DNA of 64,000 nucleotides. It comes from Closterium sp. NIES-65 (Eukaryota > Streptophyta > Zygnematophyceae > Desmidiales > Closteriaceae). Below the pieces are notes generated by a model. It saw nothing but the letters and a program-made list of their open reading frames with translations, was not told the DNA's origin and made no database searches. A program made the translations under genes and the position numbers. The DNA lies in NCBI GenBank assembly GCA_948144175.1, contig CANXME010002528.1:248001-312000 (forward strand). The letters run 5' to 3'. Shown here piece by piece: positions 1 through 64,000 of the stretch (positions are counted from its first letter, which is position 1; each line of letters opens with the position of its first letter).

Positions 1-1959
<1,959 letters not shown>

Positions 1960-2196
1960 CTGGCCTTCGCATCCTTGTGCTCGCCATTGCAATTCACCAC
2001 ACCTCACCCAAGGAACCTACCACCGTGCACCAGGCCCTGTCTAGCCCCGACAACAAAAAATGGAAGGCAGCCATGGCAGCAAAAGTAGCAGCACTAAAGC
2101 GTCGCGGAACGTGGAAGCTTGTTCCCCGATCATCTGCAAAGGGGAAGAAGATTCTCAGTGGTAAATGGGTCTTCCAAATCAAAACACTTGCAGACG
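1960..2196 (+). pseudogene. Cop-B1: Copia reverse transcriptase N-terminal fragment
   Basis: The plus-strand frame reads a Copia RT entry: P-K-E-P-T-T-V, then W-K-A-A-M, then G-T-W-K-L-V and K-W-V-F-Q-I-K. The same order is seen in Cop-B2 (PKEPATV, KWRKAM, NTWKV, KWVFCVK at 12500-12300 minus), so it belongs to that lineage rather than Cop-A. It stops at the start of the RT domain where a minus-strand Cop-A sequence begins, at a shared GGCAG. Only about 75 codons survive, so it is a dead fragment. Confidence 0.75.
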
Positions 2197-4824
2197 GCAG
2201 CCAACAAGCTCTGGGTACGGGCCACTCAGCTCTGCGGACTCATCCAAAGGCAGAGCTGAGAGCGAGTGGCGAGTAGACAGAGGAGTGGCCTGAGGCGAGG
2301 AGTACGTGAAGCCGAAGCGCTGAAGGACCTGCTGCACCATGTGTGACTGAGTCAGGGTAATGGTGCGCTGTGCTCTGTCCCGGGTGATATGCAAGCCAAG
2401 GTAGCTGCGCAGTTCACCCAGGTCTGTGCACGTGTGTCTCTTCTGCAGCTCGGACTTCACGTGGGCGAGTCCAGCAGTGTCAACTGTCGCAAAGACCAAG
2501 TCGTCGACGTACACGAGGATGTAGAAAGGCGGCAAAGAGGTGTCGGTGCGCAGAAACAGCGACGGGTCGGCTGTAGAAGGAGCAAACCCAAGAGCTGCAA
2601 GTGTAGTCCTCAGTGTGTCGTGCCACTCACGGGGCGCCTGGCGGAGACCGTAGACTGGCCGCCGGAGGCTCCACTGGATACCAGGAGGAAACGACCCAGT
2701 GAAGCCAGGAGGGCGGCGCAGCCAGATCTCCTCGTGCAGGCTGCCCTGCAGGAAAGTTGTGGTGAAGTCAAGAGAGTGAAGCTCGTGGTCGCGCTGAGTG
2801 GCTATGTGCAGCAGCACCCGAAGAGTGGTCATCTTCAGGGTGGGAGAGAAGGTCTGAAGTAGTCAACTCCTTGCCGCTGACTGAAGCCTCGAGCCACGTA
2901 ACTCGCCTTGAAGACAGGCGGAGAACCCGGCGGCCGCTTCACCCTGAAAATCCACATGCCACTGACGATGTTCGCCCCAGGTGGGGGAACCTCGTCGATG
3001 TAGGTGCCTGTGGACTTCCAGGAAGCCATCTCTGCATCCATGGCCGACTGCCACTGAGAGGAGTAGGGATCCTTGATCGCCTCAGCGTACGATTGAGGAG
3101 TCGGGATGTCTGGTGCATCCGGGTCTCCCTCAGGGGCAATCAGCGTGGACACGAGATTGGGCAAAGCAGCCGCAAAGCACTGGAACTCCTCCTGCCTGTC
3201 CTCAAGGACGTCCGTGCTAAGAGCACACTCACCCCCGACGGACGGAGGACAGACAGACTCAGACTCAGCAACAAGACTAGCAGCGTAGTCTAGACGACAG
3301 TGAGCAGCGAAGTCGACAAGCTCAGCAACTAGAGCCGACGCAGCAGAGGACTCAAAGGTAGGGTCAGTGACAACAGTAGCAAGAAGGCACGTGACTGAAG
3401 GACTATCAGCACAAAGGGAGTCAGACTGCGGGTGAGCAAGAGAAGGAAGAGAGGACCCTGGAGGAGACGGCAAAGGGACACGAAGAGGAGCAGTGAACGG
3501 ACGCAGTGCCATCAAGTGCGTGCAGGGGACTGTAGGAGGACGCGGACGCGCAGTACTACGACAAGTGCGAGCAGCATAAACAGGCGACGCAGGACGTGAC
3601 GCAGGCTCACGACGCTCAGCAAGACCTCCAGTAGGACCAGTGTAGGGAGAAGGAGCAGGTAGCGGGGAGGCGGGCTCTAACTGTGACTGCGACAGGACAG
3701 GTTGTGGACACTCTAAGAGAGGAGCGGGACTAGAAGAGGGAGGGAGACCAAGAACCTGCTCCAGGAGCGGAACGAAGTACGGCCTCGGCCGCGCAGCGCC
3801 TCCAGAACCAGCAAGGACGGCACCAGGACCCCAAGCGGCAGCATCAGCGCCAGCAGAACCTCCAGCTCCAACAGCGCCAACTCCAGTACCCTCAGAAGTA
3901 CCAGCACCAACAGCACCGCCAGTGCCAACACCCCCAGCAGCTCCAGCTCCAGCAGCACCAACTCCAGCAAGAACGTCAGTACCAGCTACCTCAGCAGCAC
4001 CCCAAGACGCACCACCACCAGTAGAAACACCAGCGCCAACACCCCCAGCAGCTCCAGCTCCAACACCACCAACTCCAGCAGGACCGTCAGCACCAGCTGC
4101 CTCAACAGCACCCCCAGACGCACCAGCACCAGGAGAAAAACCATCTCCAGCAGCACCCCCAGACTCAGCAGCACGTCTCCAGCGGCGGGCAAACCACTCG
4201 CGCAGCTCCTGCGGGGAGAGCGGCTCCCGCCTCGACGAAGCACCGCCGGCGGTCTCACGAGCAGACCCACCACCCCCAGGCTCCGCACCCCCAGGCTCAG
4301 CACTCCCAGACTCAGCACCCCCAGGCTCAGCACCTCCAGTCTCAGCACCCCCAGACTTAGCACCCCCAGACCCGGTACCCGCAGACCCGGCACCCGCAGG
4401 CTCAGCACCTCTAGCAGCACCAGAGTCAACAGCTATCTCGACAGGCTCGACTGCGTCTACCTGGGACACGCCTGAAGGGGCAGGACCCTGAGGAGGGAGG
4501 GGGTCTACCTGGGTAGCACCTGGCGCAAGGAAGAGCGGCGGGGGGGGGAGGGGCGCAGTGCGGTAGGGGAAGAGACGGTAGTAAGGCACTGACTCGACAA
4601 AGGTGACGTCCTGGGTGGACAGAACATGACGCGTGGTGGGGTGGTAAAACCGCCAGCCTGGCGCATCAAGGGGGAAGCCAAGGAAGACGCAAGGAACAGC
4701 ACGAGGAGACAACTTATCCGCAGACAAGTCGCGGACAAACGCCCGAGATCCCAAGACCCAAAACGCAGACGCATCGCCAACCTTCCCTGTCCACCGCAAG
4801 GCGGGGGAGGTCTCTGGCAAGGAG
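2197..4824 (-). pseudogene. Cop-A1: truncated Copia pol (integrase C-end, linker, RT)
   Basis: Minus-strand Copia polyprotein piece, closely related to Cop-A2 and A3. In coding order from 4824: the integrase C-terminal part (PETSPALRWTGKVG, then SPRAVPCVFLGFPLDAPGW), a Gly/Ala/Glu-Pro rich linker with degenerate GGAEPGGAE repeats, the RT entry (WQSAMDAEMASWKSTGTY, SGMWIFRVK) and RT core with intact YVDDLVFA. A one-base deletion near 2858 relative to A2 puts the entry and core in different frames. The copy is cut at both ends: after PYPELVGC at 2197, so RNase H and 3' LTR are lost, and inside integrase at 4824. No LTR or TSD remains. Confidence 0.9.
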
Positions 4825-5583
4825 TATGATATGAGTTTGACACGGTTCGTTGACGCGCTCTACACACGATGCTCAACCCCTGCGCGCGAATTTGCCTTGC
4901 ACCGGATGGAAAGTATGCACCCGTGTTTTTTGGACCGGCCAGTTGCACCCACCTTACTAGCCTCCCGAGCAAGTTGCAGTGATTATAAACCAATAGTAAT
5001 GAAGAGACCGAAGTCAAAGTGTTAACGGATAATTTACAAAATTTTTAAAAGCCCTTTTTTGCTTGCCGCGAATTGACGAAACCTATGCGAAATGCAAGAA
5101 TCACTTAAGCGCCCTCTTCACAAGGCAACATTGGGGGACTCAAACGAGCATCAGGTGTAATACGGTCAGCTGTTGTTCTACTCTTCACCGCTTCCAACCA
5201 TTCCGCACCAATATGAACCTGTAGTCATGATTGTACTGTACGAGATTGGCCGACCAATAAGCCACCAAGCCTTCCATCCCAATATTCCTCTCCTTTGACC
5301 TCTTCGTAGAAATTGTCACATATGCATTTATGTGATCAGCCTGATGACGTTCCAAAGTACACTGAAAGATATTGGCCGACCAATAAATACTAGGTCGCCA
5401 CATAAAACCAGATCGTCGTATGCGCACTGCGATCAACTAGATCACATTCGCGACTGCACATTCACAACATTTCTATCGTATGTTACTAGGATCCGGGCTG
5501 GAATGTACGACACTCAAAGGAGTGGCACTAATTGTAACGCATTGCCCTACCTAAGCTAGCTAATCAACTTCCCTCGAGGCAAA
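4825..5583. other. Unassigned sequence
   Basis: Less GC-rich than the Copia copies. Homology to Cop-A stops at 4824 and the proposed Gyp-1 LTR starts at 5584; nothing in between is recognised. Confidence 0.4.
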
Positions 5584-6150
5584 TGTGGAGAGTTTTCTCG
5601 ACAAAGAGGGACTTGAAGAAGAAGGTTGGCTTTGGTTGGGATGGAAGGGTTGGTTTGGTTTTCCAAACCTCAACCAAGAGGATTGGGAAACTCCAACCCA
5701 TCAAAGTGAGATTGAAGTTGGAATTGCCACCAATCACAAACTGCCAAACATTTGTTGCAATCTACTCTATCCTAAACACAACCATTCAATGGTTCTAAGT
5801 TGGGTTTTCCCAACCCAACTAATTGCCACATAGGCTCCAAGCCTAGGGACCTATCCACCATGGAAACCATGGTTGGAAAAGTCTCCCAAGGGGTGTATTG
5901 AGGGGGTTTGAGCTAACCAAGCTCATTCTCAACCTCCCACTCCAACTAACCACTTGGAAATGGGATTATTTGGCTAAGTCCTTTTGTCTCTCTTACAAGC
6001 TTCCCTACACTACTACTCCAAGTGCTTTCCATCAAAGGCATCAAGAAGATCTTCATCTCCAAGGCTATTGAGGCTAGCTAGGGCTACTATTTTGTATTCG
6101 AATATGATAAAAGCCTTGTAAACGCCATTATAATAGCCTTGGGCATTACA
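5584..6150 (+). repeat. Gyp-1 5' LTR (proposed)
   Basis: Proposed from structure: it begins TGTGGAGAG at 5584, ends GCATTACA at 6150 (TGT...ACA termini), and is followed one base later by a primer-binding site. The 3' LTR is missing, so the boundaries cannot be verified by LTR comparison; the left end is the less certain. Confidence 0.55.
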
Positions 6151-6151
6151 T

Positions 6152-6164
6152 TGGTATCTAGAGC
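6152..6164 (+). promoter_or_regulatory. Gyp-1 primer-binding site
   Basis: TGGTATCTAGAGC, one inserted base relative to the plant initiator-Met PBS TGGTATCAGAGC. It lies one base after the proposed LTR end and about 530 bp upstream of the gag ATG. Confidence 0.65.
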
Positions 6165-6690
6165 AAGGTTCTTCCTTGGCCTAGTGTGGCCATTTGCTTC
6201 TTGGATTTTTTTTTATTTTTTTTTTTGGGATCTTAGCTTGTGGATCTAGGATTATATCCAAGGAGTTGTGAAGATTTTGAAGAAATTTCAAGATCTACAA
6301 TTTTCTCTTCAAGATCTATAAGAGCATCTTCAAGATCTACAAGTTTCAAGCTTCAATCTCTTCAACACACCATTGGAGCTTGCAAGATCTACAATCAAAT
6401 TCTTCTTCTCCTTCAACATTGAGAAGAAATTTGAAGAAATTAATTTCTCTTATCCACCTTTGGTGGAAGACTCTAATCTATCTTAGGTAGAAGAGTGTAT
6501 CTTCAGATCTACAAGGACTTGTCAAGGATTACTCTTTTAAGTATATCTTGCTCTATCATTGAGGTGATAGAGAGATTTAGCAAACACGTCAATCTTAAGA
6601 GATTTTGTATTGGATTATTCTATAAGAGTAATCAGATTTCTTAAATATTATTCTCAGATATGTTGAGATCTCCTCTCCTTAACCTATTTC

Positions 6691-8460
6691 ATGGCTTCTG
6701 ATCAAGAGATGGATGCAACTAGGGAGGTGCCTGTTGTTGGCAATGAAGGAGATAATGCTGCTGCTGTTGCTGCTGCTGACATTGATCTCAACCTTGAGGA
6801 CTTTGTGGTTGACATGGAGATCAATGGAAGTGAAGCTAGCCTTGAGGCTGATGCTGAAAATGAGGATGAGGCTGGCTCTGATGAGGGTGTTTCCAATGAA
6901 ACCGAGAACATTGCTGTCAAGCTCCAGACCCAACTCACGGAGCAGCAGCTACTCATTGGAGAGCAGCACTGTCGCATCCAGAACTTGGAGGCTGATTATG
7001 TTAGGCTTCACGCCTTGATTGAGAAGCTGACCAGGGAGGTTTAGTTGATCCCCAAGGAAAACGACACCTCCAACTTCATTCAGGACCTGCAGACCACTCT
7101 CCAGTTCATGTAGGATCAGCTCAAGAAACAAGAGAAAAAAATCTCAGTGCTTCACGCTCAGTACAGGGAGATCCGGCGTGGAAACCTCCATCAGCCTGCT
7201 CCTGCAGCAGAGCGAGTTGCCAACGCCGCTAACAGCCGTGCTGCACCTGGTACTGCACCTCCTGCTGGTCCTCCTCCTTCTAGAGCACGTGTCGAGCCTG
7301 CCTCGTTTTGTCCATGGCAAAACTGATGTGTAGACTTGGCTCTCCATTGCGGAGGACTTCATGTCCATCCACAATGTGGGTAGCGTGGCTCACGTGGTCG
7401 CTGCGACCCTTGCACTGGACGACACTGCGAGCAAGTTGGTGTATGCCAATAAGCGCCACGCAGAGGCGAATGGCCACCCCTTTGGCTGGGATGAGTTCAA
7501 AGTGGCCATGCTGACGGCGTTCCTAGTTCAGCCCCCGGCGCTTGAGGTGCATATCCGCGTGGAGAACATCCAGTGTGGTGACCAGCCTGTACGCGACTAC
7601 ACCAAGGAGTTTGAGAAAACTTTGTCGCTGCTAAAGACTGCTCTCCCTGAGAACGAGGTCATCCACCAGTTCTTCAAGGGACTTTCTGAGCACATCAAGC
7701 GTGTGCATGCGGTGAAGGGGGAGCACCAATGGAAGACCCACAAGGAGTGTAAGGACCAGGTCATCGGCACGAATGTGCACTTCCGTGCGTACCTAGACCT
7801 CAAGTGCACTCGTGATCAGCAGAAGCCTAGTGGCGAAGGCCCTAGGGGGGGTGGTAGCAGGACCCATGCGCCCAGGGGTGGTGGCTCTTGGAAGAGGCCC
7901 TATCAGCAGAGGGGTGAAGCCTCTGGGACTCAGTCCAAGAGGGCCCATGCTGGGCCTGCCAAGGATCCCCAGGATGATGATAAGCCCCCGACGGGCTGCC
8001 GCATTTGTGGCAAGCCTGGCCACAAGACCTATCACTGCCGTTGGAGGAAGTCCGTCAAGAACTCCGGCAAGCCCAACCAGGGCAAGAAGCCGGATGGTTC
8101 GGGCCCTTTGGGTTTGAAGGATTCTCCGAAGTCCAACTAGGGGGTGGGTACCTAGTTGGTGAGCAAGATCGAGAAGATGAGCCTTATGTCCTTCGTGATG
8201 AGGATTTGCTAAAGCTAGAGAAGCTTGCATCATGCAAATTCGCTTGTTTGTATGCCTCTTCTATCAATGAAAAATCTGTTTTTAAAACTCGATCATACCC
8301 ACTTGAAAACATCTCAGCTGAATCCTTGAGAGAAAAGTTTTCAACCATCTCTTGCTCATTCAAGGAGTTGCCAGCAATCATGGATATTGTGGACAGTTGT
8401 GTCCAAGAGCACTTGCTCACGCCTGTGGGATTGGTGACTCGAATCGTGAAAGGAGAGTAA
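6691..8460 (+). pseudogene. Gyp-1 gag (decayed)
   Basis: Starts at the ATG at 6691 (MASDQEMD). The first 118 residues are acidic, then heptad-like (TEQQLLIGEQHCRIQNLEAD), suggesting a coiled coil. Stops interrupt it near 7042, 7111 and 7331, and the frame changes before the retrotransposon gag core (about 7340-7800; WDEFKVAMLTAFLVQP). A basic Gly/Arg stretch leads to one zinc knuckle, CRICGKPGHKTYHC (C-X2-C-X4-H-X4-C), near 8000-8040. The part after the knuckle, to 8460, is in another frame. The nucleocapsid role (RNA packaging) is family knowledge; this copy cannot make an intact protein. Confidence 0.85.
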
Positions 8461-8646
8461 TTCCGTTGATTTCACGAATGACATATCCTGGCAACATGGG
8501 ACAAGGGGCACCATGTATGGTGGACCACATCCCAAAGGTTTGGACGCGCTCACAACAAATTTAGGGTGTACTATCGACCTCCTAAGCTTGTTGTCGCTTG
8601 TCCCATCCGTCCAAGATTCTAACAGAATCTACTGTTATCTGGACGC

Positions 8647-10947
8647 ATGAATCGGGACGAAGCAAGGATTCTCGTTGATACAGGTGCATCGGTTTTCCTT
8701 GTTGATAAAACTTGGGTTACGACACGCAACGTCCTCATTGTAGGACCATCATGTCCCATCCGCTTGGGTGACGATCGTGTCATTCCAAGTAAAGGACAGA
8801 CACATATCGACATGAATGTACACGACAATAGCAAAACAGTTTCCGTCTATGTCCTACCACTTTTGTCAGGTGTCAACCTCATCCTGGGCATGGATTGGTT
8901 GCGAGCCAACGAAGTCATTCTGGACTTCCAGTACAACATTGTCTCGTTCAACAAAAACGGAAAGGCAATATAGTGGCAAGTCGAGATACTTTGCCCACTG
9001 AAAATCAGACGCCTGAACGTCCCAGCGCGTTGTGTGTTGGCCAACCAGTTCAAGCATTCTTTTAAGTGGGCTCATACACTGTTTGTGGTACAGCTTGAGA
9101 ATGCTGAGGCCTCGGAGCCAGCAATTGAGGATTTCCCTCCTCAGATGCAAATACAGACAGAGGAATTCAAGGAAGTGTTTGAAACCATCCCTGATGGACT
9201 TCCACCTGATCGCGCAGTGGATCACACCATCCCTGTTGAACCAGGAAAGGTTCCACCCTTTCGACCTCTGTATCGCCTCAGTCCAACTGAGTACGAGGAG
9301 GCTAAACAACAGATCGAGGAATACCTCAGAAAAGGATGGATTGAACCCATTGCATCCCCTTACGGAGCACATATTTTGTTCGTTAACAAGAAGGGCGGAG
9401 GATTACGCATGTGCGTAGATTATCGTGCCTTAAATTAGATTACTGTGAAAAACAGATACCCTCTACCACGAATTGAGGATTTGTTCGATCGGCTCCAAGG
9501 AGCTCAGTGGTTCAACGCGCTAGACTTAGCTCAGGGGTATCATCAGCTGCGCATCACCGAGGACGATGTTCCTAAAACGACTTTTTGAACACCGTTCGGG
9601 CATTTTCAATGGCGTGTGTTATGTTTTGGCTTGACAAATGCTCCTGCGTTATTTCGCTGAGCGATGAATGACGTGTTTCGGGAGGCAATTTACCAATTCG
9701 TCCTAATATACTTGGATGATTTCCTCGTTTATTCGAAGACAGAAGAAGAACACATGCAACACCTAAAATGGATGCTAGGAAAACTGCGTGAGCATAAATT
9801 CTTTGCTCGGTTGTGGAAGTGTCACTTCTACAAACGCGAGTTGGAATACCTTGGTCACTTGGTAGGCAACGACGGCCTTAAAGTTGATCCACAGAAAGTG
9901 GCGGCAGTCCAACAGTGGCTTGTTCCACAGGACGTGGGACAGGTCAGATCATTTCTTGGACTTGCAAACTATTTTCACCGTTTCTTGGAGAATTATTCCT
10001 CCATAGTCGCTCCACTGACTGCCCTCACTCGTAAGGTAAATGCTTGGCTTTGGACCGATCAATGCCACAAGGCATTTGAGGAGGTGAAAACCATGCTGAC
10101 CAATGCTCAAGTGCTGGCTTTGCCAGACCCGTCCAAGCCCTACGAGGTAGTAACTGATGCCTTGACAGTAGGGATTGGAGCAGTTCTTTTGCAAGAAGGA
10201 TGCCTCGTGGCATTTGAGAGTAGAAAGCTTTCTCCGACTGAGCAGATCTATACAACTTCCGAACAAGAATTGTTGGCGGTTGTGCATGCGCTCCGAACAT
10301 GGAGATGTTATCTCGAAGGTGTTGACTTCTTGGTCACGACCGATCACTGTCTTAACACCTATTTTGCCACTCAAGCCACACTCACCTGTCGTCAAGCTCG
10401 ATGGGCTGAACTCCTTAGTGGGTTCACCTATGATATTCGATATCGAGCGGGCTCGACGAACATGGCTGATCCTCTGAGTAGACAGCCGATTGGTGCAGCA
10501 ACGGGTGTTGATAATACTGAACATAAAGCAGTGTTTGGTGCTTGTTTCAACATCCTCGCAGCCGCTCGAGGGATCAGCCGATTGGAGCAGCAACGGGGGT
10601 TGATGATAATTAACATGAAGCGGTGTTTGTTGCTTGTTTCAGCATCCTCGCAGCTGCTCGAGTGAGCGAGATTGCCTTTGGTGGTTTTCTGAAACGCATT
10701 CGGGCAGGGTATAATATTGAGCCTTGGTTTCAGAGCCCACAGAATACAAAGGATCTCTTGTAGGAGCATGAGCTCTGGTGGCACAAGAAAGAAATTGTTG
10801 TCCCACATTTGGGAAATGTGCGGAATGATATTCGAGCAGAGGTGCAAGCCACTAAGTATGGAGGACGCCTGGGTGTCAAGAAAACCTGGTGGGCCCTCAG
10901 TGATGTATACTGGTGGCCGGGATTGGGCATTGAGGTCCAGCAGTTTG
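8647..10947 (+). pseudogene. Gyp-1 pol: protease, RT, RNase H, partial integrase
   Basis: One frame runs through most of the domains. Protease has ILVDTGASVFLVDK near 8672 and ILGMDWL near 8881. RT starts near 9170; PLYRLSPTEYEEAK, MCVDYRALN and YLDDFLVYS are readable, but in-frame stops occur at 9436, near 9586 and near 9658. RNase H follows in the open frame from 9664 (TDALTVGIGAVLLQ; ends RAGSTNMADPLSR). Integrase is only its N-terminal part, in another frame (GGRLGVKKTWWALSDVYWWPG), and breaks off at the join with Cop-B2. The catalytic core, 3' LTR and any chromodomain are missing. Confidence 0.9.
10483..10665 (+). repeat. 92-bp tandem duplication after Gyp-1 RNase H
   Basis: The block from 10483 (CAGCCGATTGG) recurs from 10575 with scattered substitutions and small length changes; both copies end CTCGAG. 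It lies between the RNase H end and the integrase zinc-binding region and adds about 30 codons. Confidence 0.85.
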
Positions 10948-10950
10948 TAA

Positions 10951-13900
10951 CTCGCTCTGACCAGTCAGCAGCATGCAGTACTCAAACTTCTGCTTTCCGA
11001 GTTTCTTGGTCAAGTAATCAGCTGCCATCTCGGACGTGGGACAGTAAGACAGCTCAAGTCTCCCCTTCTCCATCTCGCCCTTCACAAAGAAATATTGCAG
11101 GGAAATATGCTTCGTCCTGTTCGCGAATCCATTTTTGTTGGCTATGCGAATTGCCGACTGGTTGTCGCAGAACAGAGTGAAGCTGGGTAATTGAGCCAGC
11201 TTCGCTTCCTCCAAGAGTTTGCGAAGGTACAATCCTTCCTTGGTGGCTGAGCAAAGTGCGATATATTCTGCTTCAGCTGAGGAGAGAGCGATTAATTCCT
11301 GCTTACTCGACCGCCACGAGATAGGTCCGATAGGCTTGAGGCGGTAGATGTAGCCTGTGCGCGAGCGCCTGTTGTCAGAATCTTCGACGTGGTCGGCGTC
11401 GACGTAGCCGATTAACTTAGGCGTTGTAGTTCCGTTCTTGTAGTAGGTCAGGCCGATCGTTGGAGTGCTAACGAGATAGTGAAGAGCGCGGTCGAGCTCC
11501 GCCATGTGTTCAGCTTCAGGCCTTTTAAGGTAGGTGGCGAGTTGACTTGCAGAGTATGATAGGTCCGGGCGGCAGGTGACAGCCGCGAAGAGAAGGCATC
11601 CCAGCTTCCTCTGGTAGTCGCGTATCCCGGTAGGCTTGAGTGGAGTGGAGCCTTCCTTGTGATTTCCTGCCGTGTAGCGGTATGGCGTGGAGATGGTAGT
11701 TGGCGTGAGTGCAAAGCGTTTGGCCATGGTGTCCGCGTATTTCGCGCTTTCTTCTTCCTGGATGTTGAGGCCGAGGTACTGCGTGACGGTAGATGAGACT
11801 GTGAGCGTGAGATCTTTCTGTAGCTCCCCTTTGAACCAGGTAGTGACGTTGTCGGTCGACCCGATGTAGAGTAGATCGTCTACGTAGACGATTAGTAGGA
11901 TGTAGTCCGTGCCTTTTGTAAGCCGGTACATCCCTTGGTCGTGAGGTAGCTGGCGGAATCCTATGCGGATAAGACTTGCGTGCAGCTACTGTTGCCAGAG
12001 CCTCGGGGCTTGTTTGATGTCGTAGAGCGACTTGAGTAGCTGACAGACTTGGTTAAACTCTCCATTCGAGCCATATGGTAGTTGGACGAAGATTTCTACG
12101 TCGACAGGTGCGTAGAGAAATGCGTTGGCGACATCAATTTGCCGCGGTTTCTTCTTCTTCATGGCGGCGATCATGAGGAAAATTCGCAATGACGTGTGTC
12201 GGCTGACCGGGGCGAATGTCTCGGTGAAGTCGCGTCCGTGCTCTTGGTCGAAGCCGCGTACGACCCAGCGCGCTTTGAACTTATCGATGGTGCCATCTAC
12301 CTTTGTCTTCACACAGAAAACCCATTTCTCGGTGAGTATTGTCTTGTTTTGTGCTACGCTGATGGGAAGGACTTTCCAAGTGTTGTGCTCCTCCAGTGCT
12401 TTCAGCTCCCTGTCCATGGCTTTGCGCCATTTCTCCCTATGCTCCCCCCCCAGAGCCTGCTGAACCGTGGCAGGCTCCTTGGGAAGCACGACGCCGTGGA
12501 CTGCGGTGACGAGGCCGAGTATTTGGAGCCCACTCTGTGTGTAGCGGGGGAGTGTTGTATCCTCGGGATAAGCTGCTTCATCACCTGCTTCTGGGCCAGG
12601 TATGAAGTTGGGCCCTATGCTATCTGCTTTGTTGGTGTTGACTTCTGCAGGTGTAACGTAACCGTTGTCGGCGAAGTGGTGAAATACATCGGCGTTGGCG
12701 CTTTCGCGAGGATTTTCGTCATCCATTGGGACATCGACGGAGCAGTAAGGGAGAGGTCCGGCTTCCTCCGAGGCTGCATCCACGTTCTGCTCATCCCAGT
12801 CAGCTTCGTCTGCTGCCGAGGCGAAGGCTCGGTCACCACAGAAGCCACCTGTGGGGTCCCAATCTTCTTCCAGGTTGGCAAGGTACGTCGAAAGGGTGAG
12901 TCGTTCGTAGAAAATGACACAACGTGCTGCTACTATTTCCTTGGAGTGGACGTCGAAAATCTTCCACGCCCCCAGGTGTAGTCCCCACTGTGCGCGTTGG
13001 GAAAATCGGCCAGCTCGGGCAGATGGGGGTCGGTACTGTGCCATGCACCCGAAAACTCTTTACATTTTTTTACTGCCCTATTTTCCTGTCCACAGCATAA
13101 ACGGTGATGCGTTGTTCGGGAGCGATGATGACGAGAGCAAGTTGTGCAGCATAACAATGCGGTCCATTGCTTCGGGCCACTGGTGGTTGGGCAGTCGCAT
13201 GCCACGTAACAGCTTGCGTATGGTGTTCTGAAGAGTTCTGTTCATCCTTTCTGCTACGCCTTGCTGCTGGTGAGCGTAGGGAAGAGAGATGAGCCTTTTG
13301 ATCCCTCTTTCTGTCAAGTACTACTTGAACCTCTGTGAGGTGTATTCTTCTCCTCCGTCTGACTGGAAGCTTTTTAGCTTCACGCCCGATTCTCGTTCTG
13401 CTACTGGGAGCCAAGCAACGAAGGCCTCGAAAGCCATGTCCTTGCTCGGAAGGTTAAGGTGCCAAACATAACGCGTAGCGGCATCGATGAACGTGATGGT
13501 GTAGCTGTATGCTCCTTGTCCAAGTTCGCGGTTGTACAAGATGTCGATGTACACTTTCTCGAGTGGTGCGTAAGCTCGTGCGCTGGGGTTGTGGTGGGAG
13601 GCGAACGGCCGATGTTGTAAGTCAGCTTCGGGGCAGGTGAAGCACGTTCCACGAGCTCGTTGAAGTTCGCTTCCGTCGATTAGGAGCAATGAATCTTTAT
13701 CAAGCACGCCTGCTCTGATTGTGTTGTTTAACGCCGTGTTGCTTGGATGTCCCAGTCGTGCGAGCCAGATGTCTTCGCCAGCTCGATGTCCGGGTGAGCG
13801 ACGGTACATGTCAGAGTTGGAGTAGAAGCTTGTGGTGAAGTTTGCGCTTCGATACTTCTCGTGGTATTGGGTTCAATTGCTGCGCAGGAGTCGGTGGAGT

Positions 13901-14262
13901 GTCATCGTCGATTGGAGCCGATGCAGTTGAAGGACCCGCGATTGGTGCCGATGTTGTTTCTGCTGCTACCGATGTTGTCTCTGCTGCTGTCGATGTTGTT
14001 TCTGCTGCTGCCGATATTATCTCTGCTTCTGCGGACGTTGTCTCTGCTCCTGCCGATGTTGTCTCTTCTGCTGCTGATTGTTGAATTGTTGCTAATGCTC
14101 TTGTTCGTTTTGCCTTAGCAATGGTGTGCGAGTACCAGAAGCCTTCGGGACTGAAGTTGGGGCTCGGATCCGGTGGATGTGTCCAGGAGGTGAAGGTGAC
14201 GATACTGTCGCTGTCAGCGGTACCAAGATCTGGGACGAAGTTGATGACGAACACGTTGTTCT
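10951..14262 (-). pseudogene. Cop-B2 pol: integrase, RT, RNase H
   Basis: In coding order: pre-integrase and integrase (13809-13070; WLARLGHPSNTALN, a degenerate C-X2-C, catalytic FQSDGGEEY and QGVAERMNR), with a stop near 13320 between halves. Integrase C-end and linker follow, then RT from about 12540 (KWRKAMDREL, EKWVFCVK, IDVANAFLYAPVD), a break near 11986, and an open frame from 11931 with YVDDLLYIGS and RNase H (GYVDADH, SSAEAEYIAL, LFCDNQSAI, ADYLTKKLGKQKFE). The frame runs into inverted Gyp-1 sequence near 10950. A Thr/Ala repeat block (AAETTS units) at 13811-14254 lies where protease would meet integrase. Several breaks: not functional. Confidence 0.88.
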
Positions 14263-16068
14263 TCAGTCAGCCTTGCCGATGTAAAGACCTCCTTTCCCAA
14301 GGTACAACTTGAACTCCTGTGTTGTGCTATCTGCTTCGAGGTGGATGCCTTTCGCCATCCGTTGACTGATACTTAGTAAGTTGTAGCCGAGTCCCTCCGA
14401 AATTAACACTTTTGACATTTGCAGTATCACGTTTATCTCTCGTGACTCAAGTTGCACCACACCTTAACGTCGTGTGCACAGGTTCTAGTTGTTGGCAACG
14501 GTGAGACGAATTCGCGTTGAATTTGGTGTTCACGTTGAACGAATCGTCTTGAAGAGCACATATCCTGTCTGCAGCAACTGTCCAAGAACCAGGTATCTTT
14601 CCCGGACGGCTCACTTTGGGCGATGACTGCATACGTCGGGTGTGGTTGAAGTGACTCGCGACGTGGAGTCCTTTCGTCGAGTTGTTCTTCTGGTGAGTAG
14701 TGCGGTGGTGATTCAGTAATGCAGGAGTCGGTCAATCTTGCCATGCACCAGACGATGTTCCTTGTTCCTTGCGCAGATTGTCCCATCGATATTGTTGAAG
14801 CTTGTACTTGAGTGGTCGGATTCGCTTGCGTTGAGGCGACTTGACTGCTTGAAGGGCGAAGCGGCCGCTGCGTTGGCGTTGACTGCAGCTGGTTTGGGCA
14901 GTGTGTACGGGGGTGACCTGACGTCTTACAAAGGTGAAAGAATGGAGGTACTGGTTTTGATTGATGCCGGCTGCTGTTGTTGTTGTAGCGCCGTTGAGTG
15001 CGGAATGCAAATTCGGGCACTGATGCCTTCCTCTTGTGTCGTTCTTCTTGCAGGTCCATATCTTGCTGCTCGGCGTGGATCTCGCCGCAGAGTGCTGCTT
15101 TTGATATTTTTCCGTGAGCTCGGAGTATGGCGCGAGTGGAGTGCCATTGAGGACCGAGGCCGCCGATGATGATTGTGACGAAGGCATCTTCTAAAATCAA
15201 CCCTCCGCATTGAAGGAGTTTGTCGCGCAATTCGCCACAGCGACTGATATACGCCATCCCCTTTTTGCCCGGTTTCATTTCAACTGTTGTCAGTTGCGCC
15301 ATTAACCGACTTTGATTGACGCTGTCTGTTGCTTGATACACGTTCTTCATGTGGTTGTACGCAAGCTCTGCAGAGTTGCCATATCCCCAGTAAGACCGTA
15401 TATTCTGCTGCTGATTCGAAGTGATGTTTCTCAGTAGTATTGTGTACGCCATCATTGACTAATACGTGCACCGCTGCTTGTAGTACTTTGTGCCGTGTGT
15501 TGGATATGGCAGGGACCCATCGAAGAAGCCAAGGATCTGCGCGCCTTCCATCATCAGCTCGAACTCGTATGACCAGGTAAAGAAGCCCATGATATGCTTG
15601 CTTGTCATCAGGCCTTGACGTTTGCAGTTTTAAGACGTGTGCGAACTGCGACTAAACTTGAAGTGCGTCCAGTATCTTCTCTTGTCCAGGTGCAGGTTAC
15701 GAGTGTGGCATAAAGCTCATGGACCTGCGTTGGGGCTCGTACGGAGCAAAGGTAGGCTGCTGCTATTGGTTTCCGCGTGCGTAGGATGAGCTGTCGAGAC
15801 TCATGGGCGTCACATCGTTGTTGTTGTTGCTGTTGTTTGACTACGCAAGTGCCGACTGCTGGTGTTTCTTGTAGAAGGACATGAAGGACAAGAACTTATC
15901 CATCATGTTCTGGTCGAAGTCTGCAGGTTTATTCGCAGGAGTTTCAGTGGACCCTACTGGTGGTCTTGTCGCCGTGCCCTGCTCAGTCTGTAGGCCAGAG
16001 GCAGAAGGTGGAGTAGGGGTAGTGCCGGGAGAACCATTAGAGGAACTACTTTCCTTCTGAGTAGCCAT
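14263..16068 (-). pseudogene. Cop-B2 gag and protease region
   Basis: The preferred start is the ATG at 16068 (MATQKESSSSNG); the farther ATG at 16122 overlaps the PBS. The N-terminal part (to 15841) is Ser/Thr/Pro rich and followed by a stop. The UBN2-type gag core lies at 15455-14950 (NQSRLMAQLTTVEMKPGKK, GELRDKLLQCGG). The zinc knuckle is degenerate: its first Cys is lost (FFHLCKTSGHPRTHC). The protease motif reads WFLDSCC, with the Gly of D-S-G replaced by Cys. Downstream, LISEGLGYNLLSISQ (near 14400) is the usual post-protease segment. Confidence 0.8.
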
Positions 16069-16114
16069 GTTTTCTGATGTTGTAGGTGTCTTGATAGTGG
16101 AATTTGTCCTAGCT

Positions 16115-16126
16115 GCTCTCATACCG
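16115..16126 (-). promoter_or_regulatory. Cop-B2 primer-binding site
   Basis: Minus strand CGGTATGAGAGC, two mismatches to TGGTATCAGAGC, directly next to the LTR end ...GCCCAACA (16127). Confidence 0.65.
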
Positions 16127-16137
16127 TGTTGGGCAGA

Positions 16138-16142
16138 GAAAG
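16138..16142. repeat. Target duplication GAAAG (left of Cop-A2)
   Basis: GAAAG directly precedes the Cop-A2 LTR start at 16143. The same five bases occur at 23449-23453 and 30338-30342. Confidence 0.9.
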
Positions 16143-16268
16143 TGTGAAAAATTGAGGAATGAGTCTACTAGGAAACAGGTGGGTACAAGAAGGAAAACCT
16201 AAAAGTGTTGTACCCCATATTGTCTACCCCACTACAGCCTACACAGACTATAATATAAGAGTTTGACA
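16143..16268 (-). repeat. Cop-A2 3' LTR
   Basis: On the minus strand it begins TGTCAAACTC and ends TTTTTCACA; it shares the GTAGTGGGGTAG and ATATGGGGTAC boxes with the other Cop-A LTRs. Confidence 0.95.
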
Positions 16269-16280
16269 CACCCCCATAGG
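16269..16280 (-). promoter_or_regulatory. Cop-A2 polypurine tract
   Basis: Minus strand CCTATGGGGGTG directly before the 3' LTR; the same tract is found before the 3' LTRs of A3, A4 and A6. Confidence 0.8.
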
Positions 16281-16465
16281 CAAAGCGGGGGAGAACAAGA
16301 GGTCACAAGACCAGTCAAGCAAAGCACAGAAAGCTCAGGGTGGATCACAACGTCACCACACATTTCGAGCACAAGTTCAAGGCCACAAGGCCAGTTCGCA
16401 TGCAAGATCATATATAAAGGCAAACAAGCAAGTGCAGGTATAGATAGATCAGAGTACAAGAAAGG

Positions 16466-19400
16466 TCAAGAAGTGAGCAAGTGAGGCCAAGTAGCCACAA
16501 GACCTAGCATCATACAAAAGTGTTGATGATCACAAGACGGAAGTGCCTTGGTAAAGATATTAGAAGTGTTGGCCTGAGAGGCCACGTAAGCAAGGCGCAG
16601 CTGACCACGCTACTGCATATCATGAGCAAGAAAGTAGCAAAGAGCAATGTGCTTCGTTCTGTGCTCCAGTCTGTGCTCCCGACACAAGGCCGGCATGGCC
16701 TTGTTGTCTACGTACAGATCTGGAGGAGAACGAGGCGGCTCTCCTAGGTCAGTCAGCAGGTAGATGAGCCAGCGTAGCTCCTGTGCAGCCATGGCCCCCG
16801 CGTAGATCTCAGCCTCACACCTAGAGTTGAGAACAAAAGACGAGCGCGTAGACCGCCACGAAACAGAGCCAGAACCAAGGCACAAGGTGTAACTCTGTGA
16901 CGACCGCTGCATAGCCTGGTCGTCAGCCCAAGAAGCGTCTAAGTGACCGGTGAGGACCGCTGAACGACGCCCTCCAAGCACTAGCCCCATGCCCGACGTA
17001 CTGCACAAGTAGCGCAACACCCTCTTCGCTGCAGCCATGTGCTCTGGTCGGTGTCTCCCAGGAGAAACATAGCGTGCCAAGATGCTAAGAGGGTATGCAA
17101 GGTCAGGTCGAATGCAGGTCATCATGTACATGAGGCAGCCAACAAGCTCTGGGTACGGGCCACTCGGCTCTACGGACTCATCCGAAGGCAGAGCTGAGAG
17201 CGAGTGGCGAGTAGACAGAGGAGTGGCCTGAGGCGAGGAGTACGTGAAGTCGAAGCACTGAAGGACCTGCTGCACCATGTGTGACTGAGCTAGGGTAATG
17301 GTGCGCTGTGCTCTGTCCCTGGTGATCTGCAAGCCAAGGTAGTTGCGCAGTTCACCCAGGTCTGTGCACGTGTGTCTCTTCTGCAGCTCGGACTTTACGT
17401 GGGCGAGTCCAGCAGTGTCAGCAGTGGCAAAGACCAAGTCGTCGACGTACACGAGGATGTAGAACGGCGGCAAAGAGGTGTCGGTGCGCAAAAACAACGA
17501 CAGGTCGGCAGCAGAAGGAGCAAACCCAAGAGCCGCAAGTGTAGTCATTAGTGTGTCGTGCCACTCACGGGGCGCCTGGCGGAGACCGTAGACTGGCCGC
17601 TGGAGGCTCCACTAGGTACCAGGAGGAAACGACCCAGTGAAGCCAGGTGGGCGGCGCAGCCAGATCTCCTCGTGCAGGCTGCCCTGCAGGAAAGCTGTGC
17701 TGAAGTCAAGAGAGTGAAGCTCGTAGTCGCGATGAGCGGCTATGTGCAGTAGCACCCGAAGAGTGGTCATCTTCGGGGTGGGAGAGAAGGTCTGAAAGTA
17801 GTCAACTCCCTGCCGCTAACTGAAGCATCGAGCCACCTAACGCGCCTTGAAGACGGGCAGAGAACCCGGCGGCCGCTTCACCCTGAAAATCCACATGCCG
17901 CTGACGATGTTCGCCCCAGGTGGGGGAACCTCGTCAACGTAGGTGCCTGTGGACTTCCAGGAAGCCATTTCTGTGTCCATGACCGACTGCCACTGAGAGG
18001 AGTAGGGACCCTCGATCGCCTCAGCGTACGATTGAGGAGTCGGGATGTTTGGTGCATCCGGGTCTCCCTTAGGGGCAATTAGCGTGGACACCAGATGAGG
18101 CAAAGCAGCAGCAAAACACTGGAACTCCTCCTGCCTGTCCTCAAGGACGTCCGTGCTAAGAGCACACTCACCCCCGACGGACGGAGGACAGACAGACTCA
18201 GACTCAGCAAAAAGACTAGCGGCGTAGTCTAGACGACAGTGAGCAGCAAAGTCGACAAGCTCAGCAACCAAGGCAGACGCAGTAGTGGACTCAAAGAAAG
18301 GGTCAGTGACATTAGTAGCCAGGAGACGGGTGATAGTAGGACTGTCAACACGAAGAGAGTTAGACTCCGGGTCAGCAAGAACACGAAGAGAGGACTCTGG
18401 AGGAGACGGCAACGGGACACGCAGAGGAGCAGTGGCCATCTGGTGTGTGCCTGGGACCGCAGGAGGACGCGGACGCGGAACACGACTACTAGTGCGAGTA
18501 GCATGAACAGGCGACGCAGGAGGAGACGCACGCTCACGACGCTCAGCAAGACCTCCAATAGGACCAGTGTAGGGAGAAGGAGCAGGCAAGGGGGAGGCGG
18601 GTTATAACTGTGACAGCGACTGGAGGCGGTGGACACTCTAAGGAAGGAGCAGGACCAGTAGAAGGCGGAAGACCAAGAACCTGCTCAAGGAGAGGAACGA
18701 AGTACGGCCGCGGCCACGCAGCGCCTCCAGAAATAGCAGGGACAGCACCACTACCCCCAGCGGCAGCACCAGCGCGACCAGCACCTCCAGCTACAGCAGC
18801 GCCAACTCCAGCACCCTCAGAAGCACCACCGCCAACACCCCTAGCAGCTCAAGCTCCAGTAGCTCCAGCAGCACCTACTCCAGCACAACCACCAACGCCA
18901 GCACCGCCAGTAGCTCCAGCACTGGGAGCACCTCCTGGCCGAGGAGCTCCAGTCCCCCCAGCAGTACTAGCAGCTCCAGTACCTGCAGCAGCACCAACTC
19001 CAGCAGCCCCAGCAGCACTTTCAATCCCAGCAGCTCCAGTACCGCCCGTACGAGCACCTCCAGGACCACTGGCTCCAATACCTCCAGCGCCGATCCCAAG
19101 GTCAGCAGCAATAGTAGCACCTCCAGCTCCATCAGCACGGCTCCAACGCCGGGCAAACCACTCGCGCAACTCCTGTGGAGAGCGTAGCTCCCGCTGAGAC
19201 AAAGCACCCTAAGGGGCCCCAGACCCAGCACCGCCAGAGGCCACACAAGCAGACCCAGCACCCCCAGGCTCCGCACCCCCAAGCTCAGTACTCCCATGCT
19301 CTGCACCCCTAGGCACAGCACCCGGAGACTCAGCACATCCAGGCTCAGCACCCCCAAGCTCAGCACCCCTATCAGCACCAGAGTCAATAGCTACCTCGAC

Positions 19401-22400
19401 AGGCTCGACAGCATCTACCTGAGACACATCTGAGGGGGCAGGACCCTGAGGGGGGAGGGGGTCTACTAGGGGGGGACCTGGCGCGAGGAAGAGCGGCAGG
19501 GGGGGAGGGGGGCGGCACGGTAGGGGAAGAGACGGTAGTAAGGAACCGACTCGTCAAAGGTGACGTCTTGGGAGGACAGAACACGGCGCGAGGTGGGGTT
19601 GTAAAACTGCCAACCAGGCGCGTCTGGGGGGAAGCCAAGGAAGACGCAGGGAACAGCACGGGGGGATAGCTTGTCCGCAGACAAGTCGCGGACAAACGCC
19701 CCAGATCCCCAGACACGAAGCGCAGACGCATCGCCAACCTTACCCGTCCACCGCAAGGTGGGGGAGGTCTCTGGCAAGGAGACCCGGGGCTGAAGGTTGA
19801 TCTGATTCGCCGCGTACCGAACCGCAAACGGCCACAGAATATAGGGAGCACCCGCATGGATCATGGATGTACGAGGGACGTCTATGACCATGCCAATGTG
19901 GCGCTCAGCAATCCCATTTTGGTGTGGAGAGGCCGGAAGCGTGAGCGTCTGGCGGATGCCCTGTGCACGACACAAGGCTCGGAGAAGGTCAGAGGAAAAC
20001 TCACCGCCTCTATCGGAGTGCAGCCGCAGAACAGGAAAGTCTGAGCCGAAACTCTCTCTGAGCCGGAGACGAGCAGTGCGGATCCAGCGGATCAAAACCT
20101 CTCTAACCTCACCCTTGCTGCGCAAGGGGAAGACCGTGGTGTAACGCGAGTAGTCTTGAACCACCAGCAGGAAGTATCGCTCATGACCCTATCGACAGAC
20201 GCGGGCTGGGCCCCACACGTCCATGTGAAGCGTCTGCAGTGGAGCCTCTGTCAGAAGAAACTCGGAGGAGTGAGGAGCAGCACGCTGCCCCCCCTCGACG
20301 CACGGAACGCAGGTAGGGGCAGGCCCCAGAGGAAGAGGAGGGAGGGATATGGGGAGACCAAAGACAAGGACACGGGAGGCCATGCCTTGGAGACGAGGCA
20401 GGGAGGGGTGACCAAGGCGGTGGTGCCAAAGGAGAGTCTGGTGAGACAGGAGACAACACGAGTAGGGGGGAGACGCAGGACCAGACCTGGACGCCGTAGC
20501 AGACACTTGACCCGACGCAGCTACCTGACCAGACGCAGAGACCGGAGGAGACTCAGTTGTCAGTGTGTACAGGCTCGACCCCAGTAGACAGGTAAACGTG
20601 GCCAAGTGTCGGCCCGTCCGAGCACACGTGCAGTGGGTCACTCGCTGACATGCAGGCGTGAACTGGTCAACCCCCCCATCGTGTAGGTCAGCACCACTCA
20701 CCAAGTTCGTAGAGAATGAGGGGAGGTGGAGATCTGACAGGGTGCCAGTAGGGGCCGCCGGACACGGTAAGACAGTGGAGAAGTGGGCAAGGACAGGACC
20801 CCCAAAGGGGTCTGCCAGGGAGACTACAATTGGCCGACTAAGCGGCGTGAGTGTGGTGCGGTCTTGAAAGAAGGAGCGGGAAGCACCCGAGTCAAGAGTG
20901 AAGGTGTGGGAGGCCTGAGCCGACGTGGTACCTGAGAGAGCAGACTCACCAGCACCTTGGGGAGCAGACTCACTAGCACCTAGAGCAGCAGCCTTACTAG
21001 CACCTAGAGCAGCAGTACCAATGCCAGGGTCAGGCAGAACCCACAGGTAACAGTCACCCTCATCACTAGTAGACACAACATACATGGCAGCAAGAATAGC
21101 AACATAATCAAGATCATAGATAGCAACCCCCGACCTCTGCAGCTCTCCCCAGCGAGGGATCTTAGTGGCGTCAGGGAACTGGAGATGCCACGCGTCCGTC
21201 AGGCGGCCAAAGCAGCGCTAGGTGGGGTGCGGGCCCCCGCACTGCTCACCCGTACGGTCGCTTGTACGCAGGACGTAGGTACAGGGACCAGCACCCCCAC
21301 CCCGCTGACGCGAAGCGTACAACTCACGAAGCTGGTGGGGGGACGGGGTCTCACGAGTGCGCTGCTACTGCTGGCGCTGACCACCACCGGAGCCGCCCCT
21401 CTGCGCAGAGCCGCCTCGACCAGTCCCACCGCTGCCGCCGCCACCTCCGCCGCCGCCGCCGCCTCCGCCTCCTCCGCTCCCACCACCACCGCCGCCGCCT
21501 CCTCCGCCTCCACTGCCGCCACCGACGCCCCCACCCCTGCCACCACTCCCACCACCACCCCCACCCCCTCCACCGCCTCCACCGCCACCTCCACCGCCCC
21601 CGCCAGCTCCTCCCGCACCCTTGCCCCCCTTGCCCTTGCCGGTGCGGCGTCTCTCGCTAGGGGCAGACGCAGCTCCGTCCGACTCGAGGCCAACGAGGTT
21701 GGCCGCAGTAGTAGAGGCAGCAGAGGGCAGGTAGGGGGAGGGGGAACACCCCTCAAAGAAGGGAGTATGAGGGTCACCACGAGAGGCTCCTACAGCGACT
21801 ATGCTCTTCTCAGCTGCCAGGAGGCGCTCCTCAAGGAGGTCAACGGTGAGTGTGGTGGGGCAAACAGAGAGGAAGTGGTCCCTGACCGAGCAAAGGGAGT
21901 CAGGGAGCCGGGTGACTATGTAGTAGAGGGTGATGTACATGGGGGGGGGGGGGGGGGTGTTCTTGGTGCTGAACTCAGCAGGGAGCGCAGTGCGGTAGCG
22001 AGTGTCACTAGTGCGAAGGTGCGTAACTAGGTGAGCGACTGTGGAAATGGCGGCGAGGTCAAGGAACAGGAACGGCAGCATGAGGCGACTAAGAGCAGTA
22101 GTGGCAGGGGAAGAGTAGCGTGCAACTACAGCGTCGTACAAGGTCTTAGCGCTCTTATACTGACCAAAGTGCGTGCGCTCAGAGGACGGCAAGAGACTAC
22201 GAACAACAAGACGGGCAGCAGCATCACGTGTGGCCCACTGTGAGCGAACACTGCTGTTAGCATCGGCAGGAGGGGTAGGAGAGGCACCAGACGTGAGATC
22301 GAACAGGGAGAGACCATCTGTCCTATCGCACTATAGGAAAAGCTGTAGTTCATCGACATAGACCTCAAAGTCGACAGCTCGACCCTCAGCATCAAAAGTG

Positions 22401-22420
22401 AGAACATTAGGAGCAGCCAT
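16466..22420 (-). pseudogene. Cop-A2 gag-pol polyprotein (stops and linker frameshifts)
   Basis: Starts at the ATG at 22420 (MAAPNVLTFDAEG). Gag runs to about 21365 with a Gly-rich tail, then a Cys/His module (near 21290-21200; CTYVLRT, EQCGGPH, CFGRLTDAW). Protease HTFTLDSGASRSFF is near 20900, pre-integrase LLWHHRLGHPSLPRL near 20440. Integrase spans 20250-19500 (HMDVWGP, LHSDRGGEFSS, QNGIAERH). A Gly/Ala/Glu-Pro linker with two compensating frameshifts follows, then RT (SGMWIFRVK; YVDDLVFA near 17440) and RNase H (GHLDASWADDQ, CEAEIYA, YVDNKAM), ending with LAYVASQANT and the stop at 16466. At least seven in-frame stops are TAG where sister copies read CAG (for example 22331-22333). RT and integrase active sites look intact. 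Confidence 0.92.
21194..21295 (-). other. Cys/His module in Cop-A2 gag (C-X13-C-X3-H-X4-C)
   Basis: Reads C-TYVLRTSDRTGEQ-C-GGP-H then C-FGRLTDAW, with a TAG in place of the Gln before the last Cys. It sits between gag and protease, where Copia elements normally carry a CCHC zinc knuckle, and recurs in A3 and, altered, in A5. Metal binding is inferred only from residue spacing. Confidence 0.6.
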
Positions 22421-23311
22421 GGCAGCAGCAGGCTAGCAGAAATAGCAAGGCAGTGGTCGAGGCGCTGCTTAGGAGTGCTCTTACCAGGGCGGGTAGGTAG
22501 AGGCCCGCAGGTGGTGAGGCAGGGCCGAGGTGCGCCGGTAGAGACAGGGCCGCAACAGTGGCGGCGGCGGTGGCGACAGCGGCTGTGGCGGCGGTTGCGG
22601 CTCGACAGTTACGGCGGCTGCTGCTGTAGTCAACGGCCGCGCCGACCGGGGCCTTGGCTGTGGCTGCTGCGGCGGCTGTTGTTTCGGCTTCGGTGGCGGC
22701 GGCTGCGGCTTGAGGAGTGGCAGCGGCGGCGGCAACGGCAGCAGCGGTCGGCAGCCAAGGCGGCTGCAGTCGGTGGCCGCTGCTGTTGCTGGGACCGGGG
22801 AGGGGCCGCGTAGGGCGGCAACGGGGTCGCGAAGGGGCGGCGACGAAGCCGCGAAGGGCAGCGACGGGGCCGCAACGGGCGGCGACGGGGCCGCGAGGGG
22901 CGGCGACGGAGCCGCTAGGGGCGGCGACGGGGCCGCGAAGGGCGGCGACGGGGCCGTAACAGGCGGCAACGGGGCCGCGAGGGGCGGAACCGGAGCCGCG
23001 AGGGGCGGCGACGGGGCCACTAGGGGCGGCGACGGGGCCGCGAAGGGTGGCGACGCGGCCGCTAGGGGTGGCGACGGGGCCGAGAGGGGCGGCGACGGGC
23101 CGCGAAGGGCGGCGACGGGGCCGCTAGGGGTGGCGCGGGGGGCCGTGATAGGGGCCTCTAGGAGGGCGCGACGGGTCGCTTAGGGCAGGGGACGCAACGA
23201 GAGGGCGGCCCACGAGGTGCGTCTCGAGCAGGGGCAACTCGCGCTCCGGTCAGGAAAAAAAAAATCGATTTTCAGTGGTGGGCTCTAGGAAGCGTTCCCA
23301 CTAGGGAACCT
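22421..23311 (-). repeat. Cop-A2 leader with C-rich 21-bp tandem repeat
   Basis: Between PBS and gag ATG. The core, roughly 22800-23140, is a 21-bp unit (plus strand GCGACGGGGCCGCGAGGGGCG with variants), about 15 copies, C-rich in the element's sense strand. The gag-proximal part holds other GC-rich imperfect repeats. No conserved protein is seen. Confidence 0.85.
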
Positions 23312-23322
23312 GCTCTATACCA
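23312..23322 (-). promoter_or_regulatory. Cop-A2 primer-binding site
   Basis: Minus strand TGGTATAGAGC directly after the 5' LTR end (CCCA), one base shorter than TGGTATCAGAGC. Confidence 0.8.
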
Positions 23323-23448
23323 TGGGAAGAAATGAGGAATGAGTGCTCTAGGAAACAGGTGGGTACAAGTAGGAAAACCTAAAAGTGTTGTACCCCATAT
23401 TGTCTACCCCACTACAGCCTACACAGACTATAACATATAAGTTTGACA
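23323..23448 (-). repeat. Cop-A2 5' LTR
   Basis: 126 bp; begins TGTCAAACTTAT and ends TTTCTTCCCA on the minus strand; matches 16143-16268 over its whole length. Confidence 0.95.
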
Positions 23449-23453
23449 GAAAG
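23449..23453. repeat. Target duplication GAAAG shared by Cop-A2 and Cop-A3
   Basis: Five bases lying exactly between the outer LTR ends of A2 (23448) and A3 (23454). Confidence 0.9.
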
Positions 23454-23575
23454 TGAGAAAACTGAAACGAGAATGACTGCACTAAGGAATGAAACTGGTA
23501 CAAATATGCAACCCTAGGAATGTGTACCCCATATAGGCTACCCCACTACAGCCTACATAACATTATAATTTGACA
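23454..23575 (-). repeat. Cop-A3 3' LTR
   Basis: Minus strand begins TGTCAAATTATAATG and ends CAGTTTTCTCA; preceded by the CCTATGGGGGTG polypurine tract (23576-23587). Confidence 0.95.
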
Positions 23576-23791
23576 CACCCCCATAGGCAAAGTGGGGGAG
23601 AACAAGGGGTCACAAGACCAGTCAAGCAAAGCAAACCAAAGCTCAGGGTGGATCACAAAGTCACCACACATTCCGAGCACAAGTTCAAGGCCAGAAGGCC
23701 AGTTCACATGCAGGAGCAAATATATATATAAAAGGCTAAACAAGCAAGGTCAAGAAGTAAGCAAGTGAGGCAAGACAGGCAAAAGACCAAG

Positions 23792-26700
23792 CTAAGTACA
23801 GAAGCGCTGATGATCACAAGGCGCAAGTGCTTTAGTGAAGATATCAGCAGTGTTGGCCTCAGAGGCCACGTACGCAAGTCCCAACTGACCACTCTGCTGC
23901 AGCTCACGAGCAAGAAAGTACCGGAGAGCAATGTGCTTCGTTTTGTGCTCCAGGCGCTGCTCCCAACACAGGGCCAGCATGGCCTTGTTGTCTACGTACA
24001 GCACTCGAGAAAAATGAGGCGGCTCTGCGAGGTCAATCAGCAGGTAGGTGAGCCAGCGAAGCTCCTGAGCAGCCATGGCTCCTGCGTAGATCTCAGCCTC
24101 ACAACTGGAGCCGAGAACGGAAGACGAGCGACTAGCCCACCACGAAACAGAGCCGGAACCAAGGCTGAAGGTGTAAACCTGTGACGACCGCTGTGTAGCC
24201 TGGTCGTCAGCCCAAGAAGCGGTTGCGTGCCCAGTGAGGACCACTGGACTCTGCCCTCCAAGCACTAGCCCCATGCCCAACGTACTGCACACGTAGCGCA
24301 ACACCCTCTTCGCTGCAGCCATGTGCTCCGGTCTGTGTCTCCCAGGAGCAACAAAGCGTGCAAGAATGCTAAGAGGGTATGCAAGGTCAGGTCGTGTGCA
24401 GGTCATCAGGTACATGAGGCAGCCAACAAGCTCTGGATACGGGCCACTCGACTCTACGGACTCATCCGAAGGCAGAGCTGAGAGCGAGTGGCGAGTAGGC
24501 AGAGGAGTGGGATGAGGTGAGGAGTACGTGAAGTCGAAGCGCTGAAGGACCTGCTGCACCATGTGTGACTGAGTCAGGGTAATGGTGCGGCGTGCTCTGT
24601 CCCGGGTGATCTGCAAGCCAAGGTAGCTGCGTAGTTCACCCAAGTCTGTGCACTTGTGTCTCTTCTGCAGCTCTGACTTCACGTGGGCGAGTCCAGCAGT
24701 GTCAGCTGTGGCAAAGACCAAGACGTCGACGTACACGAGGATGTAGAACGGCGACAAAGAGGTGTCGGTGCGTAGAAACAGCGACGGGTCGGCAGTAGAG
24801 GGAGCAAGCCCAAGAGCCGCAAGCGTAGTCCTCAGTGTGTCGTGCCACTCACGCAGTGCCTGGTAGAGACCGTAGACTGGCCGCCGGAGGCTCCACTGGG
24901 CGCCAGGAGGAAAAGTCCCTGTGAAGTCAGGTGGGTGGCGCAGCCAGATCTCCTCGTGCAGGCTACCCTTCTAGAAAGCAGTGCTGAAGTCAAGAGAGTG
25001 AAGCTCGTAGTCGTGCTGAGCGGCTATGTGTAGCAGCACCCGAAGAGTGGTCATCTTCGGGGTGGGAGAGAAGGTCTGAAAGTAGTCAACTCCCTGCCGC
25101 TGACTTCAGCCTCGAGCCACGTACCACGCCTTGAAGACAGGTGGAGAACCTGGCGGCCGCTTCACCCTGAAGATACACATGCCACTGACGATGTTCGCCC
25201 CAGGTGGGGGAACCGCGTTAACGTAGGTGCCTGTGGACTTCCAGGAAGCCATCTCTACATCCATAGCTACCTGCCACTGAGAGGAGTAGGAACCCTCTAC
25301 GGCCTCCGCGTAAGAGCGCAGAGTCGGGATGTCAAGTGCATCCGGGTCTCCCTCAGGGGTAAGCAGTACGGACAAGAGATGAAGTGAAGCAGCAGCCAGA
25401 CACTGGAACTCCTCCTGCTTGTCCTCAAGGACGTCCGTGCAAAGAGCACACTCACCCCCGACGGACGGAGGACAGACAGACGCAGACTCAGCAACAAGAC
25501 TAGCAGCGTAGTCTAGACGACAGCGAGCAGCAAAGTCGACAAGCTCAGCAACAAGAGCAGACGCAGCAGTGGACTCAAAGGAGGGGTCACTGACGACAGT
25601 AGCAAGGAGACGCGTGTTAGTAGGACTGGTAGCACGAAGAGAGTCCGACTCTGTGTCAGCAAGTGCAGGAAGAGAGGACTCAGGAGGAGAAGGCAAAGGG
25701 GCACGCAGAGGAGCAGTGGACGGACGCAGAGACATCCGGTGCGTGTCAGGGACAAGAGGAGTACGCTGACGTGAACCGCGATCACTAGTGCGAGCAGCAC
25801 GAACAGGCGACGCAGGACGAGACGCAGGCCCACGAAGCTCAGCAAGTCCTCCAGTAGGACCAGTGTAGGGAGAAGGAGCAGGCAGTGGGGAGACCGGCGG
25901 TAATTGTGACTGTGACTGGACAGGCGGTGGACACTCTAAGGGAGGAGGAGGACCAAGAACCTGCTGAAGGAGCGGAATGAAGTACAGCCGAGGCCGCGCG
26001 GCGACTCCAGACACAGCAGGGACAGCACCAGCACCCTCAGCGGAAGCACCAGCACCAACAGCACCTCCAGTTGCAGTACCTCCAGCAGCACCAGCAGCAC
26101 CCGCAGCAGGACCGCCGCCAGGACTGACAGCAGTAGCCTCAGCGCCAACACCCTCAGCAGTACGTCTCCAGCTCCGGGCAAACCATTCGCGCAGCTCCTG
26201 TGAAGGGAGTGGCTCCCGCCGAGACGAAGCACCTGGAGAACCTCCAGGCCCAGCACTGCCAGACGCCACACGAGCAGGTCCAGCGCCCGCACGCTCCGCA
26301 CCCCCAGGCTCAGCAGCTCCAGACATGGCACCCCTAGGCTCAACACCTCCAGACGTAGCACCCCCAAGCTCAGCACCCCCAGGAGGAGCACCCCCAGGCG
26401 CAGTACCCCCAGGCTCAGCACCCTTTGTCTCAGCACCCCTAGGCTCAGCACTCCCATTAGTTCCACCCGTAGGCCCAGCTCCCCCAGGCCTAGCACCCAC
26501 ACGCTCAGCACCCCCAGAGTCAGCACCCCCAGGCTCAGCACCCCGAGCAGTACCAGAGTCACCAGTAACCTCAACCGGCTCGATTGCGTCTACCTGGGAC
26601 ACACCTGAAGGTGCACGACCCTGAGGGGGGAGGGGGTCTACCGGAGGGGGACCTGGAAGAAGAAAGAGCGGTGGCGGGGGGAGGGACGGAGTGCAGTAGG

Positions 26701-29074
26701 GGAAGAGGCGGTAGTAGGGAACCGACTCGTCAAATGTGACGTCAAGGGAGGACAGAACACGACGAGAGGTGGGGTGGTAGAACTGCCACCCTGGCGCATC
26801 AGGGGGGAAGCCAAGGAAGACGCAAGGAACAGCACGAGGGGACAGCTTGTCAGCAGACAAGTCGCGGACAATCGCACGAGATCCCTAGACATGGAACGCA
26901 GACGCATCACCTACCTTCCCTGTCCACAGCAAAGCTGGGGAGGTCTCCGGCATGGAGACCCTGGGGTGAAGGTTGATCTGATGCGCCGCGTACCGAACCG
27001 CAAACGGCTACAGAAAATGGGGGGCAGCCGCATGCATCATGGACGTATGGGCGATGTCCATGACCATGCCAATGCGGCGCTCAGCAATCCCATTTTGCTG
27101 TGGAGAGTCCGGAAGCGTAAAGGTCTGGCGGATGCCTCGCGCACGGCAGTAAGCTCGCAGAAGGCCAGAGGAGAACTCTCCGCCTCGGTCAGAGTGCACA
27201 CGCAGAATAGGAAAGTCCGAGCTGAAGCTCCTCCTGAGCTGGAGACGAGCTGCGCGGATCTAGTAGATCAACACCTCAGTGACATCACCCTTGCTGCGCA
27301 AGGGGAAGACTGTGGTGTAACGCGAATAGTCGTCAACCACCAGCAAGAAGTAGCGCTTGTGACCCTGTCCACGCACGCGGGCCGGGCCCCACACGTCCAT
27401 GTGAAGCGTCTGCAGCGGGGCCACTATCGGGGGAAACTAAGAGGAGTGAGGGGCAGCCTGCAGCCGCCCCTCGACACAGGGGATGCAGGAAGGGCCAGGC
27501 CCTGGAGGAAGGGGAGGGAGCGGCCGGGGAAGACCAGAGACAAGGACACGGGAGGCCATGCCTCGGAGACGAGGCAGGGAGGGGTAACCAAGGCGGTGGT
27601 GCCACAGGAGAGTCTCGTGAGACAGGAGGCGACACGAGCAGGGGGCAGACTCAGGACCATACCTGGACGCTGCAGCAAACATCTGACCCGACGCAGCTAG
27701 CTAATCAGACGCAGGGACAGGAGGAGACTCAGTGGTCAGGGTGTACAGGCTCGACCCCGGCCGACACGTCAACGTGGCCAGGTGCCGGCATGTGCGAGCG
27801 TCCGAGGAGTGGGTCACCCGCTGACTCGCAGGAGTAAACTGGTGAACCCCCGCATCCTGTAGGTCAGCACCACTCACCAAGTTCGTAGAGAACGAGGGGA
27901 GGTAAAGACCAGACAAGGTGCCAGAGGGGGCAGTCGGACACGGGAGGACAGTGGAGAAGTGAGAAAGGACAGGACCCCCAGAGGGGTCTGCCAGGGAGAC
28001 TGCAACCGGCCGACCAAGTGGCGTGAGTGTGGTGCGGTCTCGAAAGAAGGAGCGAGAAGCCCCTGGGTCAAGTGTGAAGTTGAGGGAGGTCGAAGCCGAC
28101 GCGGTACCTGAGAGCGCAGACTCACCAGCACCTTAGGACGCAGACGCACTGGTACCTAGAGCAGCAGCCTCACTGGCACCTAGAGCAGCAGCCTCACCAG
28201 TACCTAGAGCAGCAGTCTCAATGCCCGGGTCGGGCGGGAAACACCGGTAACAGTCAACACCGGTAACATTCACCCTCATCACTAATAGTCACAGCATACA
28301 TGGCAGCAAGAATAGCATCAAAATCAAGATCAAAGATAGCTACACCCGCCCTAGACAGCTCACCCCAGCGGGGGATCTCAGTGGCCTCCGGGAACTGGTG
28401 ACGCCAAGCGTCCGTCAGGCTGCCAAAGCAACGTTGGGCGGGGTGTGCACCCCCACACTGCTCACCTGCGCGGTCGTCGGTGCGTAGGACGTAGGTGCAC
28501 GGACCAGCACCCCCACCACGCTGACGTGCAGCGTACCACTCATTGAGCTGCTGAGGGGGGGGGGATGTCCCGAGTGACTATGTAATAGAGAGTGATGTAC
28601 ATGGGGGGGGGGGTTCTTGGCGCAGAACTCAGCAGGAAGCGCAGCGCGGTAGCGAGTGTCACTAGTACGGAGGTGCGTAATGAGGTCAGCGACTGTGGGA
28701 AAGGCAGCAAGGTCAGGGAAGAGGTACGGTAGCATGAGGCGGCTCAATGCAGCAGTGGCAGGGGAAGAGTAGCGCGCAACTACAGCGTCGTACAAGGTCT
28801 GAGCACTCTTGTACTGACTAAAGTGTGCACGCTCAGTGGTAGGCAGGTGGCGACGCACAGCAAGACGTGCAGCAGCATCGTGAGTGGCCTACTATGAGCG
28901 AACAGTGGCGTCGGCATCGGCAGCAGGGGCAGGGGAGGCACCAGAGGTGAGGTCAAAGAGGGAGAGACCGTCTGCCCTATCGCACTGTAGGAAAAGCTGC
29001 AGGTCTTCTACCCAGACGTCAAAGTCAATGGCCCGACCCTCAGCGTCAAAAGTGAGAACACTGGGGGTAGCCAT
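23792..29074 (-). pseudogene. Cop-A3 gag-pol polyprotein (deleted and inactivated)
   Basis: Starts at the ATG at 29074 (MATPSVLTFDAEG). Two adjacent TAG codons interrupt gag near 28890 (Gln-Trp in A2). A short C-run (plus-strand G-run 28603-28613) shifts the frame, and near 28570 the gag tail and Gly-rich region are deleted. The Cys/His module, protease (TFTLDSGASRSFF near 28060), pre-integrase (LLWHHRLGYPSLPRL) and integrase (VHSDRGGEFSS, QNGIAERR) are readable with further TAG stops. The linker to RT entry is open from 26860 to 25106. RT/RNase H is open from 24757 to 23792, but YVDD reads YVDV (codon 24722-24724) and the RNase H motif reads GHATASWA instead of GHLDASWA. Ends IFTKALAPCDHQRFCT, stop 23792. 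Confidence 0.92.
28415..28500 (-). other. Cys/His module in Cop-A3 gag
   Basis: Intact form of the module: CTYVLRTDDRAGEQC, then GGAH, then PAQRCFGSLTDAW, giving C-X13-C-X3-H-X4-C. Followed by IPRWGELSRAGVAIFDLDF, also conserved in A2 and A5. Confidence 0.65.
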
Positions 29075-30204
29075 GACAGCAGTAGACTAGCAGCGCTAAC
29101 TGTAGGGCAGGGGCAGTGCAGTGATAGAGGCGCTGCTCTCACCAGACAGGGCGGTTCGGGCAGCTCGGCAGCACAGAAGCTCGGCAACACGGCGGCGCGG
29201 GTGACTCGGGTGGCTCGGCAGCAACTGCGGCTCGGCGGCACCCGCGGCTCGGCTCCTTAGCTGCTCAGGCGGCTCGGGCTGCTCGGGCGGCTCGGGCGGC
29301 TCAGGCGGCTCGGGCGGAACGGGCGGCTCGGGTGGCTCGGGTGGTGCGGGCGCCTCGGCTGCGTAGGGCGGCAGGGCCGCTGGTAGGGCGGCGGGGCCGC
29401 TGGTAGGGTGGCGGGGCCGCAGGTAGGGCGGCGGGGCCGCTGGTAGGGCGGCAGGGCCGCTGGTAGGGCGGTGGGGCCGCAGGTAGGGCGGCGGGGCCGC
29501 TGGTAGGGCGGAGGGGCCTCAGGTAGGGCGGCGGGGCCGCTGGTAGGGCGGCGGGGCCGCTGGTAGGGCGGCGGGGTCGGTGGTAGGGCGGCGGGGCCGC
29601 AGGTAGGGCGGAGGGGCTGCACGTAGGGCGGCTGGGCCGCTGGTAGGGCGGCGGGGCCGCAGGTAGGGCGGCGGGGCCGCAGGTAGGGCGGCGGGGTCGG
29701 AGGTAGGGTGACGGGGCCGGGTCGCAGGTAGGACGACGGGGCCGGTACGCACGTAGGGCGACGGGGCCTGGGTCGGAGGTGGGGCGACGGGGCCGGGGTC
29801 GCAAGTAGGGCGACGGGGCCGGGGCCGGGACCGGGGCGCAGGTAAGGCGATGGGGCTAGGGCCGGGGCCGCAGGTATGGCGGCGGGGCCAGGGTTGCAGT
29901 AGGGTGACGGGGCCGGGGTCGCAGGTAGGGCGACGGGGCCGGGGCGCAGGTAGGGCGACGGGGCCGGGGCGCAGGTAGGGCGACGGGGCCGAGGCGCAGG
30001 TAGGGCGACGGGGACGAGGCTCAGGTAGGGCAACGGGGTCGCTAGGGCGACGAATCAGGGGCCGCTAAGGTGGCTCAACGTGGCCGCTAGGGCGGCTCGA
30101 CGAAGTCAGAGAGGGGAGCGCGACTCGGGCTGAGCGCGCTCCGGGCAGGAAAAAAAAAAGATTCGACTTGGTGGGCCCTAGGCACAGTTCCCACGAGGGA
30201 ACCT
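29075..30204 (-). repeat. Cop-A3 leader with C-rich 20-bp tandem repeat
   Basis: From about 29363 to 29710 a regular 20-bp unit (plus strand GGTAGGGCGGCGGGGCCGCT and variants); from 29710 to about 30060 longer irregular units with the same GGTAGGGCGACGGGGCC core. C-rich in element sense. It creates long Pro/Arg-rich open frames that are not taken as genes. Confidence 0.9.
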
Positions 30205-30215
30205 GCTCGATACCA
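30205..30215 (-). promoter_or_regulatory. Cop-A3 primer-binding site
   Basis: Minus strand TGGTATCGAGC, directly after the 5' LTR end. Confidence 0.8.
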
Positions 30216-30337
30216 TGAGAAAAATGAAACGAGAATGACTGCACTAAGGAATGAAAGTGGTACAAATATGCAACCCTAGTAATGTGTACCCCATATAGGC
30301 TACCCCACTACAGCCTACACAACATTATGATTTGACA
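30216..30337 (-). repeat. Cop-A3 5' LTR
   Basis: 122 bp; minus strand TGTCAAATCATAATG to TTTTTCTCA; matches 23454-23575. Confidence 0.95.
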
Positions 30338-30342
30338 GAAAG
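30338..30342. repeat. Target duplication GAAAG (right of Cop-A3)
   Basis: Third copy of GAAAG, directly after the A3 LTR. Confidence 0.9.
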
Positions 30343-31260
30343 CCCTTAGGATCTTTGCAGGACTAAACTCCTGGTAGGATTGATGTAACAACGGAAGCGT
30401 TTTATGAAAGATTTTGTGAACCACCTTGCACTGGTATGTGAGGTCAAAGTAGATTGATTAAAACAAAAGGACACAAACTTTTATAAGAGTACAAGGGAAT
30501 ATGAAGGGTTATAACTAATAACTGTTTTGGTGTTGCTGTTGCGGTTCGATACAGTGACGATTCGGGTAACTGCTCAATAGCGAGTCAGTTGTCTGTGCTT
30601 GCTGTCGCGCTGTACTTGTCAGGTCAAAGGTCGCTGGGAGGGAAACGATCCATGCTCGGCTGGGGGAGAGGTGAGGACGAGCAGGAGAAACAGGCTTGTT
30701 TTCAAGCCAGACCCAGCTGCATGAAACCCCATCACCGTGCACTGCACTCAGAACCGAAAGGCGGTGCGTGTTGGGAGCGGGGGGCACTACGACCACAGTG
30801 ATGTGTTGCGCGCCCTCTACGAAAAGCAAATGCGCTGGCACAACGGGACAGCGCGTTGCCGTGGCTGTGGCTGGCGTCGGCGCTGACAGCCACCCAAACG
30901 ACAAACGCCTGGCAGCATATGTCGCAGATACATGCCAGCGAGGCTGCACAAGGCAGTTACAGAGCTGTATAAGACACGCGTAATGAATGCGCGTGCAGTT
31001 ACAAGGCAGCAATCGGCTGTACCTGTGGTGGTCCTGTCCTCTGGTCAACTGGGCCTATGGCCTAGTGGGTCAAGTTGTCGGTTTCAGACGAAACCGAACT
31101 CGCTGTCTGTATCCTCAGATAAAAAATTCTACACGTCTGAAAAAATCATACGAACTTAAAAGTCAAATCTTGCTGATCAGATGAGAACAAACACAAAATC
31201 TTAGGATTAAGATGAATACAAAAAAACCAGTCTTAAACGCAGACCATCAGACCAAATTGG
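30343..31260 (-). repeat. Cop-B2 5' LTR, outer part (proposed)
   Basis: Sequence between the A3 target duplication and the broken Kir exon. It is assigned to the Cop-B2 LTR because removing A2 and A3 joins it to the LTR end beside the Cop-B2 PBS. No second LTR survives for comparison. A perfect inverted repeat (ATCAGACCAA, one spacer base, TTGGTCTGAT) lies at 31246-31266 near its outer edge. Confidence 0.55.
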
Positions 31261-31274
31261 TCTGATAACGAGAA

Positions 31275-31375
31275 CCCTGAGAGTGATCTAGAGTGGGGAC
31301 GAGATCGGATGAGATGTGCAGGAGGTCGAGGAACTCATATTCCCATAGCACCTCCCCATCGTAGGCGTAGTACTC
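31275..31375 (-). CDS. Kir-like channel, last surviving exon (partial)
   Basis: After the acceptor CTGCTGCTCACTGCAG the frame reads EYYAYDGEVLWEYEFLDLL, matching the Kir C-domain strand that usually reads S-Y-x-x-x-E-I-x-W-G-x-x-F. Phase 0, consistent with the previous exon. It ends where Cop-B2 LTR sequence begins, so the end of the C-domain is lost. Confidence 0.7.
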
Positions 31376-31479
31376 CTGCAGTGAGCAGCAGCGTGAGGAG
31401 CATTGCAGGCAGAGAACAGTGAATGAGAGGGGTGCAGCAGACAATGGAGGGATGCAGAGAACAGAAGAGGTTGCAGGGA

Positions 31480-31845
31480 ACAGTAGAGGGTGCGGAGAAC
31501 AGCAGAGGAAAGGGGTGCAGAGAAGAGCAGGTGAAACGGGCGCAGAGAACAGCAGAGGAAACGGGTGCAGAGAACAGCAGAGGAAACGGGTGCAGAGAAC
31601 AGCAGAGGAAACGGGTGCAGAGAACAGCAGAGGAAACGGGTGCAGAGAACAGCAGAGGAAACGGGTGCAGAGAACAGCAGAGGAAACAGGTGCAGAGAAC
31701 AGCAGAGGAAACGGGTGCAGAGAACAGCAGAGGAAACGGGTGCAGAGAACAGCAGAGGAAACGGGTGCAGAGAACAGCAGAGGAAACGGGTGCAGAGAAC
31801 AGCAGCAGAAAGGGGTGCAGTGCGGAGAACCGTGCGGAGAACAGC
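31480..31845 (-). repeat. 25-bp minisatellite, acceptor-like, Kir intron
   Basis: Unit GCAGAGAACAGCAGAGGAAACGGGT on the plus strand, about 14 copies, period exactly 25. In gene sense it is pyrimidine-rich (CTCTGCTGTTCTCTGCACC), resembling the region upstream of the nearby acceptor. Since 25 is not a multiple of 3, all three frames stay open in turn; the open frames are artefacts. Confidence 0.92.
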
Positions 31846-31869
31846 AGAGGAAAGGGGTGACTTACCTTG

Positions 31870-32160
31870 ACTAGCTTGACTCACCTTCACTAGCTTGATT
31901 CACCTTGACTGGCTTGACTCACCTTGACTGGCTTGACTCACCTTGACTGGCTTGACTCACCTTGACTGGCTTGACTCACCTTGACTGGCTTGACTCACCT
32001 TGACTGGCTTGATTCACCTTGACTGGCTTGACTCACCTTGACTGGCTTGACTCACCTTGACTGGCTTGACTCACCTTGACTGGCTTGACTCACCTTGACT
32101 GGCTTGACTCACCTTGACTGGCTTGACTCACCTTGCCTAGCTTGACTTACCTTGACTATT
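31870..32160 (-). repeat. 19-bp minisatellite carrying a splice-donor motif, Kir intron
   Basis: Plus-strand unit CTTGACTGGCTTGACTCAC, about 14 copies; in gene sense each unit gives CAAG-GTGAGTCAAG. It follows the donor at 32183 and the true exon donor at 32357, both of which have CAAG before GT. Confidence 0.92.
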
Positions 32161-32183
32161 TTCACTCAACCACATCAACTCAC

Positions 32184-32275
32184 CTTGACCACAAACTCCA
32201 GCTCATGCATGGTGGTGCGTTCGATTCGAAACCAGAGATGGAGAGGGGGAAGGATGTCAGCTTACGAGTTGACTC
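32184..32275 (-). repeat. Partial duplicate of Kir exon 32358-32519 end
   Basis: Minus-strand ERTTMHELEFVVK followed by GTGAGT parallels ERTTMQPVFVVK followed by GTCAGT in the upstream exon. It could be an alternative exon end or a relic. Confidence 0.6.
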
Positions 32276-32357
32276 ATGAAGTGACTCGCATCGTCTCGCC
32301 TTGACTGCATTGACTCCACCTTGAATGCGTTGACTCACCTTGACTGCATTGACTGAC

Positions 32358-32519
32358 CTTGACCACAAAGACTGGCTGCATGGTGGTGCGTTCAAGGCCG
32401 GAGATGGTGAGGGAGAAGGATGTATCTGCTGCCAGCATGTCGTTGAGGGAGAGGCCATGCAGAGGACTGGATTCGTCCACTATGTGCCACAGCATGAAGC
32501 CAAAGCGCATGTAGGGCAG
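32358..32519 (-). CDS. Kir-like channel exon with HIVDESSPL motif
   Basis: Flanked by TTTCCAG on the acceptor side and GTCAGT on the donor side; 162 bp, phase 0 at both ends. Encodes LPYMRFGFMLWHIVDESSP, then AADTSFSLTISGLERTTM. This is the strongest Kir-specific signature in the window. Confidence 0.8.
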
Positions 32520-32589
32520 CTGGAAAGACGGAAGGAGGGGGGGGGGGGGGGGGTGGAAATGTGTGTATCGTCAACAAGGGGCACTAGAC

Positions 32590-32700
32590 AGCAGGTCCCT
32601 CCGCACTGGGCGCATGACTAGCCCGCTCCACGAGAGGCCGTGCAGTGCAGGAGAAAGGGAGGTATCAACCGAGATGATCCCTGCAAGACAGGACTTTACC
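32590..32700 (-). repeat. Second degenerate duplicate of the Kir exon end
   Basis: Minus strand reads VDTSLSPALHGLSWSGLVMRPV, which parallels ADTSFSLTISGLERTTMQPV with many changes. Confidence 0.4.
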
Positions 32701-32829
32701 AGCTCATCGCACGAGCTCCATGTCATATATTGACAAGGAATTATGAGTCGACTCAAAAGTTGACTCATCGCACGAGCTCCTTGTGATGCATTGAGTAATT
32801 GACAATGCTGGAGGCAGGTTAAGTGGCAT

Positions 32830-33295
32830 CATGGCATCACGGCTCCACGGCATGGCATGGGAGAGCACAACATTGCAAGCAACTGCGTCATGGTATGGCA
32901 TGGCATGGAACGGCATGGCACAGAATGACATGGCATGGCATGGCACGGCACAGTATGACATGGCACGACATGGCATGGCACGGCATGGCATGGCACGGCA
33001 TGGCATGGCACGGTATGGCATGGCACGGCATGGCATGGCACGGTATGGCATGGCATGGCATGACATGGCACGGTATGGCATGGCACGGTATGGCATGGCA
33101 CGGTATGGTATGGTATGGCATGGCATGGCATGGCATGGCACGGCATGGCACGGCATGGCATGGCACGGCATGGCATAGCACGGTATGGCATGGCACGGTA
33201 TGGCATGGCACGGTATGGTATGGCATGGCATGGCATGGCATGGCATGGCACGGCATGGCACGGCATGGCATGGCACGGCATGGCATGGACATAAA
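32830..33295 (-). repeat. (ATGGC)n-type pentanucleotide array, Kir intron
   Basis: Imperfect GGCAT/GGCAC/GGTAT pentamers for about 465 bp, filling most of the intron between exons 33314-33497 and 32358-32519. All frames are open because the unit has no stop codon; no gene is called. Confidence 0.95.
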
Positions 33296-33313
33296 AGCTT
33301 CATAGTGACTGAC

Positions 33314-33497
33314 CTCGGATCTCACTAGCTGCAGGTTGTGGAGACAGCAGTGCACCTCCCCGGAGGGGGAGGGGAGGAAGAGGCGCACGGAGAGTGCAAG
33401 TTTTACGTTCACCAGCTCGTGAGAGTTCAGCCCTACCAGGGCAAACCGTGCAAGAGGAAATAGAAACGGTGAAACTGAGAAGAGCAAGCCTTTGCAC
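33314..33497 (-). CDS. Kir-like channel exon (first cytoplasmic strands)
   Basis: Ends LVRSE at the donor GTCAGT (33313). Encodes RFALVGLNSHELVNVKLAL, matching the Kir segment R-x-x-N-x-R-x-N-x-L-V-x-A-x-x-R. The acceptor GAG-GTGC at 33497 fits the phase; CTCTCAG at 33505 is an alternative that does not. Confidence 0.62.
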
Positions 33498-33659
33498 CTC
33501 AGGAACTGAGAGAGCGCAAGGCATATCATGATGAGGTGACTTTTGACTCGACTCAAGAGGAATTTGCAGCGACTCCTTGCTTTCAAAATCCAGTTGGACT
33601 GCAGTCTGTCTCCCTCCCTTCACTTTCGCCCTCTCTCTTCACTGTCTCTCCTCGTGACT

Positions 33660-33890
33660 GCTCACCTCTACTTCTCAGTTCCATGAACAGTCATCTCTTC
33701 AACTCCTCACCTCTTCACCTCCTCAACTCCTCACCTCTTCACCTCTTCAACTCCTCACCTCTTCACCTCTTCAACTCCTCACCTCTTTACCTTATCACCT
33801 CTTCATCTCCTCGCCTCCTCACCTCCTCACCTCCTCGCCTCCTCAACTCCTCACATCCTCACCTTCTCACCTCATGTCCTCGCCTCCTCA
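33660..33890 (-). repeat. GTGAGGAG-type minisatellite, Kir intron
   Basis: Plus strand CTCCTCACCTCTTCACC-type 9-bp related units; in gene sense repeated GAGGTGAGG, directly downstream of the donor AAG-GTGAGG at 33891. Confidence 0.85.
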
Positions 33891-33891
33891 C

Positions 33892-33991
33892 CTTCTCTTC
33901 TCAGTGCCATGGCCGGTCACGGCCTGAGTGGCAAGGGTGACGAAGCGAGAGCACCGAACTGTCTCTGCTGGCCGGCCGAGGCGAGCAAAGA
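33892..33991 (-). CDS. Kir-like channel exon after TM2 (FARLGRP)
   Basis: Acceptor CTCTCACCAG, donor AAG-GTGAGG, 100 bp, phases 1 and 2. The split Val codon joins SGA to V-FARLGRPAETVRCSRF, matching Kir F-A-R-F-x-R-P-x-A-x-x-x-F-S. Confidence 0.75.
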
Positions 33992-34481
33992 CTGGTGAGA
34001 GGAGAGGAGCAGAAGAGCAGTTGGGAAAGCAAAAGTGGGAAACGAGATCACAAGGCATGAGCACCACATGGTCTCTTCTAGGCAGGTAATGCTCGCAACT
34101 ATTAGCAAGCGATGGGGTGAGGAACGGGAGAAAGCAAAAGGGAGCACTGCACAGCACCGCACCGAACAGCACAGCACAAAATAGAAGAGCAGAAAAGAGC
34201 AGAGCAGAGCATGCAATCATGCACACACCAGCTCCAGTGAGAGAGTGAGTGAGTGAATGAGTGATGAGGACACAACACAGCAGTTTCACGAGAGAGCGAG
34301 GAGACCACCCTCACACACTCATGCTCCCCTCTGAGTTACGAGATGCCTCAGAACAAACCCTCGCTTCCTTCCTTCCGAAAACTCTCGAAAGCTCAAGCAC
34401 GTGCTCCAGCAAAGCACCATACACGCAGAGCGCCCTCACCTCCCAACGCCTCAGAACCATCATGCACACACGAGCACCCAC

Positions 34482-34603
34482 CTGCACCGCTGAGGAAGAC
34501 AAAGAGTAGCTGCGAGAGCAGCGTGAGGAGGTTGGCAAGCATGAGTGCAGAGGGCGAGAGCACCTGCAGATGCAAGCCTCCAAAGGTGGTGCAGAGAGAG
34601 AGA
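34482..34603 (-). CDS. Kir-like channel exon with filter region and TM2
   Basis: Acceptor CTCTCCAG, donor GCAG-GTGGGT. Encodes LSLCTTFGGLHLQVLSP then a hydrophobic stretch LMLANLLTLLSQLLFVFLSG as TM2. Spacing from the Pro after the filter to FAR in the next exon is within one residue of KirBac spacing recalled from the family. Confidence 0.68.
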
Positions 34604-34689
34604 CTGGAGAGAGGGGAAGAAGAGAGGGAAGAGAGAGGTGCGGACGGTTCATGCACTCATGAACTCAGGAGGATACAAGGGCTAGACAG

Positions 34690-37195
34690 CATGCTCACAA
34701 GAAGATGGAGCAGTGAGCACCCACATGAAGAGGGAGCAGTGAGCACTCACGGAAAGAGGGAAAACTCATGCGAAGAGGGAGAGACAGACTGGCTCGTGCA
34801 CACATTCACTCATACACTCATGCACTCATGCACCCATGCACCCATGCTCTCATGCACTCGTGCACTCATGCACCCATGCACCCATGCTCCCATGCACTCG
34901 TGCACTCATGCACCCATGCACTCATGCGCCCATGAGCCCATGCACCCATGCACCCATGCGCCCATGAGCCCATGCGCCCATGCACCCATGCACCCACGCA
35001 CCCATCCACACATGCACGCACCCATGCACCCATGCACATGCACTCATGCACTCATGCACCCATGCACCCATGCACCCATGCACCCATGCACTCATGCACC
35101 CATGAACCCATGCACCCATGCACTCATGCACCCATGCACCCTTGCACACATGCACACACCCATGCACCCATGCACTCATGCACCCATGCACCCATGCACC
35201 CATGCACCCATGCTCTCATGCACTCGTGCACTCATGCACCCATGCACCCATGCTCTCATGCACTCGTGCACTCATGCACCCATGCATTCATGCGCCCATG
35301 AGCCCATGCACCCATGCACCCATGCGCCCATGAGCCCATGCGCCCATGCACCCATGCACCCACGCACCCATCCACACATGCACGCACCCATGCACCCATG
35401 CACATGCACTCATGCACTCATGCACCCATGCACCCGTGCACCCATGCACCCATGCACTCATGCACCCATGAACCCATGCACCCATGCACTCATGCACCCA
35501 TGCACCCTTGCACACATGCACACACCCATGCACCCATGCACTCATGCACCCATGCACCCATGCACCCATGCACCCATGCACCCATGCACCCATGCATCCA
35601 TGCACTCATGCACCCATGCACCCATGCACTCATGCACCCATGCACTCATGCACCCATGCACCCATGCACCCATGCACCCATGCACCCATGCAATCATGCA
35701 CGCATGCACTCATGCACCCATGCACTCATGCACCCATGCACTCATGCACCCATGCACCCATGCACTCATGCACCCATGCACCCATGCACCCATGCACACA
35801 TGCACGCACCCATGCACACATGCACGCACCCATGCACCCATGCACTCATGCACTCATGCACCCATGCACCCATGCACTCATGCACCCATGCACCCATGCA
35901 CCCATGCACCCATGCACTCATGCACCCATGCACCCATGCACACATGCACGCACCCATGCACCCATGCACTCATGCACTCATGCACCCATGCACCCATGCA
36001 CCCATGCACTCATGCACCCATGCACCCATGCACTCATGCACCCATGCACCCATGCACCCATGCACACATGCACGCACCCATGCACACATGCACGCACCCA
36101 TGCACCCATGCACTCATGCACCCATGCACCCATGCACCCATGCACCCATGCACTCATGCACCCATGCACCCATGCACTCATGCAATCATGCACCCATGCA
36201 CCCATGCACCCATGCACTCATGCACCCATGCACTCATGCACCCATGCACCCATGCACACATGCACGCACCCATGCACCCATGCACTCATGCACTCATGCA
36301 CCCATGCACCCATGCACCCATGCACTCATGCACCCATGCACTCATGCACCCATGCACCCATGCACTCATGCACCCATGCACTCATGCACCCATGCACCCA
36401 TGCATCCATGCACTCATGCACCCATGCACCCATGCACCCATGCACCCATGCACCCATGCACTCATGCACCCATGCACCCATGCACCCATGCACCCATGCA
36501 CCCATGCAATCATGCACGCATGCACTCATGCACCCATGCACTCATGCACCCATGCACTCATGCACCCATGCACCCATGCACTCATGCACCCATGCACCCA
36601 TGCACCCATGCACACATGCACGCACCCATGCACACATGCACGCACCCATGCACCCATGCACTCATGCACTCATGCACCCATGCACCCATGCACTCATGCA
36701 CCCATGCACCCATGCACCCATGCACCCATGCACTCATGCACCCATGCACCCATGCACTCATGCAATCATGCACCCATGCACCCATGCACCCATGCACTCA
36801 TGCACCCATGCACTCATGCACCCATGCACCCATGCACACATGCACGCACCCATGCACCCATGCACTCATGCACTCATGCACCCATGCACCCATGCACCCA
36901 TGCACTCATGCACCCATGCACTCATGCACCCATGCACCCATGCACTCATGCACCCATGCACTCATGCACCCATGCACCCATGCATCCATGCACTCATGCA
37001 CCCATGCACCCATGCACCCATGCATGCACCCATGCACTTATGCACCCATGCACCCATGCACTCATGCACCCATGCACCCATGCACCCATGCACCCATGCA
37101 CCCATGCACTCATGCACCCATGCACCCATGCACCCATGCACTCATGCACCCCTGCACTCATGCGCCAGGACGCATGCACTCATGTAAAGACAAGG
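34690..37195 (-). repeat. 8-bp CATGCACY satellite with higher-order blocks, Kir intron
   Basis: From about 34815 to 37185 the sequence is CATGCACC or CATGCACT units, about 295 copies, with rare CATGCACA, CATGAGCC and CATGCAAT variants. Since 3 units make 24 bp the plus frames stay open for almost 1000 codons (Cys-Thr-His-Ala-Pro-Met); no gene is inferred. Rare variants repeat at 366 bp (34926 and 35292) and 816 bp (35691 and 36507), showing block duplication. 34690-34815 holds looser donor-like repeats. Confidence 0.95.
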
Positions 37196-37229
37196 ATTAG
37201 ACAGCACACACTCATTCACATGAGAGGGA

Positions 37230-37471
37230 GCATTCATATGAAGACAGAGAAATGCAGAGCCACCTACTGGTGCTGCTCCACGCACATGCATCTATGCACG
37301 CGGCAGTGCAGCACACACACACATGCACTCATGTAAACTTACAAGAAGGGCTGGGGCCTCAGACAGCACGCACACTCACTCACGCGGAATGGGAGAAGAG
37401 AACTCACGCTAAGAGAAATAAGTGCAGCACGACATGCAGCTGCTGCCCCACACGCAGCAGCGCAGCACACA
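37230..37471 (-). repeat. Two duplicates of the Kir pore-helix exon end
   Basis: 37408-37471, minus strand, reads VGQQLHVVLHLFLLA followed by GTGAGT and parallels AGQWLYVALHFFLFA-GTGAGT at 42443. 37230-37300 is a third, more decayed copy with VALHF readable and the donor lost. hAT-1 separates the first copy from the exon. Confidence 0.75.
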
Positions 37472-37479
37472 CCCAGCGA
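37472..37479. repeat. hAT-1 target duplication CCCAGCGA (left)
   Basis: Eight bases repeated at 42379-42386, as expected for hAT transposition. Confidence 0.85.
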
Positions 37480-37488
37480 TCTACATGG

Positions 37489-37710
37489 GCAAACGAGTCG
37501 AGTTTTTCCTCGCCTCGTTCGAGGGACTCGAAAAGCTCGAGTTTCGAGTTCGTTTTTTTGTTGGAAAAACTCGGACGCCCGAGTCGAGTTTCACTCGCGA
37601 GTAAAAAAAAGCTCGCGGAAAACTCGGTTTTTCCATGAGTTTTTTTACTACTCGCGAGTTTTTTAGACTCGCGAGTTTTTCCTATCCAGTTTCGAGCTTA
37701 AAAAAACTCG
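37489..37710. promoter_or_regulatory. hAT-1 left subterminal repeat cluster
   Basis: About a dozen copies of CGAGTT or its complement AACTCG on both strands, mostly with A/T runs attached; absent from the interior of the element. Confidence 0.75.
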
Positions 37711-38342
37711 CGCGTCACCTGGGTCAGATACAAATGTAAAAAATGTTCATTTTTCAGATCTGGTTTCCAAGATCTAAAAGGAACCACCATTTCGTAGGGT
37801 AGTTTCTAGGTGTTCTACCACACCTAGGAGCGTCCGCTCAGCCTACCTGTTCTTCTTAAACAAAATCGTGTTTTCCTAGGGTTTCAGTCAGGTGGAAGGC
37901 TAATGACACCCGCAAGCATTGTAACACACTTCAATTTCGGACCCATGCGTCTTCTCCCCTTGAATTAGACTAAGTTAAGGTGAAAACAGCTAATTTGCAC
38001 GGTTGGTTTTGGAGTGACTGCGTGGAATAGCATGGTGCGTGGTAGATCGGGTGCAGGGAGAGGAGGGAGAGTACGTGGCGGAGGCGGTAGGGGGGCAGGA
38101 CGAGGTGGTGAGGGTGTCAATGGAGATGACATCGAGCTCCACGCCCTCCCCAGATCGGAGCAACGCCGTTATCAAGCCATTGTAACAGCTGCGGACGCTG
38201 CAAAGGTGTTGCAAGCGTCCGCCAAGGGTGGTGGGCGGGGTAGAGACAAGGCTTCAGGGGGTTCATCCGCCGCAGGTACATCTGCAGGGGTCGAGCAGGG
38301 GGCGGTAGGGGACGTTGCTGTCCCCATGGTGCTGGGTCTGCC

Positions 38343-41300
38343 ATGGCTGGAATGGGGGTTTATGGGGCACGGCAGGCGGATGATAACCACAAGGGTGGGG
38401 GGGTTGGGGGCGGCGGACCCATGCCTCGGGAGGAGGTGGAGGCGGGGAAGGCGGAGGGATTGCGGAAGGCGTGGGGGGAGGCAGCAGGGGGGGTTGTAAC
38501 AGAATGGTTTAGCAATGCATTCATGGAAGAGTTGTCCGACCAAGTCATGAGGGAGAGTGAGGGTGGGAATGATATTTATGTAAAGGGGGGAGGGGAGGAG
38601 CATGTGGATGAGGCAGATGAGGAGGAGGAGGAGGAGGAGGAGGAGGAGGAGGAGGAGGAGGAGGAGGAGGAGGAGGAGGAGGAGGAGGAGGAGGAGGAGG
38701 AGGAGGAGGAGGAGGAGGAGGATAAGAAGGTGACAAACTCAGAGGAAGAGATGTACAATGCTGAGGATGATGAGGTTGAGGAGGATAGGGAAGAGGACTT
38801 TTCTGGAGTGGAAAATGAGGAAGAGGGGGCCACAAAAACACTACGAGGTCTACAACGGGCTACAAAGGCGGATGCGAAGGGGAAACGTGCTATGGCCGAC
38901 CAGGAACCTTCTAAGAAGCGTGGTGGCAGATTGAGGCGGGGTCGCGGTGGGGGAAAGGTTGGAAGAGCGGGTGGGAGAGCGCGTGGAGGAGGGGGACGAG
39001 TTGCAAAGAGGGGGGCTGGTGGGAACGGAGGCGTGGGTTGTTCTCAGTCACGTCCACCACCCAATGCTGCTCCTATCGCGCCTGCGGCTGTGGTTAAACC
39101 AAAGGCCGCCAAAAAGCCTAGAAAGTCCCGTTCAGCTGCAACACCATGTTTCGAGAATTTAGGCGCCAAGGACGAAAAACGTCATTGTCGCAAGTGCAGC
39201 AAGCTCATTTCGTTCGCGGGCAGTAACACATTGACTGGGGAGAACCACATGCTTGTCAAGCACAGGGCACACTGGGACATTTGGTTTATGAAATGGAATG
39301 CCGGTGAGATTCTAGAGGGTGAGGTGTTCCTTGAGGGTGGGTACGGAGGTCCCAATGAAGTACCCGATGGAAGAAATCCATGGCCTGGTTCAGAAACATG
39401 GCCTGCTCCCCCCTTCGACTTCGGGTCAGAGCGATCAGGGCAGCAGAGCATGACGAAGTACACTGCGCCGGGTGTGAACAAAGAGGTGCTGTGGCAGGCC
39501 ATAGTGGAGTTCTTCGTGGCGGCCGACCAGTCATTCTGCACCGTTGATCATCCGAGCGTAACTGCAACAGCAGACCCCTATCCCTTGAGATGTTGTTGTT
39601 GTGTGTGCAAAGATGTTCCCCTTCTCGTCCGCACATAAACCAGCCCAACTCCCTCCTTTTTCATCGTCAAAATGTTGCAGTTCCGCCGCATGATGAACGC
39701 GGCCAACTCGCAGTGTGGGGTTCAGGGGGTGATCCCAACGCGATACACGCTAGCGAGAGCCATCGTTGAGATGGCCAAGCTAGCAAGGGCGAAGGGCAAG
39801 GAGTTGTAACACGCCGAAGGGGTTGGGGCGGTGTCGCTGACATGCGACATATGGACGGGGGAGAACCATAGAGGGTATTTAGCGGTGACGGGGCATTGTG
39901 TGGATGCCAACTTTGAGCTCAAGCAGTACACGCTTGCGTTCATTGCTTTGCCATCAAAACACACGGCGAAGAAGATCGCTGAGCGGATTGAGGCAGTGTT
40001 GGTGGAATGGGGGCTAGAAGAGAGGACCATGGCGTTGACAACGGACAACGCCAGCTTGAACGTGGCGGCGATGGAGATCCTTATGCGCGAGGGCCCGGCG
40101 GAGATGCCCTGCTTGTTCAAGACCGGGATGCACATCCGGTATGACCCTTGCATCCGCTTGTGTTCATGCCTGGTCCCTCGTTCACCTGTTAGTGTAGACC
40201 CGGCACAAACAACACCGTACATCTGAGATACTCCCAACCAAAACCAAAACCACACCTCATCACCCAACAGGTGCCTTGCCCACGTTTTGAACTTGGCCAT
40301 TCAGTTGGCTTTGAAAAACGTGGATGAAATCAAGTTGCCACTCACCTTGCTCCGCGAGCTGGCGTCCTACATCGGCTATTCGCCACAAAGGACGACCCTC
40401 TTCGAGGCGGAGCAGGAGGTTTGGCGACCACGGAAGCAGTACATGCGCCTGCGGCAAGACAATGAAGTGCGCTGGGGTTCCACCCTGCAGATGATCTTGC
40501 GCGGGCTGGACCTGCGCGATCCAATTGAGTCCTACATTCGGCACACAGTTGTGAGCATACCCTCGCCCACCCGCCTTGCTAATTCAGCCGTGGGACGTGG
40601 GCTGGACTCTGATTTTTGGCCAACACAGTAGTACCCGCCCCCCAATCCTTGCCTCCCACTTGTACCCGCCCCCCAATCCTTGCCTCCCCCTTGTACCCGC
40701 CCCACTCGCCTTCACAGGCCAATGCTCCAATTGATGCGCCACCGCTGCGCCTCATGGCGCTGCGCATTTCTGCTGAGCAGTGGGACGCGCTTGAGGAACT
40801 TGCAAAGTTCCTCATGCCCTTCAACGTTGTAACTTTGGCAGCGGAGGGGTCCCTGTACCCGACTGCGAGCCGGGTGGTGCCGCAGTACAATGAGCTTATG
40901 GATTCGCTCGAGAAGATCAGGGACAGCACCACCTCCCCTCCCTCCGTGATCATGCGGAAGTGCATCGACGCTTCCTTGGGCAAGCTGCAGGAGTATTACT
41001 ACAGCAGCAGTGATGAGCTGTGTGTCGCTACCTTCTTGGACCCGGCATTCAAGCTCGGGTACTTTGAGCTCGAGGACGGGAGCAGCAACATGGGCAGGGC
41101 GGTATCTCACGTGCCCTCGGAGGAGGTACTGGCTCTTGTGCGTGCGAAGTGGCAGCCATACAAGGAGAAGGTGCGGCGCGAGCGAGAGGCGGGTACTGGG
41201 AAGGGAAGAGGGGAGTTGATGGTGGTGGGCTTGGGCGGGACTAGCAGCACAGCGGCTGGGGGGAGTGGCAGCTGCAGCGGGACGACTCGGGGGGGCCTGA

Positions 41301-41719
41301 ACCTGTTTGGGGGCCAGAATCATGATTCGGGAGGACGCGTGGCACGCCTGGCGGCGTTGCGTGCGAAGCAGGCAGCAGAGAACAAGGATGAAATCCAGAT
41401 TTACCTTGAGGAGCCCATGCAGCCCCTATCCACAAACCCCCTTGCATACTGGCGTCGTAGGGGTGATTTGGAGGGGCTGCAGGCTATGGCAAAGGACTAC
41501 TTGACCATTCCAGCCACCTCTGCTGCCAGTGAGAGGCTCTTCTCACAAGGCAGGAACCTCATCACATGGCAGCGGCACAGGTTGGGTGCTGAACGCGTGG
41601 AGGCATGCATGACCTTGAAGTTATGGATCGCTTCGTTCCCGGGCACCCCATTGGGAAAGGCCGCCAAGGTGGCCATGGTGGATGACAAAGTGGGAGTGGA
41701 CCTGGATGAGGAGTTGTGA
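38343..41719 (+). CDS. hAT-1 transposase (BED finger, hAT dimerisation domain; 3 introns)
   Basis: Exons 38343-39557, 39681-40138, 40271-40550, 40718-41719; introns of 123, 132 and 167 bp start GT, end AG, and all phases agree. Exon 1 has a Glu run (38619-38720), a basic Gly/Arg segment and a BED-type finger (HCRKCSKLISF then H-x4-H). Exon 2 has LTCDIWTG and LTTDNASLNV, with the first two catalytic Asp. Splicing exons 2 and 3 restores HIRCLAHVLNLA. Exon 4 carries the C-terminal hAT motif PATSAASERLFS. A TAA at 39807-39809 interrupts exon 2. An upstream open frame from the ATG at 38032 may be the true N-terminus, one base out of frame. Otherwise well preserved. Confidence 0.85.
39558..39680 (+). 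other. hAT-1 intron 1
   Basis: Donor AGC-GTAACT, acceptor GTTGCAG-TTC; phase 0. Confidence 0.7.
40139..40270 (+). other. hAT-1 intron 2
   Basis: Donor CCG-GTATGA, acceptor CAACAG-GTG; joining CG to G rebuilds Arg in HIRC. Confidence 0.85.
40551..40717 (+). other. hAT-1 intron 3, with a three-copy 30-bp repeat
   Basis: Donor GTT-GTGAGC, acceptor TTCACAG-GCC. The 3' half contains GTACCCGCCCC(CC)AATCC units in tandem (40630-40705), a pyrimidine-rich block before the acceptor. Confidence 0.8.
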
Positions 41720-42174
41720 GCGAAGGGCCCCATTTTTGCATGTTCAGATCAGGATAGTAGACATCTTTATTTATTAGACTAGCTATTCTCTAAATTAATC
41801 TCCCCCTCTGACGCTCACCAGGGCGCTAGACCTGGCCTTTCTTCTCAATATGCTTGGTACATTGCTGCTGGTTTGTAACCGTTGTCTAGGTTTCAGCAGG
41901 TGCTTGAATGCGTGGCTTTTATCTGCGGGAGTGGGCTGCTGGAGGTGTTTCCCCAAACCTCTTGTCAGGACACTATTGCAGCAGGCGTTGTGCAGCACGG
42001 TTGGGGTGTGAAAGTGTGGGGGTGATGTAGGGCTGGAATGCTGGTGGGTGTTGGGTTGAGGGATGTCGACCTCAAAATTGTAGTTGCTATGTTGAGTGGG
42101 TGTGGATGGACCTTATTTCTGTGCACCCTCTAGCTGGTGCTGTGTGGCTAAAGTGGTGGCTGTGGGTGCTGGTT

Positions 42175-42365
42175 AAGTTCGAGTTGAGTTTTACTTGACT
42201 CGAACGAGCTTTTTCAAAACTTGTACGAGCTTTTGAAAAACTCGATATTATGGGCGATTTTCGAGTTTGATTTTTGGCCAAAAAAACTCGACAATTAAAA
42301 CTCGACTCGACTCGAGTGTAACAAAAAACTCGCCAAAACGAGTCAAGTTTTACTCGACTCGCCAA
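42175..42365. promoter_or_regulatory. hAT-1 right subterminal repeat cluster
   Basis: Repeated AACTCG/CGAGTT motifs on both strands, mirroring the left cluster. Confidence 0.75.
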
Positions 42366-42378
42366 TTGCCCATATATA

Positions 42379-42386
42379 CCCAGCGA
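42379..42386. repeat. hAT-1 target duplication CCCAGCGA (right)
   Basis: Matches 37472-37479 exactly. Confidence 0.85.
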
Positions 42387-42442
42387 CACGACACACAGAG
42401 TTGGAATCAAGCCCGCAACCCACATGAAGATGGAACACTCAC

Positions 42443-42735
42443 GCGAAGAGGAAGAAATGCAGAGCCACATACAGCCACTGCCCTGCACGCACGACCACAG
42501 CACACATCCAGCACATCGCCACCGCCGCCGGTCCCGCCCTGCTGGCGCGCTCCCATTGGTCGAGAGGCAGGGCGAGCGGGCCGGAGAGGATAGTGTGGAT
42601 GTCGAGGGAGTGAAACTCAGGGCTGTCTGGGGGGGAGGCGAAGCCGGAGGCGAGGGCGAGGAAGAGCGGCGTGAAGAGGAGCGCGAGGAGCACTGGGGCT
42701 GCCATTATCAGCAGCACGAACACCATGTTATGCAG
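42443..42735 (-). CDS. Kir-like channel exon: TM1, turret, pore helix
   Basis: Acceptor CACTGTCAG, donor TTCGC-GTGAGT, 293 bp, phase 0 in and 2 out. One strong hydrophobic helix (MVFVLLIMAAPVLLALLF) follows LHN and the upstream WYNWLLR; the exon ends QWLYVALHFFLFA. The split Ala codon joins to LSLCTTFGG in exon 34482-34603. Confidence 0.7.
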
Positions 42736-43005
42736 CTGACAGTGAGGGGCATGAAAAGACCAGGGGGGGGGGGAGGGGGGGGGAGAGGGGGGGGTATAGG
42801 TAGCGTGGATGGACAATGCCGACGTGGGGTTAGGGGGAAGAGGAAAAGAGGGACCAAGGCGAGATCAAGAGATGAGGAGGAGAGACAGTTCGTTTTTTTT
42901 TTTTTTTCTTTCTTTCTTTCATCCAACTCCAAGGCATCTCCTTACCACACCCCCATCAACTCCCCCCCCCACAACTCGTTATTGCACACTGTCCACTTGG
43001 CTCAC

Positions 43006-43157
43006 CCTGAGCAGCCAGTTGTACCAGTGGCTGAGCCACGTCAGCACTGACGCCTGCTGCTTCACTGCCAGCTTGGACCGTGCCCGCCCGCATGGGACGA
43101 AGAAAGGCGGGGAGGAGAGCGGGTGTCGTGAAGGTGGCATCACAGGTGAATCTGGTT
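43006..43157 (-). CDS. Kir-like channel exon: slide-helix region (tentative 5' end)
   Basis: Ends TWLSHWYNWLLR at AGG-GTGAGC (43005), phase 0, matching the W-x-D-x-Y-H-x-L-L helix before Kir TM1. The upstream limit is not clear; an AG at about 43158 is assumed. Confidence 0.5.
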
Positions 43158-44480
43158 CCTCTCCCTTCAAAAAGACTTGCTCTCTCTGCTCTTCATGTTG
43201 CTGTCCTTGCCTCTCCTCTCCCTGCTGCTTTGCCCTTTGTCGCAGCAAGCCCTGCTGCTACTGCTGCTGCTGCTGCTGCTGTTCTCCCTCCTCTGCCGCA
43301 CACCCCTTCCCCTCCTGCTTCCCTTCTCCCACTCCACAAGTCCCCCGAATCTCCCCACAGGCACCGTCTCGGAAGCTTCCTCTATTGTACCGATGAGCGA
43401 TCTGTGCCATGTAGTCACAGACGGACGGCGCGGGGAGCTCCTCAGGCACCTCTGAGGGCGGCGGCGGGTGGCGAGGATTTAGGTTTGGCACGCCAGGGCT
43501 GGCGTTTCTTGTCTTACTCCGAGCGTCGTTCTCATGCTTCTGTGATGGGCCGGCGGCGCTTGTCTCGTCCTGGGGTTTCAGGGCTGTCAAGTGCGGTAAA
43601 ACTAAGTCCTGGGGGAACACAGAGAGCTGAGGGGTGGGTGGAGGAGAGGAAACGGAGAGCGGGGCGGGATGCGGGCGGAGGGGGGGAAGAGGGGGAACGG
43701 GATGATGGTTGGAAAAGCTTATGTGAGGAGGTCAGGCGGGAGGGGCCCGGACAAGAGGAAGACGAGAACATGTGGCAGTGTAGCTGTGTTGGGAGTGGCG
43801 TTGATGCCCGTTGTTTGCGCTATCGTTGCCGTGCATACTACCTCGCGCGCGAGATTCACGGCTGACGGCGAAGCATGAAGCGACGCTACTGGGTAGTCGT
43901 GGTCCTCGCCCTCCCTCCCCGCGCCCATAGTGCTTCCCGCGTGCGCGCGACCAAGACAGCTACGCGGACTGCAGGTATTGCCGACGAAGAGCCGTATCGC
44001 TAAGAAATGGCTCTTTCGAAAAAAAATGAGTAACAGAACTTAAGATATAATGCACTAAAGGGTGAGGAATGAGGAGTCAGCGCTTGGAAATTATAATGCC
44101 CTACGGAAAACCGATTTTGCAAAAAGCGCACAGCGTTTGGCGAATGCTTCGATTTAGTCACTAACATCTCCCATGTGTTAGCATGTGTCCACACAAAGGA
44201 GCTTTTCAAGTTGGTTTGTATTGTCACTTTCGGTAACAGCTTGTTACAGCCCGAAAATGTACTGTCCTCCAAGTTTTTGTTGCCCGCCATCAACATCGAG
44301 CACCTTAGATCGTTCAGGCTCGCCCGCCAAACCGACGATCCCTGTCCGCACGAACTCGATCCCCGCAAGTGTCGAATACACAAATCCGATTTTGAATAGG
44401 CCCGTGGCACTTCCAGACCTCACTTCACGCAATTCACTCCCAAGTTACCATCCTTGCGAGATTGAAGCATGACTAGTAGA
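43158..44480 (-). other. Possible Kir N-terminal exon(s); otherwise unassigned
   Basis: The minus-strand frame 43620-43258 reads PSVCDYMAQIAHRYNRGSF and ends in a Gln run from (CTG)n at 43253-43283. It could be the channel's N-terminal cytoplasmic part, but no family motif proves it. 43860-44480 has no clear content. Confidence 0.3.
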
Positions 44481-47400
44481 AGGTCCATGACAAGGAGGTA
44501 ATCGCTGTGAGTCGAACCCGCACTCTACATGCGCGACCAGGGTATAGATTGGTTGACGAGATGGGGGATGACGTTGTCTTTCGCACAGCCTCGATGCCGC
44601 CATTGAGCGCGAAGTGGCGACACGAAACGTCAATATTAGGGTTCCCGTCGCGAAAACGAGGCCTTCGATCTGCGTTGCACGAATTTTCACTGTGAGTTGC
44701 ACGGCGAGGAGCACGATGGCGAGACACGCGATATTTACGTGCCACCGCATTTTCAGTCGCAGCTTATCACATGCATCTAGTGTGTCTCCCTTATCGCATG
44801 CATCTAGTGTGTCGCAGTATCCCGCTTCTGCTTGCCGATGAGGCTGAACGACAGCGAGTACAGCTTTACGTGTGCAATGCCAACACTAGCTGTCTGCCAC
44901 TCCCCACTACTCACTCAGCCTTTGCGCTTCCCACCTCCTCCCCCAATCCCTCCCCCTTCCCACGCCAGAAGCACCCTGCGCCGTACTAGCCGTGAGAAGC
45001 CTCTCATCTCCAAATTTCACAGACAAGAGAATGGCAGAGCCATGGGCTGCATTAGCAGCAGCAGCAGCAGTGGCGGTGAAGTCGGTCAACGGGGAGTGGG
45101 TGGAGGCGAGTAGCAGCAGAGTGGTGGCAGTGACGAGGCGGCAATGTGTCGACTTTGTGCTTTCTCAACACGTATGTCTAGTCCTCTATTCTAGTCAAAC
45201 CCGCATAGCAGTAGTCACGCCATGAGGAAATAGGTTAGCGGACAAGCCAAGGTTGAAGTTGCTGCAGCGACATTTAATTGCCCACGGCTTGCGTTCGATC
45301 TCCACATCACCCCCCTCCCCCTTCTCTTCATTTTCCCTTCCTACATCATCCTGCATCCCTGTTTTCAGTCACCCAACCCCACCCCACATTCCCTTGTGCC
45401 TTCCCCACACAACCATTCCCCGCCGCCTCCCTCTGCCCCGTCCCCCCTCCCACTGCCCACCATGGTGGGGCGAGCCAGCACATGGCATCATCGCGTGCTG
45501 TGACTCAAGGTGCGGTCAAGCTCTGCTCCACCGTCTCGGCTCTCGCACAACCACATGTGGGCTTGCATCAAGCTCATCTGGCCTGCATCAAGCTCATCTG
45601 GCCTGCATCAAGCTCATCTGGCCTGCATCAAGCTCATCTGGCCTGCATCAAGCTCATCTGGCCTGCATCGGGATTGCTTGTCCTGCTATACGGTAAGCGA
45701 GGACAAGCCTGATGATGGGGCCACTGCACGCGACCTGCCTGCAGTTCCTCGGGATGAGGGAGGTGGAGGATGTGGGGCAGGATGGGAGGGAGGGGTACGG
45801 TGAGGTAGGCGTGAGCATGAGAAGCGGGTGACGAGACCAGCCCAGCACAGAGGAGGGCTTTTGAGTGCAGTCCTGCTTGCTCTGTCTCTGCACGTAGCGC
45901 TATCACAGCCTGGCTTTGACGCCTTTCTGGTTTATCGCTCTTCGCCTTCTCCTGCCATCCTCCTGCTAGCTACAGTCCTCCGTGTCCCCTCTCGTCCCTT
46001 GCTGTGACAGACGGTGGTGCTAGTGAAGGGCTTGCCTATAGCGCACAACCAGATGATAGGTGCTGGGCAGATCATTGATGCCTGCCGCACTCGCCCACGC
46101 ACCACAGCCATTGTGGTTCCACACGAGTGAGTGCGTGGGATGCTGGACGCCGCGTATGTCTCCCTCATTGCCACGTGCCGCCGGGGGGCAGAACCCAACG
46201 AATGCAGTGACAGTGAGTGGGCTGGTGGGGCTGGGGGATATCATGGTGACGCTGCTTTGGCTCACGAATGAGACTGGTGGTGAGCTCTGATGCAGACGCA
46301 GACAGATTGAGGCAGGCACGGAGCATGCTTGAGTGAGGAGGACCTTGGGGAAGAGGAGGGAGAGGAGGACGGGTAGGGTCGTGAGGAGGCGCCTGAGCGT
46401 CATGGGGTGTGGATAAAAGCTTGGAATCGTGGTCAACTGTCACGTCTGAAGCAGGTCTGTGAGTACTGTGAAGCTGATAGGAGGAGGGAGTGGCAGTGGG
46501 ACCCTGCCTGTCGCCAATTCTCTGAGCCAGCAGAAAGCGGGGGAGGCGTCGCTGCAGCGAAGAGGTAGCCAGAGCTTCAAAGCCTGTCAGAGAGGTCAAG
46601 GGATGTTTGACAATGGGGAGATATAGGGGTGGGGGGAGGGCAGTGAAGTGAAGTGACAAACGATGGAGGGAGGGATCTGTCGCGAGGGATCTTACTCTGC
46701 TGTTCTCGCAGCAGTGCCTTGTGGTGAACGTCATGCCGCCTTCCCACTACTCAAAAGCTGTGCGGCAGCACACTCTGCTGCTCTCGGCGCCCAAGAACCC
46801 CGACAAAATGACTCCAAGTATTATCTTGCACTTTCTGCGTGTGTGTCGCGCCATGATCTATTTTACAGACCATGCAGATACCAGACCCGACCTCGCCACA
46901 GGAATTGCGGGGTCCGCGTGCTCGTCCATCCCGGCCGTAAGCCCTTGGTGGCCAACATCACCCACTTTCTAGGTGCTGCTGCTGGCGCCGTGCCATTGCT
47001 ACGGCCACTACCGCAGCCTCTTCTCATGCTGCGGCTGGGGGGGGGGGGGGAGGGGAGCAGGAGGAGCAGGTGGCAGGAGCAGGTAGCAGGAGCAGGTGGC
47101 AGGAGCAGGTGGCAGGAGGAGGTGGCAGGAGGAGGTGGCAGGAGGAGGTGGCAGGAGGAGGTGGCAGGAGGAGGTGGCAGGAGGAGGTGGCGTGGCAGGA
47201 GCGGGTGGCAGGAGCGGGTGGCAGGAACGGGTGGCAGGAGCGGGTGGCAGGAGCGGGTGGCAGGAGCGGGTGGCAGTGGGGCTGCTGGTGCTGCGGCTGG
47301 AGGAGAAGGCGTGTGCGATGAGCAAGTGGGAGGTGTTTGAGGCGTCTCTGCCAGTGCGATACTCACTGCTTTCCGTCCCTAGACGCACTGGACCAGGCCG

Positions 47401-49073
47401 CGTACCGTGCAAGTACTTTGAGTAGTAGACAGGCCTGGGTGTGGCATTGTGCACCTTGCGCCTCATGGGTCACGGCAACCAGTGGGTGTAGACGGAAGCG
47501 GTGAAGCTCGCGATAATCTGATTGCGCTCACAGTTGAGGGCAACAGCAAGGTGCAGGATCTGATCTGATCTGATGTATGCCGTGCTCGTGGAAGGCAGGC
47601 AGCTGTTCTTTACAGTGCATGAGGTGCTTGCTGCTGCTGCGTCTGCCACCATCAGGTTCTGCACAAGGGGCTGGACAGGCAGAAAGCACACAGAGTGCTC
47701 ATGGCAGTGTTAATGAGGTTTTCCCCCCCTGCCGGTCGCTGTGCCCTTGCCAGCAGCAGAGGCCGTGGGAGCACCAGTCGGCCTGTAGTCGACTGAAGCA
47801 GTGCTGGAGCTTTCAGCTGGGCTGGGGTGCCCCAAGCCTGTGTAGGCAGGGTGTGATCCCTTCGTTAGAAGGCGAATTTGAGGAGCGTCAGCGGCAGCAG
47901 CGAGAGTGGGGAGGCGGCATGTGGCGGCAGGTCTGGCCCTGCCAGTGCAGGTGATGCCAAGGGCGAATCTCGTGACTCGTCTGTGCCCCGCCAGTGCATG
48001 TTCCTCTGCGCCGTGTCCTTCATGGTCACCCGCAAGCTGCCCCGCTCCGCTTCCTCCACCCTGCCCTTCCCCATGCCTCGCATCCTCCCGTCCATGCATG
48101 CTCATGTCACGTCTCGATCCAGTGGCACTCCTATGGGATTGCTTCGCTGCAGAATAGCCACATCTTTGCATCCCGCGTTTCCTCCCACCTAGATGCATCG
48201 TTGACTCGCTTTTCACATATCCATCCCCTCATCGCCTTTCATAAAACCTTTCGCTTTCTCCCAACAGCTCAATCGTGGCTGTGCCACTTCTCCCCGATCA
48301 CGTCTCTCCCTTTCCCTGCCCTTTACCAATTGCAGCCCTTCGCGCATGCCCTTCGCTTGATCTCTTGCAGACATCGTGTTCAAGTACAATGGGGCAGCTG
48401 TTCTCAAGCATTTCAATGCGTTGTGGCGACACACAACAACTTTAGAGGAGAGTTGGACGAGCTGTTGGATCACTGCAGCACACACTGAATCAATTTCATC
48501 CTGCAAGTCTATATCCTGCATGCCACTCGAATTCATCCCTCTAGCTCCAGCGGATCAGCTCCTCTTCCTGTGTTGCCCTGCTGCCCTTTACAGCAGCCTG
48601 CTAGAGGTGGACCGCCTCAGATGGTGTGAGAAATAAGTGCTGAGGGGGTGGATATGATTGTGAGGAGGGAGGGAGACAATCACTTCAAGTGCACAGCAGC
48701 ATGCACCACATCTGCCCTGATCTCGTGCTCAAACAGTTCCGCGTGCTTCATCTCCGCCCCACACCACTCCACCCGCCCGCCCCTTCATCTCAGCCAGCAG
48801 AACATTCTCAAGCAAGTCACCATGTGTGGTTTTGGTGTATACAGAAGAAGCCACTTGTCTCTTTAGATTTCAGTACAATTTCGCTGTCTTGTTTGATGGA
48901 TAACATTGGGGCATCACCTCACCGTGAATCAGCATTATCAGTCATGCATCTCTGTGTCAATCAAGCATATAATAATCAGCATTATTATAGCACTAGCCAC
49001 GTATTTATCAGTCTGGTAATAATCTGATGACCATTAAATGAAGCGTGAGTGCCATGCAAGCTTCTCACACAAC
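44481..49073. other. Unassigned region with short exon-like pieces and minisatellites
   Basis: No complete gene is recognised. A plus-strand stretch at 46011-46134 has acceptor GTGACAG, a clean frame (VVLVKGLPIAHNQMIGAGQ) and donor GTGAGT, so it may be an exon. Other exon-like pieces lie near 46710-46820 and 48371-48470. Tandem repeats: 45562-45668 (20-bp GCATCAAGCTCATCTGGCCT, about five copies) and 47052-47276 (12-bp GGAGGAGGTGGC type). G-runs occur at 42765-42800 and 47037-47050. Confidence 0.35.
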
Positions 49074-49205
49074 TGTCAAACTATATATGTGTTAGTTTTG
49101 TGTGGGCTATAGTGGGGTAGCCCATATGGGGTACAACCCTAAGTTAGGGTTAGTACTTGTACCCACATTTCATTCAATGCAACATTCCTATTTGCTATCT
49201 TGACA
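49074..49205 (+). repeat. Cop-A5 5' LTR
   Basis: 132 bp, TGTCAAACTATA to ATCTTGACA, carrying the family boxes TAGTGGGGTAG and ATATGGGGTAC. Confidence 0.85.
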
Positions 49206-49217
49206 TGGTTTCAGAGC
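49206..49217 (+). promoter_or_regulatory. Cop-A5 primer-binding site
   Basis: TGGTTTCAGAGC, one mismatch to TGGTATCAGAGC, with no spacer after the LTR. The following GGGCCCACCA is also found after the PBS of A2 and A3. Confidence 0.85.
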
Positions 49218-49295
49218 AGTAGGTCCATAGGACCGTTTTTTTTTCGGGCCCACCATACTTAGCTTCCGACTGCGGTTACCGCGTTACCCCACTAC

Positions 49296-49303
49296 CCTGC
49301 GTC
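49296..49303. repeat. hAT-2 target duplication CCTGCGTC (left)
   Basis: Identical to 55355-55362. Confidence 0.93.
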
Positions 49304-49589
49304 CAGGGCTGACGATATCAGGGTAATTACCCTGATTTCAGGGTGATTACAGGCTTATGACTTGGTGGTCCCTGCAAACACAGGTTTTGTATTTTGTGAA
49401 CTCTGATCCTATCAGAGTAGCTACTTAACGGACTCTGAATTCTTGTAACTAGGCTCAGGGTAGTGTACTTGCCGAGTCTGTCAATGCAGAGTATGCGTTC
49501 CGTGGACCCTGAATGCGAGGGTATTGGGACGAAGTTTCCTAGAAGTTTCGTTTCTATAACCCCCTTGTGCGTAATCATTTCTTCGAGTG

Positions 49590-49594
49590 GCCCC
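49590..49594. repeat. TRIM-1 target duplication GCCCC (left)
   Basis: Repeated at 49970-49974. Confidence 0.9.
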
Positions 49595-49735
49595 TGTCAG
49601 AATCCCAACCACTAGACCATTGGGATAAAAGGGCTTGTTTCAGTAGCGGGTCAGTGCGCCCATAACCCCCCAGGCGAACGCGCCTGTAACCCTCTCCAGG
49701 ATCAATCGGGCATCCACAGTGCAGATCTACTGACA
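49595..49735 (-). repeat. TRIM-1 3' LTR
   Basis: 141 bp; on the minus strand begins TGTCAGTAGATC and ends GGATTCTGACA. Confidence 0.93.
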
Positions 49736-49788
49736 CCCCCCCACACTGGGAGGTCCAGGACTAAGCACAGCGGCAACGGCCTACATGT

Positions 49789-49860
49789 GCATACACCGGG
49801 GATCGAACCCGAGACCGCTCTGATACCATGTCAGAATCCCAACCACTAGACCATTGGGAT
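49789..49860 (-). ncRNA. tRNA-like sequence across TRIM-1 LTR end and PBS
   Basis: Minus-strand D-arm TGGTCTAGTGGTTGGGATT (49835-49853) differs by one base from the tRNA-Glu type; anticodon arm TCTGA-CATGGTA-TCAGA (49819-49835) has a perfect 5-bp stem and 7-nt loop; variable region GCGGTC; T-arm TCGGG-TTCGATC-CCCGG (49796-49812). A box TGGTCTAGTGG and B box GGTTCGATCCC fit Pol III consensus. The acceptor stem does not pair and position 33 is A, so it is tRNA-derived rather than a working tRNA. The LTR/PBS border falls inside the anticodon loop. Confidence 0.7.
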
Positions 49861-49969
49861 AAAAGGGCTTGTTTCAGTAGCGGGTCAGTGCGCCCATAAC
49901 CCCCCAGGCGAACGCGCCTGTAACCCTCTCCAGGATCAATCGGGCATCCACAGTGCAGATCTACTGACC
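49829..49969 (-). repeat. TRIM-1 5' LTR
   Basis: Same as the 3' LTR except C instead of A at 49969. Confidence 0.93.
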
Positions 49970-50868
49970 GCCCCATGTGAGGTACATCACTCACGCGCCC
50001 GTGAGTGACGTAATACCGACAAAGGACACCACTTACGTGCTGTACATCACAGCTGTCAACCACGCCAACGCAGCCAACTCAATGAGACGGTGCAGCCACG
50101 CGCACCGCACAGTGCACAGCATGTGTCTGCCATTGGCCAGAATGGTCTGTAGACAGCATGCGGTGGCAGCCAAGGAGTCCGTGAATGAATCCGGCCTTGA
50201 ATGCAAGGACGAATTCATCTAGGAATGTTGCCATCAAGTCCGTGGAATCGCGGCGCGGTGGTTTCGTGCTCCCGCCATCTCCAACCTCCCCTTCCCTCCC
50301 CATACCAGCAGCCAACGTTCCTTTGTTCACTAGTGTGTTATTTCCATTACGTGCCTTCATTGTCCCAATTTTCTCTCGTTCAGTTTAGCCACCAATGGAG
50401 GCCATGCCGGCCGACGAAGCTGCTCCGGACACTGGCCCCGACGAGCCGCCTGTAAGAGCGAAAACAACAGCGCCGTCCCATCCGGAGAAAGCTTCGGATG
50501 CTCCCCGCTCTGGGCTAGATTTTATTAGATCTACGGCTGCTCCCGTCACACCTGAACCGCCTAGGTCTACCGTTCACGATTCTGCCCTTGTAGTAACCCC
50601 TACTCCTACTGCTTCTCCTACTCCCGTCCCGTTCACTCTCCCTCCGGCTGTTGCTGGCTGCAGCAAAAATCCTCCACCGCCCTCGCCCAGTCTTACTCCA
50701 AGCACGGTGCGGGTGTCCGTTGGCCCGCCGTCGGCTACTTCCACTCCCAAGCGTGCGCGATCTGGAAAGTGGGCGCAGAGTACTGTGCTGGTGGGAGGCC
50801 GCCGTATTCCACCGCCGGAAAAGCCCGATGAGCCTGCACAGGAAGGAGCTGAGCTGCCGGAAGAAGGT

Positions 50869-50873
50869 GACAT
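50869..50873. repeat. Cop-A4 target duplication GACAT (left)
   Basis: Repeated at 52446-52450; both lie in the hAT-2 coding frame (Gly-Asp-Ile). Confidence 0.93.
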
Positions 50874-51003
50874 TGTCCGAATATTATCTTATTGTTCTAG
50901 CCTGTAATGGGGTGCTCTATAGCGAGTACAGCCCTTCTAGGGTTTGCTATTTGTATCCTCATTCTTGCTAGTTCAATCCTCTTTCTTCCTTCAAACTTTG
51001 ACA
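50874..51003 (+). repeat. Cop-A4 5' LTR
   Basis: TGTCCGAATATT to AACTTTGACA, 130 bp. Confidence 0.95.
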
Positions 51004-51015
51004 TGGTATCAGAGC
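51004..51015 (+). promoter_or_regulatory. Cop-A4 primer-binding site
   Basis: Exact TGGTATCAGAGC, complementary to the plant initiator-Met tRNA 3' end. Confidence 0.9.
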
Positions 51016-51079
51016 AGGTCGATCCCCTTGGATCGATCCTGTGGGTGTGTTCCCACCTCGCTTCCGCTGCTACTTTTTC

Positions 51080-51603
51080 CTCCCACCGTGCGCCCCGAGG
51101 CGCGCGGCGGTTTTCTTCCCGCCGTGCGCCCCGAGGCGCGCGGCGGTTTTCTGCCCGCCGTGCGCCCCGAGGCGCGCGGCGGTTTTCTGCCCGCCGTGTG
51201 CCCCGAGGCGCGCGGCGGTTCTCTGCCCGCTGTGCGCCCCGAGGCGCGCGGCGGGCGTCTGCCTCGCGGCGTTCGCCGCGTCCCGCTCTGGAGGCGTCGC
51301 GACGGGCGACGGGGACCCGTCGCGGCCCCGCCGCCCCACTCCGGTCGCGGCCCCGCCACCTTCGGTCGCGGCCCCGCCACCTTCGGTCGCGGCCCCGCCA
51401 CAGACCCGTCGCGGCCCCGCCACCTCCGGTCGCGGCCCTGCCGCCTCACGTCGCGGCCCAGCCGCCTTCGGTCGCGGCCCCGCCAACTCCGGTCGCGGCC
51501 CCGCCAACTCCGGTCGCGGCCCCGCCAACTCCGGTCGCAGCCCCACCACCGACCCGTCGCGGCCCCGCCACCGACCCGTCGCGGCCCCGCCGCCCCACTT
51601 CGC

Positions 51604-51636
<33 letters not shown>

Positions 51637-51660
51637 TCCCCCCCCCCCCCATTTCCCGTC
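51080..51660 (+). repeat. Cop-A4 C-rich tandem-repeat leader
   Basis: First block (51085-51265): about five 36-bp units with GCGCCCCGAGGCGCGCGGCG. Second block (51330-51605): GGTCGCGGCCCCGCCA-type units of 16-21 bp. A C-run with few breaks fills 51608-51650. Confidence 0.9.
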
Positions 51661-52315
51661 GTCCGTCGTGGCGACCTGAGGGGGCCGCTGTGGGGTGGCG
51701 GGTATGGGGGTGACCGGTGTACTTTCCTCCCTTTGCTCCTCCTCCTCCTTCGTCTCCCACTGCTGCAGCTGTCGCTGAGGGGGGTGGTTGTGTGGGAGAC
51801 TGGGGTTTAGGGTTTAAGGGGGGTGCGTGGGAGTAGAGCTAGCGGTGTAGCAGTGGGTGTGTATCAGGGGGGTGGGACTGTGTGCGGGAGGATGAGCGGA
51901 GGTTGCCAGTTTGTCGTCAGCAGCACCTGTAGTCCGGGGCGCTGTCCCGGTAGCCCAGTGAGCTAGACTTCTACGCCAGCCGCCCGTGGGTCCGTTGCCC
52001 GTCTGCCGCTACTTGAGCCGCGGGGCCTGTTACTCCTGTAGTCCGGGCGCTGTCCGGTAGCTGCTGTGCCAGTCTGCCTCCTGTTGCCCGTGTGTCTGCA
52101 GCTTCAGCCGTCGCCTCCTATCTCCTCTCCCCTCACTCTCCCTCCTCCTCCTCACTTGCCCGTTGTGACTACCACTAGCTTTGCTTATAATTGTGAACTC
52201 TAAACTATTTCTTCTTGAACTTGTGCTCAGAATGTGTGGTGACATTGTGATCCACCCTGAGCTTGTATTGCTTTGCCTGCTCTGCTGATTACACCCCACT
52301 TTGGCTATGGGGGTG

Positions 52316-52445
52316 TGTCAGAATATTATCTTATTGTTCTAGCCTGTAGTGGGGTGCTCTATAGCGAGTACAACCCTTCTAGGGTTTGCTATTTGTATCC
52401 TCATTCTTGCTAGTTCAATCCTCTTTCTTCCTTCAAACTTTGACA
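52316..52445 (+). repeat. Cop-A4 3' LTR
   Basis: TGTCAGAATATT to AACTTTGACA, 130 bp. Confidence 0.95.
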
Positions 52446-55354
52446 GACATCCCGCTGCGCGCGGATACCGGCTCGCCGGCACTCACCAAGACGCAGCCGC
52501 GAGAGCAGATGTACCTGGAGGCGAGTATTAATTACGAGACGAAGTGGGCTGGATACTTTTCCTGGCTTGTGTTTGGGAAAACCAAGGACGGTTTCCCGTA
52601 CGTGAAGTGCAGCGTCTGCATGTCGTACGGTAAAGGGAACACGAGGTACGCCATGCATGGAGACGACGGAGGCCGTGACTTGCGACCCAGGCGTTCCGGG
52701 CGCACGAGCATACGGAGGCACACATGGCGGCGGTCGACCGCCAGATGAAGATTGCGGCGGGAATCCGCGAGGGTCAGCAGGTGATTTCGGACTTCATCAA
52801 CTCCGACGTCGAGGGCCGCCGCGCGATACGGCTGATGCGGTCGACTCAGTTCCTGTGCCAGTGCGACGCGCCGATAAGCATGTTTCCTAAGCTGATGCGG
52901 CATCTTGCGGAGCAGGACACGCCAGACATTCCCCGGCAGTCATACGGCGTTTATCTCACGCGGTTAGTGACGGTTCAAATTGCTTGCAAATTTAAACATG
53001 CACGTCAAACAACTTGCTTGACTATCGTGTACTGATAATTTCTCTGTCCTTTGTTGCAGCTACGGCTTCCAGCAGATGGTCCACAGCATGAGCACTTACC
53101 TCACCCGGGTGCAGATGGACCACGTCTTAGCATCACCGTTCCTTGGCATCCAGTGCGACGAGAGCACTGACCGCACGCGAGGGAAACACATGATTGTGTA
53201 CCTTACATATCTGAAGAACCGCCAAGTTGCATGCGAGTTTTTCACTTTGCTGACGGTCGAGCGGTGTGATGCAGGGTCCTTGTTTGAGGTGCTGCTGAAC
53301 CATCTTCGCTCCGCTGCCGTCGATGTGTCCAAGATCGTCGGCATCAGCACGGACGGGGCGTCGGTCATGACCGGGAGAGAGAACGGATTGGTGGCGCGTC
53401 TACGTGAACACGTCCCTCATCTGTTCTCATGCCACTGCATCGCCCATCGGTATGTGAGTTGATCAATATTGTAGCATGTTATCTACGATGATTGGTTTAC
53501 TAACAAACCATAATATTTGTTCCCTGCTTTACACAGTGAGGCGTTGGCTGTGAAGGACGCCGCTGAGTCAAACCCGGATCTCGACATGGTCGACAAGGTG
53601 GTGCGCACTGTGGCGACTCTGCTCGGAAACTCCAGCGTGTGGAGTCAGCGGTTCAAGTACCTGCAGCGTGTGATTTACAAGACCAACCTGGAAGTCCAAG
53701 GCATACACACGGTGCGGTGGCTGTCTCGAGGAGATGCGGTGGCCAGGCTGTGCAAGGTCCTCGGCGCTTGCATCGTTCTGCTCTGGGAGCACAATCACAA
53801 GGCGTACGAGATTGTCACGTGCTACAAGTTTCAGTTCTGCTTGTTTTTCTTGGCCGACATCTTGGCGGACATGAACGACCTCAACCGCTGCTTCCAGAGA
53901 CGAGAGGTGAGGTCGCATGTTTGTATGATGTTGCTACGTGAGGTTCGTAACTGCACTGTTGCTCATCCTTCTCCCTCTTGTCTACCCCTGCTCTGCCACA
54001 GCTGGACGTGACAGAGATTGCAAAGATGATCGAGTCCAAAACGAGTGACCTGGTGGAGCGCTACTTGACGCCAGAGAAAGCTTTCGGGGGCGAAGGGAAG
54101 AGCTGGCTGGTGACATTCCTCAAAGTCCACAAGGAGGGTGGAGGCAAGCAGGTCCGGGTGCGCGGCGTGGACGGTGCTGGGCGCCCGATCAACCACCTGT
54201 ACACCATGCATGAGCGGAAGCCGAAGGGGCACAAACACGGAAGCACCTACGTAGACTGCGTGAAGCTGTGCCGCAAATTCGCCCGTGACTGCGTGGACAA
54301 CCTCACCAACCGACTGGATGACCTTGGGAAGCTGGGGCCGACGAAGCTGCTCCGGGCGGGCAAGTGGCCGAAGATCAAGGCCCAGCGAGAGAAGAAGTGT
54401 AAGGAGTGGCTGAACGGGTGCAGCAAGTTGTTCCGCAACAAGCTGCCGGGATTTGACATCAAAGCAGCAGAGAGGGAGCTTCCAACCTTCTGCGCGATCA
54501 TGGAGGCACACCATGAGATGGAGAGCTTCACCCAGGGCCTGTCCAACTTCCTTGGGAGCGCAGACTCCAAGAGGTAGCCTTTACTTTGCGTCCATGGGTT
54601 TTACAATCTTGTTGATTGCTAGCTAATTCCGTTGTGGTGTGTGTACGCATGTGCCTGGCAGGAGATGGCCCAACCTCATCCTGCTGTGGCAGGCGCTGGC
54701 TGTGCTCCCTCTCTCCACCGTGGAGTGCGAGAGGGGGTTCTCCAGGCAGAACGTCATCAAGTCCTGGGTGCGAGGAGCGCTGTGCAACGCGCGTCTGGGG
54801 GAGCTGATGCAGATATCGCTCCTCAAGTATGAGATTGACTGGCCGGAGGCACTGGAGGTGTGGAGGTCCCTGCGTACTAGGCGCCCTTCGAAGAGCTTGA
54901 AGCTGGCTGTAGCAGAGAGGGAGAGGAAAGGGAAGCAAAAGGAGGGTGAAGATGTGGCTGCTCGAAATGCCCGGGAGAATGAGGATGAGGAGGAGGAGGA
55001 GGACGATGAAGTGGAACAGGCCTTTGACGACGATCAAGAGATTGTGGGGGAGGAGGAAGTGGAGGACAATCCATTCCTATCGGACGATGAGGATGTGGAG
55101 GAGGTGTACTTCATAGACAAGCCCGTGCACTAGACTAGATAGAGTAGGAAACTGCATGCACTTGTCTTATTTAGGAAAATAGTGCATTGTTAATAGCAAC
55201 CCTGTTTTTGAGCTGTGAACCCTGTCCGGTCAGGGTTGGACTTCGTGTGACACTGAGCTATCAGGGTAGCTACCTTGCGAAAAATGTGCCCTCATAATAG
55301 GGGGTCAAATTTTTTACTGGAATCAGGGAGTCTTAAAACGAAACGTCAGCCCTG

Positions 55355-55362
55355 CCTGCGTC
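55355..55362. repeat. hAT-2 target duplication CCTGCGTC (right)
   Basis: Identical to 49296-49303. Confidence 0.93.
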
Positions 55363-55862
55363 GCGTTGCCCCGCGCACGCCCTGCCTTGCCCCGCGTCGC
55401 GCTGCCTAGCGCATGCCCTGCCCTGCCCTGCCTGGCGTCACCCTGCGCCAGCGCCCTGCCCTGCGCCGGCGCCCTGCCCTGCGCCAGCGCCCTGCCCTGT
55501 GCCATTGCCCTGCCCTGCGCCTGCGCCCTGCCCTACGCCCGTGCTGCGGCCCTGCGCGTCGCGCCCTACGGCAGCCTGACCGTCGTGCGCTGCTGCCCCG
55601 CACATCGCGCTCTGCCGCAGCCCGCGCGTCGCACCGTAAGGCAGCCCACGAGTCGCGCGCTGCTGCCTCGCGTGTCGCGCTCTGCTGCAGCCCGCGCGTC
55701 GCGCCCTCAGGCAGCCCATCGCGTCACGCTCTGCTGCCCCTCGCGTCACGCGCTGCTGCAGCCTGCGCCAGCGCCGTGCTAAACCCTAAATAAAATTAAA
55801 TAATTATTTTAATGAATAATGAAAAAAAAACCCTAGGTGCTTCTGCCCTATAAGCTATTCCG
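55363..55862 (+). repeat. Cop-A5 leader with C-rich 18-bp repeat
   Basis: 55440-55540 is a regular 18-bp unit GCGCCCTGCCCTGCGCCA; around it to 55780 are looser CCTGC/GCGTCGCGC repeats. A short AT-rich stretch (55785-55835) precedes gag-like coding sequence. Confidence 0.8.
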
Positions 55863-57787
55863 TGCTGCTGCCCTATTGTGGTCGCGCGCCGCCCTGCTGC
55901 TCTTACTGCTGCTGCCGCTACTCCTGCTACTGCCTTCACTCCATACTACCCTAGAGGTCGCGCTCCTCCTAGCTTGCCCGCCATGACTTCCCTTTGTCGT
56001 ACCGGTGGGAGTGGTGACGGCGGTGGTGGCAGCAGTGGGAGTGGTGGCGGCCGTAGTAGCGGTCACTGTGGCGCTGTTGGGTGCGGAGTGTCTGGCGGTG
56101 GCCAGATGCAGCTACGGCGGCGTCCGACCCTTACACCCCGGCAGCTTCGTGAGTGGCTTTACCAGCGTGGGCCGTCTCCGAGTCCGGGTCGCTGCCCGTA
56201 CGTCATTCGCACAGGTCGTCGAGCTGGTGAGACCTGTGGGACACCTGGACGCGCACAGTCCCGCTGCTTCGCCTATTTGAGTGACGCCTGTCGCACAGAG
56301 TTTGGCGACGAGGCTGAGATCCCACCCTGGCTTGAGTTGCTTAGGTCGGGCGTTGCTGTATTTGCTTTAGACTATGACGCCATCCTTACTGCCATGTCTG
56401 CTTTGCCTGGTGGTGCTGAGCGTGACTGTCACCTGTGCGTGCAGTACGACCCCGGTATAGAGGTTGCTGCTCAAGGTGCTAGTGAGGCTTCTGCCTTAGG
56501 TGCTAGCGAGTCTGCTTCCTCAGGTACTGCGCCTGCTGAGGCCTTGCACACCTTCACGCTTGACTCAGGTGCTTCCCGCTGTTTTTTTCGTGACGATACT
56601 GCACTCACACCACTCACTGCACCTGTTGCAGTCTCTCTGGCTGACCCCTCAGGGGGCACAGTTCTTGCACGGTCCACCACTGTGCTTCCATGCCCGGCGG
56701 TTCCGTCTGGCTCACTGACAGGCTTCCACCTCCCCTCGTTCTCTATGAATTTGGTGAGCAACGCAGTTCTCCAGGACCAGTGGGTTGACACCTTTACCCT
56801 TGGAGGATAGCGTGTGGGGATCTGTACGTGCTCCCGGACCGGCCGCCACCTGGCCACATTTACTCGTCGGCCAGGGTCGAGTCTTTACACGCTGACGACT
56901 GCGCCTCCTCAGGTAGCTGCTACTAGTTAGGTGCCTGCGTCAGTTCAGGTAGCCTCCCCTTGTGAGTGTCGCTCCCTGTCGCACCAGACTCTTCTCTGGC
57001 ACCAACGTCTGGGTCACCCCTCCTTGCCACGTCTACGTGGCATGCACCGTCGCCTCCTTGTATCTGGTCTTCCCAGGTCTCTCCCTCCCCTCCCTGCCTC
57101 GCCTGCGCCGCCCTGCCTTCCTTGCTGCCTTCCTCGGCAGTGCGCCGCTCCTCACTCCTCGTTTCCTTCGACAGAGGCTCCTCTGCAAACCCTCCACCTG
57201 GACGTGTGGGGCCCAGGCCGCGTTCGTGGACAGGGCGGTGAGCAGTACTTTCTGCTGGTTGTCGACGACTACTCGCGGTACACCACGGTCTTCCCCTTGC
57301 GCACCAAGGGTGAGGTCCCTACTGTCCTGATCCCTTGGATCCAAGCAGTTCGTCTCCGGCTCCGTTGCAGGTTCTGCCAGAACCTTCTTGTCCTGCGTCT
57401 GCACTCTGACAGAGGTGGTGAGTTCACGTCCGACCTCTTGCGGGCCTTCCGTCAGGGGGAGGGCATCGAGCAGTCGTTCACGCTTGCGGGCTCACCACAG
57501 CAAAATGGGGTTGCTGAGCGCCGCATTGGCTTAGTCATGGAGGTCGCTCGTACCTCCTTGATTCATGCGGCGGCTCCCCATTTTCTGTGGCCGTTTGGGT
57601 CCGGTTGCCGCGCAGCAGCTCAACCTCTGGCCCCGTGTCTCCTTACCGGAGACCTCGCCCACACTGCGTTGGACGGGGGATTGGCGATGCGTCGCGTTTC
57701 CGGGTCTGAGGTGCTCGTGCCCTTGTCCGTGATACGTCTGCGGACAAGCTCTCCTCCTGCACCACCCCCTGTGTCTTCCTTGGCTTG
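55863..57787 (+). pseudogene. Cop-A5 gag C-end, protease, integrase
   Basis: The gag N-terminal core (VLTFDAEG in A2/A3) is absent; the open frame begins in the Gly/Ser-rich tail. The Cys/His module follows at 56190-56275 (CPYVIRTGRRAGETC, then C-F-A-Y-L-S-D-A-C; the His is missing). Protease LHTFTLDSGASRCFF is near 56550. Stops occur at 56807 and 56926. Pre-integrase LLWHQRLGHPSLPRL starts near 56995, integrase HLDVWGPGR, LHSDRGGEFTS, QNGVAERRIG. Homology ends near FLGL (57787), where Gyp-2 begins. Confidence 0.85.
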
Positions 57788-57804
57788 GAGAGGAGCTTTT
57801 CTCC

Positions 57805-60800
57805 ATGCAGCCTAGGCCAGCTGGTTGTCCAGGAGCAAACAGTGGAACCACGGTGTGTACTGAATATTGGGATGTACCCTATGATCCTATTAATGAGACT
57901 ATTTTTGGGTACTCCGAGCAACGCTCACCACTCCTGCTCGAGGTGATCTGCAATGGACAGCGCCTCCAAGCACTCGTGGACAGCGGGGCGTCGCACAGCG
58001 TCTATGACAAAAAGGCAATCGATCGACTCGGAGGTGAAATCAAGTCCTCAAGCTTCTCTGCAACGATGGTGGATGGCAGTAAGCTACCTATCTACGGGGA
58101 AACACGGTTACTACTCCAGATTGGACCCCTTCGATGGAAGCCTGCTCTCCCCGTCACAAATATCAAAGGACTCGACGTAATCTTCGGGAGAGACTTTCTT
58201 AAAAAGTTCAACCCCGAGATCAAGTGGGTTAACTGGACGGCCATCATCAACAACAACGGGAGGAAAATCAGCCTTCCCAAATGGGACGACACGGGAAATA
58301 TTCCAGTCGAGACACTCGCACGCTTTGAAAAGGACGTCAAACGGACCACGGCGGGATTCATGGCGATAGTCAACGAAGCAGACAACGGAGAGAAGCAGAC
58401 CCAGGAACTTCCTCCAGCAATTAAGAAAATTCTTGAAGAGTTCCAGGACGTTCTCCCCGACGATTTACCTGATCAACTACCGCCATACCGAACACATCAA
58501 CACGAGATCGTAGAAGAGCCGGGGTCCAAGCCAACGTTCCGAGCACCATACCGGCTGAGCCCGACAGAGCTTCCCGATATGAAAAAACAAATAGAGTATC
58601 TCCTGGAGAAAGGGCTGATTCGACCATCGACTTCGCCGTACGGAGCTCCAGTTCTCTTCACTCCGAAGCCAGACGAAAGTCTGCGAATGTGCATCGACTA
58701 CCGAGTCTTGAACAAGCAGACTGTAAAAAATAAATACCCGATACCACGGATCGACGACTTACTCGATCAACTTCGCGGTGCTACGGTATTCTCCAAGCTC
58801 GACCTCAGATCGGGATACTGGCAAATTCGTATGGCGGACAACTCTATCCACAAAACCGCCTTTCGAACTCGGTATGGGTCATACGAGTATCTCGTGATGC
58901 CGTTCGGACTCACTAACGCACCAGCCACATTTCAGGCGGAAATGAACCACATTCTTCGGCCCCTTCTGGACGAGTGCGTGGTGGTATATTTGGACGATAT
59001 CATGATCTACTCGAAAGACATGAAGAAGCACGTTGAGCATCTGCGACGGGTGTTTGAAATTCTTCGACGAGAACGCTTCTACGTGAAACTATCCAAGAGC
59101 GAGTTTGCGTTGGAAAAAGTCCAGTTCCTTGGACATATGGTGAGCGCTCAAGGAGTTCACGTGGATCCTAAGAAGATCGAAGCAGTGCAAACGTGGAAGA
59201 CCCCTGAGAACGTGAAGGAGTTACAACAGTTCCTTGGATTCGCCAACTACTACAACCGGTTCGTACCGAACTACGCCAAGATTGCCGCACCATTAACGAA
59301 CCTGTTGAAGAAGAATACACCATATCAATGGGAGGCGAAGCACCAGGAAGCCGTGGAACAACTTAAAACCGCACTCACGTCCGCACCTGTCCTTATCCTG
59401 CCAGACCCTGAACTTGACTATGTCATCGAGGCCGATGCTAGCGATCAAGCAGTGGGCGCAGTACTCATGCAGGATCAAGGGAAGGGACTGCAACCCATTG
59501 CATACCTCAGTAAAAAACTTCACGGGGCAGAACTCAATTACCCCATCCATGACAAAGAGGCCCTCGCCATCGTCAACGCATTTAAGGCATGGAGGTGTTA
59601 TCTCGAAGGAAGAAAAACGACTGTCAACACCGACTACTACAGCCTCAAGTATCTGAAGACCCAACCAACACTCTCCAGGCGGCAGGTCCGGTGGATTGAC
59701 TTTCTCGAAACCCACTTCCATTACGACATAGTGTATAAGCCGGGGCACAAGAACAAGGCAGACGCACTCAGTCGCCCTGCACACGTTGCCGCCCTACAAG
59801 TCGATGGCATGAACCCACTTTTGAAGGGACTCTTCACGCATGGATACACCATCGACCCCGAAGTCTCTGTAGCAGGAAAGCGCCATCTTCTACATTGGGA
59901 TCAAGACATCGCATACCGCAAGGGATCCACAAAAATATGGGTACCTAATTACCCTCCTTTACGCCAGTTACTGCTCGAAGAATATCATGATGTTCTCTAC
60001 GCGGGCCACTTTGGTAGTAACAAGACGCTTGCCGGTATTGCGAAGCATTATTATTGGCCCCACATGGCGGATGACGTACAAAAATTCGTCACCTCGTGCG
60101 ACACATGCCAACGAATGAAGAGCAGCAAACAGAAGAAAGCAGGGTTACTACAGCCTCTTCCAGTCCCTGACCAGCCTTGGCAAGTGGTTAGCCTCGACTT
60201 CATCACCGGGTTACCACCTACCAAAGCTGGTTACGACGCCATTCTAGTCGTCATCGACAAATTCTCCAAAATGGGACACTTCATTCCGACACACACAACG
60301 GCTCGCACCGAGGAGACAGCGCAATTATTCTTCCGCTACGTCATCTCGCAACATGGCATTCCAACCACGCTGATCTCCGACAGAGACCCGAAATTCACGA
60401 GTAAATTCTGGAAGGAGCTCATGTCGCTCATGGGAACCAAACTCGCCATGTCATCAGCCTATCATCCCCAAACGGATGGTCAGACAGAGCGCCTCAACCA
60501 GATTGTCGAACAGCTTCTGCGAGCAGCGTGTAAGGGCGATATCTATAAATGGGATGCACACCTGACGGTTCTCGAGTTTGCGTATAACAACGCCACGCAC
60601 GCCGCAACAGGGCAAACTCCTTTCTTCCTCTGTTACGGTCGCAACCCACTCACGCCTCAGAAACCAACAGTACCCGCCACGGTGCAACCCGCACATGACT
60701 TCATTACCACTATGCACCAATTGTGGGAGCGCACGCATAAACGTCTTCTGACTATCCAGCAGCAACAAAAGAAGCTCGCTGATCGGAGTCGCAACGATCA

Positions 60801-61059
60801 TTCCATCAAGATTGGTGATCAAGTGCTTCTGGATACACGCAATCTCGACATTAGCCATCTTCCGTCTAAGCTCCGACCTCGCTTCTGCGGACCTTTTCTC
60901 GTCGAGGCGCAGGTCACTCCAGTAACCTTCCGCTTGCGTTTACCGGCTACCTGGAGAATTCACAATGCCTTCCATGTTCAACTTCTCAAGCCCTATCGGG
61001 ACCCAAAACACGGTCTTCAAAGGTCGCCAGCCGCCGCCGCCACTGCCAGTGATCGTTAA
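57805..61059 (+). CDS. Gyp-2 pol: protease, RT, RNase H, integrase (1084 codons)
   Basis: One uninterrupted frame. Protease [12 protein letters not shown] (about residues 57-68), then [13 protein letters not shown] from about residue 230 with [40 protein letters not shown] and YLDDIMIYS (about 395). RNase H begins [16 protein letters not shown] and ends KNKADALSR. Integrase: zinc domain ([20 protein letters not shown]), core Asp in [19 protein letters not shown] and Glu in [10 protein letters not shown], then a GPY/F-like end ([11 protein letters not shown]). All catalytic residues named are present. The ATG at 57805 is merely the first in frame; the true N-terminus (gag) is missing. Confidence 0.92.
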
Positions 61060-61258
61060 TGGGGAACCCGAGTACAAAGTCGAAGCCGTTCTGGCGCACC
61101 GACGCCGACGTAGTGGCACCTTGGAGCTCTTGATTCGTTGGAAAGGCTATGATCCTTCCGAGGATACCTGGGTACCTGAACACGACATGGATAACGCCCG
61201 CCGTCCTCTCCAGGACTACCTTGTCAAGCAGGGTGTTACTTCTACCACCCAGCTTTGA
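61020..61258 (+). CDS. Gyp-2 chromodomain, shifted one frame from pol
   Basis: The frame ending at 61258 reads [20 protein letters not shown] then [19 protein letters not shown], a clear chromodomain of the kind fused to integrase C-ends in chromoviruses, where it guides insertion to chromatin. Here it is offset by one base from pol; the switch must lie near 61010-61040, next to a GCCGCCGCCGCC run. Probably an indel; a programmed shift is less likely. Confidence 0.82.
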
Positions 61259-61268
61259 GGGGGGGAAG

Positions 61269-61670
61269 TGTGAGAGGACGTCCCCGTTATAATATTTTCT
61301 CACTATTATATTTTTCCGTTATCCTATTCTCCCTTTTCTCCTCATTATTTTGGTCTTTATCTCATCTTTATCGGCCTGCTATTCTATTTTCTAGAGCCTT
61401 CTATTTATTTCTCTTATTTCCTACTTTTCCCACCGACATACCTATTATACGGCACCGACAGCGCCGACAGTGGTGTATACGGTGTAATCTGGGCGTAATC
61501 CCAAGTGCCAATAGCCTTGCGTGCTTGTGCGCACTTGTGATTGTAGTATCGGGAAGGGCGTGTTCCCGAAGGTTCGTTTTATCTCGTTTATCCTTGTATT
61601 TTCCGAGCATAAAAATGCCTTGTATTCAGTTTTAGTGACAAGTTTCGATTGAGAATTCGATCCTGTGACA
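61269..61670 (+). repeat. Gyp-2 3' LTR (right end tentative)
   Basis: Starts TGTGAGAGGACG directly after the PPT; ends CCTGTGACA at 61670 where Cop-A linker begins. An earlier GTGACA at 61635-61640 is an alternative end. TTATACGG and CATAAAAATG resemble promoter and terminator signals. Confidence 0.65.
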
Positions 61671-63785
61671 GAGGTGCTGTTGCTGGAGTCGCTGGAGCTG
61701 GAGGTTCTGGAGCTGCTGGAGGCGCTGGAGCTGGAGGTGCTGCTGCTGGAGTCACTAGAGCTGGAGGTGCTGCTGCTGGAGATGCTGGAGCTGGAGGTTC
61801 TGGAGCTGGTGGTGGTGCTGGAGCTGCTGGTGCTGATGGCGTTGCGCAGCCATGACTATTCTTTGCTCCGTCGTCTCCGTCGTCTCCACCACCGCCTGAC
61901 TCCGTGGTTCACCAGGTTTTTAGCCTCCCGTCGTCTACCGGTCTTCCGTTACAACCTGGCTCACCGCTACCTGCTCCTTCTCCTTACACTGAGCAACCAG
62001 GAGGTCTTGTTGAGCGTCGTGAGCCTGCGTCGCGTCCTATCTCGCCTATCCGCACTGGTCATCATGTTCCTCGTCCGCGTCCGCCGGCTGTCCCCGGAAC
62101 ACACCTCATGGCTCTGCGTCCGTCCTCTGCTCCGCAGTGTGTTCCTCTGCCGTCTCCTCCTGCGTCTTCTCTTCCTGTCGTTGCTGACCCTGAGTCCGAC
62201 CGGTTTCGTACTGAGCACCCTACTGTCATGCGTCTCCTAGCCACTGTTGTCATTGACCCGTCGTTTGAGTCTACTGCTGCATCTGCCTTAGTCGCTGAGC
62301 TTGTTGACTTTGCTGCTGCCTGTCGTCTAGACTACGCCGCTAGTCTTGTTCCTGAGTCTGAGTCGGCCTGTCCTCCATCCGTCGCGGGTGAGTGTGCTCT
62401 TGGCACAGACGTCCTTGAGGACAGGCAAGAGGACCTTGAGTGTCTTGCAGCCGCTGCGCCTCATCTCGTGGCCATGCTACTTGCCCCTGTGGGAGACCCT
62501 GATGCTCCAGACATCCCGACCCCGCGCTCTTACGCTAAGGCGATCGCGGGTGAGTACTCCTCTCATTGGCAGACAGCCATGGATGCAGAGATGGCATCTT
62601 GGAAGTCCACAGGCACTTACGTTGACGAGGTTCCCCCTCCTTGGGCGAACATCGTCGATGGCATGTCGATTTTCGGGGTGAAGCGGTCGCCAGGTTCTCC
62701 GCCTGTCTTCAAGGCTCGTTACGTTGCTCGAGGCTTCAGTCAGCGAGAGGGAGTTGACTTCTTCCATACCTTCTCCCCCACCCCGACGATGACCACTCTT
62801 CGGGTGCTGCTGCACGTTGCCGCTCAGCGTGACTACGAGCTTCACTCTCTTGACTTCAGCACATCCTTCCTACAGGGCAGCCTGCACGAGGAGATCTGGC
62901 TGCGCCGCCCACCTGGCTTCACTGGGTCGTTTCCTCCTGGTACCTAGTGGAGCCTCCGTCGACTAGTCTACGGTCTCCGCCAGGCGCCACGTGAGTGGCA
63001 CGACACACTGAGGACGACACTTGCGGCTCTTGGGTTTGCACCTTCCACTGCTGACCCGTCGCTGTTTCTGCGCACCGACACTTTGCTGCCGCCGTTCTAC
63101 ATCCTCGTATACGTTGACGACTTGGTCTTTGCCACTGATGACACTGAGGCCCTTGCCCTGCTGAAGTCGGAGCTGTAGAAGAGACACACGTGCACAGACC
63201 TGGGTGAGCTGCGCAGTTGCCTTGGCTTGTAGATCACCCGGGACAGAGCACGCCGCACCATCACACTGACTCAGTCACACATGGTGCAGCAGGTCCTTCA
63301 GCGCTTCAACTTCACCTGGTCCTCGGCACAGGCCACTCCTCTGGCTACAGGTCACTCGCTCTCAGCTCCATCTTCGGACGTGTCCGTAGAGCCCAGTGGT
63401 CCTTACCCAGAGCTAGTGGGCTGCCTCATGTACCTGATGACCTGCACTCGTCCTGACCTAGCGTACCCTCTTGGCCTTCTAGCTCGCTACGTGGCTCCTG
63501 GTAGGCACCGAAAGGTGCACATGGATGTTGCTAAGAGGGTACTGTGCTACTTGTGCAGTACATCGGGCATGGCGCTGGTGCTTGGAGGACGGGGCGACGT
63601 TGTCCTCACTGGGCACTCGGACGCTTCTTGGGTTGACAGCCTGGCTACGCAGCGGTCGTCACAGGGTTATACCTGCAGTCTTGGCTCTGGCTCTGTTTCT
63701 TGGCGGTCTACACGCTCGTCTTCTATTCTCAGCTCCAGTTGTGAGGCTGAGATCTACGCAACAGCCATGGCTGCACAGGAGTTAC
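61671..63785 (+). pseudogene. Cop-A5 linker, RT and RNase H
   Basis: Gly/Ala linker (GAGGSGAAGG-type) to 61855, a Pro/Ser-rich segment, then RT from about 62500 (HWQTAMDAEMASWKSTGTY, GVKRSPGSPP), YVDDLVFA near 63110 intact, and RNase H (GHSDASWVDS, CEAEIYA, MAAQEL). TAG stops occur at 62945, near 63177 and near 63229, at Gln/Trp positions in sister copies. RNase H ends at GAGTTAC (63785), where the Cop-A6 LTR starts. Confidence 0.88.
63781..63785. repeat. Predicted Cop-A6 target duplication GTTAC (left copy)
   Basis: The five bases before the LTR start at 63786; the partner copy would lie beyond the window. Confidence 0.6.
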
Positions 63786-64000
63786 TGTCAGAAAGGAGAA
63801 GTGTTTGCTCTAGGAAAGTGGTGGGTACAAGTAGGAAACCCTAAACTTACTGTACCCTATAGTAACTACCCCACTACATCCTAAACAAAAAGTAGAGTAT
63901 AAGTTGGACAAACCCCCATAGGAAAACTGGGGGAGAGCAAAGTGGGGGTCACAAGACCAGTCAAGAGAAACAAAGCAAGCTGAGGGTGGATCACAACTTC
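63786..64000 (-). mobile_element. Cop-A6: 3' LTR and 3' UTR, continues past the window
   Basis: LTR 63786-63910 (minus strand TGTCCAACTTAT to TTTCTGACA), PPT CCTATGGGGGTTT at 63911-63923, then 3' UTR shared with A2/A3 (GGTCACAAGACCAGTCAAG, GGGTGGATCACAAC). The coding body is outside. Confidence 0.88.

Follow-up and report, generated by a model that had tools for sequence, protein, structure and literature searches.

A Copia-associated TRIM of Closterium with a predicted Pol III promoter divided between LTR and leader

A 64-kb window (the whole stretch of DNA from the desmid alga Closterium sp. NIES-65 that was analyzed, 64,000 nucleotides, positions 248,001-312,000 of its contig) contains one copy of a 375-bp TRIM on its minus strand. 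Its sequence and that of its relatives point to a recently active, Copia-moved element that is probably transcribed by Pol III from a type 2 promoter split across the LTR/PBS boundary. The A box lies within the last 25 bp of the LTR. The B box belongs to the internal leader and is 8 bp beyond the PBS and 20 bp outside the LTR.

The complete structure given in the preliminary description (141-bp LTRs with one difference, PBS, PPT and GCCCC duplication) was confirmed from the sequence. The element has all the marks of a TRIM: a length below 1 kb, two LTRs, a PBS, a PPT and no genes for movement. The longest stop-to-stop frame through it is 105 aa with flank included, and the element ends are TGTCAG...CTGACA. 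The sole mismatch between the LTRs is the first base of the 5' LTR, where the odd G is common only to the window copy and L026 in a set of 40 copies. The features, all on the minus strand except the unstranded duplication, are:

49590-49594 and 49970-49974, no strand: target-site duplication GCCCC (sequence)
49829-49969, minus: 5' LTR, 141 bp, 99% identity to the 3' LTR (one difference)
49869-49871, minus: CAA in the 5' LTR, where Pol III is predicted to start, 16-18 bp ahead of the A box
49861-49864, minus: TTTT in the 5' LTR, just past the predicted start (sequence)
49836-49860, minus: hairpin ATCCCAA/TTGGGAT competing with the D arm (lowest-energy fold)
49843-49853, minus: A box TGGTCTAGTGG at the LTR end (consensus match)
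49817-49828, minus: PBS TGGTATCAGAGC, tRNA-iMet type, directly after the LTR and between the A and B boxes (sequence)
49799-49809, minus: B box GGTTCGATCCC, beyond the LTR in the internal leader (matches the consensus, 44 bp from the A box)
49795-49854, minus: stretch aligned by the Rfam tRNA model (13.3 bits, below the gathering score of 29)
49736-49747, minus: polypurine-rich tract (G-rich PPT) ahead of the 3' LTR (sequence)
49595-49735, minus: 3' LTR, 141 bp, with an A box and no B box behind it (sequence)
49627-49630, minus: TTTT in the 3' LTR, predicted Pol III terminator
23792-24970, minus: Copia reverse transcriptase frame elsewhere in the window, at most 90% identity to predicted Closterium sp. 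proteins

In element numbering (1 = 49969), the CAA occupies positions 99-101, TTTT 106-109, the A box 117-127 and the PBS 142-153, directly after the LTR end at 141; the B box occupies 161-171. A 13-bp inverted repeat with a 4-bp loop (49983-50012) adjoins the insertion site. Another gene-poor LTR element in the window is complete as well (50874-52445, within 50869-52450). Its 130-bp LTRs are 97.7% identical, and it has an exact PBS TGGTATCAGAGC, GACAT on either side and no A or B box at its junction. Elsewhere, about 300 copies of the 8-bp unit TGCACCCA (34797-37163) produce a spurious 1022-aa open frame.

An 874-Mb assembly of 2400 contigs was searched for further copies, and 40 of 100 candidates were scored. 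At least 40 near-complete copies (94-100%) and one short copy were among the matches listed, and 39 other loci plus the window copy make up the copy set (n = 40). Exact 5-bp duplications flank 28 of the 40 copies and comprise 20 distinct sequences; the recurring ones are probably haplotype or segmental copies. The LTR pairs of these 28 copies are identical in two cases and carry 1-10 differences in 25, and the 17 differences in the remaining copy (L039) arise from a one-base shift of the cut. A protein search with the frame through the TRIM matched seven predicted proteins of Closterium sp. NIES-53 and NIES-54, which hold pieces of the family. Exact-pattern scans of genome-contig and viral-contig collections and a distant plasmid search gave no copies, as expected for an algal element. 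It is very improbable that the family is a tRNA-derived SINE or SINE array merely resembling an LTR element. A tRNA-like head, short length and tandem arrays would suit a SINE. Against this, the family has TGTCAG...CTGACA ends, a PBS and a PPT, 20 distinct sequences among its exact 5-bp duplications, 0-10 differences between the LTRs in 27 of 28 copies, and joins to Copia at the PBS. These marks of an LTR element refute SINE-type movement; they concern how the element moves and not where its boxes originated.

The two boxes agree exactly with the A-box and B-box consensus, and the 44 bp from A start to B start is the spacing found in tRNA genes. The good A and B boxes noted earlier are thus borne out as consensus matches at tRNA spacing. 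Together, the two strands of the window contain 55 A-box matches and one B-box match, and the only A+B pair at a spacing of 30-70 bp is the TRIM junction, compared with 0.025 pairs expected per window from 200 dinucleotide shuffles. This scarcity argues against an ordinary Pol II Copia-type TRIM whose boxes are a functionless tRNA-Glu-like or SINE remnant or a chance occurrence, an alternative that we consider possible if rather doubtful. The LTR segment GGTCTAGTGGTTGGGATTC, which contains the A box and its flank, is identical at 18/19 positions to a tRNA-Glu 19-mer given in the available text of PMC10879880 and not taken from the host itself. Of 18,457 candidates in a genome tRNA search, 63 were scored matches.

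Variation among 60 type-1 units was used to examine the promoter elements. The three CAA bases are kept in 55, 59 and 60 of the 60 units. Within the B box, 22/180 cells vary at the three degenerate positions versus 5/420 at the seven fixed ones, and the last C accounts for four more changes. Counted over entire blocks, variation is 3.1% for the A box and 4.7% for the B box, compared with 5.7% for the 5' U3 and 3.5% for the remaining internal sequence. Because most copies are young, the type-1 boxes do not clearly exceed the adjoining sequence in block conservation. This unremarkable block conservation is compatible with a Pol II element whose young copies have the boxes in common by descent.

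A sister family (type 2) was retrieved with an L050-derived query, which gave 1772 first-look candidates, of which 40 were scored and 30 loci were used. Type 2 has a 138-bp LTR and a 69-bp internal part, and 14 of 35 extracted units have exact duplications. Its LTR matches that of type 1 in 46/61 columns over positions 1-60, 32/33 over 61-93 and 10/12 over 94-105; from TTTT through the A box to the LTR end the match is 36/36, despite the diverged U3. The B core matches at 7/9 positions with both differences at degenerate positions, and positions 184-222 match at only 7/39. Across 32 type-2 units the 9-bp B core has 0/288 variant cells and the PBS varies by 0.26%, compared with 9.4% for the 11 bp between them. 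The retention of the fixed B-core positions across diverged subfamilies counts against functionless boxes. The LTR end common to both families could be a product of inter-family recombination.

The preliminary description saw a full tRNA-like fold where U5 meets the PBS, made of a tRNA-Glu-like D arm, anticodon arm and T arm. The TCTGA/TCAGA pairing is present and spans the LTR/PBS boundary; the tRNA-like molecule itself is not confirmed. When the suggested tRNA covariance search was run with the Rfam model, the junction scored 13.3 bits, short of the gathering score of 29, and it did so only in a search limited to 181 bases. The same model matched no tRNA in 2.4 kb at E up to 10, nor in the whole window at E up to 5. 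ARAGORN at its default settings found no tRNA at the junction. With relaxed settings it reported the site, but also 58 further sites in the window and 26 of 1000 shuffled versions of the junction. A tRNA gene is characterized by an acceptor stem and a score above a curated cut-off; no acceptor stem was seen in the junction sequence, and its score is below that cut-off. Identity as a tRNA was rejected on these sub-threshold scores and on hits that become similarly common elsewhere when the settings are relaxed. The lowest-energy RNA fold instead uses the ATCCCAA/TTGGGAT hairpin, with a z of -0.39 that is no better than shuffles. The ordinary junction at 51004 (TTTGA/TCAGA) forms five pairs, one of them G-U, so most of the anticodon-like stem comes free with an LTR end and a PBS.

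Compensatory changes in the arms, also proposed as a check, amounted to one T-stem cell among 92 units (60 type 1 and 32 type 2). There were no two-sided changes to another standard pair in the D or anticodon stems of these units. The T-stem change is at pair 161-171 of L041, from G-C to A-T, among the 60 type-1 units, and the 32 type-2 units have none. Two-sided changes in the competing hairpin number one among the type-1 and two among the type-2 units, and each affects the loop-closing pair. In type 2, T-stem pair 159-173 forms in 7/32 units, 158-174 in 21/32, 161-171 in 26/32 and the other two in 32/32. Most sister units thus lack pair 159-173 despite an invariant B core. As an alternative reading, the junction RNA could act as a tRNA mimic independently of transcription, recruiting, for instance, tRNA-binding factors for priming or packaging. 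The boundary-spanning TCTGA/TCAGA, the D-arm-like and T-arm-like segments and the weak tRNA model match are in keeping with this idea, which the different lowest-energy fold, the near absence of two-sided changes, the loss of pair 159-173 and the nearly equal pairing at 51004 make highly unlikely.

Control DNA surrounding the TRIM copies (300,767 bases in 95 records, including the window) was used to compare the junction with other PBS sites. The A box is present in 61 and the B core in 65 of its 70 unique TRIM junctions. Another 26 PBS-like sites had at most one mismatch, and removal of L064 (a TRIM missed by the filter) and three chimeras left 22. For none of the 22, some of which are near-duplicates, do the 45 bp upstream contain an A box or the 45 bp downstream a B core, and 19 stand after CA, as LTR ends do.

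The chimeras connect the TRIM to Copia elements. L077 (with its identical copy L079) and L078 consist of a Copia-type LTR, PBS, TRIM internal part, TRIM LTR, PBS and Copia-type leader, with two different Copia LTRs in the two cases. L049 has a 132-bp Copia-type LTR joined at the PBS to a TRIM internal part and 3' LTR, and its flanks GAAAC/CAAAC agree at 4/5 positions. These joins lie exactly at the shared PBS, as would be expected if cDNA strands were transferred between Copia and the TRIM. We infer that TRIM RNA was copied together with Copia. Handling of the TRIM by Copia machinery is equally what an ordinary Pol II element would show, and most TRIMs are taken as Pol II elements in the available text of PMC10853983.

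The window is rich in Copia and Gypsy genes. Closterium sp. NIES-53, -54, -64, -65, Naga37s-1 and Yama58-4 are among the sources of the best 120 of 7945 matches to the Copia reverse transcriptase. A Copia-type LTR end followed by a one-mismatch PBS TGGTTTCAGAGC (49073-49217) lies about 400 bp from the TRIM. A Gypsy-type pol open frame of 1108 aa with reverse transcriptase, RNase H, integrase and protease domains (57733-61059) is apparently nested between Copia-type pieces at 56931-57815 and 61856-62947. The C-terminal dimerization domain of a hAT transposase is found at 40613-41719.

Several copies are LTR-internal-LTR-internal-LTR arrays. In four dimers of 611-614 bp the exact duplications all differ (ATGAT, GTCTT, CCTGA and TGAAC) and the middle unit is of one kind, so the dimer has moved as a unit. 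A five-LTR array has GGTAT on either side, flanks that could have come about through later unequal exchange. In the middle LTR common to the dimers, TTTT is changed to TTCT and the last G of the A box to A. Among 40 chains, 38/40 first, 7/17 internal and 39/40 last LTRs have an intact A box, and 40/40, 11/17 and 35/40, respectively, an intact TTTT. This count includes near-identical haplotype copies, and the "last" LTR of L061 is really an internal LTR that an insertion has cut off. When each change in nine array loci is counted once, 5/54 of those in internal LTRs disrupt TTTT or the A box, versus 1/84 in terminal LTRs (Fisher p = 0.034, uncorrected for relatedness). Most of the middle-LTR losses belong to a single lineage, and both motifs persist in the internal LTRs of L057 and L058. 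L057 and L058 each contain two TRIM units split by the same foreign stretch of about 52 bp, at two genome places with similar flanks. The concentration of A-box and TTTT losses in internal LTRs speaks against a Pol II element with idle boxes. It is suggestive only, and would fit a transcript that starts in the first LTR and does not stop in the middle one.

The earlier proposal of a Pol III-driven or tRNA-mimicking element therefore divides into two halves. The Pol III half survives at the sequence level because the boxes occur in two subfamilies, are absent at the 22 control sites and are broken mainly in internal LTRs; the tRNA-mimic half falls. In the proposed mechanism, TFIIIC would bridge both boxes of the 5' LTR and leader, and Pol III would start near the CAA, about 16-18 bp upstream of the A box. 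Plant tRNA genes commonly start at a CAA a short way upstream, according to the available text of PMC11700998. Pol III would then read the PBS, leader and PPT into the 3' LTR and stop at TTTT, giving a predicted RNA of about 245 nt (element positions of about 100 to 343) with an R region of about 10 nt. A tRNA-iMet would prime this RNA at the PBS, and copying would take place in Copia particles. With the B box lying beyond the LTR, the promoter is whole only in the 5' LTR plus leader; no B box follows the 3' LTR or a solo LTR, and both of these would be silent. Whether the promoter is assembled only at the LTR/leader joint, so that the full-length element would be the sole transcribable form and dimers would be mobile through loss of the middle terminator and A box, we judge to be evenly balanced. 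Two further observations count against Pol III transcription: the 5' LTR has a TTTT about 6 bp after the predicted start, and 5/40 last LTRs are without TTTT. The 230-nt core contains no TTT other than in the TTTTs of the two LTRs. This T-run depletion was set aside as weak support for Pol III, since 22% of dinucleotide shuffles lack TTT too.

With its recent copies, its sister family and mobile dimers in which the middle LTR is altered, the family provides a system for testing Pol III control of LTR retroelements directly, and a split promoter would suggest how such an element avoids transcription from its own 3' LTR. Literature searches, with few subscription journals covered, found no publication that describes Closterium TRIMs or a promoter divided between LTR and leader. 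Ordinary plant and algal TRIMs are alike in size, lack of genes and PBS type, and Pol III boxes are not reported for them in the available text of PMC4717578, where the survey table names Chlamydomonas, Volvox and Selaginella and Closterium is not among the entries noted. Cassandra, to which the preliminary description likened the element, is a fair analogy, being a TRIM with a Pol III promoter, a PBS TGGTATCAGAGC and a transcript ending in the 3' LTR (PMC7215508, PMC10853983, as far as their accessible text goes) and forming tandem arrays (PMC7215508, same extent). It differs in having a 5S-type promoter wholly within the LTR (accessible portions of PMC7215508 and PMC10853983). The Cassandra 5S box A and box C motifs are absent from both strands of the element and the L050 composite, and Rfam gives no 5S match in the 64-kb window. 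Its R region is 18 bp according to the introduction of Kojima (2024), and it is the only validated Pol III-driven TRIM lineage, Helenus and Ajax being proposed ones (PMC10886601, in the parts available, as for all statements on Helenus below).

The closer described kind is Helenus/TRIMp3 (PMC10886601). Helenus comprises TRIMs with a tRNA-like sequence in the LTR that are grouped with Cassandra and Ajax as TRIMp3; its duplications in plants and fungi are of 5 bp, its likely helper in fungi is Copia, and the available Table 1 has no algal host (PMC10886601). The Closterium TRIM resembles Helenus as a short, gene-less LTR element with a PBS, PPT, 5-bp duplications and tRNA-like A and B boxes whose RNA is not a functional tRNA, and Helenus-1_SMo of Selaginella is similar in size by its published description (LTR 120, internal 85; PMC10886601). 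The A and B boxes at tRNA spacing and the tRNA-Glu-like A segment likewise accord with TRIMp3. Unlike Helenus, in which both boxes are inside the LTR, the Closterium TRIM keeps only the A-box half there and has the B box in the leader with the PBS between. It falls outside the Helenus definition because half of the tRNA-like sequence is outside the LTR. The best reading of these sequences is that the Closterium TRIM would work like TRIMp3, a known class that has been little tested, and that its split layout appears to be new. If so, an algal relative of land plants would add a further architecture, the split tRNA-type promoter, to the Pol III TRIMs.
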